Below, piece by piece: positions 1-64,000 of a stretch of DNA of 64,000 nucleotides (the stretch's first letter is position 1; each line of letters starts with the position of its first letter). The stretch is from Ancylobacter lacus (GTDB lineage Bacteria; Pseudomonadota; Alphaproteobacteria; Rhizobiales; Xanthobacteraceae): contig NZ_JAHBGE010000072.1 in the NCBI RefSeq assembly GCF_018390635.1, positions 124,001 through 188,000 on the forward strand, read 5' to 3'. The notes below the pieces were generated by a model. It searched no databases. It had not been told where the DNA came from and saw only the letters and a program-made list of their open reading frames with translations. Both the position numbers and the translations under genes were made by a program.

Positions 1-103
1 TTAGCCGCTGGGCCTCTCCCCGGGTATTGCAGCGGCGCCACGGCGCAGAATTCTCTGCGTAGATTCAAGAATATGCCGGTGCCGCCCCGCCTCCCGCCAG
101 GCC

Positions 104-700
104 TCATGGCCGCGGCACGGACTTCACCCTGTCCACCCACGAATAGTCGAAATAGCCGCCACGGGCGACGGGTTGCAGCCGCTCCGCCTGAAGCAGGCCT
201 TCTTCGATGAAGCGGTCGTCGATGTGGACGCCGACGATCTCGCCGAGAACGAGGAAGCTTTTCGAGTCGACTCCGTTGGAATCCTTGAGCCGGATGGTTT
301 CGATGTAGCGGCATTCCAGCGCGCAGGGCGAGGCCGCGACGCGGGGAGGGGCGACGAGGCGGGAGGGCGCCTTCTCCAGCCCGGCAAGATCAAACTCGCT
401 CTCGCTCGCGGGGATGGCCTTGGCGGTGAGGTTCACCTGCTCCAGAAGCGGCAGGGTCGCGAGGTTGCAGACGAATTCGCCGCTGGTCTCGGCATTTCGC
501 ATCGAATGCTTCGCGCCCGAGGAGGAGAAGCCGACGATGTCGGGCGATTCGCTCAGCAGGTTGAAGAAGGAATAGGGCGCCAGATTCGCGGTGCCGTCCG
601 GCGCGAGGGTCGAGATCCAGCCGATCGGCCGGGGGGTGACGATCGCCTTGAGCGGCCCGAACGGCAGGCCATGATTGGCGAGACGAGGCTCGTAGAACAT
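104..700 (-). CDS. Flavin reductase-like FMN-binding protein
   Basis: This 198-residue protein belongs to the flavin reductase-like family (DIM6/NTAB type), which binds FMN in a split-barrel fold and usually passes electrons to a partner oxygenase or reduces flavin with NAD(P)H. The N-terminal segment with PRPIGWIST, then NLAPYSFFN at about residues 24-48, is the family hallmark. There is no signal peptide, so it is cytosolic. The ATG start at 700 is the first in frame. It lies 17 bp downstream of a nitroreductase on the same strand, so the two flavoenzymes are probably cotranscribed. The substrate cannot be told from sequence. Confidence 0.88.
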   Translation of the reverse strand: MFYEPRLANHGLPFGPLKAIVTPRPIGWISTLAPDGTANLAPYSFFNLLSESPDIVGFSSSGAKHSMRNAETSGEFVCNLATLPLLEQVNLTAKAIPASESEFDLAGLEKAPSRLVAPPRVAASPCALECRYIETIRLKDSNGVDSKSFLVLGEIVGVHIDDRFIEEGLLQAERLQPVARGGYFDYSWVDRVKSVPRP

Positions 701-717
701 GCGGCGGCTCCCAGCGG

Positions 718-1281
718 TCAGAAGCGGGTGACGATGTCGGCGAGAGCCGGGCGGGGGCGGTCCTCCTGCGCGCGGGCCAGCGTGCCGATATGCACGAAGC
801 CGACGAAGCGTTCCGCCTCGGCGAGCCCGAAGGCGCTGCGCACCCGCGCATCATAGGCGTACCATTCGGTCAGCCAGGTGCCGGCGTAGCCCATGGCGTG
901 CGCCGCCAGCAGCAGCAGGGTGCAGGCGGCGGCGCCGGACATGAGCTGCTCCCATTCCGGTATTTTGACATGGGCACCTGCCCGCGACACCACGGCGATC
1001 ACCAGCGGCGCGCGGGAGAGGCGGGTGCGTTCGATGGCGAGCCGGTCGGCGTCGGCCCCGGGATTGTCGCGCGCGAACACGGAGGCGATGGCTTCGCCGG
1101 CGCGCGCCTGCGCCTCGCCCTCAATGACGATGAAGCGCCACGGCGCCAGCTTGCCATGGTCGGGCACGCGCGAGGCGATGGCGAGCATGCGGTCGATCTC
1201 CGCCGGGGAGGGGCCGGGGGCGACGAGATCGAAGATCTTCGGGCTCTTGCGGGTTTCGAGCAGGGTCAGAGCGTCGGTCAT
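718..1281 (-). CDS. Nitroreductase family FMN oxidoreductase
   Basis: The 187-residue protein resembles the short YdjA-type branch of the nitroreductase superfamily: FMN-dependent, NAD(P)H-using, reducing nitro groups or quinones. The N-terminal ETRKSPKIF and PDHGKLAPWRF segments carry the usual FMN-contact Arg, Ser and Lys positions, and the C-terminal half has the GTWLTEW segment. I chose the ATG at 1281, which has a GAGGAA ribosome binding site about nine bases upstream, over a weaker in-frame codon at 1317. It is the upstream member of a two-gene flavoenzyme unit. The physiological substrate is unknown. Confidence 0.88.
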   Translation of the reverse strand: MTDALTLLETRKSPKIFDLVAPGPSPAEIDRMLAIASRVPDHGKLAPWRFIVIEGEAQARAGEAIASVFARDNPGADADRLAIERTRLSRAPLVIAVVSRAGAHVKIPEWEQLMSGAAACTLLLLAAHAMGYAGTWLTEWYAYDARVRSAFGLAEAERFVGFVHIGTLARAQEDRPRPALADIVTRF

Positions 1282-1413
1282 GGTGGGATCGTTCCTCGTT
1301 CTCTCCCGCGGTAGCACGCCCCCAGCGCCCCTCCAAGGCGGCAGCCCGCTTCGCCGTTCCAGCGGAAAGCGACGACTTGAATTCGCCCCGGTTTGCGGGC
1401 ACGAGTTCGCATC

Positions 1414-2562
1414 ATGCAGTCGCCTCGTCTTCCCCTCCCGATGCTGCGCCGCTACGGCATTCCGGCACGTTGCGCCGCGTCAGGCGGCGCACGGCGCGCC
1501 GCCGTGCGTGGGCTGATCGTGCTGCTGGCGCTCGCGCCTGCTGCCGCCTCGGCGCAGAACGCCACGGTGAAATCCGGCACGCTGTCCGGCGGGATGTCTC
1601 AGGTCATGCCGTTCAGCGGCGTTCCCGGCTCGGCGAGCCGGGTGCCGCCGATGAGCGGATTCGCCCCGGCGCCGATCCTCTCCCCCGGCACCGCCCCGCC
1701 GGTGGGGGCGGGCACGGCGCGCGATCCCCACACCGTCCTGCCGCAGCCGCCGGCCGGCAAGGCGGCGATCGGGGTGAGTGCCCGCTTCGGCGCCAACGAG
1801 CCGCTGATTCCGCGCGGGCTGGTGTGGCGGGTCTTCGCCGACAAGCCGGAAGCCTCCGGCGCCTATCCGCTGGTGGCCGAGGCGGTCGATCCCTCGCCGG
1901 TGTTCTTTCTCTCGCCCGGCGGCTATGTGGTTCACGTCTCCTATGGCCTTGCCAGCGCGGTGCGCCGCCTCGTCGTCGGCTCCAGCTCGCGGCGCGAGCA
2001 GTTCGACCTCGAAGCCGGCGCCATGAAGCTGCAGGGCGACGTGAACGACGTGCTCATTCCCGCGCAGAAGGTGACGTTCGATATTTTCGAGGGCAGCTTC
2101 CTGCAGGGCAAGACCTCGACCCGGCCCTACTTCCGCGACGCCGAATCCGGCTCCGTGGTCGTGCTGCCCGCCGGCAGCTACCATGTCGTCTCGACCTATG
2201 GCGAAGGCAACGCGGTGATTCAGGCCGACCTCACCGTGCAGCCGGGAAAGCTCACCGACGCCACCATCCATCACCGCGCCGCCGAGATCACCCTGAAGCT
2301 GGCGGCCAAGGCCGGTGGCGAGGCGTTGAGCGACACCCAGTGGTCGGTGCTGACGCCGGGCGGCGACACCATCAAGGAATCCATCGGCGCCACGCCCACC
2401 TTCGTGCTGGCCGAAGGCGGCTACACCGCCATCGCCCGCAACGACGGCAAGACCTACAGCAAGGAGTTCGAGGTCCAGGCCGGCAACAACACAGCGATCG
2501 AGCTCTCCGTGGAAGCCAATGCCGGGTTGCCGCAGCAGCCGACGGGCGACATTCAGGAATAA
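1414..2562 (+). CDS. Secreted protein with three repeated beta modules
   Basis: I do not recognise a named family. The 382-residue product has an Arg-rich start, a hydrophobic stretch at about residues 31-47 and an ASA-Q cleavage-like site, so it is probably exported. A Pro/Gly-rich linker follows, then three related segments of about 85 residues. Each contains a G-x-Y core: GGYVVHVSYG near 169, GSYHVVSTYG near 254 and GGYTAIARN near 335. These look like Ig-like or carboxypeptidase-regulatory-like beta-sandwich modules. I took the ATG at 1414 instead of a TTG at 1393. It stands alone, convergent with nadK. Function unknown. Confidence 0.8.
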   Translation: MQSPRLPLPMLRRYGIPARCAASGGARRAAVRGLIVLLALAPAAASAQNATVKSGTLSGGMSQVMPFSGVPGSASRVPPMSGFAPAPILSPGTAPPVGAGTARDPHTVLPQPPAGKAAIGVSARFGANEPLIPRGLVWRVFADKPEASGAYPLVAEAVDPSPVFFLSPGGYVVHVSYGLASAVRRLVVGSSSRREQFDLEAGAMKLQGDVNDVLIPAQKVTFDIFEGSFLQGKTSTRPYFRDAESGSVVVLPAGSYHVVSTYGEGNAVIQADLTVQPGKLTDATIHHRAAEITLKLAAKAGGEALSDTQWSVLTPGGDTIKESIGATPTFVLAEGGYTAIARNDGKTYSKEFEVQAGNNTAIELSVEANAGLPQQPTGDIQE

Positions 2563-2621
2563 GCCGGCACGGCCCGGCGTTCCGGCGCCGTGCCACCGGC
2601 CTCGCCGGGCGCCGGCCGACC

Positions 2622-3464
2622 TCAGCAGTCGAACTGTTCGCGCAGGATGCGCTCGTCGATGGAGTGGTCGGGGTCGAATAGCATGGTCATGGACGAGGCG
2701 GCATCGAGCCGGGCGCGAACCTTCACGACGCTCAGAACCTGGAAATGATCGGCGGTGGCGTTCACCGGGCGCTTTTCCGCCTCCAGCACCTCGATTTCCA
2801 CCACCGCCCTGTCCGGCACCAGCGCCCCGCGCCAGCGCCGCGGGCGAAAGGCGGAGATCGGCGTCACCGCCAGCAGCGGCGTGCCGATGGGCAGGATCGG
2901 GCCCTGCGCCGAGAGATTGTAGGCGGTGGACCCCGCCGGCGTTGCGACCAGCACGCCGTCGCAGATCAGCTCCTCCATCCGCACCTTGCCGTCGATGGCG
3001 ATGCGCAGCTTCGAGGCCTGATAGGACTGGCGGATGAGCGACACCTCATTGATGGCCGGGGCGCGGTGGACCGCGCCCTTCGAATCCGTCGCCTCCATCA
3101 TCAGCGGATGGATGTCGACCCGCTGCGCCTCGGCGATGCGATCCGGCAGGTGGTCGAGACGGTAGGCGTTCATGAGGAACCCGACCGAGCCGCGGTTCAT
3201 GCCGTAGATCGGGATGCCGGTATCGCGGAAGCGATGCAGGGTCTGGAGCATGAAGCCGTCGCCGCCCAGCGCGACGACGACGTCGGCATCTTCCGGCGCG
3301 ACGCCGCCATAGCGGGCGGCGAGATGGGCACGGGCTTCCCCGGCATCGCGCGCCTCGCTCGCGACGAAGGCGATTCGGCCATATGCTGGCCGGGCGGAGC
3401 CGGATGGCGCGGCCGACTCACCGGGTTCGAGCCCGTCGAGGCGGGGGCGGGCGGCATGGTTCAT
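2622..3464 (-). CDS. nadK: NAD kinase
   Basis: NAD kinase phosphorylates NAD to NADP with ATP and sets the NADP pool in the cytosol. The diagnostic GGDG motif appears in [15 protein letters not shown], followed by [12 protein letters not shown] and by AINEVSL, the conserved NE motif of the NAD site. At about 280 residues it is slightly longer than the usual ~255-residue alphaproteobacterial enzyme because of an N-terminal Pro/Ser-rich extension. The start at 3464 is the last ATG before the conserved core but lacks a clear Shine-Dalgarno. Only 26 bp separate it from the divergent cutA, so the two promoters must overlap. Confidence 0.9.
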
Positions 3465-3490
3465 CTGGCAGGCCCGATGCACGAGGATGG

Positions 3491-3829
3491 ATGGCGGTGC
3501 CGGATAACGCATATAGCACAATCGTCGTCTACACGACGTGGCCATCTGCCCTCGATGCCGAAGCGGCAGGCCGCGCTATTGTCGCCGATGGTCTGGCCGC
3601 CTGCGCCAACATACTTCCCGGCCTGATCGCGCTGTCGCGCGTTCAGGGCGAGGTCGAGCGCGCCGAAGAGGTGCTGATGCTGCTCAAGACGACGGCGGCG
3701 CTCGCCGGCCCGGTGGCGCAGGCGGTGCGGGCCCGCCATCCCTATGAGACGCCCGCCATCCTTATTCTGCCGGTCGCGGGCGGAGATGCCGCCTATCTCG
3801 GCTGGATCGGCGAGGCGACGCAGCTGTGA
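3491..3829 (+). CDS. cutA: CutA1 divalent-ion tolerance protein
   Basis: CutA1 is a small, very stable trimeric cytosolic protein linked to divalent-cation tolerance; its exact biochemical role is unsettled. The 112-residue product shows the family pattern throughout: VVYTTWPS near the start, [10 protein letters not shown], then [17 protein letters not shown] and [10 protein letters not shown]. The ATG at 3491 has a GAGG six bases upstream and gives the usual family length; the longer open frame beginning at 3383 would overlap nadK on the other strand. It is transcribed divergently from nadK. Confidence 0.93.
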
Positions 3830-3847
3830 GGCGTCCCGCAGCGGCGG

Positions 3848-4096
3848 TCACGGCTCTTCGGGCGCCCGCAGATAGGCCTCGACCGGGCCGCGGAGCTTCA
3901 CCGTCATCGGGTTGCCGGCGCGGTCGCGGGCCTTGCCGACCGACACACGGATCCAGCCCTCGCTGATGCAGTATTCCTCGACGTTCGTCTTCTCCACGCC
4001 CTTGAAGCGGATGCCGACGCCTTTCTCGAGCAGGTCGGCATCGTAGAACGGGCTGGTGGGGTCGCTCGAAAGGCGGTCGGGCAGGGTGTCGGCCAT
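3848..4096 (-). CDS. DUF3297 family protein
   Basis: This is an 82-residue small cytosolic protein of the DUF3297 family, widespread in Proteobacteria and of unknown function. The segments RLSSDPTSPFYD, GVGIRFKG and EEYCISEGWIRV are typical of the family. It is full length for the family and starts with ATG at 4096. It sits between cutA, which converges on it, and the upstream metallo-hydrolase on the same strand, about 90 bp away. Confidence 0.85.
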   Translation of the reverse strand: MADTLPDRLSSDPTSPFYDADLLEKGVGIRFKGVEKTNVEEYCISEGWIRVSVGKARDRAGNPMTVKLRGPVEAYLRAPEEP

Positions 4097-4185
4097 GGAT
4101 GGCTCCTCAGGTCAGGCACGCGCGGCTGCGGGGTGGCGGGAGACATAGCCGCCCCCGCCTCCGAAGCCAACCGGTCGCGCCGCCC

Positions 4186-5172
4186 TCAGAGCACGGGGCT
4201 CCAGTCCGCCGGCACGAAGCGGTAGCCCTCGCCGTCCTTGGCGGCATGGCCGAGGGCGGGGAAGGGGAAGTGATAACCCGTCACCAGCAGGCGCTCGGCG
4301 GCGAGCATGTCGTAGACGCGGCGGCGGGTCTCGATCGCCTTGGCCGGGTCCATGTCGTACTGCACTTCCCATTCGGGATGGGTGACGAACAGCGCCGGCA
4401 GGTTGGTGACGTCGGCCTGGACGAAGACCTTGTCGTTACCCGAGGCCAGCACGAAGGAAGTGTGGCCGGGCGTATGGCCATAGGTCGCCACCGAGGTGAT
4501 GCCCGGCGCGATCTCCTTGTCGGCGTCGAACCGCTGCACCCGGGTCTCGATATCCTTGAACACCCGGCGCACATTCTTGAAGGCTGCCTGACGGGCCTCC
4601 GGGGCGCGGCTCATCTCGCCCTCGTCCATCCAGTAGGCCCACTCCGCCGCCGGCACCAGCACTTCGGCATTGGGGAACGCCAGCGCACCCTCGTCGTCAC
4701 GCAGGCCGTTGATGTGATCGGGATGGAAGTGGGAGATGATGACGGTGTCGACGTCGATCGGCTTCACCCCGGCCCAGGCGAGGTTGGCCATGAGCTGGCC
4801 GACGGTCGCCCCGCCGCTCTGCGGGCCGTTGCCGGTGTCGATCAGCACCAGTTTCCCGCCGGTGTTGATCAGCAACGGGTTGAACTGGGCGGTGATCTGT
4901 CCCTCCGGGAGGAAGGCTGCCTTCAACGCCGCATTCACCTCCGCCAGCGAAGCGTTCTTCACGAAGCCGTCTGCCAGCGGGGAGGTGCGGGCGCCATCGC
5001 TCACCGCCGTGACCTCCATCGTGCCGACCTTATAGCGGTAGAGGCCCGGCACCTGCTGGCCGATCGGCGAGAGGCCGGCGCTCGCGGCCCCCGGCAGCAC
5101 GGTGGACAGGGCGCCATAGGCCGGGAGGGCGGCGGCGGCGCCGAAGAGGAAACGGCGGGAGATGCTGGTCAT
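4186..5172 (-). CDS. Tat-exported metallo-beta-lactamase-fold hydrolase
   Basis: The 328-residue protein has a Tat-type signal (SRRFLFGAAAALPAYG, residues 5-20), so it should be folded and exported to the periplasm. The metallo-beta-lactamase fold is shown by HFHPDH at 148-153, the dinuclear metal site, by GHTPGHTSF near 232-240 and by the bridging Asp near 254. This arrangement is typical of MBL-fold lactonases and hydrolases such as AttM/AiiB-type or organophosphorus hydrolases; the substrate is not deducible. I chose the ATG at 5172, which begins the Tat signal, over an in-frame start 69 bases further upstream. Confidence 0.88.
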   Translation of the reverse strand: MTSISRRFLFGAAAALPAYGALSTVLPGAASAGLSPIGQQVPGLYRYKVGTMEVTAVSDGARTSPLADGFVKNASLAEVNAALKAAFLPEGQITAQFNPLLINTGGKLVLIDTGNGPQSGGATVGQLMANLAWAGVKPIDVDTVIISHFHPDHINGLRDDEGALAFPNAEVLVPAAEWAYWMDEGEMSRAPEARQAAFKNVRRVFKDIETRVQRFDADKEIAPGITSVATYGHTPGHTSFVLASGNDKVFVQADVTNLPALFVTHPEWEVQYDMDPAKAIETRRRVYDMLAAERLLVTGYHFPFPALGHAAKDGEGYRFVPADWSPVL

Positions 5173-5262
5173 GGGGTATCCCTGTTGCGCGCCGGGCAAG
5201 CTAGAGGCCCACCCCGCCGCGGTCACGGCGCCTGCCTTCACGATCGGGTGAAACGGTCCCGG

Positions 5263-5847
5263 TCAGAAGCTGTGCTTGTAGCCGAGTTCGATGCCATTGT
5301 AGTTCGGTTCGCCATCCGACCAGTCCCGCGTGACGAACAGCGTCACCGTGCCGTGGGCGTCGAGGCGGTAATTGATGCCGGTTGCGATCTCGGGCGTGTT
5401 GTAGTCGTCGCGGGTGTCGAAGGCATTGCGGTAGCGCAACCGCGCCGCGGTCCAGACCAGCTTGTCCGTCACCGGGATATTCGCCGCGAGCGTCGCGACG
5501 TAGTAGGGAAAGCTGCTGTCGGTGTCGGCGGAGATGAAGTGCTGGCCCGCCCCGATCATGCCGGTGAGGGCGAACCCGCCGAAGTCATGGGTGTAGCCGA
5601 CCAGCGCCTGGACGTTGGTCTTGGAATCGGTGGTGTTGGCGGTGTCGTAATATTTCACGCCGGCCGCGATGATCAGGTTGCTGTCGAAGGTGTGGGCGAG
5701 GGTGACTTCCCAGTCGGTCGACTTGGTGGCGGTGAAATCGCCGGGAACCCGCTCGCTCGTGACACTGGCGCCGATCGTGGTGCTGTCGGCCCGCGCCGCC
5801 ACCGATGGAAGGGCGAGCAGCGAGGCGACGAACAGTATGCGGCGCAT
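5263..5847 (-). CDS. Small outer-membrane beta-barrel-like protein
   Basis: The 194-residue product starts MRRILFVASLLALPSVAARA, a clear Sec signal with an ARA-D cleavage-like site. The mature part alternates hydrophobic and polar residues (for example VTLAHTFDS, GGFALTGMIGAG and VTLFVTRDWSD) and ends in a terminal Phe, as outer-membrane beta-barrels do. I do not recognise a precise family. The ATG at 5847 precedes the signal peptide. It lies downstream of the polyamine-type ABC transporter genes on the same strand, 71 bp from the permease stop, and might be cotranscribed with them. Confidence 0.7.
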   Translation of the reverse strand: MRRILFVASLLALPSVAARADSTTIGASVTSERVPGDFTATKSTDWEVTLAHTFDSNLIIAAGVKYYDTANTTDSKTNVQALVGYTHDFGGFALTGMIGAGQHFISADTDSSFPYYVATLAANIPVTDKLVWTAARLRYRNAFDTRDDYNTPEIATGINYRLDAHGTVTLFVTRDWSDGEPNYNGIELGYKHSF

Positions 5848-5918
5848 GTTCCACCCTCCACAATCCGCCGCCGGGAGGCGCACCGCACGACACGCGGCGC
5901 GGCGGCCTCGCCGTCCGC

Positions 5919-6716
5919 TCAGCGGGCCGGCTTCCCCTTCAGCACGACATAGGCGGTGGCGGCGAGCAGGGTCAACGCCACGAAGATGACGCCCACCACA
6001 TTGATGACCGGCGACAGGCCGAAGCGCAGGCGGGAGGCGATCTCCGTCACCAGCGTCCAGTCGCCGCCGACCGCGAACACCGTGGTGTTGTAGTTCTCGA
6101 AGGACTGCAGGAACGCCACCACCGCGGCGGTGAAGGCGGTGGGGGCGAGGAAGGGCAGGGTGATGCGGCGGAAGACGAGGAAATGCCCGGCGCCGAGATC
6201 GAGCGCGGCTTCCTCCAGCGTGCGGTCCTGCCGCTGCAGACGGGCGAGGAACAGCAGCATGGCGTAGGAGGCGATGAAGCTCGACTGCGCCATCACCGCC
6301 ACGAACAGCCCGCCCGGCACCCCGAATTCGCGCCAGAAGATGAGGCTCGATATGCCGAGGATGATGCCGGGCGTCAGCACCGGGGACACCAGCACGGAAT
6401 AGAGCAGGGTGCCGGAACGCTCCCCCAGCCGGGTGAGGATGAGCGCGCCGGCCAGCCCCGTGGGGATGGACACCGCGATGACCCCGAGCGCGACCATCAC
6501 CGAGTTGTAGAGCCCCTGCAGCAGGCGCTGGTCATGGGCCAGCGCCACGAACCATTTCAGCGTGAAGCCGTGCCACTGGGTGACGGAGGGGTAGTCGAAG
6601 GCGTTGAACGCCGCCGCCGACATCACCGCCAGCGGCAGGAACAGATACAGGCAGAACAGCCCGACATAGATGTTGAGCACGAGCTGTGCGCCACGGCTCT
6701 CGGTGGAAGCGCTCAT
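5919..6716 (-). CDS. ABC transporter permease, PotC type
   Basis: This 265-residue inner-membrane permease has six predicted hydrophobic segments and the cytoplasmic EAA loop (EEAALDLGAGHFLVFRRITLPFLAP), which contacts the ATPase. Size and layout match PotC-type permeases of spermidine/putrescine importers. Its ATG at 6716 overlaps the stop of the partner permease in the sequence ATGA, indicating translational coupling. It is the last transporter gene of a binding protein–ATPase–permease–permease operon on the minus strand. Confidence 0.92.
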   Translation of the reverse strand: MSASTESRGAQLVLNIYVGLFCLYLFLPLAVMSAAAFNAFDYPSVTQWHGFTLKWFVALAHDQRLLQGLYNSVMVALGVIAVSIPTGLAGALILTRLGERSGTLLYSVLVSPVLTPGIILGISSLIFWREFGVPGGLFVAVMAQSSFIASYAMLLFLARLQRQDRTLEEAALDLGAGHFLVFRRITLPFLAPTAFTAAVVAFLQSFENYNTTVFAVGGDWTLVTEIASRLRFGLSPVINVVGVIFVALTLLAATAYVVLKGKPAR

Positions 6717-7750
6717 TTTGCGATGTCCCTCAGCCCGACGCCGAACAGGCGCATCATGATGAGGATGAAGGCCGTGCAGACCACCAGCAGCGACACCGCA
6801 TAGGCCGAGCCCATGTTCCAGTTGTTGCTCTCGTAGAACTGGCGGTACACGAGCTGGCTGAACCAGTCTCCGCCCTGGCCCCGCGTCATGATCTGCGGCA
6901 CCGAATAGGAGCCGGCCGAGAGCATGAAGGTCATGATGCAGCCGACCGCAATGCCCGGCTTGGCGTGGGGGATGATGACCCGCCGGTGGATGCGGAAGGA
7001 GGACGCGCCGAGGTCGCGCGCCGCCTCGATCTGGTTGCGGTCGAGCGTCTCCAGCGTGTTCACCATCGGGAACACCATGAACAGGACGTAGGTGTAGATC
7101 ATCGCGACGAAGACGGCGGAGGGGTTCTCCAGGAAGGGAATCCAGCCGCGATTGTCGAGATCGACCAGACCGAACCAGCCGAGCACGCCGTTGATGACGC
7201 CGCGATAGTCGAGGATCATCAGCCAGGCATAGACCCGCAGAAGCTCGTTGATGGCGTAGGGCACGATGAGCGCCACGGTGAGGATCACCGCCTTGCGCGG
7301 CCCGCTCGCCAGCGCCACGGAATAGGCGACGGGGTAGCACACCACCAGCGCCAGCAGCGTCACCATCAGCGCGTAGAGGATGGTGCGGGCGAAGATGTAG
7401 AGGTGCAGTTCGCTGATCCGGGTGAAATTGTCGAAGCCATAGACCTTGGGCGGGTTCTTCTCCTGGGCCTCCAGCGCCGTCGCCTGCGCCTGCTTCTCCG
7501 CGATCTGGGCATCGAGCGCGGCCTGCCGCGCCGGGTCGGTCGCGCTGCTGCGGTCGAGCTGCAGGGTGGACATGTCGTTGTAGAGCCGGTCGATGGCGAG
7601 CGAGGTGTCGCCCTTCGATTCCCGCCACCACAGCGACTGCTCGATCATGGCGCCGAGCGGCACCAGAACGAGGACAAGAACCCAGACCACCGTGATGGCG
7701 GCGATCAGCGCCGCCAGCGGGCGGCCATAGGCGCGCGCGAGGCTACCCAT
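6713..7750 (-). CDS. ABC transporter permease, PotB type, with extra periplasmic segment
   Basis: This inner-membrane permease of about 345 residues pairs with the PotC-type subunit. After the first membrane helix comes an unusual polar insert of roughly 70 residues, rich in Ala, Gln and Glu, around AALDAQIAEKQAQATALEAQ; it looks like a helical or coiled segment in the periplasm. The remainder is a standard PotB-like core with the EAARDLGASSF coupling loop. I chose the ATG at 7750, preceded by AAGGA ten bases upstream; it overlaps the ATPase stop by eight bases. An ATG at 7771 is possible but has no better ribosome site. Confidence 0.9.
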   Translation of the reverse strand: MGSLARAYGRPLAALIAAITVVWVLVLVLVPLGAMIEQSLWWRESKGDTSLAIDRLYNDMSTLQLDRSSATDPARQAALDAQIAEKQAQATALEAQEKNPPKVYGFDNFTRISELHLYIFARTILYALMVTLLALVVCYPVAYSVALASGPRKAVILTVALIVPYAINELLRVYAWLMILDYRGVINGVLGWFGLVDLDNRGWIPFLENPSAVFVAMIYTYVLFMVFPMVNTLETLDRNQIEAARDLGASSFRIHRRVIIPHAKPGIAVGCIMTFMLSAGSYSVPQIMTRGQGGDWFSQLVYRQFYESNNWNMGSAYAVSLLVVCTAFILIMMRLFGVGLRDIAK

Positions 7751-8819
7751 TGGCCAGCGGTCCTTCGGCATAGACGAGCGCGTCGGTGCGGCCGAAGCTC
7801 AGCGTCACCTCGTCGGGAATGTCGCGGGCGGCCGGACCGTTCGGCATCACCACCAGAAACCGGCGGCCCTTGGCCTCGAAATCGAGATTGACGCTGGCGC
7901 CCTCGAGGTGGCGCGCGGTCAGCCGGGCGGTGAGGCTGTTCTCGCGTCGCCCGTCGAGTGCCATGCGCTCGGGGCGGACCATGACCAGCACCGCGGCGCC
8001 GGGGGCAAGGTCGCCCTTGGCGCGGCCCGTCACCCGGCCGACCGGCGTGTCTACCGTCGCCTCGTCCTTGGCGAGCGAGACCAGCGTGCCGGGCAGCACG
8101 TTCTGTTCCCCGACGAAGGTGGAGACGAAGGGGGTCGCGGGATCGGCATAAATGGTGTCGGCGGCCGCCACCTGTTCGATGCGTCCCCGGCTCATCACCG
8201 CGACCCGGTCGGACATGGCCAGCGCCTCGCCCTGGTCGTGGGTGATGTAGATGAAGGTGATGCCGACCCGCTTCTGGATCGCGCGCAGCTCGGTGCGCAT
8301 GTGCTGGCGCAGCTTCAGGTCGAGCGCGGAGAGCGGTTCGTCGAGCAGCAGGACAGACGGCTCCACCGCCAGCGCCCGGGCGATGGCCACGCGCTGGCGC
8401 TGGCCGCCGGAGAGGTCTGCCGGCTTCTTGCCGCCAAAGCCGCCGAGCGCGACGAGGTCGAGCAGTTCCTCGGCCCGGGCGAGGCGCTCGCGCCGGCCGA
8501 CGCCGCGCGCCTCCAGCCCGAAGGCCACATTCTCGGCGACGCTCATCAGCGGGAAAAGCGCGAGGTTCTGGAAGATCAGCGCGGTCGGCCGTTCATTCGG
8601 TCCCTTGCCCGCCATGTCCTCGCCGCCCAGCAGCACGCGGCCTTCGGACGGCTCGATGAAGCCGGAGATGGCGCGCAGGATGGTGGTCTTGCCGCAGCCG
8701 GATGGGCCGAGAATGGAGAAGAACTCCCCCGCCTCGATGGCGAGGCTGGTGGGGTGGACGGCGGTGGAGCCACCGAAGCGGATCGCGACCTGATCGAGGC
8801 GGACGTCCTTGCCGCGCAT
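7743..8819 (-). CDS. Polyamine-type ABC transporter ATP-binding protein, PotA type
   Basis: The 358-residue ATPase has Walker A GPSGCGKT at 38-45, the signature LSGGQ at 136-140, Walker B LLLDEP at about 157-162, and a C-terminal TOBE-like domain (VRPERMAL onward), as in PotA and related CUT1/MOI-class ATPases. It powers import through the two downstream permeases. The ATG at 8819 has AGGA eight bases upstream; the open frame extends to 8891 but those residues are not family-like and lack a ribosome site. It lies 166 bp downstream of the binding-protein gene. Confidence 0.93.
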   Translation of the reverse strand: MRGKDVRLDQVAIRFGGSTAVHPTSLAIEAGEFFSILGPSGCGKTTILRAISGFIEPSEGRVLLGGEDMAGKGPNERPTALIFQNLALFPLMSVAENVAFGLEARGVGRRERLARAEELLDLVALGGFGGKKPADLSGGQRQRVAIARALAVEPSVLLLDEPLSALDLKLRQHMRTELRAIQKRVGITFIYITHDQGEALAMSDRVAVMSRGRIEQVAAADTIYADPATPFVSTFVGEQNVLPGTLVSLAKDEATVDTPVGRVTGRAKGDLAPGAAVLVMVRPERMALDGRRENSLTARLTARHLEGASVNLDFEAKGRRFLVVMPNGPAARDIPDEVTLSFGRTDALVYAEGPLANG

Positions 8820-8985
8820 GAGAGAGGGTCCTGACGGGGCCGCGCGAGCCGGAATGGCCGGCAGGGCCGGGACCGTCCCGACCGTGCCCATCTGCGCAGG
8901 AAAGGCTGTGGGGAGGGCGCCCGGGGCGGTCGACCCCGGGCGGAAGGTGCGGCGTGGGCGGCGGCAGGGCGCCGCCGGCCCGGCC

Positions 8986-10110
8986 TCAGGCGTTGGTCAG
9001 CTTCTCGACGTATTCGGCGCGCAGCTTGGCGTAGAAGTCGGTCTGCATCGGCCACCAGAACAGGTTGTCGATGGTCCCGGCGGGATAGGCAGCCTTGAAG
9101 GCGTCGGCGGCTTCGTCGGAGAGGTACTGGTCGGCGCCGGCGGCGCAGGTGTTGTAGCCGGTGGTGTTGGCGAACTTGGCGCCGTTCACCGGGTCATAGA
9201 GGAAGTTCACGAAGGCGTAGGCCTGCTCGACGCTGGCGGCGCCGGCGGGGATGCCGAAGGTGTCGGTCCAGGCGAGACCGCCTTCCTTGGGCATGCCGTA
9301 GGCCCACTTCTTGTCGGTCTTGCGGTGCAGCAGGATGCCGGTGGTGTCCCAGGTCTGGCCGATGGTGCAGCCGGCATCGGTGAAGGCGGCGGTCGCCTCG
9401 GTGGCGTTGTTCCAGTAGGCGCCGATGTTGCCCTTGTGGGCGACGATGAACTTGAGGCAGCCCTCGAACACGCGGCGGGATTCCGCCTCGGACTTGTAGA
9501 GGTCGAGGCCGCGGTCGGACTTCAGCTCGCCGGTGGCGTCGAGATAGAGCGCAACGCCGTTGAACACCGACTTCTGCCGGATGGCGGTCTGCTTGGGGTT
9601 GCCGGCCAGCCACAGGTCGGCATAGGAAATCTCGCCGGACTTCTTGTTGAACTTGCTGGAATCCCAGGTGATGCCCTCGGTGCCCCAGTCGAACGGCACG
9701 AGGTAGCGCTTGCCGCGATAGGACGCGCCGAGGCTGATCGAGTTGCGGTAGATCGAGGGAACGACCTGCGCGACCTTGAACCTGGCTTCGTCGATCGGCT
9801 GCAGCAGGCTGTCCTTGTAGTAGTTCGGGCCGGTGTCGACCGACGGGAAGATCACGTCGAAGCCCTTGCCGCCGGCGGCGCGCAGCTTGTTCTCGCACTC
9901 TTCGTTGGAGCCGTAGGTCGACAGGTTCACCTTGACGCCGGTGGCGTTGGTGAAATCGGCGACCAGGGTATTCTTGTCGAAATAGTCGCCCCAGGCATAG
10001 ACGTTGATGGAGCCGGACGAGGCGAGGGCGTCATGCGCGCGGAGCACCGCCGGAGCGGCCAGGGCGAACGCGCCCGCCTTCATGAGATCGCGGCGGGTAA
10101 AGCGGGTCAT
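8986..10110 (-). CDS. Periplasmic polyamine-binding protein, PotD type
   Basis: This 374-residue substrate-binding protein carries a Tat-type leader (TRFTRRDLMKAGAFALAAP). The mature domain begins INVYAWGDYFD, the usual opening of PotD/PotF-family spermidine- or putrescine-binding proteins, and FDVIFPSVD and GTEGITWDSSKF follow. It delivers substrate to the permease pair encoded downstream. The ATG at 10110 has GGGAGG six bases upstream; the frame is open to 10350 but that extension has no signal-like features. Exact ligand (putrescine, spermidine or another cationic amine) is not certain. Confidence 0.92.
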   Translation of the reverse strand: MTRFTRRDLMKAGAFALAAPAVLRAHDALASSGSINVYAWGDYFDKNTLVADFTNATGVKVNLSTYGSNEECENKLRAAGGKGFDVIFPSVDTGPNYYKDSLLQPIDEARFKVAQVVPSIYRNSISLGASYRGKRYLVPFDWGTEGITWDSSKFNKKSGEISYADLWLAGNPKQTAIRQKSVFNGVALYLDATGELKSDRGLDLYKSEAESRRVFEGCLKFIVAHKGNIGAYWNNATEATAAFTDAGCTIGQTWDTTGILLHRKTDKKWAYGMPKEGGLAWTDTFGIPAGAASVEQAYAFVNFLYDPVNGAKFANTTGYNTCAAGADQYLSDEAADAFKAAYPAGTIDNLFWWPMQTDFYAKLRAEYVEKLTNA

Positions 10111-10298
10111 CTGAGCCTCCCAGAACATTATTCCACCCCAAAGCAGGCGGAGCGACCCCGCATCTAGTCGGGGCCAATGAATGAACGATGACACGGCTTT
10201 CGTCGCGGCGACAGGCGGTGTCGCGACCAGACAGGACAACCGTCGGTTATATTCAACATCATGACGGGCGCTTGTGAATCGCTGCAGTGCACGCGCGG

Positions 10299-11273
10299 TC
10301 AGCTCGGCAGCACGATGCACGCCCCGCCCGCCCGGCGGAGGCTCTGGCACAGCCGTTCGGCGGCCTCGCGGGTGGGCTGGCCGACCCGGACCCGGTAGAA
10401 CACCCGCGAGCCGCGGAAACGCAGCCGCTGGCCGATGATCATCGGCTCGGTGCCTTCGAGGACGGCGGCATAGCGACGCTGGGCCCGCTGATAGGAGGCG
10501 AGGGCCCGTGCTTTTGAGAAATTACCGGAGAGCTGTACGCCCCACGGCGCGCTGACGCTGGCGATCTCCTCGGCGATCTCGCCGCCGCCGGTGCGCAGCG
10601 CCGCGGTCACGGTGAGGCAGTCGCCCGGGCCGGCGGGCGGTGCCGCCGTGACGGTTTCCGCCAGCGCTTTTTCGTTGGACTCATCGACGCCCGCCCGCTC
10701 CTGCCGGCGCTGGTCGGCCCATGCCTCGGCCTCGCGCCCGGTGATGAACAGGACATAGGCCTGCGTCTCCAGCGGCAGCGCGCCTTGCCCCGCCAGCCAG
10801 CGCTCCACCCGCGCCGCGCCCGCATTGTAGGCCGCGGCGGCGAGGCCGAGATTGCCGAAACGCGCGCGCAGCTCCGCCAGCAGCCGCGCGGAGGCGGGCA
10901 GCGCGCTTTCCGGGTCGAACGGGTCCGCGAGCCCGCGCTCGCTGGCGGTGCCCGGCATGAACTGGGCGATTCCCTGTGCGCCCTTGGGGCTGACGGCGTC
11001 GGTGCGGAAGGTGCTCTCCCGCCAGATCAGCCGGGTGAAGAAGTCGCCGGGCAGGCCACGGGCCGCCGCCGAGGTGTCGACGATGCGGCACAGCGCCTCG
11101 ATCACGGTCTCGGCGCGCGCGGGAATCCGGCTCGGCTCCCCGGCGGCCGGCCCCGCCGCCAGCGCCGCGCACAGGACGGAGGCAAGAGCGGCGCGCCGTG
11201 GACGACGACGGTGCCCCCGCGAGATCGGCGGGGCCTCGGGAACGCTGGAGGGGAGCGGAACCTGGCAGGGCAT
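10299..11273 (-). CDS. Lytic transglycosylase with C-terminal SPOR-like domain
   Basis: The 324-residue protein starts with an Arg-rich leader and hydrophobic segment (about residues 27-45) consistent with export. An SLT-type lytic transglycosylase domain follows: catalytic Glu86 in RESTF, then GAQGIAQFMPGTA and AAAYNAGAARVERWL, the standard lysozyme-fold motifs that cleave peptidoglycan glycan strands. The last 70 residues (GVQLSGNFSKARALASYQ onward) look like a SPOR domain, which binds denuded glycan. I chose the ATG at 11273; upstream in-frame codons to 11363 add low-complexity residues only. Confidence 0.88.
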   Translation of the reverse strand: MPCQVPLPSSVPEAPPISRGHRRRPRRAALASVLCAALAAGPAAGEPSRIPARAETVIEALCRIVDTSAAARGLPGDFFTRLIWRESTFRTDAVSPKGAQGIAQFMPGTASERGLADPFDPESALPASARLLAELRARFGNLGLAAAAYNAGAARVERWLAGQGALPLETQAYVLFITGREAEAWADQRRQERAGVDESNEKALAETVTAAPPAGPGDCLTVTAALRTGGGEIAEEIASVSAPWGVQLSGNFSKARALASYQRAQRRYAAVLEGTEPMIIGQRLRFRGSRVFYRVRVGQPTREAAERLCQSLRRAGGACIVLPS

Positions 11274-11730
11274 GCGGCGTTTGTGGCTGTCGGAGCCGGA
11301 AGGGTGGGCGCGCGGCGTCGGGCCGGACGAGAGCCGACATCCTAGCCGAGCCGGGCGCCACATGCAGCCGCGCGCTCGACGGCGACAGGATGCCCGCTCC
11401 GGCCGTGCCGGGCGACGTCTTGTCCGATCAAAGGCGCCCCGCCGTGAGCGCCGACGTTATCATCGTGCCTCTTGCCGTTCTGCGCGGTCGAATCTAAATA
11501 GAGACACCCGATCCGGGCCCCTCTGACGCGAGCCAAGCCGGCGTTTGCGTGATGTCGGATCTCTTCCCGACGTTGCCCGCCGGCTGAGAGAGAATGGCCT
11601 CGTGTCCCTGCTTTGCTTGCCACATTTCCGCGTGATCCCCGCGCGGGCGATGTTCACGCGCCCCGGCGGGAGCGCGCCCTGCGCACGCCTTTCCGCACCG
11701 CTTCGTCAGACGTCTTCCGCGGAGTGATCG
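11274..11730. other. Intergenic region upstream of TerC gene
   Basis: About 457 bases between divergently transcribed genes. I see no convincing reading frame, RNA gene or clear promoter. Because terC-family genes are often preceded by the yybP-ykoY manganese riboswitch I looked for its conserved loops and did not find a convincing match. Confidence 0.5.
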
Positions 11731-12459
11731 ATGGACTACCTGCTTCAGCTCGCCGCGGACCCCGCTGCCTGGGCCGCGCTCGTCACGCTCATCGCCATGG
11801 AAGTGGTGCTGGGCATCGACAACCTGCTCTTCATCTCCATCCTGACCAACAAGCTGCCCGAGCACATGCGCCGCCGGGCCCGCCGGATCGGCATCGGCCT
11901 CGCCCTCATCATGCGGCTCGGCCTGCTGAGCACGGTGGCCTTCATCGTCCAGCTCACCGAGCCGGTCATCGAGCTGTTCGGCCGCGGCTTTTCGTGGCGT
12001 GACTTCATCCTGATCGCGGGCGGCCTGTTCCTGGTGTGGAAGGCGACGAAGGAAATCCACCACAGCATGGAGCCGCACGAGGCCGATACCGGCGTCGGGC
12101 AGGTGGTGCAGATGACGTTCGGCGCGGCGATCTTCCAGATCCTGGTGCTGGATCTGGTGTTCTCGGTCGACAGCATCATCACCGCGGTCGGCATGACCGA
12201 TCACATCCCGATCATGGTGATTGCGGTCGTGGTCGCGGTGCTGTGCATGCTGCTGGCGGCCAATCCGCTGGCCGAGTTCATCAACCGCAACCCGACCATC
12301 GTCATGCTGGCGCTGGGCTTCCTGCTGCTCATCGGCACCACGCTGATCGCCGAGGGTTTCGGCGCGCATGTCTCCAAGGGCTACATCTACACCGCCATGG
12401 CCTTCTCGGCTGGCGTCGAGGCCCTGAACATGATCCAGCGCCGCCGCCGCGGCCACTGA
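11731..12459 (+). CDS. TerC family integral membrane protein
   Basis: This 242-residue protein belongs to the TerC/Alx family, inner-membrane proteins implicated in metal (notably manganese) efflux or metalation of exported proteins. Two family motifs with membrane-embedded acids are present: [11 protein letters not shown] near residues 24-34 and [10 protein letters not shown] near 140-150. Seven or so hydrophobic segments span the protein and it ends with an Arg-rich tail. It stands alone. A perfect nine-base-pair GC hairpin at 12471-12494 lies just after the stop but has no T-run. Confidence 0.9.
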
Positions 12460-12470
12460 CCGCGACCGTC

Positions 12471-12494
12471 GCCGCCCGCTCCCCGGCGGGCGGC
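12471..12494 (+). terminator. GC hairpin after TerC gene, no T-run
   Basis: GCCGCCCGC pairs perfectly with GCGGGCGGC around a six-base loop, directly after the TerC stop codon. It has the stem of an intrinsic terminator but no following T-run, so it may be a weak terminator or an RNA-stabilising end. Confidence 0.4.
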
Positions 12495-12599
12495 GCCGTG
12501 CGTTCGCGCAACACGACGTGCCACCCGGTCCCAGGGATTGCGTGCATGCCGGCCGCGGGATGCTAAGCTTCGGGGCCGCCGCCCTTCACGGAGCCCTCC

Positions 12600-13286
12600 A
12601 TGGCCGATGACGAGACCGCCCCCACCGCGCCCGGACTGCCGGAAGACAGCAAGCTGACCACCACCAAGCAGCGCTGGGCCCGCGAGGGCCGCTTCCTCAC
12701 CGGCCGCGTGACCCGCCCGGACTCCGATCGCCTGCCGCCCGGCCAGCATCTGGTGCGCGACTGGCCGGTGCTGGACCTCGGCCTGCAGCCGGCGATCTCG
12801 CGGGTGCAGTGGCGGCTCGACGTCACCGGCCTCGTCGAGCATCCGGTGTCGTGGAGCTGGCAGGAATTTCTCGACCAGAAGCAGACGAAGCTCGTTACCG
12901 ACATGCACTGCGTCACCACCTGGTCGCGCTACGACAATGGCTGGGAGGGCATGCTGGTGCGCGACCTCCTCGACATCGTCATGCCGAAGCCGGAGGCGAG
13001 CCATGTGATGATGCACTCCTACGACGGCTACACCACCAATGTCGCGCTGGAGGACTTCGGCGCCGAGGACGCGCTGCTGGTGCACAGCTGGGAGGGGGCG
13101 CCGCTGGCCCGCGAGCATGGTGGCCCGGTGCGCGTGCTGATTCCGCACCTTTATCTCTGGAAGAGCGCCAAGTGGGTGCGGCAGATCGAGTTCATGGCGG
13201 CGGACAAGCGCGGGTTCTGGGAAGAACGCGGCTACCACAACCACGCCGACCCCTGGACGGAGGAGCGCTATTCCGACGACGAATGA
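12600..13286 (+). CDS. Sulfite-oxidase-like molybdopterin oxidoreductase
   Basis: The 228-residue protein matches the sulfite oxidase-like/YedY-type molybdopterin fold. Cys104 in DMHCVTTWSRYDN is the expected molybdenum ligand, and the segments HSYDGYTTN, GGPVRVLIPHLYLWKSAKW complete the pterin site. There is no Tat or Sec signal, so unlike MsrP or periplasmic sulfite dehydrogenases it is probably cytosolic. No heme subunit gene lies nearby. The ATG at 12600 follows GGAGCCCTCC. Substrate unknown; a role in oxidising or reducing sulfur or nitrogen oxo-compounds would be a guess. Confidence 0.88.
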   Translation: MADDETAPTAPGLPEDSKLTTTKQRWAREGRFLTGRVTRPDSDRLPPGQHLVRDWPVLDLGLQPAISRVQWRLDVTGLVEHPVSWSWQEFLDQKQTKLVTDMHCVTTWSRYDNGWEGMLVRDLLDIVMPKPEASHVMMHSYDGYTTNVALEDFGAEDALLVHSWEGAPLAREHGGPVRVLIPHLYLWKSAKWVRQIEFMAADKRGFWEERGYHNHADPWTEERYSDDE

Positions 13287-13456
13287 GGCGCCTCGGGCTG
13301 TTGCCTCGGAGCCTCCGACCATGTCGGCCTGAGTTCCCGCCATCGCCTCCAGCGCCGTCGCCTCTTGCACCGCGGCAACGCTTCGACCATCATCCCCTCG
13401 ATAGCCGCCGCACAGTGTCGTGGGCGGCGCTGGCATCGCAGCCTCGCATCGGGCCT

Positions 13457-13480
13457 CACCGCCCGAGCGGGGTTTTTTTG
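13457..13480 (+). terminator. Possible intrinsic terminator before the AAA+/VWA pair
   Basis: A short CCGC/GCGG stem with a four-base loop is followed by two G and seven T. The stem is short, so the call rests mainly on the T-run and on its position between the molybdoenzyme gene and the next gene. Confidence 0.45.
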
Positions 13481-13527
13481 TGCCTTCCGTCCACCTCGCG
13501 CCGGACATCCGGCACACGGAGCCGAGC

Positions 13528-14325
13528 ATGAGCCTTGATCATTTCAGGATGGCGGAAGAACCTTTCTACACGCCGGTCGCGGGTGAGATCGCGCTGTTCG
13601 AGGCGGCGTTCCACGAGCATGTCCCGCTGATGCTCAAGGGCCCGACCGGCTGCGGCAAGACCCGTTTTGTCGAGCACATGGCCTGGCGGCTGCGCCGGCC
13701 GCTTGTCACCATCGCCTGTCATGAGGACATGACCGCGGCGGATCTCGTCGGGCGCTACCTGCTGGAGGCGGAGGGTACGGTGTGGCGCGACGGGCCGCTG
13801 ACCGAGGCGGTGCGGCACGGCGCCATCTGCTATCTCGACGAGATCGTGGAGGCGCGTCAGGACACCACCGTGGTCATCCACCCGCTCACCGACGAGAGGC
13901 GCGTCCTGCCGCTGGACAAGCGCAACGAGCTGGTCGCCGCCCATCCCGACTTCTTCCTCGTGATCTCCTACAACCCCGGCTACCAGAGCGCGGTGAAGGA
14001 CCTGAAGGAATCGACCAAGCAGCGCTTCGCCGCGATCGATTTCGGCTATGCCGAGCCGGCCCGCGAAGCCGCCATCGTCGCGCAGGAGGCCGGCATCGCC
14101 GTGGAGGTGGCGGAGAAGCTGGTCCGCATCGCCATAGCGTCGCGCAATCTCGGCGGCCATGGGCTGGAGGAGGGTGCCTCCACCCGCACCCTGATCCGCA
14201 CCGGCAAGCTGGTTGCGCGCGGCATCGCCCTCGCCGATGCCTGCGACATGGCCATCGTGGCGCCGCTGACCGACGACCGCGACACGCGCGGGGCGCTGCG
14301 CTCCGTCGTCTCCGCCTGCCTGTGA
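13528..14325 (+). CDS. cbbQ: MoxR-family AAA+ ATPase, CbbQ/NorQ type
   Basis: This 265-residue AAA+ ATPase has Walker A GPTGCGKT at 38-45 and Walker B ICYLDEI at 100-106. The segments ACHEDMTAADLVGRYLLE and SYNPGYQSAVKDLKESTKQRF are the hallmark of the CbbQ/NorQ branch. CbbQ works with CbbO to remodel and activate RuBisCO; NorQ with NorD matures nitric oxide reductase. The ATG at 13528 restores the family length. The downstream VWA gene follows within eight bases. Neither RuBisCO nor nor genes are in the window, so the client is unknown; the symbol denotes the family resemblance only. Confidence 0.85.
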   Translation: MSLDHFRMAEEPFYTPVAGEIALFEAAFHEHVPLMLKGPTGCGKTRFVEHMAWRLRRPLVTIACHEDMTAADLVGRYLLEAEGTVWRDGPLTEAVRHGAICYLDEIVEARQDTTVVIHPLTDERRVLPLDKRNELVAAHPDFFLVISYNPGYQSAVKDLKESTKQRFAAIDFGYAEPAREAAIVAQEAGIAVEVAEKLVRIAIASRNLGGHGLEEGASTRTLIRTGKLVARGIALADACDMAIVAPLTDDRDTRGALRSVVSACL

Positions 14326-14333
14326 GGGCGGCG

Positions 14334-16631
14334 ATGGCAGCGGCCATGCCCGAGGCGGCAGCCGACACCGCCGCCGCGATGCGGCTTGAACGGCAGCTAG
14401 GCGGCCGGCCGGAGCTGGCGGCGCGCTTTGCAACGGCGCGCGGGCGGGTTCGCCGTGCGCTCGGCGCCACCGTGGAAGACGTGTGGGCGCTGCGGGTGCG
14501 GGCGCTTTATGAGGTCAATGCCGGCCCCGCCGTGCTCGCGGCGCTGTACGAGCTGGAGGCGCGCCTCCTGCCCGGCGCCGAGGCGGAAACCGTGTTCGCG
14601 CTGTGGGACAACGCCCGGGTGCTCTGTCGTCATGCCGGCGCCCGCGCGGCGTTGGCGGCGCTGGCGGCGGTCGGCAGCGGGCTTCCTCATGGCGGTACGG
14701 GAACCGGGGAGGCGGCGCGGCTGGCCGCGCTGGCGGGCCTTGCCGCGCGGGCGCCCGACGCGGTGATGCCGCTGCTGGAGGTGTTCGACGAGCTGGCGCG
14801 GACGCTGGACCCCGCCGGCCTCGCCGGCTGGATCGGCGACGGCCTCGCGCTTCATCCCACCGACCGCCGCCGGCGCGCCGCCTATTTCCGTCTGATCGAT
14901 CCGCTTGCCCGTCTGCGCCTCGCCGAACGCGCCGGCGCGGTGCGCTACGCCCCGCATGAGGAGCGGCTGCGCCGCCTCACCCGGGCGTTGTTCGGTTTCG
15001 AACCGCAGGTCCACCTCGTCGCGGAGCCCGCGTTAAGCCGCACCCGTCTGGCGGGCGGGCTGCTGCTGATGCCCGCACGTTTCGACGGGCTGGGTGGAGC
15101 GGACGCGGCGCGCTTCTTCGAGGCCGCCATGCTGCACGCGGCGGCCCACCGCGCTTTCACGCCGGCCCTGTTCGCGCCGGCCGGGATGAAGCCGGTGCAG
15201 CGCGCGCTCGTTGCCCTGCTGGAGGACGCCCGGGTGGAGCGGCTGGCGGTGGCCCGGTTTCCCGGGCTGGGCCGGTTGTGGCGGGGCTTCCACACCGTGC
15301 CGGCCTCGCCAGCGCAGACGATCCCCTCGCTGTTCGCCCGGCTCGCGCGCGGCCTTGCCGACCCGGCCTATGAGGACGGCGACGGCTGGATCGTCAAGGC
15401 GCGCGACCTGTTCGAGCGCGCATTCGCGCGGGAGCCGCAGCGGCAGGGTTTCGTTACTGAGATCGCCCGGATCCTCGGCCATGATCTCGGCCAGCTCCGC
15501 ATCCCCTTCGATGGCCGCAGCTACCGGGTGGAGCCGGCCTATCGCGACGATGGGCTCGGGCTGTTCGACCAGGATGAGGCCGACCCGTCCGCCACCGAGC
15601 GGCTGGAGCTGACGGTGGAGGCGGCCCGGCTGCGGCAGGAGGAGAGGGAGACGGCATTCCCCGACCCGCCGCCCGAGCCGCCGGAGACGACATCGGCCCG
15701 GCCCCGGCCCGCTCCTCCCGCGGACGAGCCGGGGGAGATTCTGGCGCTCTACCCCGAATGGCACCCCGCCCTGCGCGCCGACCAGCCCGACCATGTCACC
15801 GTGCGGCTCTACCCCGCCGTCACCGTCACCGCGGCGGCGCTGGAGGATCGGCTGCAGGCCTCCCGCAGTGTCGGCGCGCGGATCGGCGCGCTGGTCCGCC
15901 GTGCCCGTCTCGGCCGGCCGGACCGCCTGCGCCGACGGCTGGACGGCGAGGAGATCGACCTCGAGGCCGCGCAGGATGCGCTTCAGGCGCTGCGGGCGGG
16001 CGTCATGCCGGACCCCCGCATCCATGCGTTGAAGCGCCGGCAGGGGCGCGACGTGGCTCTGTTGCTGCTGCTGGATGTGTCCCAGTCCACGGCGGACCCG
16101 GTGCCGGGCGAGGGCGAGACGGTGCTCTCCACCGCGGCCCTGTCGGTCGCGCTGCTGGGGCAGGCGCTGGATGGGCTCGGCGATCCCTTCGCCGCCCTGG
16201 CTTTCGCCTCCAATGGGCGCAGCGATGTGCGCATCACGCCGGTCAAGAGATTCGCCGAGCGCTGGACCGAGGCGCTGCCGCGGCTGGCGGCGCTGCGGCC
16301 GGCCTATTCGACCCGGCTTGGCGCCGCCATCCGCCACGGCGCCGCCGTGCTGGCACCGCAGGCCAGTCACCGCCGGGTGCTGGTGGTGGTGACCGATGGC
16401 GAGCCGTCGGACATCGATGTCGAGGAGGAGGGCTACCTCGCCGCCGACGCGCGGCGGGCGGTGGTGCAGGCGCGGGGAGAGGGGCTCGATGTGTTCTGCG
16501 TCGCCCTGGGGCCGGCGGCGGACCGCGCCGGGGCGGCGGTGTTCGGACGGCGCAACACCTTCGGCGTCTCCCGCGTCGCCGAATTGCCCCAGCGGCTCGC
16601 CGGTCTTTATTTCCAGCTCACGGTGCGGTGA
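14334..16631 (+). CDS. cbbO: VWA-domain protein, CbbO/NorD type
   Basis: The 765-residue protein pairs with the preceding AAA+ ATPase as adaptor. The N-terminal two thirds are Ala/Arg/Leu-rich and helical; a Pro/Glu-rich linker lies around residues 440-470. The C-terminal von Willebrand A domain has the MIDAS motif DVSQS at 581-585 and the downstream TDGEPSD loop. This layout is that of CbbO and NorD. ATG at 14334 lies eight bases after the ATPase stop, and the same frame is open far upstream only as a shadow. It converges on ureD with a 16-base gap. Client protein unknown. Confidence 0.85.
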   Translation: MAAAMPEAAADTAAAMRLERQLGGRPELAARFATARGRVRRALGATVEDVWALRVRALYEVNAGPAVLAALYELEARLLPGAEAETVFALWDNARVLCRHAGARAALAALAAVGSGLPHGGTGTGEAARLAALAGLAARAPDAVMPLLEVFDELARTLDPAGLAGWIGDGLALHPTDRRRRAAYFRLIDPLARLRLAERAGAVRYAPHEERLRRLTRALFGFEPQVHLVAEPALSRTRLAGGLLLMPARFDGLGGADAARFFEAAMLHAAAHRAFTPALFAPAGMKPVQRALVALLEDARVERLAVARFPGLGRLWRGFHTVPASPAQTIPSLFARLARGLADPAYEDGDGWIVKARDLFERAFAREPQRQGFVTEIARILGHDLGQLRIPFDGRSYRVEPAYRDDGLGLFDQDEADPSATERLELTVEAARLRQEERETAFPDPPPEPPETTSARPRPAPPADEPGEILALYPEWHPALRADQPDHVTVRLYPAVTVTAAALEDRLQASRSVGARIGALVRRARLGRPDRLRRRLDGEEIDLEAAQDALQALRAGVMPDPRIHALKRRQGRDVALLLLLDVSQSTADPVPGEGETVLSTAALSVALLGQALDGLGDPFAALAFASNGRSDVRITPVKRFAERWTEALPRLAALRPAYSTRLGAAIRHGAAVLAPQASHRRVLVVVTDGEPSDIDVEEEGYLAADARRAVVQARGEGLDVFCVALGPAADRAGAAVFGRRNTFGVSRVAELPQRLAGLYFQLTVR

Positions 16632-16647
16632 ATCCGGCCGGCGCGGC

Positions 16648-17505
16648 TCATTTGCGCCGTCGCGTCGGCGCGATGCCGAAGCGCTCGGTGAAGACGTGGG
16701 CGAAAACCGCCTCCTGCGCGCGCTGATGCATCGCCCCATCGGTTGCCAGCAGCCGGAGCCCGGCCCCGCATCCACCCGGCAGCAGGCTGGCCCCGGCAAG
16801 GCTGCCGGTTGCAGTCGCGGCATCTTCCCAGCTTTGCAGGGTGGCGGAGGACACTTGTCCAAGCCAGAGCGCGCTGGCCGCCACGCGGTGGCCGTGGAGC
16901 GGCCCGTCGGCCCGCGCGAGGTCTGGCCCGGCGATGCGCTGGCGGTCGCTGAAGACCAGACATCCGTCGCGATGGATATCGGTGCGGGCGCTGTAGGCCA
17001 TGGGAGCGCCGCTCGCGCGCGCCTCCTCCTGTCCGCCCGTGCGTCGCGCAGGGTCGTGGAGCAGCAGGCCCTCCGTCAGCAGCGCCTCGGCGTCGCCTTG
17101 CAGCCGGATTTCCAGACGGGTCTCGCAGGCCGCGCCGGGAAACAGGATCTGCGGGTCCGGGGTATAGGCGAGGAAGCCGCCCGGCTCGACCTCCAGCAGC
17201 AGCCGCATCCGTGCCGGCTGGCCGCGGTCGCCATGAACGATGGTCGAGGCCTGCGTCGTCAGGTGGAGGGCGGCGCCGCGCCCGACCCGCACCCGCAGCG
17301 TCAGGTCCTCGCCGGCATAGAAGCCGCCGGAAGAGGACTGGATGTAGAGCGTCGCCACCTCCGGCCGTGCGGGGTCCAGCGCGAAGGGGCGGGTGAGGTG
17401 GAAGGGATAGGCGACATAGCGCGCCACCAGCCGGCTGGCGGCGTCGCGCCGCTCCACCGCGATGTCGAGTTCCGGGCGGCGCGGCGGCGGCAGGTGCGCG
17501 TTCAT
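16648..17505 (-). CDS. ureD: Urease accessory protein UreD
   Basis: UreD is the scaffold that binds apo-urease and, with UreF and UreG, opens the active site for nickel delivery. The 285-residue product shows the family core: [19 protein letters not shown], then [10 protein letters not shown] (the T-Q-A-S-T-like block), and [17 protein letters not shown] matching the conserved Pro-rich strand. Its ATG at 17505 overlaps the ureG stop as ATGA, so the two are translationally coupled. It is the last gene of the amide/urea operon; cbbO converges 16 bp away. Confidence 0.9.
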
Positions 17506-18158
17506 CGGCGCAGCAGCACCGCATCGGCGATCGCATCGGCGACCTGATCGATGTTGAGGCCGGCACGGCAGGCGGTGGCGACCAGCGGCCGGCCGCCGCG
17601 CACGTGGCGCGCCTCCTCCAGCATGACGTCGAGATCGACGCCGACATGGGGGGCGAGGTCGACCTTGTTCACCACCAGCAGGTCGCATTGCAGCACGCCG
17701 GGCCCGCGCTTGCGGGGAATGTCACCGCCGCCGGCAACGTCGATGACGAAGATCCACCAATCCACCAGGTCGAGCGAAAAGGTGGAGGCGAGATTGTCGC
17801 CGCCGGATTCGATGATGACGAGGTCGAGCTCGGGAAAGCGGGCGTCGAGTTCGTCCGCGGCGAGCATGTTCAGCGTGGGATCCTCGCGGATGACGGTGTG
17901 CGGGCAGGCGCCCGCCTCGACCGCCAGCACGCGCGCGGGATCGATGATGCCGCTGCGGCGAAGGCGCTCGGCGTCCTCCGCGGTGACGAGGTCGTTGGTG
18001 ACCACGGCGACCGAGACGCCGCGCGCCTGCAGCACCGGCAGCAGCGCCTCGATGAGCGCGGTCTTGCCCGAGCCGACCGGCCCGCCGATGCCGATGCGGG
18101 CGGCATTGGGAGGGGACATCGCAGGCGCTGGGGAAAGGCGGGGGGACAGGGCGTTCAT
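17502..18158 (-). CDS. ureG: Urease accessory GTPase UreG
   Basis: UreG is a SIMIBI GTPase that carries nickel and drives urease activation. The P-loop is GGPVGSGKT at residues 25-33; [14 protein letters not shown], the metal-binding EAGACPHT (C-P-H, family C-P-H motif), [12 protein letters not shown] and NKVDLA follow. At 218 residues it is close to the usual ~205 plus a short N-terminal extension; the second ATG at 18119 would give a more typical length. It begins 5 bases after ureC ends. Confidence 0.96.
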
Positions 18159-18163
18159 CGGGC

Positions 18164-19873
18164 TCACCTCAGCATGTAGCGCTGCGTCAGCGGCAGCCGG
18201 GTGGCGGGCTCGCAGGTGGCGAGCACGCCGTCGACGAAGACGTCGAAGGTGGAGGGGTTCACCTCGATCGTCGGCAGCGCGTCGTTGCGCAGCATGTCCG
18301 CCTTGGTGAGCGTGCGGGTTCCCCGCGCCGGCAGCAGCCGCTTGGTGAGGCTGAGCTGGCCGGCGAGCCCGTCCTCGATCGCGAAAGGATGCACGAAGCA
18401 GGCGGAGAGCGCGCGGGCGGCGCCGGCGAAGGCGCCCCATTGCGGGCGCAGCGCCAGAGGCTCGCAGGTCATCAGCGAGGCTGCGCTGTCGCCCATCGCG
18501 CCCCAGGCGATGAAGCCGCCCTTGATGACCAGCTCCGGCTTGACCCCGAAATAGGCCGGCCGCCAGACGACGATGTCGGCCATCTTGCCGTCCTCCAGCG
18601 AGCCGACATGGGCGTCGATGCCGAAGGTCCGCGCGGCGTTGATGGTGTATTTGGCGATGTAGCGGCGTATGCGCTCATTGTCGCCGAAGGTGGCTTCTTC
18701 GGGCAGGCGGCCGCGCTGGTCCTTCATCTTCGAGGCGAGCTGCCAGGTGCGGGTGATCACTTCATGGATGCGGCCCATGCCCTGGCTGTCCGAGCCGAGC
18801 ATGGAGATGGCGCCGAGGTCGTGCAGGATATCCTCCGCCGCGATGGTCTGCGGGCGGATCCGGCTCTCGGCGAAGGCCACGTCCTCCGGTATGGCCGGGT
18901 TGAGGTGGTGGCACACCATCGTCATGTCGAGGTGCTCGTCGAAGGTGTTCACCGTGTAGGGGTTGGTGGGGTTGGTCGAGGAGGGCAGGCAGTGCCCGAA
19001 GCCGGCGACCCGGATGATGTCCGGCGCATGGCCGCCACCGGCGCCCTCGGTGTGGTACATGTGGATGGTGCGGCCGGCGATGGCGGCCATGGTGTCTTCG
19101 AGAAAGCCGCTCTCGTTCAGCGTGTCGGTGTGGATCTGCACCTGGAAATCGAGGTCGTCCGCCACCTTCAAGCAGGTGTCGATCGCCGCCGGCATGGAGC
19201 CCCAGTCCTCGTGCAGCTTCAGCCCGAGGCAGCCGGTGCGCATCTGCTCCACCAGCGAGGCCGGGCGGTGTGAGTTGCCGCGGCCGAGGAAGCCGAAATT
19301 GATCGGCCACGCCTCGCTGGCCTGTAGCATCTTGCCGACATTGAACGGGCCGCCGCAGTCGATGCCCACCGTGATCGGGCCGAGCGAGCCGCCGATCATG
19401 GTGGTGATGCCCGCGGCGATGGCGTGCTCGCAGAGCTGGGCGCTGTCGAAATGGACGTGCACGTCGATCGCGCCGGCGGTGGCGATCATGCCTTCGCAGT
19501 CCCGCACCGTGGTGGCGGCGGAGACCTGCAGGCGCGGGTCCACGCCGTCCATGATGGCGGGATTGCCGGCCTTGCCGAGCCCGACGATGCGGCCGTCGCG
19601 GATGCCGAGGTCGCCCTTGACGATGCCCAGCACCGCGTCGATGACGAGGACGTTGCACAGGAGCATGTCGAGCGCGCCCTCGGCGCTGGTCAGCCCCGCG
19701 ACTGTGCCCATGCCGTCGCGCAGGGTTTTGCCGCCGCCGTGCAGGCATTCCTCGCCATAGACGGCGTAGTCCTTCTCCACCACCGCGACCAGCGAGGTGT
19801 CGCCGAGGCGGATGCCGTCCCCGGTGGTGGGGCCGTACATGGCGGCGTAGTCGGCGCGGCTGATGCGGGCCAT
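18164..19873 (-). CDS. ureC: Urease subunit alpha, divergent lineage
   Basis: The 569-residue catalytic subunit hydrolyses urea to ammonia and carbamate at a dinickel centre. All ligands are present: His139 and His141 (HVH), the carbamylated Lys219 in GLKLHEDWG, His248 (QIHTDTLNE), His274 ([12 protein letters not shown]) and Asp362 (SDSQ). The active-site flap CHH is at 321-323 and catalytic Arg in SRIR at 337-340. Several otherwise invariant stretches are changed, for example [10 protein letters not shown] for the usual GGGTGPA block, [12 protein letters not shown] for SDSQAMGRVGEV, and a rewritten segment after GDSAASL. It appears functional but from a separate urease lineage. Confidence 0.95.
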
Positions 19874-19893
19874 GGCGGGTTTCCTCGTCTGGT

Positions 19894-20586
19894 TCAGGCG
19901 CCGCGGAAGCCGGCGCGCCGCGCCCGCTCGAGCGCAGCGGGAGCGGCGGCGGGGTCGGTCGGGCCTTCGGTCAGGGCATTGAGACCCGTGACCTCGCCGC
20001 GTCCCCCGAAGGCCACCAGCGACACCTCGCGCGACTGGCCGGGCTCGAACCGCACCGCGGTGCCGGCGGGAATGTCGAGCCGCAGGCCGAAGGCGACGGC
20101 GCGGTCGAAATCGAGCGCTCGGTTGGCCTCGAAGAAATGGAAATGGCTGCCGACCTGCACCGGACGGTCGCCGGTGTTGACGACATGGAGCCGGGCAGTA
20201 CGGCGGCCGGCATTCAGCTCGATCTCGCCGGGCGCGGCGATGATCTCTCCCGGCACCCGGTCGGCGACGGCGTGGCCGGCGGCGGGGCGGATCGGTTCGT
20301 GCACCGTCACCAGCTTGGTGCCGTCCGGAAAGGTCGCCTCGACCTGGAGGATGGGGAGCAGCGCGTCCACTCCCTCCATCACATCGGCGGTGGTCAGCAG
20401 GCTGGCGCCGAGCTCCATCATCTCGGCGACGCTGCGCCCGTCCCGCGCGCCCTCCAGTATCTCGTCGGCGATGAGGGCGGTGGCCTCCGGCGCGTTCAGC
20501 CGACAGCCGCGGGCGCGTCGCCGCCGGGCAAGTTCCGCCGCGGAGAAGATGGTGAGACGTTCATACTCGGTCGGGGTCAGCAGCAT
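19894..20586 (-). CDS. ureAB: Fused urease gamma-beta subunit
   Basis: One 230-residue protein contains both small urease subunits. Residues 1-100 are UreA-like ([25 protein letters not shown], then SVAEMMELG and the VHEPI end); after a short linker, residues 110-210 are UreB-like with [10 protein letters not shown] and the [15 protein letters not shown] block. Fusion of gamma and beta also occurs in Helicobacter and eukaryotic ureases. The tail beyond the UreB core is Ala-rich. It lies 12 bp after ureF and 20 bp before ureC, on the same strand. Confidence 0.94.
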
Positions 20587-20598
20587 CAGCGGGTCTTC

Positions 20599-21333
20599 TC
20601 AGTTGGAGAACAGCCGCAGCGGCAGGCGGGCCTGTCGCGCGGCGGCAATCTCGGCATAGGGGGAGAAGCCGGAGGGCTCCTCGTCGGCGGCGACGGGCCG
20701 GCTTACGACGTCCGCCACCCGCCCCAGCAGCACCGGCATCAGCGCCTGGGCGCCGAGCGCGCCGACGAGGCCGAGCCGGGTCGCGGCCGTCAGCCCGCCG
20801 GCGACGAGCTGGTAGCCCGCCAGTGCCGCCGCTTCGGTTTCGTCGAGCCCGGCGCGGCGCCACAGCAGGCCCTGAATGGCCGCGAGGGTTCCCGGCGCGG
20901 CGCCGGAAGCGATGCGGCCCCGGTAGGCGCCGGCACCGGGCGTGCCAAGGCGCAAATGGGCCGCGAGAAAGGCGGCACCGTTGCGCCGCGCGCCCCGCCG
21001 CAGCGTCTGGCTGAAGGTCGAGAGATCGAGGTCGCGGTCCAGCGCGGCGACGGCGTCGAGCGCACCCTCGTCCATTGCCGTGTCGGCGCCGTCATCGTCT
21101 GCCGCCGCGCCGCCGGTGCCTGCCGCGCGGTGGCAGCGCACCAGCGTCACCCGCTCCGCCGGTCCCCAGCGGTGGCTGATCTGCTCGTCGAGAAAGGCGG
21201 CGACCGCGTCAGCGTCCGGCGTCGCGCCGCGAAGGGGGGCGAGGCCCTCCAGACCCTGCGAAAAGGCGAAGCCGCCGCCCGGAAAAGCGGAATCGCCGAA
21301 GCGCAGCGCGGTGAGCAGGCCGGCCGTCTTCAT
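20599..21333 (-). CDS. ureF: Urease accessory protein UreF
   Basis: UreF bridges UreD and UreG in the nickel-loading complex. The 244-residue product begins with LRFGDSAFPGGGFAFSQGLE, the characteristic UreF opening, and has RRGARRNGAAFLAAHLRL in the middle. The central part carries an Asp/Ala-rich insert. ATG at 21333 is three bases after the ureE stop, indicating coupling. Confidence 0.9.
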   Translation of the reverse strand: MKTAGLLTALRFGDSAFPGGGFAFSQGLEGLAPLRGATPDADAVAAFLDEQISHRWGPAERVTLVRCHRAAGTGGAAADDDGADTAMDEGALDAVAALDRDLDLSTFSQTLRRGARRNGAAFLAAHLRLGTPGAGAYRGRIASGAAPGTLAAIQGLLWRRAGLDETEAAALAGYQLVAGGLTAATRLGLVGALGAQALMPVLLGRVADVVSRPVAADEEPSGFSPYAEIAAARQARLPLRLFSN

Positions 21334-21336
21334 GGC

Positions 21337-21828
21337 CTACGCCTCGTCCGCCGCGTCGACCGGCGTCACCCGGCCTTCGGCGATCAGCTCGCGCACGCGG
21401 TCGAGATAGGCGGCGGGGGGGCCTTCGAGCGCGATCTCGATATCACCTCCGGCGAAGCGCACCTTCCAGTGCAGGTTGCCCGCGGCATAGCCGAGGGCGA
21501 GGGCATCCGGCAGCGAGGCCGGGCGCAGCCGCAGCCAGGCCTGCTCCAGCGCCCGCACCACGATGGCCCGCCCCGGCTCCAGCAGCAGCACGGCGCCGTC
21601 GAAGAGCTGTTCGCTGCGCGGCAGGGCGACGAGGCAGGCGGTGCCGCGGTCGGTGACGACGCGCAGCCGGCGCCGCGCCATGTCGCGGGTCTCGATCCGC
21701 ACGGTCTCGACCATGCCGTCATGCTCCATGTGGTGCAGGCGGTGGCCGAGATCGTGGTCGAGCCGGGAGCCGACGATGGAGGAGACCAGCACGGCGTGTT
21801 CAAGGGGCGGGTTCGGCTGCAGCGTCAT
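21337..21828 (-). CDS. ureE: Urease nickel metallochaperone UreE
   Basis: UreE delivers nickel to the urease-activation complex. The 163-residue protein has the peptide-binding N-terminal domain (RTAC-like TDRGTACLVALPRSEQLFDG) and the metal-binding C-terminal fold around YAAGNLHWKVRF, which corresponds to the GNRHWP block of other UreE proteins. It lacks the His-rich C-terminal tail of the Klebsiella protein, so nickel storage is unlikely. It follows amiE after 113 bp and is the first urease gene in the operon. Confidence 0.88.
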   Translation of the reverse strand: MTLQPNPPLEHAVLVSSIVGSRLDHDLGHRLHHMEHDGMVETVRIETRDMARRRLRVVTDRGTACLVALPRSEQLFDGAVLLLEPGRAIVVRALEQAWLRLRPASLPDALALGYAAGNLHWKVRFAGGDIEIALEGPPAAYLDRVRELIAEGRVTPVDAADEA

Positions 21829-21904
21829 GGCGCCGGGACTCCTTTGCTGGGTTCAGGCCCGTGCGCCGGCCCGGGTGCTGGGCGGGCGCGGTCCTGCGGC
21901 GGCG

Positions 21905-21924
21905 GGTGGCGGCCCGCCGCCACC
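21905..21924 (-). other. Stable hairpin between amiE and ureE
   Basis: GGTGGCGG and CCGCCACC pair perfectly around a four-base loop, 18 bases after the amiE stop. There is no T-run, so it is more likely a 3-prime stabiliser or processing site within the polycistronic message than a terminator. Confidence 0.5.
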
Positions 21925-21941
21925 TCAGGACGTTCGCGGCG

Positions 21942-22982
21942 TCAGCGATGGCCGGCGGCGACCTTGGTCGGAATGCCCTCGATCGGGCAGTCCTCGACGC
22001 CCGGCGCGCTGCGGGTCAGCGCCTCGACCATGTCGCGCGTGCCTTCCGGGTCGTCGGCCCACTGCTTGTAGAACTGGAAGGGCAGGGCGCAGGTGCCACG
22101 GACATCCTCGCCGGAATTGATCATGCCGGTGTAGCCGCGGTGCAGCAGCTTGTAGAGGTGGTTCTGCGCCTGACCCTTGGTGCGCGCCTCGCGGATGAGC
22201 GGGAGGGAGAGCTGGGCGTACTGGATGCCGTACTCCTCCTCGCCGCATTCGCCGAGGGTGCGGCCGTCGAAGCCGACGATCGCGGAACGGCCGAAATAGG
22301 TATAAACGCCATCGAAGCCGGCGGCGTTCGCCACCGCCACATAGACGTTGTTGGCCCAGGCCATCGCCTTGGCCATCGTCACCTGCTGTTCCTTGGCCGG
22401 GTACATGTAGCCCTGGCAGCGCACGATGAGCTCCGCCCCCTTCATCGCGCAGTCGCGCCAGATCTCGGGGTAATTGCCGTCGTCGCAGATGATGAGGCTG
22501 ACCTTCATCCCCTTCGGGCCTTCGGAGACATAGGTGCAGTCGCCGGGATACCAGCCCTCGATCGGCACCCAGGGCATGATCTTGCGGTATTTCTGGACGA
22601 TCTCACCCTTGTCGTTCATCAGGATGAGGGTGTTGTAGGGCGCCTTGTCGGGGTGCTGCTCGTGGCGCTCGCCGGTGAGCGAGAACACGCCCCAGACGCC
22701 GGCGGCGCGGCAGGCCTCGGCGAAGATCTCGGTTTCCTCGCCGGGAATCTGCGAGGCGGTCTCATACATTTCGGCGGCGTCGTACATGATGCCGTGGGTC
22801 GAATATTCCGGGAAGATCACGAGGTCCATGCCGGGCAGGCCCCGCTTCATGCCCACCAGCATGTCGGCGATCTTCCGGGCATTGGCGAGAACCTCGGCCC
22901 GGGTGTGCAGACGCGGCATCTTGTAGTTGACCACCGCGACGCCGACCGAGTCCGCGCTCGACGTGATGTCTCCGTGATGCAT
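21942..22982 (-). CDS. amiE: Aliphatic amidase
   Basis: AmiE hydrolyses short-chain amides such as acetamide, acrylamide and propionamide to the acid and ammonia. It is a nitrilase-superfamily enzyme. The 346-residue length equals that of the Pseudomonas enzyme, and the catalytic triad falls on the same numbers: Glu59 in FPEY, Lys134 in KYRKIMPW and Cys166 in IICDDGN. Formamidase is a related alternative, but the match favours AmiE. The ATG at 22982 has a strong GGAGGAA site. It sits between the urtE importer gene (44 bp upstream) and the urease genes. Confidence 0.95.
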
Positions 22983-23026
22983 GGGGGTTCCTCCTGCAGG
23001 GCGCTGCTGCGCGCGTTGGATAAGGT

Positions 23027-23722
23027 TCAGACGGCGATGTGCCGGTGGATGAGGTCGTCGGTGAGCTGGTCGATCGGGCCGCTGGCAACGGCGCGGCCCT
23101 TCTCCAGCATGGCGAAATGGTGGCCGGCGGACCGGGCGAAGGCGACGTTCTGCTCGACGAGGACGATGGTCAGGCCCTCCTCGGCGTTCAGCCGGACCAC
23201 GATGTTCTGGATGTCCTCGACGATGTTGGGCTGGATGCCCTCCGTCGGCTCGTCGAGCAGCAGCACGCTGGGCTCGGCGGCGAGCGCCCGGGCGATGGCG
23301 AGCTGCTGCTGCTGGCCGCCGGAGAGAACCCCGCCCGGCCGGTCGAGGTTCTCCATCAGATAGGGGAACAGGCGCGGCACCAGCGGCGGGATGCGACCGC
23401 TTCGGCCGCTCGTCGCGAAGCCCCCCATCAGGATGTTCTCGCGGATGGTGAAGTCCGGGATGATCTGGCGTCCCTGCGGGACATAGGCGATGCCGGCGCG
23501 GGCACGGCGGAAGGTCGGCTCGGCGGTGAGATCGCGCCCGCGCAGGGCCACCCGGCCGGCGATGCGGTCGGTCAGCCCCATGATGGTCTTCAGCAGCGTG
23601 GTCTTGCCGGTGCCGTTGCGGCCGACGATGGCGGTGATGGCCCGCTCCGGCACGACGAGGCTGAGCCCGTGCAGGATGTGGCTGCGGCCGTAGAAGCTGT
23701 CGACCCTGTCCAGCGTCAGCAT
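23027..23722 (-). CDS. urtE: Urea/short-amide ABC transporter ATP-binding protein UrtE
   Basis: This 231-residue ATPase is the second ATP-binding subunit of a Urt-type importer of the branched-chain amino acid (LivF-like) class. Walker A is GRNGTGKT, the Q-loop region [12 protein letters not shown] is typical of UrtE/LivF, the signature is [15 protein letters not shown] and Walker [14 protein letters not shown], whose GIQP is diagnostic for this class. Start ATG at 23722 shares its A with the urtD stop. Confidence 0.93.
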
Positions 23723-24498
23723 CAGCGGATTCCCTTGGCGCCGAGATAGGCGGCGCGCACCTCGGCATTGGCCTCGATGTCCGCCACGCTGCCCTCGGCC
23801 AGCACGCGGCCGAGATGCATGACCGTGATGCGGTTCGCGATTTCCTTGACGAAGGCCATGTCGTGCTCGACGACCACCAGCGTGTGCCGGCCCCGCATCG
23901 CCTTGATGATGGCGGCGGTCTTCATGGTTTCGGCCTCGGTCATGCCGGCCGTGGGTTCGTCGAGCAGGATGACCTTGGGGTCCTGCGCCATGAGCATGCC
24001 CAGTTCGAGCCACTGGGTTTCGCCATGGCTGAGGCTGCCGGCGTCGTCCTCCTGGCGCGTCACGAGGCCGACCTGATCGAGGATATCCTCCACCCGCCGG
24101 GTCTGCGCCGGGGAGAAGCCGAGCCGCAGATTGGCGAAGACGCCCGGGTTACGGCAGGCCGCCACCTCGAGGTTGCGGCGCACGGTGAGGTCGCGGAACA
24201 CGCTGGGGATCTGGAACTTGCGGCCCAGCCCGGCCTGGGAGATGCGGTGCTCCTCCAGTCCGGTGATCTCGCGCTCGCCGAGGAACACCCGGCCCGCGGT
24301 GGGCAGGGTCTTGCCGGAGATGAGGTCCATCAGCGTTGTCTTGCCCGCGCCGTTGGCGCCCAGCAGCACCCGCAATTCGCCCGCCTCGACGACGGTCGAC
24401 ACCGTGTCGACCGCGCGGAAGCCGGCAAAGTCGACCGTCAGTCCGTCTATGGTCAGGGCGGCGCCGGAGGCGGGGGCGCCGATCGGGTTCTGGATCAT
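23722..24498 (-). CDS. urtD: Urea/short-amide ABC transporter ATP-binding protein UrtD
   Basis: The 258-residue LivG/UrtD-type ATPase has Walker [20 protein letters not shown] after the Q-loop, signature [12 protein letters not shown] (the degenerate S-H-G form seen in UrtD) and Walker [16 protein letters not shown]. Start ATG at 24498 overlaps the urtC stop as ATGA, and the stop overlaps urtE by one base, so the cassette is tightly coupled. Confidence 0.93.
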
Positions 24499-25646
24499 GC
24501 CCGGCCCCTTTCCTCGGCGGCGGGGATCGGGGCGGCGTGCGGGCGCGCGCCCTCGCTGCGTGCCACGAGCCAGTCGCGCAGACCCGCGGCGAGGCCGGCG
24601 AGGCCGCGCGGGAGAAACAGCACCGCGAAGACGAAGGCGAGGCCGATGACGACGCGCCAGGCTTCCATCAGCGCCGGGGTCTCGGAAACCGTGGCCTCGA
24701 TCATGTTGATGAGGATCGCGCCGATGCAGGCACCGAGGATGGAGTTGCGCCCCCCGACCGCCGCCCACACCACCATGGTGATGGAGAAGGACAGGTCCAT
24801 GAAGGTCGGAGACGCGAACTCCGAGGCCATCACGTAGAGCATGCCGGCATAGCCGGAGATCGCCGCGGAGGCACAGAAGAAGAAGGTCTGGTAGCGCGGC
24901 ACGTCGAAGCCGAGGAACCGGGCGCGGCGGTCGTCGTCGCGGATCGCCTGGAGGATCAGGCCGGAGCGGGTCTCCACCAGCAGCCGGGCGCCCACCAGCA
25001 CCAGCGCGAGGCTGATGGCGACGAGGTAATAGGTCTGCGGCATGTAGGGATCGAATTCGAGCCCGAGGACGGTGAGATAGCCGAGATCGGTCAGCCCGTT
25101 GAAGCCGTTGGTGAGCGGCTGGGCCTGCACCAGCAGCAGGCGCATCAGCAGCACGACGGACAGGGTGATGATCGACACGAACACCCCGGAGATACGCTTG
25201 CGGAATACCACCATGCCAAGCCCGAAGGCGATCGCCACCGGCGCCACGATCCCCATGGCGATGCCGAACCATGGGCTCTGGAACGGAATCCAGAGGAACG
25301 AGCCCTTGGTGATGCAGCAGAGCTCGGTGGGTGCCCCCGGCTCCGCGTTCCACAGCATGAAGTCCGGGATCGGGGTGTCCGATCCCTGGGCGAGGCTGGT
25401 GGCGCTCGCCAGCTTCAACGACATCGCGATGGCGTAGGCGCCGAGGCCGAAGAACAGGCCCTGGCCGAGATTGAGGATGCCGGCATAGCCCCACGACACC
25501 GCGATGGCGGCGCCGAGCATGCCGAAGACGAGGTATTTCGACAGCCGGTTGAGCCAGAACGGATCGAACACCAGCGGCGCGGCGAGGATGAGGGCGATGA
25601 AGGCGACATAGGTCGCGGTGTTCAGCCCGGATTTGGTGAGCCGCAT
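24495..25646 (-). CDS. urtC: Urea/short-amide ABC transporter permease UrtC
   Basis: A 383-residue inner-membrane permease of the LivM/UrtC type with about ten hydrophobic segments. Typical blocks are GYAGILNLGQGLFFGLGAYA and LQAIRDDDRRARFLGFD, the cytoplasmic loop contacting the ATPase. It begins one base after the urtB stop. A periplasmic loop containing CCITKGSFLWIPFQ occurs in the family. Confidence 0.93.
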   Translation of the reverse strand: MRLTKSGLNTATYVAFIALILAAPLVFDPFWLNRLSKYLVFGMLGAAIAVSWGYAGILNLGQGLFFGLGAYAIAMSLKLASATSLAQGSDTPIPDFMLWNAEPGAPTELCCITKGSFLWIPFQSPWFGIAMGIVAPVAIAFGLGMVVFRKRISGVFVSIITLSVVLLMRLLLVQAQPLTNGFNGLTDLGYLTVLGLEFDPYMPQTYYLVAISLALVLVGARLLVETRSGLILQAIRDDDRRARFLGFDVPRYQTFFFCASAAISGYAGMLYVMASEFASPTFMDLSFSITMVVWAAVGGRNSILGACIGAILINMIEATVSETPALMEAWRVVIGLAFVFAVLFLPRGLAGLAAGLRDWLVARSEGARPHAAPIPAAEERGRA

Positions 25647-25647
25647 C

Positions 25648-26541
25648 TCAGCGTCCCTTGTAGGAGAACAGCCCCTTGGGCTTCCAGACGATGACCGCGA
25701 TGACCACCGCGAAGACCACGGCGCGGGCGATGATGTCGTTGCTCACCGCGGCGGTCAGGCCGTTGATCTGGCCGAGAATGCCCGCCGACAGGATCGACCC
25801 GACCAGGCTGCCGACGCCGCCCATCACCACGACGAGGAAGCCGTCCACCACCATCGGTGTGCCCATGTCGGGGAACACCGTCTTGAACCCGGCCATCAGC
25901 ACGCCGGCGACACCGGCGAGGCCGGAGCCATAGGCGAAGGCGAGGGCGTTGATGCGGTTGGTGTCGATGCCGCAGGCGGCGGCCATCTGCGGGTTGCGCA
26001 TGATGGCCCGCAGCTGCATGCCGATGGAGGTGCGGTACATCAGGAACCAGGTGAGAGCTGCCAGCAGCAGCGACACCAGGATGATGAAGGAGCGGTAGAC
26101 GCTGATCTCCGAGCCGGCGACCGAAAACACCCCGCCGAGCCATTCCGGCAGGCTGACATTCTGCAGCCCCGGCCCGAGCCCGGCTATGGTGATGCCGGCG
26201 AAGGCGAGGCCGAAGGACAGCCGGACCGCCTGCTGGATGAGGATGGCCACGCCCCAGGTCGCCAGCAGCGTGTCGAGCAGCCGTCCGTAGAGCCGCCGGA
26301 CCACCAGCCGTTCGATCGCAAGGCCCATGAGCGCGGTGACGAGGAAGGCGACCGGCATGGCGGCGATGAGGCCGAGCCCGAGATACAGGCTCGTCATCAC
26401 CGCCGTATAGGCGCCGAGCATCACCATCTCGCCATGGGCCATGTTGATGACCCCCATGGCGCCATAGGTGATGGCGAGGCCGAGCGCGACGAGCAGCAGC
26501 ACGGAGCCGAGGCTGAGGCCGATGAAAATGGTGTCGAGCAT
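25648..26541 (-). CDS. urtB: Urea/short-amide ABC transporter permease UrtB
   Basis: This LivH/UrtB-type permease of about 297 residues shows LGLAITYGAMGVINMAHGE near the start, the hallmark of the class, and RAIMRNPQMAAACGID, the coupling loop. It has around eight hydrophobic segments. The ATG at 26541 begins the conserved N-terminus; the frame is open to 26604 but that part is not family-like. It follows urtA by 69 bp. Confidence 0.93.
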   Translation of the reverse strand: MLDTIFIGLSLGSVLLLVALGLAITYGAMGVINMAHGEMVMLGAYTAVMTSLYLGLGLIAAMPVAFLVTALMGLAIERLVVRRLYGRLLDTLLATWGVAILIQQAVRLSFGLAFAGITIAGLGPGLQNVSLPEWLGGVFSVAGSEISVYRSFIILVSLLLAALTWFLMYRTSIGMQLRAIMRNPQMAAACGIDTNRINALAFAYGSGLAGVAGVLMAGFKTVFPDMGTPMVVDGFLVVVMGGVGSLVGSILSAGILGQINGLTAAVSNDIIARAVVFAVVIAVIVWKPKGLFSYKGR

Positions 26542-26610
26542 GCGAGCGGAACTCCGCGGCGGCGACAGGGGAGAGGGCGGCCGGCGCGTCGGGCCGGCCG
26601 CCATGGCGGC

Positions 26611-27867
26611 TCAGCCCTTGAGCTTGGCGGCGTCGAGACCGGCGGGGGTGCAGAACAGGTTCTGCTGGGTCTCGCCATAGGCCACATAAGGCAGCGGGAA
26701 GACCGGCTCGGGATAGGCGTCGACGATCTTGCCCTGGCCGTCGGCCTGCCACTGGGCGATGCGCGGGGTGAGCGCGGTGTGCAGGTTTTCCTTCTCCACC
26801 GTCACCTTGCCGCCGGGCGCGGCATAGCTCTGCCCGCCGATGGCGCCGAGCACGGCCGCCGCCGAGGTGTCCTTGGCGGCCTCGACCGCCTGCTTCCACA
26901 GGTAGACCTGGAAGTAGGAGGATTCGAGCGCGTGATGGGTCACGGCCTTGGGATCGTTGACGAACTTGCGGTAGCGCTCGACGAAGGCAAGGTTCGCCGG
27001 GGTGTCGATCGCCTGGAAATAGGGGAAGGAGGTGTAGCTCCCGACGGCATATTCCGGCCCCATCGCCGCGATCTCGATTTCCGAGGTCACGGTGGCGCAG
27101 ATCGGCAGCTTGTCGTGGCTGAGGCCCTGGTTCTTGAACTCGCGGTAGAAGGCGATGACGCTGTCACCGACGACATTGGACAGCACGACATCGCAGCCCG
27201 AGCTCTTGATCTTGTTGACCATCGAGCCCCATTCCGAATGGCCGAGCTCCAGATATTCGTCAGCGACCCATTCCCCGCCGTTCTTCTCGATGAGGATCTT
27301 GGAGACCTTGGCCATCTCGCGGGGATAGATGTAGTTCGAGCCGACGATGAAGAATTTCTTCTTGCCGAGCGTCTTGATGATCCAGGGAATGAAGTTGGAA
27401 AGCTGCTGGTTCGGCACCGCCCCGGTGTAGACCACGTTCTTCGAGCACTCGAAGCCTTCGTAATAGGTGGGGTAGAACAGCGCGGCCTTGCGCTTCTCGA
27501 ACACCGGCAGCACCGCCTTGCGGCTCGCCGAGGTGTAGCAGGCGAAGACGGTGGGGAGGCGGTCCTGGATGACCAGCTTCGAGGCCTTCTCGTTGAAGGT
27601 CTTGGGGTCGGACGCGCCGTCCTCGATCACCGCTTCGACCTGCTTGCCGAGCACGCCGCCCGAGGCGTTGATCTCGGCGATGGCCATGCGGGTGGCGTCG
27701 GTCAGGGAGCGCTCGACGATCGAGAGCCCGCCGGTCTGCGAGAACAGCACGCCGACCTTGATGCTGTCGGCGGCGGCGGCGGCGCGGCTGAAGACGGTGG
27801 GAGCGGCGATGGCTCCCGTCGCGATGGCCGCGGAGGCCGTGAGAAAATGACGACGGTTGATCGACAT
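26611..27867 (-). CDS. urtA: Tat-exported urea/short-amide binding protein, UrtA type
   Basis: The 418-residue periplasmic binding protein (Peripla_BP_5/UrtA family) starts with a Tat signal, NRRHFLTASAAIATGAIAAP. The mature protein opens IKVGVLFSQTGGLSIVERS and contains GSNYIYPREM, shared with its cytosolic relative AmiC encoded upstream. It captures urea or short amides for UrtBC-DE. The ATG at 27867 has GAGGAAA upstream. It is the first gene after the regulatory leader. Confidence 0.93.
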   Translation of the reverse strand: MSINRRHFLTASAAIATGAIAAPTVFSRAAAAADSIKVGVLFSQTGGLSIVERSLTDATRMAIAEINASGGVLGKQVEAVIEDGASDPKTFNEKASKLVIQDRLPTVFACYTSASRKAVLPVFEKRKAALFYPTYYEGFECSKNVVYTGAVPNQQLSNFIPWIIKTLGKKKFFIVGSNYIYPREMAKVSKILIEKNGGEWVADEYLELGHSEWGSMVNKIKSSGCDVVLSNVVGDSVIAFYREFKNQGLSHDKLPICATVTSEIEIAAMGPEYAVGSYTSFPYFQAIDTPANLAFVERYRKFVNDPKAVTHHALESSYFQVYLWKQAVEAAKDTSAAAVLGAIGGQSYAAPGGKVTVEKENLHTALTPRIAQWQADGQGKIVDAYPEPVFPLPYVAYGETQQNLFCTPAGLDAAKLKG

Positions 27868-28003
27868 GGGTTTCCTCGGGGGACCGGAAGGGAGACGGCG
27901 GGACGCGCAGCCGGAACCGCGCGCCGGGGAGGGCGCGTCGGGAAATCGCGGCGCGGCGACCGCGCTGGTTGTGGCGTGTCGGGTCGACCACCCTGTCGAG
28001 CCC

Positions 28004-28051
28004 GGAAAAACAAAAAGCCCGGGACGCCCCCTCGGAGGGGCGGCTCGGGCT
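28004..28051 (-). terminator. Strong intrinsic terminator in the urtA leader
   Basis: On the minus strand, AGCCCG and CGGGCT close a long stem whose inner arm is GCCCC/GGGGC with a loop of about six bases, followed by two T-runs separated by one G. It lies between amiR and urtA, about 137 bases before the urtA start and well inside the operon, so it must be read through. This fits a site controlled by the ANTAR antiterminator AmiR, by analogy with the Pseudomonas amiE leader; the control itself is inferred. Confidence 0.85.
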
Positions 28052-28133
28052 ACCTAGCCAATGCGGTATGACAGCACTGTCAAAACCGCGGTGCCGAATG
28101 TTTCGGCAGGTTCAAAACTGAACGCGATTTGAG
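28052..28133 (-). promoter_or_regulatory. Leader with stacked hairpins preceding the urtA terminator
   Basis: Three hairpins follow one another on the minus strand: GTTCA/TGAAC at 28110-28123, TGCCGA/TCGGCA at 28092-28108, and a longer GCGGT...ACCGC element at 28063-28089 whose inner stem is TGACA/TGTCA. They end just before the terminator. ANTAR proteins bind paired hairpins next to terminators, but I could not match the known A1/G4 hexaloop consensus. A TTGACA (28078-28083) with TGGCTA 17 bases on could alternatively be a promoter. Confidence 0.5.
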
Positions 28134-28742
28134 CTAACCACCGATTTTTGGCGAATGCAAGAGCTCGTTTGCGTTGATGATCGAGGTGGCGATCTCGTCC
28201 ATCGAGACCCGCTTCGACATGGCCTGCTGGCGGATCGTCTCATAGGCGGCCTCCTCGCCGATGCCGTGGATCGCCATCAGGATCGCCTTGGCCTTCTGGA
28301 TGCGCTGGAGGCTGGAAACCCGGCGTTCCAGCTTGTTCAGCCGCTTCTGCTGCTCCTGCTTTTCCTGCCACAGGCCGCGCGCCAGCAGCAGGTTGGTCAG
28401 GACGCCGAAGGGTCGGATGGGGCGATCCATCGCGGCAAGCACGCCGATGTCGAACAGCACTTCCAGGGTGCGCGGGTTCTCGTAGTCGACAATGGCGATG
28501 ATGGCCGGCGGAATGCCCTCGACGCCGCGGGCGAGGCGGATGATGTCGGTGCGGTATTCGTGGTCGATCGACAGGAACATGACCGCCACCTTGGCGGGCA
28601 CCTCGCGTGGAATCGGCCAGGCCGCCTCGGCGTGGCAACCGATACGGCGCAGGTGCTCGATCAAGGTGCGGCCGTCGGCGTCGGGCGGGTGGACGACGAG
28701 AACCGGCAAGCCCTTGAGGCTTTTCAGCGGTGGCATCGCCAT
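28134..28742 (-). CDS. amiR: ANTAR-domain transcription antiterminator AmiR
   Basis: The 202-residue regulator has a pseudo-receiver N-terminal half (PVLVVHPPDADG through about residue 115), a coiled linker (QEKQEQQKRLNKLERRV) and a C-terminal ANTAR RNA-binding domain (about 137-195: KAKAILMAIHGIGEEAAYETIR). In Pseudomonas AmiR is held by AmiC; amide releases it and it prevents termination in the amidase leader. Here amiR follows amiC by four bases and precedes the leader with a terminator, so the same mechanism is likely. A second in-frame ATG is at 28736. Confidence 0.92.
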   Translation of the reverse strand: MAMPPLKSLKGLPVLVVHPPDADGRTLIEHLRRIGCHAEAAWPIPREVPAKVAVMFLSIDHEYRTDIIRLARGVEGIPPAIIAIVDYENPRTLEVLFDIGVLAAMDRPIRPFGVLTNLLLARGLWQEKQEQQKRLNKLERRVSSLQRIQKAKAILMAIHGIGEEAAYETIRQQAMSKRVSMDEIATSIINANELLHSPKIGG

Positions 28743-28746
28743 GGCG

Positions 28747-29934
28747 TCAATCGATCTTCGCGGCTTGGGGGGCGAGGGACCAGTCGTCCAGCGCCGACGA
28801 CACGAAATAGGGGTCCGGCTTCATCCGCCGGTGCGGGTCCCACACGATCTCGAAGCGCTTGGCGGCGTCGAGCCGTGCGACCCGTGGCCACAGGAAGGTG
28901 TGGTTGTTGGTCGGATCGATGGCGACCATGCCCTGCGGGGCGTCGAACTCCACCCGGGCCAATGCCTCCACGATGCGGGCGCGGTCGAGGCTGCGGGCCT
29001 GGGCGACGGCGGCGGCCACCAGATGAACCTGGAAATACGCGGCCTCGGCTGCGGCCGTCACGGGAATGTCCGGGCCGAAAAGCCGGCGATAGGCGGCGAG
29101 GAAGGCCCGGTTGCGCGCCGTCGCCAGCGTCTCGAAATAGGGCGCGGCGGTGAAGTGGCCTTCGGCCGCCGCGGCCGACATCTCCGCCACCTCCGCCTCA
29201 TTGGTGGTGAGGCTGGCGATGGGGGTGCGGGCGGGATCGAAGCCGGCCCGCCGATAGGCCTCGTAGAACATGGCCGTGCCGGAGCCGACCACCGTGGAGA
29301 ACACAGCGTCCGGTGCGAGCCGGCGGATCTGGTTCAGGGCCCGGTCGAAATCGGCGGGCGAGGGATCGAGCGGAACATAGATCTCGTCGAGGATCTTGCC
29401 GCGCGCCTCGATCACGAGGTCAGAAAATATGCGGTTGGATTCATAGGGGAAGATGTAGTTCGATCCGATCAGCAGGATGCGCGGGCCGTGATTTTCCAGA
29501 ATATAGCGTGCGAGTGGCTGCGAGTTCTGATTCGGCGTGGCACCGGTATAGATGCAGTTCGGTGAATATTCGAAGCCTTCGTAGAGCGTGGGATAGACCA
29601 GCAGAGCGTTGCGGGATTCGATCACCGGCAGCACCGCCTTGCGGGTGCTCGACATGTAGCAGCCGAAGATGAGGCGCACGCCCTGCTCGTCGAGCAGGCG
29701 GATCGACTCGGCGCGGAACAGCTTGGGATTGGCCTGGCAATCCTCGCCGACCTCCACCAGCTCGCGCCCGGCGACGCCGCCGGCGGCGTTGATCTCGCGG
29801 ATCGCGAGGCGTGTCGCCAGCAGTTGCGTGCGCTCCACGGAGGCGGTGACGCCGGTCTGCGAGAACAGGACGCCGATCGGCAGGGGGCTATCGCTCCAGA
29901 CGGAGCCTTCGTCGGACATGGCAGACGCATCCAT
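28747..29934 (-). CDS. amiC: Amide sensor and negative regulator AmiC
   Basis: The 395-residue protein is a binding-protein-like sensor (Peripla_BP fold: PIGVLFSQTGVTASVERT, GATPNQNSQPLARY, GSNYIFPYESNR) without a signal peptide, so it stays in the cytosol. This is the AmiC pattern: it binds amide and controls AmiR. It closely resembles the exported UrtA product encoded in the same cluster, suggesting duplication of an ancestral amide/urea binder. I chose ATG at 29934 with GGGAG nine bases upstream; the longer open frame to 30051 has no binding-protein character. The ribosome site lies inside a terminator-like hairpin. Confidence 0.9.
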   Translation of the reverse strand: MDASAMSDEGSVWSDSPLPIGVLFSQTGVTASVERTQLLATRLAIREINAAGGVAGRELVEVGEDCQANPKLFRAESIRLLDEQGVRLIFGCYMSSTRKAVLPVIESRNALLVYPTLYEGFEYSPNCIYTGATPNQNSQPLARYILENHGPRILLIGSNYIFPYESNRIFSDLVIEARGKILDEIYVPLDPSPADFDRALNQIRRLAPDAVFSTVVGSGTAMFYEAYRRAGFDPARTPIASLTTNEAEVAEMSAAAAEGHFTAAPYFETLATARNRAFLAAYRRLFGPDIPVTAAAEAAYFQVHLVAAAVAQARSLDRARIVEALARVEFDAPQGMVAIDPTNNHTFLWPRVARLDAAKRFEIVWDPHRRMKPDPYFVSSALDDWSLAPQAAKID

Positions 29935-29935
29935 G

Positions 29936-29973
29936 CAAAAAAGCTCCCGCTGCGTTCCCGCAGGCGAGAGCTT
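29936..29973 (-). terminator. Terminator-like hairpin overlapping the amiC ribosome binding site
   Basis: On the minus strand AAGCTCTCG (one bulged base) CTGCG pairs with CGCAG CGGGAGCTT around a GGAA loop, and the stem runs into six T. It ends two bases before the amiC ATG. The GGGAG that should serve as the Shine-Dalgarno is in the 3-prime arm. It is therefore both an intrinsic terminator and a ribosome-site lock; release by AmiR or by translation upstream would be autoregulation. This role is inferred. Confidence 0.8.
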
Positions 29974-30096
29974 CCACGCTCGTGATCGCCGCCATCGACA
30001 CTGACGCCGGCACCTTCGAATAAGGCTAACCTGTGGCCAACACCATATCAAGCCGGTGCCAGGCGTGGTTGCGACGGCAGATGGTTGCCGCCCCGC

Positions 30097-31677
30097 TCAG
30101 GCGCGGTTGGGGCCGGATGTGCCGCTGCGATCTGCGACGCGCCGCATCGGCATCGGCGAGGCCGGGCGGGCCTGAGGCGCATGCCCCGCGCCGTCATGGT
30201 CCCGATCGTAGGCGGACTGTTCCGCCTCCATCCGCTCGCGCTTCAGGCGCCTCTCGGCCTGCTGGCGCTCCAGCTCCTGGCGGATGCGCTCGCGGCGTCC
30301 CAGCTCGAGCGGCATGGGAGCAAGATTGCGCTGGGCGGCGAGCGCGGAGTGACGCTCCGGCGCGGCCTCGGTGTGGCGGGCCAGCGCCTGCCGCACAATA
30401 TCGGGAATCTCCAGCTTGAAGGGCAGGTCTTCCAGCGACACCGGCGGCTCGTGCGCCGCGCCGCCGTCTCCCTCCGCCGCCGCACCGAAGCGGGCGTCCT
30501 CGTCGCGGGCGCGTTCGCGTTCCGCCAGAGCAATGATCAGATCTTCGGCGATCTTCTGCACCAGCTGTTCGTTCTGCACCGCGACCGGCCCGGCATCGTT
30601 CGCGGGAGCCACCGTCCACGCGGTCTCCTCCAGCAGCCGGACGGAACGGCGCGTGGCCGCCATGGGCTGGCGCGGCACCGGCGCGGCCTCGGGGAGGGGC
30701 GGCTCCGGCGACCGGCTGGCCGCGGCGGGCTGGCTGTGGCGGCCGGCTTGTGCGTGCGGCGCCGGCACCTCCCGGCGAACGGCTTCGGCCGGCCGGATGT
30801 CCGCCGCCGCCGCCGGGGTGTCCCCGGAAATGTCTATGGCGAGGATGGGCGCCGTGGCGGTCAGCTCCGCCTTTCGCTCCTCACGGGCCGCGGGCGTGGA
30901 TTGACGCTCCAGCTCGCGGAGGGCCGCCTCAAAGGCCATGTCGTCCTCAGCCGCCACATCATCCGCCGAAGCGCCGGGCGCCTCGAACGCAGGTATCTGC
31001 GCCAAGGCCTCCGGCGCGGGCCGAACAGGAGCGAAGGAAAACGCTTCGTCCGGCACCTCCGCCATGCGGGGAGGGCGGGTGCTCTGGGGTGGGGTGGCAG
31101 TCGCCCCGGTCATGTCCAGCTCGAGCCGGGGCAACACATCCGCCGCGGGACGGTAAGCCCGCTCGGCCGGCGCCGGCGAGGCCGGGGTCTCGGCGGGCGG
31201 GGCGCTCACCACGTTCGGCTCGCCCGCATTCGCGGCGACCTGGGCGGCAATGAGAGGGCGCCGACGGGGCGCCTGCCGTGTGGCCGCGCCCGCTGCCGGG
31301 GTGCCCGCCGGCCGTGCGCGCCGAATCCCGCCCTTTTCGGCGGCCGGGAGCGGCTTCGCCTGCGGACGTATCCGCGCGACGCGAACGGCGCCGGCCTGGA
31401 CCAGCGTGCCGACCAGGGAGGAGGCATGGCCGCGAAGCGCCGCGAGGCGGGAAGACATGGACAGCGCGCCCTCCCCCGACCCGGTGGCGGCACCCTTGTC
31501 GGTGGTGCGGCGCTGCTGGCGCGCCTCCCATTCGGTCAGGGCCCACATCGCGGACGCGCCGAGGCCGGCGCCGGTGCACAGGTCGAGGGCGCTCACACCG
31601 GGAACCACGAACACATAGGTCAGGCAGATGCTGGTCACGCCCACGACGCTGATCGGCGCCTGCCATTCCGGTTTCAT
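30097..31677 (-). CDS. Membrane-anchored Ala/Pro-rich protein of unknown function
   Basis: I do not recognise this 526-residue protein. Two hydrophobic segments lie at about residues 8-27 and 31-46, suggesting an inner-membrane hairpin. Residues 100-390 are low-complexity, rich in Ala, Pro, Arg and Glu. The C-terminal part has an amphipathic, strongly charged helix around RRERIRQELERQQAERRLKRERMEAEQ. It may be a scaffold or envelope protein. The opposite strand also has a long open frame, but the membrane anchor, the ordered C-terminal helix and the ATG at 31677 support this one. It is upstream of amiC on the same strand, 162 bp away. Confidence 0.6.
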   Translation of the reverse strand: MKPEWQAPISVVGVTSICLTYVFVVPGVSALDLCTGAGLGASAMWALTEWEARQQRRTTDKGAATGSGEGALSMSSRLAALRGHASSLVGTLVQAGAVRVARIRPQAKPLPAAEKGGIRRARPAGTPAAGAATRQAPRRRPLIAAQVAANAGEPNVVSAPPAETPASPAPAERAYRPAADVLPRLELDMTGATATPPQSTRPPRMAEVPDEAFSFAPVRPAPEALAQIPAFEAPGASADDVAAEDDMAFEAALRELERQSTPAAREERKAELTATAPILAIDISGDTPAAAADIRPAEAVRREVPAPHAQAGRHSQPAAASRSPEPPLPEAAPVPRQPMAATRRSVRLLEETAWTVAPANDAGPVAVQNEQLVQKIAEDLIIALAERERARDEDARFGAAAEGDGGAAHEPPVSLEDLPFKLEIPDIVRQALARHTEAAPERHSALAAQRNLAPMPLELGRRERIRQELERQQAERRLKRERMEAEQSAYDRDHDGAGHAPQARPASPMPMRRVADRSGTSGPNRA

Positions 31678-32527
31678 CTCGCCCTCCGCATTACGGGCAA
31701 GAGTTTAGGGTGATTCGCAGCGGCGCCACCCCGCCGCAGACGGTCGGTCCCCAAGTTTAAATGCCCCCATCCGCTCCCGGATCGGAGAATGCCAGATCAG
31801 GAAAAGACGAGAAACCGGAACAAGATACCGGAAAGAAGTCGAGATTTCGGCTTCCGCGCTCTTTACCGGGGGAAGAGAGGGCCGCGTTGGGTGCTCGGCG
31901 CGGTTGCCGTCGGCCGGGTGTAACAGGCGGGCGACAGGAAATAGATCAATTCGTGACATTTTGTCGCGCCAGCCTTTTCCTGCGGGAAAGGCCGCGACGC
32001 CATGGGGCCTCAGGCGGTGGCTGGCGTGGGAGCGACATGCGAGCGCTTTCTGGTGGGCGCGAGCGGGTAACCGAACGGGGATCCCGCGCATCGGCGGTGC
32101 CAATATCGAATTACCGCCCGGGCTTCGGCTTTGCAGGGCCGGACGCGCGGGGCTGCCCGGCCGGTAGTGTCCCCATCCACCTGTCTCGGCGGGGGTTGGC
32201 CGATCGTCTTTACCCTGACAATTCTAGACGTTACTGATCGTCAGCCGCGCGAGGCTCCAACGCTTCCATCGAATTGTTGGGTGTCCGGCTTGTCGGTGGT
32301 CGTCATCTTCATAAAGATTATTGCATTAATCTGCGATTTAGTAAATCAGCGAATGTCTTAATTCGTCGTTGGCGCGTTCGGCGATCTTTACTCTATCAAT
32401 TATGCTGTTGTTTCGGTTCTAGGTGTGATTGTCATTTCAGAGGGTTTCGGTTTCATTTAAATGATATGAAAATCAATCCGATACGGATGTATATTCAATA
32501 GCGATTGCCTTCAAGCCAACGACGAAT
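31678..32527. other. Long intergenic stretch with an AT-rich patch
   Basis: No convincing gene in 850 bases. The first 500 bases have the base composition of the rest of the window; from about 32,210 to 32,560 the sequence is clearly AT-richer, with runs such as TCATTTAAATGATATG. Short frames here are not gene-like. This patch leads into the beta-rich orphan reading frame and may be of foreign origin. Confidence 0.5.
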
Positions 32528-33631
32528 TTGGGTGATGGCTGCTATTCTTTCTCGTTCAGGTGCAAGTTGAGCATCGAGAACGGTTATGATCTGCTCGGCG
32601 TTCACCCGGACAGCACGTCGTTTCGGGCGCCCTATTGGGGCTATGAAATTACGAGCCTCCAGTCGCAGACCAATTGTGTCGGGCGGGTCTTCAATCTCAA
32701 TTCCGGCGTGGCCGCGGGAGCGCCGGCGGGCGTGATCGACAAGGTCTATATCAAGGCTCCCCACCGCGCGGCTTCGGCGGGGTGCGCGTTCCGCGTCGGT
32801 GCCCAGACCGGCCTGAGGATCAATTCGATCGAAGTCAATGATGCGATCAATCGCGTGCTGCTGCTGGAAAGCTGTCCGAATTTGTCGATCGGCATGCTCC
32901 GCTTTGAGAAGGCATCGGTTGCCCCATCCTCCGACCTCATCGCGGTGGCGGGGGAGAGCGCTACGGTCGTCATCGACACGCTTGAATTCCAGACCGTCGA
33001 TTTCGCCGGCGCCGGCGTCGCCTATGGTCTGCTGGCCAATGTCTCGGCGCGCGTGTCCATAACGGGCGCCCTGCGGGTGAGCAATTCGACCGGCAACGCC
33101 TCGGGCCAGTTCCGCGCGGTCCAGACCGCCAATGAGGGGCGGATCCTCCTGCCGCCGGTCATCGCGATGCAGTCGACCGACGCCTATGTGCGGCTTTATG
33201 CGGCGAGCGCGGGTGACCGGATCGAGTTCAACAGCGCCGAAACGGCGGGGCCCTGGTTCCTGTCGAACGTGGCGTCGGCAAGCAGCAGCCCGGCCTGGCT
33301 GGTCTACGACCCCACCACCGCCTATACCGCGCTGCCCTCGCCGACGGATGGCTATCTCGTGGGCTTGTTCGTCTATCTCACCGCTCCGGTCAGCTCCGGC
33401 ACCTTGTCGGTGTATCCGTCGATCAATGGGGCCACGATCGGTTCGCCGGCCTTCAACGTGCAGATCACGACGGGCTCGTCGGGTGTCAATTATCTGACGC
33501 CGGGCTGGGATCCCTCGGTTTCCAGCGCGCACAGGATTGCCAAGGGCGATCGTCTCGCGGTCACGCTCAATGCGGCGGCCCTCACCGGCGGCGGCGGGGC
33601 GACGGTGATGATGCTGATCGCGACCCGGTAA
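32528..33631 (+). CDS. Beta-rich orphan protein, 5-prime end unclear
   Basis: Not recognised. The 367-codon frame ends in TAA at 33631. It has the look of a repetitive parallel-beta region followed by a jelly-roll-like end: short alternating strands with Ser, Thr, Gly, Asn-rich turns such as VSARVSITGALRVSNSTGN. There is no ATG at its start; TTG at 32528 is the only candidate, and the same frame is open back to 32465. No signal peptide or ribosome site is seen. It could be the C-terminal remnant of a larger surface or phage-type protein. Sits between an AT-rich patch and tRNA-Thr. Confidence 0.5.
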   Translation: MGDGCYSFSFRCKLSIENGYDLLGVHPDSTSFRAPYWGYEITSLQSQTNCVGRVFNLNSGVAAGAPAGVIDKVYIKAPHRAASAGCAFRVGAQTGLRINSIEVNDAINRVLLLESCPNLSIGMLRFEKASVAPSSDLIAVAGESATVVIDTLEFQTVDFAGAGVAYGLLANVSARVSITGALRVSNSTGNASGQFRAVQTANEGRILLPPVIAMQSTDAYVRLYAASAGDRIEFNSAETAGPWFLSNVASASSSPAWLVYDPTTAYTALPSPTDGYLVGLFVYLTAPVSSGTLSVYPSINGATIGSPAFNVQITTGSSGVNYLTPGWDPSVSSAHRIAKGDRLAVTLNAAALTGGGGATVMMLIATR

Positions 33632-33767
33632 GTCCCCGCGCGATGTCCTCCGCGGCATCGTGGCCTCTGCCCGCCGCATCGCGGCACGGCATCTGTAGCA
33701 AACCTCTCCGCGGCACCCCCCGGGCGCCGCGATGACGATGAGGCCGGCTGCGTTCGTGACGGGGAAT

Positions 33768-33842
<75 letters not shown>

Positions 33843-34174
33843 TCCTGCGGCACCGGACATCGGGTGCCTTTCCTTGATGTGCCGAACCGCGCCCGGCCCG
33901 GGCGCCTGATCGGCATGTCTTATGCCGCGCTTGTCCTCTATTCGCAAATCGCGGCCCCGCAGCCGTGATAGACCCATGCGCCACCCCGACCTAGCAAGAC
34001 CTGCGGCGGCAGGCAACCGGTTGTCGAGTATGACTGATTTGCTTCAAAATCCCGTGTTGCGTCGGGAGGTATGATCTGCAACAGGAAGGCATCCCGGCGT
34101 AAGCCGGAGCGGGTTCCGCCAGGCTTACGGCGGTGGGGCCCGGACATCGTCTCGCGCATGGAGGGCGGACAATC
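33843..34174. other. Intergenic region before the Cys-rich protein gene
   Basis: About 330 bases with no clear gene. A hairpin with CGTAAGCC and GGCTTACG arms sits around 34,097-34,127, some 50 bases before the next start codon. Its role is unknown. Confidence 0.4.
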
Positions 34175-34591
34175 ATGACACGACTGATGCTGCTGGCAGG
34201 AATGATCCTGGCCGGCCTGACCATGGGCGCCAGCGCCCAGACCCTGAGCTACGCCGAAGCCGGCGCGCTGATCGCCAAGAGCTGCGGGCCCTCGATCGAG
34301 AAGTACTGCTCGAAGGAAAACATCGGCACCGGCAAGATCATGGACTGTCTCAAGTCCCATCAGGCCGATGTGCCCCCGCAGTGCTTCGCGGATTTCTCGG
34401 CCGTCTTCGCCTCGATCAACAAGCGGGTGGCCGCGCAGGGTGATGCCTACAAGGCCTGCAATGCCGACATTCGCGCCTATTGCTCCGGCGTGGCTCCCGG
34501 CGACGGCAACATCCTCAGCTGCCTGGTCGATTCCAAGGCTGTCGTGAAGGGTACCTGCAAGCAGGTGCTGCTCGATGCCGGCTGGTACTGA
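34175..34591 (+). CDS. Secreted Cys-rich protein
   Basis: The 138-residue product begins with a Sec signal (MTRLMLLAGMILAGLTMGASAQ, cleavage likely ASA-Q). The mature part has eight Cys, with a repeated pattern of about 45-50 residues: SCGPSIEKYC with later C...C at DCLKSHQADVPPQC, then ACNADIRAYC with SCLVDSKAVVKGTC. This resembles the cysteine-rich GLG1-type repeat seen in many rhizobial periplasmic proteins. Function unknown. GGAGGG lies nine bases before the ATG at 34175. Confidence 0.85.
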   Translation: MTRLMLLAGMILAGLTMGASAQTLSYAEAGALIAKSCGPSIEKYCSKENIGTGKIMDCLKSHQADVPPQCFADFSAVFASINKRVAAQGDAYKACNADIRAYCSGVAPGDGNILSCLVDSKAVVKGTCKQVLLDAGWY

Positions 34592-34628
34592 CGGTCTGGC
34601 TGCTCACGCTCACGGAAAGATCACAACC

Positions 34629-35243
34629 ATGTCGAGCCTCATCCGCCTCGCCAGTGCCGCGGCCCTTGCCGCCGCCCTTTGCGCCCCGCTGTCGCTGCCG
34701 GCCTCCGCGCAGACGGCCACCTCCTATGGCCAGATCATCCAGGGTCTGACCGCGGTGACCACCGATTCTCCGGTCATCGATGCCCAGGCCCTGCGCAACT
34801 GGGCCCAGAACAGCGTTGCCCAGAACGCCGCGATCCCGCCGACCCAGCCGGAGATCGTCAAGAAGCTGTTCTCGCTGGCGCAGATCACCGTGCAGATCCA
34901 GTTCGCGCTCAACTCCGCGATCATCCGCCCGGAATCCTATGAGGCGATCGGCTCCATCGCCGACGCCATGCACCACCCGATCCTGTGGAACTATCGCTTT
35001 GCCGTCGTCGGCAATACCGATGCCACCGGCACCCGTGCGTATAACCTGAAGCTCAGCCAGGAGCGCGCGCAGGCCATTGTCGATGCGCTCGTCACCCTGT
35101 ACCGGGTGGACCCGGCGCGTCTCGAGGCCGTCGGCCTCGGCCAGGAAGCGCTGCAGAACGCGAAGAATCCGGACGACCCGATCAATCGCCGCGTCCAGAT
35201 CTTCAACATCGGAACGCTGAAGCCGATGCCGTCGGCGCAGTGA
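34629..35243 (+). CDS. OmpA-domain periplasmic or outer-membrane protein
   Basis: A Sec signal (MSSLIRLASAAALAAALCAP) leads the 204-residue protein. A C-terminal OmpA/MotB-like peptidoglycan-binding domain spans about residues 90-195: the block NTDATGTRAYNLKLSQERAQ, then LEAVGLGQEAL and DPINRRVQI. It has no obvious beta-barrel, so it is probably a soluble or lipid-free cell-wall-associated protein. It follows the Cys-rich gene by 37 bp and may be cotranscribed with it. Confidence 0.87.
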   Translation: MSSLIRLASAAALAAALCAPLSLPASAQTATSYGQIIQGLTAVTTDSPVIDAQALRNWAQNSVAQNAAIPPTQPEIVKKLFSLAQITVQIQFALNSAIIRPESYEAIGSIADAMHHPILWNYRFAVVGNTDATGTRAYNLKLSQERAQAIVDALVTLYRVDPARLEAVGLGQEALQNAKNPDDPINRRVQIFNIGTLKPMPSAQ

Positions 35244-35308
35244 CGTCTGCGACCGTGGTGTGGCGCCGGCGGAGACCTCTCCGCCGGCATTTTGTTTGGA
35301 GATGAGAG

Positions 35309-35650
35309 ATGAGCATTACCCGGATTGAGACCGGCCCGCGCATGAGCCAGGCCGTGATTCACGGCTCGACCGTCTATCTCGCCGGCCAGGTCGCGAAGGG
35401 CGACGGCGTTGCCGCCCAGACGGCGGCTATCCTCGCCGAGATCGATCGCCTGCTGGCCGCGGCGGGATCGGACAAGACCAAGATCCTCGCCGCCACCATC
35501 TATCTCACCGACATGGCCACCTTTGGCGAGCTGAATGCGGTTTGGGAAGGCTGGGTCGCCCCGGGCCACCCCCCGGCCCGCGCGACTGTCGAGGCTGCGC
35601 TGGCGACGCCGGAATACAAGGTCGAGATCGTCGTCGTCGCGGCGATCTGA
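35309..35650 (+). CDS. RidA/YjgF-family protein
   Basis: The 113-residue protein is a RidA-family enamine/imine deaminase homologue. It has GSTVYLAGQVA, LLAAAGSDKTKILAATIYLTDM and the C-terminal block GHPPARATVEAALATPEYKVEI with the conserved Arg that holds the substrate carboxylate. RidA trimers neutralise reactive 2-aminoacrylate. The ATG at 35309 has a weak AG-rich site. A strong terminator follows at 35691. Confidence 0.9.
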   Translation: MSITRIETGPRMSQAVIHGSTVYLAGQVAKGDGVAAQTAAILAEIDRLLAAAGSDKTKILAATIYLTDMATFGELNAVWEGWVAPGHPPARATVEAALATPEYKVEIVVVAAI

Positions 35651-35690
35651 GCGCCGGCCGCTGCGGCGGTTCGCTCTCAATGAAGCATGA

Positions 35691-35718
35691 CGGCCCCGCT
35701 CGCGCGGGGCCGTTTTCA
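35691..35718 (+). terminator. Intrinsic terminator after ridA-like gene
   Basis: CGGCCCCGC pairs with GCGGGGCCG around a TCGC loop and is followed by four T. It lies between the convergent RidA-like and MFS genes. Confidence 0.88.
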
Positions 35719-35738
35719 TTTGACGGAGGCGGTTGGCG

Positions 35739-37403
35739 TCAGTGCCAGTCTTCGATGTTCCGGTCCTTGGTCTCGGGCAGGAAGATGAGCCCGATCACCA
35801 CGGTCATCAGCGCGATGATGATGGGGTACCACAGGCCGGAGAAGATGTTGCCCGAGGCGGCCACGATGGCGAAGGCTGTGGGCGGCAGGAAGCCGCCGAA
35901 CCAGCCATTGCCGATGTGGTAGGGCAGCGACATGCCGGTGTAGCGGATGCGGGTCGGGAACAGCTCGACCAGCAGCGCCGCGATCGGGCCGTAGACCATG
36001 GTGACATAGAGCACGAGAACGAAGAGCAGGCCGATCAGGGTCAGCGACCGGCTGTCGCTCAGCACGCCGCCAATGCTCGGCTGCTTGATGATCGAGGGGT
36101 CTCCGGCCTTCGGATAGCCCGCCGCCTGCGCCGCCGCCACCAGTGCCGCGCCGGTGTTGTCCGCGGTGGGAACGTCGGTGCCGTTGACGGTTGCCACAAC
36201 GGGGCTGCCCGCGGCGCCCGGCAGCAGCGTGTAGTGCATCGAGTTGGTTGCCAGCGTGCGCCGGATCACGTCGCAGGGCCGGGTGAAGACGCGCACGCCG
36301 ACCGGATCGAACAGCGTGCCGCAGCTCGCGGGATCGGCGGTGAGTTCGATCTTCACCTCGCTGGTCGCCGCGATAAGCTTCGGATTGGCGGTGCGGGCGA
36401 TCAGTTCGAACAGCGGGAAATAGGTCGCCGCGGCGATGAGGCAGCCGGCGATGAGGATGGGCTTGCGCCCGATCTTGTCCGACAGCCAGCCGAAGAACAC
36501 GAAGAAGGGCGTGCCGAGCAGGAGGCCGAAGGCGATCAGCAGGTTCGCCGTGGTGCCGTCGACCTTGAGGGTCTGCGTCAGGAAGAACAGCGCGTAGAAC
36601 TGGCCGCAGTACCACACCACGGCCTGGCCGGCGGTGGCGCCGAACAGGGCGATCAGCGCGATCTTGGCGTTCGACCACTTGCCGAACGCTTCGGTAAGCG
36701 GCGCCTTGGAGCGGGTTCCTTCGTCCTTCATCTTCTGGAAGGCGGGGGATTCCGCAAGCTGCAGGCGAATCCAGAGCGAGAAGCCGAGCAGGATGATCGA
36801 CAGCAGGAACGGCACACGCCAGCCCCAGGCCGCGAAGGTCTCCGGCGTCATGGACAGGCGCAGCGTGAGGATGACCAGCAGGGACAGGAACAGACCCACC
36901 GTCGCGGTGGTCTGGATCCACGAGGTGTAGAAGCCGCGCCGTCCATGCGGGGCATGCTCGGCCACGTAGGTCGCGGCGCCGCCATATTCGCCGCCGAGCG
37001 CAAGGCCCTGGGCGAGCCGGCAGAGGATGAAGATCACCGGCGCGGCATAGCCGATGGTGTCGTAACCGGGCAGCAGACCGACGACGAAGGTGGCGATGCC
37101 CATCAGCGTCATGGTGACGAGGAAGGTGTATTTGCGACCGATCAGGTCGCCCAGCCGGCCGAACACCAGCGCGCCGAACGGGCGCACCGCGAATCCCGCC
37201 GCGAAGCCGAACAGCACGAAGATGAACTTTGCGGTGTCGTTGCTGCCGGGCACGAAGGTCGCGGCGATGTTTGCCGCGAGCGAGCCGGCGAGATAGAAAT
37301 CATACCACTCGAAGACCGTGCCGGCGGAGGAGGCGATGATCACCTTCCTCTCTTCCCGCGTCATGGGTGGCGGCGCCGCGGTGCCGCTGGCTGATACGCT
37401 CAT
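35739..37403 (-). CDS. MFS metabolite:H+ symporter with extra periplasmic loop
   Basis: This 554-residue transporter has the metabolite:H+ symporter (MHS) pattern: SSAGTVFEWYDFYLAGSLA, GRLGDLIGRK, LALGGEYGG and a second-half GWLSDKIGRKP. It therefore probably imports a carboxylate-type metabolite. It is about 110 residues longer than the usual ~430-450 because of an extra loop in the second half with DPASCGTLFDP and TRPCDVIRR, two Cys that could form a disulfide. Start ATG at 37403 has GGGAAG upstream. Substrate unknown. Confidence 0.88.
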   Translation of the reverse strand: MSVSASGTAAPPPMTREERKVIIASSAGTVFEWYDFYLAGSLAANIAATFVPGSNDTAKFIFVLFGFAAGFAVRPFGALVFGRLGDLIGRKYTFLVTMTLMGIATFVVGLLPGYDTIGYAAPVIFILCRLAQGLALGGEYGGAATYVAEHAPHGRRGFYTSWIQTTATVGLFLSLLVILTLRLSMTPETFAAWGWRVPFLLSIILLGFSLWIRLQLAESPAFQKMKDEGTRSKAPLTEAFGKWSNAKIALIALFGATAGQAVVWYCGQFYALFFLTQTLKVDGTTANLLIAFGLLLGTPFFVFFGWLSDKIGRKPILIAGCLIAAATYFPLFELIARTANPKLIAATSEVKIELTADPASCGTLFDPVGVRVFTRPCDVIRRTLATNSMHYTLLPGAAGSPVVATVNGTDVPTADNTGAALVAAAQAAGYPKAGDPSIIKQPSIGGVLSDSRSLTLIGLLFVLVLYVTMVYGPIAALLVELFPTRIRYTGMSLPYHIGNGWFGGFLPPTAFAIVAASGNIFSGLWYPIIIALMTVVIGLIFLPETKDRNIEDWH

Positions 37404-37707
37404 GTGCTGCTTCCCTTCCCCTCGTTTATCCTCGCGGGCGTGCGCCCGGTGCGAGACCGCGGCGATGCGCATGGAAAAGCGCACGCGGACCCTCACATCG
37501 ACGCAGAGCCGGCCGAATCCATTCAGCGAGTCGGGGAAGCCTTTCGGGCTGCCCTCCACCCGGTTCGTTCCTCCCGGAACCGCGCACTACAGGCGGCAAG
37601 GTTCCGGCTTTTGCGCGGAATTACTCAGACTCCATGCGCTTATGTTCGGAAGCTTGGCGAAAAGCTGCCGTTCTGACGATTGGTAATTGGTCGTAAAACC
37701 TTCAGCC
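37404..37707. other. Intergenic region between rlmB and MFS gene
   Basis: About 304 bases upstream of the MFS gene start. No gene and no convincing promoter match seen. Confidence 0.4.
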
Positions 37708-38550
37708 TCAACCGGCCGTAGTGCGGATGGCGCGGCGGGCGATGTGCAGGGCGAGCACCGCGGCGTTCGAAACATTGAGGCTGACGATCGCGCCCGGCAG
37801 GTCGATCCGCGCGAGGGTGTCGCAGGTCTGCCGGGTCAGCTGGCGCAGGCCCTTGCCTTCGGCCCCGAGCACCAGCGCCAGCGGCGCCCGCAGGGCGGTG
37901 TCCAGGAGGTCGGCGGGGCCTTCGCTGTCGAGGCCGACCACCTGCACCCCGCGCTTCTTCAGCTCATCGAGAGCACGGGCGAGGTTGGGCACGAAACAGA
38001 ACGGCACGTGTTCCAGGCCGCCGCTGGCGCTCTTGGCCAGCACACCGGTGGCGGCGGGGCTGTGGCGGGCGGTGGTGACGATGGCGCCGACCCGCAGTGC
38101 CGCCGCGGAGCGGACGATGGCGCCGACATTGTGGGGGTCGGTGATCTGGTCGAGCACCAGCAGCAGGTCGCAGCGCGCCGCTTCCTCCAGACTGGGCGAG
38201 GGCAGGGGGTCGGCTTCGGCGAAGATGCCCTGATGGACCGCATCCGGCTCCAGCAGACGGTCGATCTCGCCGGGGCGGACGATCTCGGCGGCCGGGTGCG
38301 GTGCGATGCCTTCCTCCGCGAGGCGCTTGGCCGCGTTCTCCGTGACCAGCAGCCGGCGGATTCGCCGGCGCGGGTTGCGCAACGCCTCGGCGACGCTGTG
38401 CCAGCCGTAGAGAATCGCGACGTCGCCGGGCCATTCGCCAAAGGGGCGGGCCGCCGGCCGATCGCGGCCGCCGCCGGCCGCTCGACGCTGGAAGCCGCCG
38501 GAACCCTTGCGGTCGGCAGAACGGGTGGGACGTGGCGGGCGCTCGCTCAT
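37708..38550 (-). CDS. rlmB: TrmH-family 2'-O-ribose rRNA methyltransferase RlmB
   Basis: The 280-residue SPOUT methyltransferase methylates the 2'-O of a guanosine in 23S rRNA (G2251 in E. coli) with S-adenosylmethionine. The N-terminal substrate-binding domain begins ILYGWHSVAEALRNPRRRI; the SPOUT motifs are LDQITDPHNVGAIVRSA, LGAEGKGLRQL and LPGAIVSLNVSNAAVLALH, the last being the knot motif. A basic Arg/Gly-rich N-terminal tail of about 40 residues precedes the domain. Start ATG at 38550. Confidence 0.93.
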   Translation of the reverse strand: MSERPPRPTRSADRKGSGGFQRRAAGGGRDRPAARPFGEWPGDVAILYGWHSVAEALRNPRRRIRRLLVTENAAKRLAEEGIAPHPAAEIVRPGEIDRLLEPDAVHQGIFAEADPLPSPSLEEAARCDLLLVLDQITDPHNVGAIVRSAAALRVGAIVTTARHSPAATGVLAKSASGGLEHVPFCFVPNLARALDELKKRGVQVVGLDSEGPADLLDTALRAPLALVLGAEGKGLRQLTRQTCDTLARIDLPGAIVSLNVSNAAVLALHIARRAIRTTAG

Positions 38551-38638
38551 GCGCGGTTCTTGTCACGCCGGGAGGCGATTGGCAATTTCGACGGTAACAC
38601 GGCGGACGGATCCGGCTGGGGACAGAGCCGTGCCGGGG

Positions 38639-38667
38639 TTGACAGGGCAGGGGCACCTCACCATAAA
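38639..38667 (+). promoter_or_regulatory. Candidate promoter for tRNA-Tyr–tRNA-Gly–tuf
   Basis: TTGACA, a 17-base spacer and CATAAA match a sigma-70-type promoter. It lies 134 bases upstream of tRNA-Tyr and reads toward the tRNA and tuf genes. Confidence 0.6.
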
Positions 38668-38800
38668 CCCGCCCTCACGGTTCACCTGCCTCGGCGACCA
38701 TTGCCGGGCCGGGTCTCCGGGCAGTCGACAGGCGCCGTCGCGTGAATGCGGCGGGCAGGTCGACCGAGACGTCGAGAAGTGAAGTCGTCACGTACGACTT

Positions 38801-38885
38801 GGGGGAGTGTCCCGAGCGGCAAAGGGGGCGGACTGTAAATCCGCTGGCTATGCCTTCGTAGGTTCGAGTCCTACCTCCCCCACCA
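38801..38885 (+). tRNA. tRNA-Tyr (GUA)
   Basis: A class II tRNA with an 85-base length including CCA: acceptor GGGGGAG pairs with CTCCCCC; the anticodon loop CTGTAAA gives GUA; the long variable arm characteristic of bacterial tRNA-Tyr is present; the T-arm has GGTTCGAGTC. The tRNA-Tyr, tRNA-Gly, tuf order recalls the E. coli tRNA–tufB operon. Confidence 0.96.
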
Positions 38886-38920
38886 CGTCCTCTGCCGCAG
38901 AATGTCCGGTCATGGCGACT

Positions 38921-38994
38921 GCGGGTGTAGCTCAATGGTAGAGCAACAGCCTTCCAAGCTGATGACGAGGGTTCGATTCCCTTCACCCGCTCCA
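38921..38994 (+). tRNA. tRNA-Gly (UCC)
   Basis: Acceptor GCGGGTG pairs with CACCCGC, discriminator T and encoded CCA follow. The anticodon loop CTTCCAA gives UCC. The T-loop has GGTTCGATTCC. It lies 35 bases after tRNA-Tyr and is probably processed from the same transcript. Confidence 0.96.
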
Positions 38995-39422
38995 GCCTCG
39001 CCCATGCCATCCCGAGACATGATTCACCGCTCTCCGCGTGAGCGGGCAGCCGCGGCGCGCGGCGCATCATCTTCAGCGAGCTGGTCGCCACGGGCGATAC
39101 GCCCTTCGGCACGCTGCCCGACTTCGCTTCGGCCGGGAAGATTCGGGATGCCCTGAACGGTGAGCCGACATGTCCCGCTTGCGCGGCTTTTGGCCGCTCG
39201 CGGGGGTTGATCGATCTGGCCGGCGACGGAATTGGGCTTCCACCGGACCGGACCGGCAGGGGCGCCGCGCCGGCACCGTGATTCGCCCGGTCGGCGCCCC
39301 CGGCGCGCGACGGCCTCGACAAGGGCGCGGCCATTGCCGCGGGGCACTTGCGAAAGCGCCGGAAACCGCCTATCCCACGCCCCGATTTTGCGGCTCGATG
39401 TGTCGCCTGAAGGAAACGAGCT
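38995..39422. other. Leader between tRNA-Gly and the first tuf gene
   Basis: About 430 bases without a gene-like frame. A GC-rich stretch with AAGGAAACGAG as a ribosome site lies directly before the tuf ATG. I see no clear terminator, so tuf is probably expressed from the tRNA transcript and possibly a nearer promoter I could not identify. Confidence 0.45.
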
Positions 39423-40613
<1,191 letters not shown>

Positions 40614-40650
40614 TCCGGCGGCTACGGCCGCTTCCGTCACCGTTTCATGA

Positions 40651-40683
40651 AGGAGCGCCCCATCCGGGCGCTCCTTTTCTTTT
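40651..40683 (+). terminator. Intrinsic terminator after tuf copy 1
   Basis: GGAGCGCCC pairs perfectly with GGGCGCTCC around a five-base loop, followed by TTTTCTTTT. It separates tuf from the small Cys-rich gene and tRNA-Trp. Confidence 0.92.
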
Positions 40684-40782
40684 GCGCGGCGTGCCCTGAG
40701 GGGCGGGTGTCGCGGCAGGATGCGAGCGCGTGCCGGCGGCAGCGGATGGCCCGCCGGCGAATCGCGTCAATTGGGGGGCGCC

Positions 40783-41115
40783 ATGCCCGGAGCCAGCCGG
40801 TGCCGCCGCCGCGCCCTCGGTTTCGCCCTGCTGCTGTTGGCGGCTGGCATCGTGCCGCTCCATGCGGAATGCCCGGACCACCCGCCGTGCCGGGGCTGCG
40901 GCTGCAAGGGCGGGCCGGGCTATCGCGGCCCCGATGGCCAGTGCGTCGGCTTTCGGCACCTTTATCGGGTCTGTGGCAACCCGCCGGACAGTCGTTGCAC
41001 CTTCGAGAACGCGCCCGGCACCGGCGCGAATCGGGAGTGCGTCCTGTCGCCCCGGCCCAAGCGCCGCGAAGTGCCGGCCGTGGAGATGCCGCCGGCATCC
41101 GGGCCTGTGGAGTGA
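40783..41115 (+). CDS. Small secreted Cys-rich protein
   Basis: The 110-residue product has a Sec signal (hydrophobic LGFALLLLAAGIVPLHA, cleavage likely at HA-E) and a short mature domain with eight Cys: CPDHPPCRGCGCKGGPGYRG, CVGF, CG and CTFE, ending in a Pro-rich tail. Related hypothetical proteins are common in rhizobia and no function is known. The ATG at 40783 has GGGGGGC six bases upstream. It lies between the tuf terminator and tRNA-Trp, on the same strand. Confidence 0.75.
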   Translation: MPGASRCRRRALGFALLLLAAGIVPLHAECPDHPPCRGCGCKGGPGYRGPDGQCVGFRHLYRVCGNPPDSRCTFENAPGTGANRECVLSPRPKRREVPAVEMPPASGPVE

Positions 41116-41138
41116 GCCGTCTCCCGCGCCGCATCCCC

Positions 41139-41167
41139 TTTACATCGGTGCGGCGGAACTCTAGGAA
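41139..41167 (+). promoter_or_regulatory. Candidate promoter for tRNA-Trp
   Basis: TTTACA, a 17-base spacer and TAGGAA lie about 26 bases upstream of the tRNA-Trp 5-prime end, a typical distance for a tRNA promoter. Confidence 0.55.
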
Positions 41168-41192
41168 GAGCGCCGCCTGCTTCGCGGGCTGT

Positions 41193-41269
41193 AGGAGTGT
41201 AGCTCAACTGGTTAGAGCACCGGTCTCCAAAACCGGGGGTTGGGGGTTCGAGTCCCTCCACTCCTGCCA
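41193..41269 (+). tRNA. tRNA-Trp (CCA)
   Basis: Acceptor AGGAGTG pairs with CACTCCT, discriminator G and encoded CCA follow. The anticodon loop is TCTCCAAAA-like with anticodon CCA. T-arm has GGTTCGAGTC. The tRNA-Trp–secE–nusG order is typical of alphaproteobacteria. Confidence 0.96.
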
Positions 41270-41319
41270 CTCACGCCGCCAGCCGGCGCGGGAGGCGGAC
41301 GGCCACAGTCACGCGACCC

Positions 41320-41347
41320 TTTACGCGACGGGTTTAGCAGGCTATAG
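41320..41347 (+). promoter_or_regulatory. Candidate promoter for secE–nusG
   Basis: TTTACG, a 16-base spacer and CTATAG lie between tRNA-Trp and secE. The -10 fits the alphaproteobacterial CTATAT-like consensus. The position, about 75 bases before the secE start, is plausible. Confidence 0.5.
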
Positions 41348-41420
41348 GCCCGCCCTGCCTCATTGACTGACAGGAAAGCGCGGGGGCGTGTTCCCGCGCT
41401 ATGGGCGTTTCGAGACGAGC

Positions 41421-41618
41421 ATGGCGAAGACGAATCCGGTCGAGTTCTTCCAGCAGGTCCGCGCCGAAGCGCGAAAGGTGACCTGGCCGACCCGTCGCGA
41501 GACCCTGATCACGACGGCGATGGTGTTCGTCATGGTGGTTGTCGCCTCGCTCTTCTTTCTGGTCGCGGACCAGATTCTGAGCTTCGCGGTGGCGCAGCTC
41601 CTGCAGATCGGGCGGTGA
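41421..41618 (+). CDS. secE: Preprotein translocase subunit SecE
   Basis: A 65-residue single-spanning SecE of the short type. The conserved amphipathic part [20 protein letters not shown] precedes one membrane helix ([20 protein letters not shown]). It clamps SecY in the Sec channel. The ATG at 41421 is the start of the conserved N-terminus; the frame is open further upstream. nusG begins five bases after. Confidence 0.95.
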
Positions 41619-41623
41619 GAGCC

Positions 41624-42154
41624 ATGGCGAAGCGCTGGTACATCGTCCACGCCTATTCGAACTTCGAGAAGAAGGTCGCGGATTCGATCAAGGAACAGGC
41701 CGCCCAGCGTGGCCTTACCGATCTGTTCGACCAGGTGCTGGTGCCGACCGAGAAGGTCGTCGAGGTGCGGCGCGGCCGCAAGGTGGACGCCGAGCGCAAG
41801 TTTTTTCCCGGCTATGTGCTGGTGAAGATGGACCTGACCGACGAGGCGTTTCATCTCATCAAGAACACGCCGAAGGTCACCGGCTTCCTCGGCGCCGACA
41901 ACAAGCCGATGCCGATCGCCGAGGGCGAGGCGATGCGCATCCTCCAGCAGGTGCAGGAGGGCATCGAGCGCCCGAAGCCGTCGATCTCCTACGAGGTCGG
42001 CGAGACGGTGAAGGTGTCGGACGGCCCGTTCGCGTCGTTCAACGGCGTGGTCGAGGAGGTCGACGAAGGCCGCTCCCGCCTCAAGGTGGCGGTGTCGATC
42101 TTCGGTCGCGCCACGCCCGTGGAGCTCGAATTCGGTCAGGTCGAGAAGACCTGA
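41624..42154 (+). CDS. nusG: Transcription antitermination/termination factor NusG
   Basis: The 176-residue NusG binds RNA polymerase and couples it to Rho or ribosomes. It has the NGN domain ([29 protein letters not shown]) and the C-terminal KOW domain ([19 protein letters not shown]). The ATG at 41624 follows secE after five bases. The downstream gap to rplK holds two stable hairpins. Confidence 0.97.
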
Positions 42155-42162
42155 TCGCTTCA

Positions 42163-42204
42163 GGCCGGTTCGCCGGCCGTTTACGGGCCGGTTTCGACCG
42201 GTCC
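42163..42204 (+). promoter_or_regulatory. Twin TTCG-capped hairpins between nusG and rplK
   Basis: GGCCGG-TTCG-CCGGCC at 42163-42178 and GGGCCGGT-TTCG-ACCGGTCC at 42185-42204 are two adjacent stems with the extra-stable UUCG loop, shortly after the nusG stop. They could be an attenuator, a processing site or part of the rplK leader. No T-run follows either. Confidence 0.5.
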
Positions 42205-42300
42205 AAAGGTCGTGGGAGGGCAGGGGCGACCGCCAATCGCTTCATCGCCCGGACCACGTGCCCCGCGCCGGCAGGTCGCCGGCATTTCTGGGAGTAAGAC

Positions 42301-42747
42301 ATGGCAAAGAAGATCACCGGCTATGTGAAATTGCAGGTGCCGGCCGGGTCGGCGAACCCCGCCCCCCCGATCGGTCCTGCGCTCGGCCAGCGCGGCCTGA
42401 ACATCATGGAGTTCTGCAAGGCGTTCAACGCCCAGACCGCCCAGATGGAGAAGGGCATGCCCATCCCCGTCCTGATCACCGCGTATCAGGACCGGTCCTT
42501 CACCTTCGAGCTGAAGACCCCCCCGGTCTCCTACTTCCTCAAGAAGGCCGCCGGCCTGCAGACGAAGAAGAAGCCCGGCTCCGGCCACAAGACCCCGGGC
42601 AAGGGCTTCATCGGCAAGATCTCGCAGGAACAGATGCGCGAGATCGCCGAGAAGAAGATGAAGGATCTGAACTGCGACACCGTCGAGTCGGCGGTCCGCA
42701 TGATCGAAGGCTCCGCCCGTTCGATGGGCCTCGAGGTGGTGGGTTGA
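42301..42747 (+). CDS. rplK: 50S ribosomal protein L11
   Basis: The 148-residue L11 binds the GTPase-associated centre of 23S rRNA and is the stringent-response contact. The N-terminal [21 protein letters not shown] and C-terminal [12 protein letters not shown] are conserved. ATG at 42301 has a GGGAGTAAG site. It is followed by rplA after four bases. Confidence 0.99.
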
Positions 42748-42751
42748 TCTG

Positions 42752-43453
42752 ATGGCCAAGATTGCGAAGCGTGTCCAGGCTACCCGCGAGGGTATCGACC
42801 GGGCGAAGCTCTATGGCCTCGACGAGGCTCTCGGGCTCGTGAAGGACCGGGCCAACGCCAAGTTCGACGAGACCATCGAGGTGGCGATCAACCTCGGCGT
42901 CGACCCGCGCCATGCCGACCAGATGGTCCGCGGCGTGTGCAACCTGCCCAACGGCTCCGGCCGTACCGTGCGGGTCGCGGTGTTCGCTCGCGGCGCCAAG
43001 GCCGACGAGGCCAAGGCGGCCGGTGCCGACATCGTGGGCGCCGAAGACCTGCTGGAGACGATCCAGGGTGGCACCATCGAGTTCGATCGCTGCATCGCGA
43101 CCCCGGACCTGATGCCGCTGGTCGGTCGTCTCGGCAAGATCCTCGGCCCGCGCGGCCTGATGCCGAACCCGAAGGTCGGCACCGTGACCATGGACGTCAA
43201 GGGCGCCGTCGAGGCGGCCAAGGGCGGCGCGGTCGAATTCCGCGTCGAGAAGGCCGGCATCATCCACGCCGGTATCGGCAAGGCCTCGTTCCCGGTCGAC
43301 AAGCTCGCCGAGAACATCCGCGCCTTCGCCGATGCCGTGGTTCGGGCGAAGCCCACCGGCGCCAAGGGCACCTATGTCCAGCGCATCGCGGTGTCCTCGA
43401 CCATGGGCCCCGGCGTGAAGGTCGACACCAGCTCGGTGCTGTCGCCGGCGTGA
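42752..43453 (+). CDS. rplA: 50S ribosomal protein L1
   Basis: The 233-residue L1 binds 23S rRNA at the L1 stalk and usually also its own mRNA near rplK as repressor. The blocks [23 protein letters not shown] and [17 protein letters not shown] are typical. It is coupled to rplK. Confidence 0.99.
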
Positions 43454-43529
43454 TGCCGGAGCCGCGCCGGTCGCGGAGGCGTGACCGGCGCGTATGCGGA
43501 ATTGTCAACCCCCCGATGCGAAGAGGGGG

Positions 43530-43557
43530 CTGACAAGTCCCCTGTTAACCTCTATAT
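43530..43557 (+). promoter_or_regulatory. Candidate promoter for rplJL–rpoBC
   Basis: CTGACA, a 16-base spacer and CTATAT lie 77-104 bases after the rplA stop; the -10 is the classic alphaproteobacterial form. It reads into the rplJ leader. Just before it, CCCCC and GGGGG arms (43510-43529) form a hairpin that may end the rplKA transcript. Confidence 0.6.
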
Positions 43558-43918
43558 CGCAGGTTTCGCTCTGACTCGTTTGAGCGGAGCTGATGACATT
43601 CCAGGCTTTCGTCCGCCAACCCGGACGAAGGGGCCGGTAGGGTTCGCCCTGCCGGCCTAAGTCCTGTCCGAGACTGCAGGTGCCAAGCCCTCCGGGGCGC
43701 GGCGTAATCCCGACCGGGGCCTGCATAGACGGGGTACGACCGCAGTGCTTGTGCCGTCCCAGGACGGCTCTTGAATTTCGGCTCGAACCAGCGCCTTGGC
43801 CGGATCGCTTCGGACCCAAGGGGACAGGATATTCACCCGTCGTCCCGCCTCCCGGCGGGCCGGCAAGGCGCAAACCGGCGGAGGGTTCCCATCCTTCCGC
43901 CACCGGAGAGCAAGAGAA
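43558..43918 (+). promoter_or_regulatory. rplJ leader, possible L10-binding leader
   Basis: About 360 bases between the promoter candidate and rplJ have no coding character. Inside it GCAGGTGCC (near 43677) can pair with GGCCTGC (near 43718), and AGACTGCAGGTGCC resembles the L10-leader element by which L10–L12 represses rplJL. The identification rests on context and this partial resemblance. Confidence 0.5.
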
Positions 43919-44437
43919 GTGGATCGCGCTCAAAAAGAAGAGCTCGTCACGACGCTCGCCGATGTGTTCCAGAACACGTCGGTCGTTGTCGTGGCCCACT
44001 ATTCCGGTCTCACCGTCGCTCAGATGTCCAAGCTGCGTCAGCAGATGAAGGCGAGCGGCGCGACCGTGAAGGTGGCCAAGAACCGCCTCGCGAAGATCGC
44101 TCTCGAAGGTTCGGACGTCGCACATGTCGGTGCCCTGCTGAAGGGCCCGACCGTGATCGCCTATTCCAGCGATCCCGTTGCGGCGCCGAAGGTTGCCGTC
44201 GAGTTTGCCAAGGCGAACGACAAGTTCGTCATCCTTGGCGGCGCGATGGGCAAGACGGCCCTCAATGTGGACGGCGTGAAGGCTCTGGCCACGCTGCCGT
44301 CCCTCGATGAACTGCGCGGCAAGCTGGTCGGCCTCATCCAGGCCCCGGCGACCAAGATCGCCCAGCTCACCACCGCGCCGGCGGCGAAGCTCGCCCGCGT
44401 GTTCGGGGCCTATGCCAAAGAGAACGAAGCCGCGTGA
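43919..44437 (+). CDS. rplJ: 50S ribosomal protein L10
   Basis: The 172-residue L10 anchors the L12 dimers of the ribosomal stalk. It starts at GTG 43919 (AGAGAAG-GTG region), giving [20 protein letters not shown], the normal alphaproteobacterial N-terminus; no ATG is nearer. [12 protein letters not shown] and the C-terminal helix are conserved. Cotranscribed with rplL, about 50 bases downstream. Confidence 0.97.
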
Positions 44438-44487
44438 GGCTTTCCCGGTAATACTGGTTCGAACCAAAATCCAAGGACTTAGGTAAA

Positions 44488-44862
<375 letters not shown>

Positions 44863-44875
44863 TCTGACACGTTTC

Positions 44876-44901
44876 GGGGGCGCCGCGTCAGCGGCGTCCC
44901 C
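44876..44901 (+). promoter_or_regulatory. Hairpin in the rplL–rpoB gap (attenuator or processing site)
   Basis: GGGGGCGCCGC pairs with GCGGCGTCCCC (one mismatch or wobble) around a GTCA loop. A second inverted repeat, GGCGACCG with CGGTCGCC, follows at about 44,953-44,982. E. coli has an attenuator and an RNase III site at this place; there is no T-run here. Confidence 0.5.
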
Positions 44902-45125
44902 GTTCCGTCGGGCGATGCGTCCGGCGGCAATGGAGGACCCTGACGGTTCTCCCGGCGACCGGAGGCCAAGGCCGCGGTCGCCCGGCGAGCCGTCAGACGC
45001 CGTGCAGGGCCGAACGGAGGGCGGGCCGCCTTCCGTCCCGGGCCGGGCGGTGCTCATGCGGTCCCTTGATCCAGCGGCGGGTCAAGGGCGCGCGGACGGA
45101 ACACTCGGACGGAGCGAGGATCGAC

Positions 45126-49256
<4,131 letters not shown>

Positions 49257-49384
49257 CCCGATAGACGTCGACAGGATGCGGGCGCCGGCGGCGTCCGCAT
49301 CCATCATTGCGTCACACAGACTTTTTCCAGCGACACTGAAAGCCCATGGCGGCGGGCGCGGTGTCCGAGCCGAAGGAGACGGCG

Positions 49385-53575
<4,191 letters not shown>

Positions 53576-53614
53576 CGCCGCTTCCGCGCTGTCGCCGATC
53601 GGCATGTCGATGAG

Positions 53615-53650
53615 AGAGGCCGCCCCTTGCCGGGGCGGCCTCTTGTTTTT
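53615..53650 (+). terminator. Intrinsic terminator after rpoC
   Basis: GAGGCCGCCCC pairs perfectly with GGGGCGGCCTC around a five-base loop, followed by TTGTTTTT. Confidence 0.93.
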
Positions 53651-54400
53651 GGGTTAGGGGAGGGCGCCTGTCCCGGCGGGGCCAGCTCGGGTCGCCGGCG
53701 CCGACCGGGATGGGCGACACCTGCGGCGTGTTCTTCCGGCGCCGAGCCGCCGTTCCCCCGGTAACGATTCGGTAAGGTGGCTGCAGTAGCTGGGACAGGG
53801 ACAAACGGCGTATCGGTTGCCGGCTGTCACCTCTGTGCCCCGGGAGACGCACCCGTGGCATGTTCCGGCGATCGCCCGCGGTACCCCCGCCGGTGCCGTA
53901 GCGCGGCCGCTGCAGGGGCTGCAGGCCCCTTCCGTGCCCCGATGAGGATGGCGCGGTCGACACGAGGGTCGGCGGCGCCCGGACCCCGCCCGGAATCGGG
54001 CGAGCGGCCGTCCCTCATGTCGTTCCGGTAACGAACGGGGTTGACTTCTACCGAGTCGCCACGTAGAAGGCCGGGACTTTCGCGGCAGGCCAGTCAGTGT
54101 TGCCGTGTTCGGGCGCCCAGTCCGGACAGAGAACGCTGAGACGCTGCCGGAACGCAAGCATGACCAAAGCAGGCGCATGATCGCGCCGCCGGGCCGCAAG
54201 GCACATGGCGTGATCCTCTGAACGTGCAGCGCCCTCGGCTTCCGGCCGGCGGCGCTTATTTCGTTCGTAGCCATGCTGGACATGTCAGGGCATGCAGGTC
54301 GTGCCCGTTCCGGACCGACGAAAACTGAATGCGGTTGCGGCCGCGGAAATGGGTTCGCGCGGGGCTTGCTCCCGTCGCAACAGAGACGAAGGCGAGAGAC
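53651..54400. other. Long leader before the str operon
   Basis: About 750 bases after the rpoC terminator. No gene-like frame is convincing. A promoter candidate TTGACT-17-TAGAAG is at 54041-54069, leaving an untranslated leader of about 330 bases before rpsL. Confidence 0.5.
54041..54069 (+). promoter_or_regulatory. Candidate str-operon promoter
   Basis: TTGACT, a 17-base spacer and TAGAAG precede rpsL by about 330 bases. The -35 is strong and the -10 is weak. Confidence 0.5.
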
Positions 54401-54772
54401 GTGCCGACGATCAACCAGCTGATCCGCAAGCCGCGGGAAGCCCAGAAGGCCCGGAACAAGGTTCCGGCGCTGCAGGCCAGCCCGCAGAAGCGTGGTGTTT
54501 GCACCCGCGTTTACACCACCACCCCGAAGAAGCCGAACTCGGCGCTTCGTAAGGTGGCCAAGGTTCGCCTGACCAATGGCTATGAAGTCATTGGTTATAT
54601 CCCGGGTGAAGGCCACAACCTTCAGGAGCACTCCGTGGTGATGATCCGCGGCGGCCGCGTGAAGGACCTTCCGGGCGTTCGCTACCACATCCTGCGTGGC
54701 GTGCTCGACACCCAGGGCGTCAAGAATCGTAAGCAGCGCCGTTCGAAGTACGGCGCCAAGCGGCCGAAGTGA
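54401..54772 (+). CDS. rpsL: 30S ribosomal protein S12
   Basis: The 123-residue S12 sits at the decoding centre. It begins at GTG 54401 ([12 protein letters not shown]), giving the universal S12 N-terminus; the frame is open upstream but not S12-like. The streptomycin-relevant Lys in [14 protein letters not shown] and in [13 protein letters not shown] are wild type. Confidence 0.98.
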
Positions 54773-54783
54773 GGATCTGAACG

Positions 54784-55254
54784 ATGTCCCGTCGTCACCG
54801 CGCAGAGCGTCGCGAAGTCACCCCGGATCCGAAGTTCGGCAGCGAAGTGCTGAGCCGGTTCATGAACGCCGTCATGTATGACGGCAAGAAGTCGGTTGCC
54901 GAAACCATCGTGTACGGCGCGCTCGACATCGTCGAGACCCGCGCGAAGGCGGAGCCGCTCGGGGTCTTCACGCAGGCTCTCGACAATGTGAGCCCCTCGA
55001 TCGAGGTGCGCTCCCGCCGCGTCGGCGGCGCGACCTACCAGGTTCCGGTCGAAGTCCGCCCGGAGCGCCGGCAGGCTCTCGCCATCCGCTGGCTCATCAC
55101 CGCGGCGCGTGCCCGCAACGAGAAGACCATGGTGGAGCGCCTGTCGGGCGAGCTGCTGGACGCTTCCAACAACCGCGGCACCGCGGTGAAGAAGCGTGAA
55201 GACACCCATCGTATGGCGGAGGCGAACCGCGCCTTCTCTCACTATCGCTGGTGA
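54784..55254 (+). CDS. rpsG: 30S ribosomal protein S7
   Basis: The 156-residue S7 nucleates the 30S head and binds 16S rRNA; it is usually the str-operon repressor. [20 protein letters not shown] and the C-terminal [13 protein letters not shown] are standard. It follows rpsL by 11 bases. Confidence 0.99.
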
Positions 55255-55281
55255 TGACGAAAGCCGGGACGAGGAACTGAC

Positions 55282-57357
<2,076 letters not shown>

Positions 57358-57422
57358 GCGTCGGCCTGAATTCCTGGACGAGCAGTCAACAACATTCGCC
57401 TTACTGACCGACGGAGAGTCCC

Positions 57423-58613
<1,191 letters not shown>

Positions 58614-58627
58614 CGCAAAGAACGTGA

Positions 58628-58660
58628 GGGGCGCTCGGCCAGCGTCGTGCGCCCCTTTTT
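58628..58660 (+). terminator. Intrinsic terminator after tuf copy 2
   Basis: GGGGCGC pairs with GCGCCCC around a 14-base loop and is followed by five T. It separates str and S10 operons. Confidence 0.8.
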
Positions 58661-58727
58661 CGTGGAGCTCGTTGTGAGCCCCATCGGCGAGCCCGCAAGT
58701 GGCCACCCTCTGGGAGCCTGAAGAAAA

Positions 58728-59036
58728 ATGAACGGCCAGAACATCCGAATCCGCCTCAAGGCGTTCGACCATCGTATCCTGGACGCCTCGACGCGCGAGA
58801 TCGTGAACACGGCCAAGCGCACCGGCGCTCAGGTCCGCGGCCCGATTCCGCTGCCGACGCGGATCGAGAGGTTCACGGTCAACCGCTCGCCCCACGTGGA
58901 TAAGAAGTCTCGTGAACAGTTCGAGATGCGCACCCATAAGCGCCTCCTCGACATAGTCGACCCGACGCCCCAGACGGTGGACGCGCTGATGAAGCTCGAC
59001 CTCGCCGCCGGCGTCGACGTCGAGATCAAGCTCTGA
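58728..59036 (+). CDS. rpsJ: 30S ribosomal protein S10
   Basis: The 102-residue S10 (also NusE) has the family pattern [28 protein letters not shown] and [12 protein letters not shown]. First gene of the S10 operon after the tuf terminator. ATG at 58728. Confidence 0.99.
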
Positions 59037-59059
59037 GTTGAAGGCGAGGGGACACGGCC

Positions 59060-59803
59060 ATGCGGTCAGGCGTCATCGCCCAGAAGGTCGGAATGACCCG
59101 CATCTTCAATGATGCAGGTGAGCACATTCCGGTCACTGTGCTGAAAGTCGATAATTGCCAGGTGGTTGCCCACCGTACGCTGGACAAGAACGGCTATGTC
59201 GCCGTTCAGCTCGGTGTCGGTCAGGCGAAGCCTCAGAACACCACGCGCGCCATGCGCGGCCATTTCGCGGTCGCTCAGGTGGAGCCCAAGCGGAAGCTCG
59301 CCGAGTTCCGCGTCGAGGAAGACGGGCTGATCCCGGTCGGCGCCGAGCTGACGGTCGATCATTTCGTCGTCGGCCAGTTCGTCGACGTGACCGGCACCTC
59401 GACCGGCAAGGGCTTCGCCGGTGGCATGAAGCGGCACAATTTCGGTGGTCTGCGCGCCACCCACGGTGTGTCGATCTCCCACCGTTCGATCGGTTCTACC
59501 GGCGGTCGTCAGGACCCCGGCAAGACCTTCAAGAACAAGAAGATGCCCGGTCACATGGGCGTCGAGACCGTGACCACCCAGAACCTCAAGGTCGTGCTGA
59601 CGGATGTCGAGCGTGGCCTGATCGCGGTCGAGGGTGCGGTGCCCGGCCACAAGGGTGGCTGGATCATCGTCGCGGACGCGGTGAAGAAGAAGCTGCCTGC
59701 CGACGCGCCGAAGCCGGGCAAGTTCCGGATTCCGGGCGAGGCGAGCGAGGCCACCGAGTCCGACGCGGCTCCGGCTGAAGCCACTGCCGAGGAGGGCGTG
59801 TGA
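59060..59803 (+). CDS. rplC: 50S ribosomal protein L3
   Basis: The 247-residue L3 starts [20 protein letters not shown] and contains [15 protein letters not shown], the peptidyl-transferase-reaching loop. It has an Ala/Glu-rich C-terminal tail of about 30 residues, beyond the conserved core. Its stop overlaps the rplD start. Confidence 0.99.
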
Positions 59804-60423
59804 TGGAACTCGCCGTCAAGACTCTCGAGGGAACCGACGCCGGTTCCGTCACCCTGTCGGACGAGATCTTCGGTCTCGAACCGCGCCAGGACATACTGCA
59901 CCGCTGCGTGGTGTGGCAGCTGTCGCGCCGCCAGGCGGGCACGCACCAGACCCTGTCCCGTGCTGACGTCAACCGCACCAAGCGGAAGATGTACAAGCAG
60001 AAGGGCACCGGCGGCGCGCGTCACGGCGCGGCTTCCGCCCCGCAGTTCCGCGGCGGCGCGAAGGCGTTCGGCCCGGTCCAGCGCAGCCACGCCTCGGACC
60101 TTCCCAAGAAGGTCCGCGCCCTGGCGCTGAAGCACGCGCTGTCGAGCAAGGCTAAGGACCAGCAGATAATCGTCCTCGACGATGCCAAGCTGGCCGAGCC
60201 CAAGACGAAGCTGCTCAAGGAGCGGCTGGCGGGTCTCGGCCTGTCGAACGCGCTCGTCATCTCGGGTGCCGAGGTCGATCTCAACTTTGGGCTCGCCTCG
60301 CGCAACATCGGCCATTTCGACGTGCTGCCGGTCCAGGGCATCAACGTCTACGACATCCTTCGCCGTCAGACCCTGGTGCTGACCAAGGCGGCTGTCGATG
60401 CGCTGGAGGCGCGCTTCAAATGA
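59803..60423 (+). CDS. rplD: 50S ribosomal protein L4
   Basis: The 206-residue L4 binds 23S rRNA and can regulate the S10 operon. [20 protein letters not shown] is the tunnel loop. I chose ATG 59803, overlapping the rplC stop; a GTG three bases before is also in frame. Confidence 0.98.
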
Positions 60424-60716
60424 GTCTCGATCCGCGCCACTACGACGTGATCGTGTCCCCGGTGATCACCGAGAAGGCCACGACCGCGTCCGAGCACAAC
60501 CAGGTCGTCTTCAAGGTTGCTCTGACGGCTACCAAGCCGCAGATCAAGGAGGCGGTCGAGAAGCTCTTCGACGTCAAGGTGAAGAGCGTGAACACGCTGG
60601 TCCGCAAGGGGAAGACCAAGGTCTTCAAGGGCCGCAAGGGCGTGCAGAACGACGTGAAGAAGGCGGTCGTGACCCTCGTCGAGGGACACACCATCGACAT
60701 CACGACGGGTCTGTGA
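60420..60716 (+). CDS. rplW: 50S ribosomal protein L23
   Basis: The 98-residue L23 at the tunnel exit shows [18 protein letters not shown] and [14 protein letters not shown]. Its ATG overlaps the rplD stop (ATGA). Confidence 0.99.
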
Positions 60717-60739
60717 GCCGGACCTAAGGGGACAGAGAC

Positions 60740-61573
60740 ATGGCGCTCAAGACCTTCAAGCCGGTGACGCCGAGCCTTCGTCAGCTCGTGATTGTCGACC
60801 GCTCCGGCCTCTACAAGGGCAAGCCGGTCAAGACCCTCACCGAGGGCAAGACCGAGTCCGGCGGCCGCAACAATCTCGGCCGCGTGACGGTTCGCTTTCG
60901 CGGCGGCGGACACAAGCAGACCTACCGCGTGGTGGACTTCAAGCGCGCCAAGCGCGACGTCCCCGCCGTGGTCGAACGGATCGAGTACGATCCGAACCGC
61001 ACCGCCTTCATCGCCCTCATCAAGTATGAGGACGGCGAGCTGGCCTATATCCTGGCGCCGCAGCGCCTTGCCGTCGGTGACGCCGTCATCGCCGGCAAGA
61101 GCGTGGACGTGAAGCCGGGCAACGCGGCGCCGCTCGGCAATCTGCCGGTCGGCACCATCGTCCACAATGTGGAGCTGAAGATCGGCAAGGGCGGGCAGAT
61201 CGCCCGTTCGGCCGGTTCCTATGCCCAGATCGTGGGCCGCGACCAGGGCTACGTGATCGTCCGCCTCAACTCGGGCGAGCAGCGTCTGGTCCATGGCGAG
61301 TGCTTCGGCACGGTGGGCGCGGTCTCGAACCCCGACCACATGAACACCAACCTCGGCAAGGCGGGGCGCAAGCGCTGGCTTGGCCGTCGTCCGCATAACC
61401 GCGGTGTCACCATGAACCCGGTCGATCACCCGCACGGCGGCGGCGAAGGCCGCACCTCGGGCGGTCGTCATCCGGTCACGCCCTGGGGCTTCCCCACCAA
61501 GGGCAAGAAGACCCGGAAGAACAAGCAGACCGGCAAGTTCATCGTGTCGAGCCGGCACGCACGCAAGAAGTGA
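60740..61573 (+). CDS. rplB: 50S ribosomal protein L2
   Basis: The 277-residue L2 is required for subunit association. It has the conserved [16 protein letters not shown] and, at the C-terminus, [19 protein letters not shown] with the key His. Confidence 0.99.
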
Positions 61574-61590
61574 GCGAGGGAACCTGAAGA

Positions 61591-61869
61591 ATGTCTCGTT
61601 CGGTCTGGAAAGGTCCGTTCGTCGACGGCTACCTCCTCAAGAAGGCGGAAGCCGCTCGCACCTCCGGGCGCCATGACGTGATCAAGATCTGGAGCCGCCG
61701 CTCCACGATTCTGCCCCAGTTCGTGGGCGTCACGTTCGGCGTCTATAATGGCAACAAGCACGTCCCCGTTTCGGTGAACGAGGACATGGTCGGCCACAAG
61801 TTCGGCGAGTTCGCCCCGACCCGTACCTATTACGGGCACGCGGCGGACAAGAAGGCCAAGCGGAAGTAG
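61591..61869 (+). CDS. rpsS: 30S ribosomal protein S19
   Basis: The 92-residue S19 in the head of the 30S subunit has [15 protein letters not shown] and [15 protein letters not shown]. It follows rplB by 17 bases. Confidence 0.99.
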
Positions 61870-61880
61870 AGGCAAGCACC

Positions 61881-62261
61881 ATGGGTAAGGCAGCTCGTCC
61901 GCGCGCGCTCGCGGATACGGAAGCCAAGGCGGTTGCGCGGAATCTCCGCATCAGCCCCCAGAAGCTCAATCTCGTCGCCGGCCTCATCCGGGGCAAGAAG
62001 GTCGCGACGGCACTCGCCGACCTTCAGTTCTCGCGCAAGCGTATCGCTGGCGACGTGAAGAAGGTCCTGGAGTCGGCCATCGCCAATGCCGAGAACAACC
62101 ATGAGCTGGACGTCGACGATCTCATCGTCGCCGAGGCGCATGTCGGCAAGGGCATCGTCATGAAGCGTTTCGCCGCGCGCGCCCGTGGTCGGGCCAGCCG
62201 CATCGAAAAGCCGTTCTCGCACATCACCATCGTCGTGCGTGAAGTCGGGGAGAAGGCCTGA
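61881..62261 (+). CDS. rplV: 50S ribosomal protein L22
   Basis: The 126-residue L22 lines the exit tunnel; [19 protein letters not shown] and the [18 protein letters not shown] loop region are typical. Its stop shares one base with the rpsC start. Confidence 0.99.
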
Positions 62262-62968
62262 TGGGTCAGAAGGTCAATCCGGTCGGGCTGCGTCTCGGCA
62301 TCAACCGCACCTGGGACTCGCGCTGGTTCGCGGGCAAGGGTGAGTACGGCCAGCTGCTGCACGAAGACATCAAGATCCGCGACATGCTGATGAAGCTGCT
62401 GAAGCAGGCGGCGGTCAGCAAGGTCGTGATCGAGCGTCCGCACAAGAAGTGCCGCGTCACCATCCACTCGGCCCGTCCGGGCGTGGTGATCGGCAAGAAG
62501 GGCGCGGACATCGAGAAGCTCCGCAAGAAGGTCGCCGAGATGACCAACTCGGAGGTCTTCATCAACATCGTCGAGATTCGGAAGCCCGAGATCGACGCCC
62601 GCCTGGTGGCCGAATCAATCGCCCAGCAGCTCGAGCGCCGCGTCGCTTTCCGCCGCGCGATGAAGCGTGCGGTGCAGTCCGCGATGCGTCTGGGCGCTGA
62701 AGGCATCCGCATCAACTGCTCCGGCCGCCTTGGCGGAGCGGAAATTGCGCGTCTCGAGTGGTATCGTGAAGGCCGCGTGCCGCTTCACACCTTGCGCGCC
62801 GACGTGGATTACGGTACTGCGACCGCCTTCACGACCTACGGCACCTGTGGTGTGAAGGTCTGGATCTTCAAGGGCGAAATCCTCGAGCACGATCCGATGG
62901 CGCAGGACAAGCGCCTCTCGGAGAACGAGCCGTCGGGTGGTCGCTCCTCGCGCCGCGACGCGGCGTGA
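62261..62968 (+). CDS. rpsC: 30S ribosomal protein S3
   Basis: The 235-residue S3 at the mRNA entry has the KH domain with [17 protein letters not shown] and [17 protein letters not shown] at the N-terminus. Normal C-terminal Arg/Ser tail. Confidence 0.99.
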
Positions 62969-62996
62969 GCAGTGAAAAAGGAATAAGAGGCGCGAC

Positions 62997-63410
62997 ATGC
63001 TGCAACCGAAGCGCACGAAGTTCCGCAAGCAGTTCAAGGGCCGCATCCACGGCACTGCGAAGGGCGGGACTGACCTCAATTTCGGCCAGTTCGGACTCAA
63101 GGCACTTGAGCCCGAGCGTGTGACCGCTCGTCAGATCGAAGCCGCGCGTCGCGCGCTCACCCGTCACATGAAGCGTGCGGGCCGGGTGTGGATCCGCGTG
63201 TTCCCGGACGTGCCGGTGTCGAAGAAGCCGACCGAAGTCCGCATGGGCAAGGGCAAGGGCGCGCCTGAATTCTGGGCCGCCAAGGTGAAGCCCGGCCGCA
63301 TCATGTTCGAGATCGACGGCGTCAATCAGGAGACGGCCAAGGAAGCGCTGACGCTTGCGGCCGCCAAGCTCCCGATCAAGACCCGTTTCGTCGAACGCAT
63401 CGCCGAGTGA
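62997..63410 (+). CDS. rplP: 50S ribosomal protein L16
   Basis: The 137-residue L16 contacts the A-site tRNA region; [16 protein letters not shown] and [18 protein letters not shown] are conserved, including the Arg in RVWIRVFPD near the hydroxylation site. Preceded by a purine-rich AAGAGG. Confidence 0.99.
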
Positions 63411-63420
63411 GGAGGCAGGA

Positions 63421-63630
63421 ATGACGAAGGCTTCCGATATTCGGACGAAGACGGTTGACGAGCTCGCGGACGAGCTTCTGTCGCTGAAGAAGGAGCAGTT
63501 CAACCTGCGCTTCCAGCGTGCGACCGGCCAGCTCGAGAACACCGCCCGGGTCCGCGAAGTCCGCCGCAGCATTGCGCGGATCAAGACGGTCCAGGCGCAG
63601 AAGGTCGCTTCGGCGGCCAAGGCGAAGTGA
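63421..63630 (+). CDS. rpmC: 50S ribosomal protein L29
   Basis: The 69-residue L29 has the two-helix pattern with [22 protein letters not shown] at 63421 follows GGAGG; the frame is open further upstream but overlaps rplP. Confidence 0.98.
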
Positions 63631-63640
63631 GGAGATAACG

Positions 63641-63889
63641 ATGCCGAAGCGTTTGCTGCAGGGCGTCGTGGTGAGCGACAAGCAGGACAAGACCGTGGTG
63701 GTCCGGGTCGAGCGTCGTTTCACGCATCCGCTGCTGAAGAAGACCGTCCGCCGTTCCAAGAAGTATCACGCCCACGACGAGGCGAATTCCTGGAAGGAAG
63801 GCGACACAGTGTGGATCGAGGAGAGTCGTCCTCTTTCCAAGCTGAAGAACTGGATCGTGGTCCAGGGCGAGAAGCGGGTCGAGGTCTGA
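63641..63889 (+). CDS. rpsQ: 30S ribosomal protein S17
   Basis: The 82-residue S17 shows [20 protein letters not shown] and [21 protein letters not shown] at 63641 has AGGAG upstream, and the spacing to rpmC is 10 bases. Confidence 0.99.
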
Positions 63890-63988
63890 GGCTCTTCGGA
63901 GCCTTCGATCTTATTGGATTCCCGGAAACGGGGTTGAGGGTGCGCCGGTTCGCCGGGCGCGCGCATAATTACGAGAAAAAGGTGCGTC

Positions 63989-64000
63989 ATGATCCAGATG
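63989..64000 (+). CDS. rplN: 50S ribosomal protein L14, first four codons only
   Basis: The window ends after ATG ATC CAG ATG, encoding MIQM, the universal start of L14. An AAAAAGG ribosome site lies upstream. The order rpsQ–rplN is the normal spc-operon order, which supports the call. Confidence 0.85.

Follow-up and report, generated by a model that had tools for sequence, protein, structure and literature searches.

Gene content and layout of the locus

The window analysed, a 64-kb stretch of the Ancylobacter lacus genome, carries on its minus strand, between positions 16648 and 29934, genes matching an amide sensor with its antiterminator, an ABC importer, an aliphatic amidase and a urease. 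Read along that strand, the features are as follows.

28747-29934, minus strand: amiC, ligand-binding negative regulator (PF13433, 435 bits; best PDB match P. aeruginosa AmiC, 1pea/1qo0, 355.7 bits)
28134-28742, minus strand: amiR, ANTAR antiterminator (PF21332 AmiR_N, 118.4 bits; PF03861 ANTAR, 55.4 bits; PDB 1qo0_D AmiR, 83.8 bits)
27868-28133, minus strand: leader region, amiR to urtA
28012-28093, minus strand: main AmiR-type leader, with P1 at 28067-28085, P2 at 28048-28059 and terminator at 28011-28050 (match to covariance model R1; covariation)
26611-27867, minus strand: urtA-like substrate-binding protein, probably of amide type (TIGR03407, 404.2 bits, below the cut-off of 492.75; AmiC-like residues 83 and 106)
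25648-26604, minus strand: urtB permease (TIGR03409, 338.9 bits, cut-off 250.3)
24495-25646, minus strand: urtC permease (TIGR03408, 358.3 bits, cut-off 296.2)
23722-24498, minus strand: urtD ATPase (TIGR03411, 320.8 bits, cut-off 304.1)
23027-23722, minus strand: urtE ATPase (TIGR03410, 293 bits, cut-off 285.8)
21942-22982, minus strand: amiE aliphatic amidase (NF009802, 693 bits, cut-off 427; solved amidase 2plq, 619.9 bits)
21905-21924, minus strand: hairpin downstream of amiE, GC-rich and lacking a T-run
21337-21828, minus strand: ureE (NF009752, 175.2 bits, cut-off 162)
20599-21333, minus strand: ureF (PF01730, 69.5 bits)
19894-20586, minus strand: ureAB, fused gamma/beta urease subunit (NF009671, 348.9 bits; PF00547 and PF00699 adjacent)
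18164-19873, minus strand: ureC, alpha urease subunit (TIGR01792, 820.1 bits; solved ureases matched over the full length)
17502-18158, minus strand: ureG (TIGR00101, 241.2 bits, cut-off 204.2)
16648-17505, minus strand: ureD (PF01774, 125.3 bits)

An earlier sequence-only reading had described this region as amiC–amiR–leader–urtABCDE–amiE–ureEFABCGD, and our profile and structure matches and coordinates agree with it on families, strand, order and outer limits. It had counted sixteen genes or leaders, but there are 14 genes and one leader, ureA and ureB being fused (NF009671 cut-off 243). Nor are the genes packed base to base with coupled starts throughout: three pairs overlap (urtC/D by 4 nt, urtD/E by 1 nt, ureG/D by 4 nt) and the remaining gaps are mostly of 1-20 nt, but urtE-amiE, amiE-ureE and amiR-urtA are separated by 44, 113 and 266 nt, respectively.

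AmiR has both its N-terminal pseudo-receiver and its ANTAR domain above cut-off (PF21332, PF03861). Urt subunits B-E all exceed their equivalog cut-offs (4 of 4), and UrtA falls short of the score for a canonical urea-binding UrtA. The genome has no other close copy of AmiE, the next best match having 29% identity. The predicted urease is complete by gene content (gamma, beta and alpha subunits and UreDEFG), and its ureC is one of three in the genome, making it a third urease.

The leader between amiR and urtA

By its predicted fold, the main leader belongs to the ANTAR-type attenuators: it has two hairpins with six-base loops, and the 3' arm of the second also forms part of an intrinsic terminator. 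The P1 loop (AGUGCU) carries the A at position 1 and the G at position 4 of ANTAR targets, the P2 loop (UAGGUA) has G4 but U at position 1, and the GCC arm of P2 is common to the terminator. Across the leaders of relatives, cells in which both sides of a pair had changed numbered 54 for P1 (shuffled mean 27.0) and 61 for the terminator (shuffled mean 21.2), no shuffle out of 500 being as high in either case; slid controls gave lower values than the true positions. Base 4 of the P2 loop is G in 72 of 73 distinct leaders, a count which, like the other P2 invariance counts, is partly circular because the sequences were picked by a GGC-N6-GCC pattern; the A at position 1 is often replaced and is not conserved. 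This pattern failed in 17 of 115 leaders, 9 of them with a 7-nt loop, and among these 17 no P2-type hairpin was seen in L047, L120 and L121.

The R1 model detected the leader following amiR in 38 of 40 and in 49 of 51 loci searched, sets that include some training rows, and a hand-made count of dual hairpins gave 28 of 94 amiR leaders (shuffle maximum 9). A strict leader pattern, which misses many real leaders, found 27 sites in 25 of 296 family genomes, of which 26 adjoin amiR and one lies upstream of norQ, against 1 for a control pattern. Rfam returned five matches in the window, none within this locus.

Two further leaders and the NorQ/NorD pair

In an unfiltered R1 scan of the window, three sites stood out (64.9, 31.6 and 23.2 bits), and the next site that is not a complement of these scored 11.4 bits. 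The second and third lie ahead of norQ and of amiC.

13399-13478, plus strand: AmiR-type leader/terminator upstream of norQ (R1 31.6 bits, E 2.1e-07; outside the training set)
13528-14325, plus strand: norQ-like AAA+ protein, MoxR/CbbQ type (PF07728, 122.9 bits; PF08406 CbbQ_C, 102.5 bits)
about 14334-16631, plus strand, start codon unsettled: norD-like vWA protein (PF00092, 29.9 bits, search on 14364-16631)
29938-30017, minus strand: AmiR-type leader/terminator just upstream of amiC (R1 23.2 bits, E 7e-05; outside the training set)

The norQ-upstream leader consists of P1 at 13404-13428 (hexaloop AGUGUC), P2 at 13432-13443 (hexaloop AUCGCA) and a terminator at 13442-13479, and R1 also matches it in L020 (41.9 bits) and L111 (19.7 bits). 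In the amiC-upstream leader, P1 lies at 29988-30011, P2 at 29968-29981 and the terminator at 29937-29972; among 91 related loci, six (L018, L020, L021, L062, L064, L069) have an R1 match at the equivalent site with E<=0.05, and a stricter dual-hairpin count there (7 of 91) was not above shuffles (maximum 8). Elsewhere, at E<=0.05, R1 matched L104 138-198 and L074 5700-5774. A whole-genome R1 search, in which 150 of 5186 candidates were scored, found one site and missed two of those from the window scan, and is silent on absence.

The product of norQ combines AAA_5 and CbbQ_C domains and has a vWA protein as neighbour, as in the CbbQ/NorQ family. The pair is convergent with the urease unit, norD ending 16 nt from ureD. 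Among family loci, norD/norQ accompany 26 of 29 that bear amiE versus 0 of 4 that do not, and the pair thus appears to go with the amidase rather than with the urease. L018 has amiE and, within reach, neither norD nor norQ.

Recurrence in related bacteria

The sequence-only reading had proposed a search for the same gene order in other genomes. The full unit, or trimmed versions of it, recurs behind amiC–amiR in Hyphomicrobiales, and since the order is shared across genera the arrangement is more than chance. Urease genes follow amiC–amiR in 12 of 33 family loci and in 41 of 80 named loci (overlapping sets); 13 of the 80 carry urt and ure genes without amiE. The leader lies upstream of whichever gene comes first, and this varies among relatives between urtA, amiE and ureE. 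In L038 and L040 it stands directly ahead of ureE, and in L139 a 57.7-bit leader, missed by the strict pattern, precedes a urease operon that lies some 56 kb away from amiR. The arrangement had fairly been called not the textbook one, but it is no one-off. Other members of this urease clade adjoin dimethylformamidase-like genes.

The proposal of a single amide-triggered unit is thus borne out in part: the AmiR/ANTAR-type leader anatomy, the position of the leader ahead of the first gene in relatives and the L139 leader would all fit one inducible unit, but that reading had missed the convergent norQ-norD pair, the two further leaders and the wider membership that these suggest. The two additional leaders in the window, together with that of the unlinked urease in L139, make it likely that the regulon is larger, comprising the sensor/antiterminator, importer, amidase and urease as well as NorQ/NorD. 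Within it, norQ-norD is probably a member, and amiC-amiR itself may be one on weaker evidence.

Co-transcription, inducer and alternative explanations

One might argue that the norQ- and amiC-upstream sites are ordinary terminators of the genes before them, as both are intergenic and end in a T-run. This seems improbable to us: at both sites the P1 hexaloop shows A1 and G4, the next hexaloop shows G4, the spacing matches that of the main leader, and the R1 scores far exceed those of the remaining window. Moreover, 13 of the 27 distinct norQ-upstream sequences had dual A1/G4 hairpins (shuffled mean 0.7, maximum 3), a stricter count that the window's own site fails, and counts were low at four control gene starts (5/72, 4/63, 1/39, 1/42). 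A similar doubt concerns the urease genes, which may merely be parked behind amiE with their own promoter or under general nitrogen regulation, as ureases commonly are. The 113-nt amiE-ureE gap with its strong hairpin speaks for this, and the hairpin may uncouple amidase and urease expression. However, a T-run terminator was seen in none of the 18 amiE-ureE gaps examined, sigma-54-like matches around amiC and ureE did not exceed chance, a generic scan yielded no sigma-70-like promoter, and in L038, L040 and L139 the leader stands ahead of ureE, linked or unlinked; we therefore hold an independently controlled urease to be quite unlikely, and read-through from the main leader remains our preferred reading. 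The same generic scan gave 3 terminator-like sites versus 4.2 expected and failed to flag the leader terminators. Sigma-54 control was considered and rejected, a one-mismatch pattern giving 3 matches in the window versus 4.47 expected, none near amiC.

A short amide is the likely inducer, judging from family membership and from the pocket residues of AmiC and UrtA. AmiC is closest to that of P. aeruginosa and keeps Tyr83, Thr106 and Tyr150, which we take to line the ligand pocket; its residues 83 and 106 recur in the UrtA of the window and are absent from the genome's canonical UrtA (Trp83/Val106). Position 83 is His instead of Tyr in L021, L048, L120 and Rhizobium-type loci. Alternatively, AmiC might sense urea, alone or with amides, and the unit would be a urea regulon in which amides are consumed as well; in favour of this, many related clusters have urt and ure and no amiE, and residue 255 of AmiC is Ser/Thr in most amiE-less and other urease-linked clusters, with exceptions. 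Against this, AmiC of the amiE-less urease clusters retains Tyr83 and Thr106, none having the Trp83/Val106 of canonical UrtA, and the pattern at residue 255, nested within the phylogeny and noticed post hoc, also occurs in L051 without urease. A ligand switch in these clusters was rejected at positions 83 and 106, position 255 being a lead only, and we regard urea as an unlikely inducer compared with a short amide.

Proposed mechanism and significance

We think it probable that the locus is an AmiC/AmiR-controlled amide regulon with three responding leaders, into which a urease and the NorQ/NorD pair have been drawn. AmiC would keep AmiR inactive until a short amide bound to AmiC released it; AmiR dimers would then bind the P1/P2 hairpins of nascent leaders, and P2, by retaining the arm needed for the terminator, would let RNA polymerase read through. 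The responding leaders would be those before urtABCDE-amiE-ureEF(AB)CGD, before norQ-norD and probably before amiC-amiR, the last leading to positive feedback. The importer would take up amides, and perhaps urea too, and AmiE and the urease would convert the imported substrates to ammonia, while NorQ/NorD probably aid the folding, assembly or activation of AmiE. One might speculate further, with a good deal of doubt, on an amide-to-urea-to-ammonia pathway with its own urease clade, in which AmiE (or a dimethylformamidase-like enzyme in sister clusters) would yield urea or a substituted urea for the linked urease, AmiC/AmiR switching the whole via several leaders and NorQ/NorD, also subject to this switch, serving specifically to mature the amidase.

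If the proposed regulon is real, it would be among the few examples of a urease under RNA-level antitermination, one that answers to an amide sensor and not to urea or the general nitrogen status, and would account for the retention of a third urease in a genome that has three ureC genes. It would also give a regulatory reason to view NorQ/NorD-type AAA+/vWA proteins as candidate partners of aliphatic amidases, a link noted without a mechanism in PMC13209695. Because the window holds three leaders and L139 has an unlinked urease, the AmiR regulon is directly testable by reporter fusions in an organism that is harmless.

Comparison with known systems

The P. aeruginosa ami operon has the order amiE-B-C-R-S, with amiE first and amiB and amiS included. 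The AmiC (1pea) and AmiR (1qo0) of that species are the closest solved relatives, AmiE is of the same family and an antitermination leader is common to both. In the locus described here, however, amiC-amiR come first, followed by the ABC importer and urease, with NorQ/NorD opposite, and the 16.6-30.1 kb inventory, ordered differently, contains no further gene.

Other ami operons lie on the plasmid of Klebsiella sp. KOS9, where amiC, amiR, an ABC importer and amiE form one operon, and on that of P. veronii Yu15, where amiE, amiC and amiR occur alongside genes for a CbbQ/NorQ-type ATPase and a NorD-like protein; as described in the sections of PMC13209695 drawn on here, both lack a urease and a leader analysis. 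In Bradyrhizobium japonicum, blr0968-blr0973 include, next to acetamidase/formamidase and amiE, a second importer of urt type that the SIMBAL paper took for an amide importer, with neither AmiC/AmiR control nor urease in the account of that cluster in PMC3098086. ANTAR antiterminators such as EutV recognise two small hairpins with hexanucleotide loops conserved at positions 1 and 4, the second overlapping a terminator, whereas position 1 of P2 is variable in the leaders compared here; such sites are linked mostly to nitrogen genes, including urea transporters, and the word "urease" is absent from the main text of that source (PMC3369931).

Each part is known, and we found no open-access description of a urease and NorQ/NorD helpers under an amide switch, nor any open-access paper on AmiC/AmiR with urease, which is weak evidence of novelty because subscription papers were mostly outside the scope. 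The same genome offers its own comparison in a canonical urtABCDE-ure cluster (C61), with no AmiC/AmiR match within the 18 kb examined. It shares its importer and urease families with the amiC–amiR unit, but its UrtA has Trp83/Val106 and its UreC is about 57% identical to that of the window.

Organization of the locus

The order amiC–amiR–leader–urtABCDE–amiE–ure on one strand, proposed in the sequence-only reading, is indeed seen: amiC, amiR, a 266-nt leader, urtABCDE, amiE, ureE, ureF, ureAB, ureC, ureG and ureD follow one another on the minus strand from 29934 to 16648. The sixteen genes or leaders first counted come down to 14 genes, ureAB being a single fused gene, and the coupling claimed throughout is found in the overlaps urtC/urtD, urtD/urtE and ureG/ureD, but is lacking between urtE and amiE (44 nt apart) and between amiE and ureE (113 nt apart). 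A plus-strand norQ-norD pair, encoding AAA_5 plus CbbQ_C and vWA domains, respectively, faces ureD at a distance of 16 nt. The locus is real, and better ordered than first described.

AmiR carries AmiR_N and ANTAR domains, its closest named relatives being from Ancylobacter (87, 84 and 81% identity), and the best match of AmiC among solved structures is P. aeruginosa AmiC. UrtB to UrtE score above their urea-transporter equivalog cut-offs and UrtA below its own (404.2 vs 492.75 bits). The urease gene set is complete, and UreC aligns over its whole length with ureases of known structure. AmiE, a full aliphatic amidase, is the sole close copy in this genome (4.63 Mb, 90 contigs). Two further ureC genes lie beside a canonical urtABCDE (contig C61) and at a contig end (C35), and a second, more distant amiC-amiR (C33) accompanies a nitrilase-like gene and urt-like genes.

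AmiR-type leaders and transcription

Downstream of amiR, the leader presents hairpin P1 (loop AGUGCU), hairpin P2 (GGC-UAGGUA-GCC) and an intrinsic terminator using the GCC arm of P2, matching the ANTAR dual-hairpin anatomy given in PMC3369931. Of 115 leaders, 98 (73 of them distinct) match the P2-plus-terminator pattern, with G as fourth P2 loop base in 72 of the 73 and a mis-hit in L051 accounting for the other; among the 17 leaders missing the pattern, 9 have a 7-nt loop and nothing is seen in L047, L120 and L121. Covariation in P1 and in the terminator is well above that in shuffled and slid controls (30 distinct sequences; first test on 61); the P2 stem is invariant in the leader alignment, partly because of the choice of rows. 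The pair beside the loop-closing C-G of P1 (A2 columns 14/23) is often mismatched (unpaired in 12 of 30 stems), as though C-U or C-C at this step were allowed or even preferred. A 14-nt palindrome (28110-28123, minus strand) directly 3' of amiR is present in the L018 and L019 leaders, with one base changed in L021.

A covariance model (R1) built from P1 and the terminator was scanned unfiltered against the window. The top hit was its training site (64.9 bits), and two candidate leaders absent from the training set were found:

13399-13478, plus strand: candidate leader upstream of norQ, 31.6 bits, ending ~50 nt 5' of norQ
29938-30017, minus strand: candidate leader upstream of amiC, 23.2 bits, ending at the amiC start

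Leaving out the complementary strand of the main site (15.4 bits), the next site scored 11.4 bits. Both candidates have A1/G4 in P1 and G4 in P2. Among 91 loci searched (E<=0.05), R1 matched 5' of norQ in L020 and L111, 5' of amiC in L018, L020, L021, L062, L064 and L069, and at other positions in L104 and L074. Hairpins were counted 5' of norQ in 13 of 27 distinct sequences (shuffled mean 0.7, maximum 3), and 5' of amiC in 7 of 91, not above shuffles (maximum 8). On these matches and counts, the norQ site appears well supported as a leader and the amiC site less so. Three AmiR leaders would probably serve the sensor, the importer-amidase-urease genes and NorQ/NorD. A 526-aa ORF (30097-31677, minus strand), without Pfam or NCBIfam match, lies 5' of amiC.

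None of the 18 amiE-ureE gaps examined contains five consecutive T, and most form GC-rich hairpins, which disfavours a terminator there and allows for unequal expression. No promoter was found by a generic scan. A terC RNA (11505-11567; Rfam RF03067, 54.7 bits) lies upstream of ORF 11731-12459, putatively TerC-like by its translation.

Recurrence in relatives and ligand specificity

AmiR (E<=1e-15) occurs in 47 of 296 family genomes. Across the class, matches as close as E<=1e-30 are rare, being present in 4 of 385 genomes with this one counted. Of 66 matches outside the own genome, 40 were fetched, best first. Behind amiC-amiR, the best 33 loci (L018-L050) have amiE (20), urt-amiE-ure (7), amiE-ure (2), ure-urt (2), urt-ure (1) or none (1). 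The corresponding genes at 80 named loci (Bradyrhizobium, Rhodopseudomonas, Mesorhizobium, Aminobacter, Labrys, Methylopila and others; genomes partly shared with the family set, several contigs ending early) are urt (20), urt-amiE-ure (18, including L104, a decayed cluster of fragments only), amiE (14), urt-ure (13), amiE-ure (7), urt-amiE (4), ure (3) and none (1). The urease is upstream of amiC in L072 and L116. In L038 the beginning of amiE, and in L026 that of urtA, still lies as a remnant between the leader and the gene that follows, which indicates loss of members from within the unit. Some Bradyrhizobium and Methylopila loci have an alpha/beta-hydrolase gene between amiE and ureE (L109 16864-17883, L115 16861-17880, L076 11931-13070; Pfam on L115 only).

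Positions 83, 106 and 150 of the AmiC ligand pocket are Tyr, Thr and Tyr in the window, and its UrtA is identical at all three; residue 106 differs between 1pea and 1qnl. The canonical UrtA (C61) has Trp83 and Val106, while AmiC from amiE-less urease clusters retains Tyr83/Thr106. The Tyr83/Thr106 pattern across AmiC, the window UrtA and these clusters speaks for amides as the ligands bound by both sensor and importer. Some relatives, L021 among them, have His in place of Tyr83. At AmiC position 255 (P. aeruginosa numbering), the residue is Pro in most loci and Ser/Thr in urease-linked L038, L040, L065, L066, L074-L078, L080, L081, L087, L088, L090, L092, L098, L103, L105, L106 and L126, as well as in L062, where the contig stops, and in L051, which lacks a urease.

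NorQ/NorD and urease as probable members of the regulon

Within L018-L050, norD and/or norQ are present in 26 of 29 amiE-bearing loci (missing in L045, in L018 and, at a contig end, in L033) and in 0 of 4 amiE-less loci, and L079 has a separate convergent group amiE, norQ, norD behind amiC-amiR-ure. By gene content, NorQ/NorD thus appear to accompany the amidase, and the AmiR-type leader 5' of norQ would add a regulatory tie between them. A plasmid ami operon with CbbQ/NorD genes has been described, with a suggested role in amidase assembly or activation (PMC13209695).

The leader leads directly into ureE in L038 and L040, which have a dimethylformamidase-like gene too, after ure and urt. UreE searches gave 26 matches in 25 of the 296 family genomes, 13 of them adjoining amiR; at the other 13, UreC identity is 82-86% in 8 and 51-52% in 5. 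Six of these 8 have urtABCDE and a dimethylformamidase-like gene (PF20254 by Pfam in L138 and L141; tblastn 76-98% in L140, L142, L143 and L146). In L139 the urease is ~56 kb from amiR, with an R1 leader (57.7 bits) ~75 nt 5' of ureE, and L144 has neither tie. L141 encodes a 342-aa protein without Pfam match (7829-8857) between the dimethylformamidase-like gene and ureE, kept in the five other such loci; one relative's ureE match (G227:C3:30963-31418) is listed with one internal TGA. In the UreC tree, 46 of 53 rows form one clade (100/98), and amiC-amiR linkage requires 5 changes vs 13.2 shuffled, this linkage being over-represented, since it was searches with AmiR and UreE that supplied the rows. 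The picture would be that of a urease clade at home in amide operons. No description of urease or NorQ/NorD as AmiR regulon members was found in the open-access literature searched. The mechanism and the families are already known; the apparently new part is urease and NorQ/NorD as putative members of the AmiR regulon.
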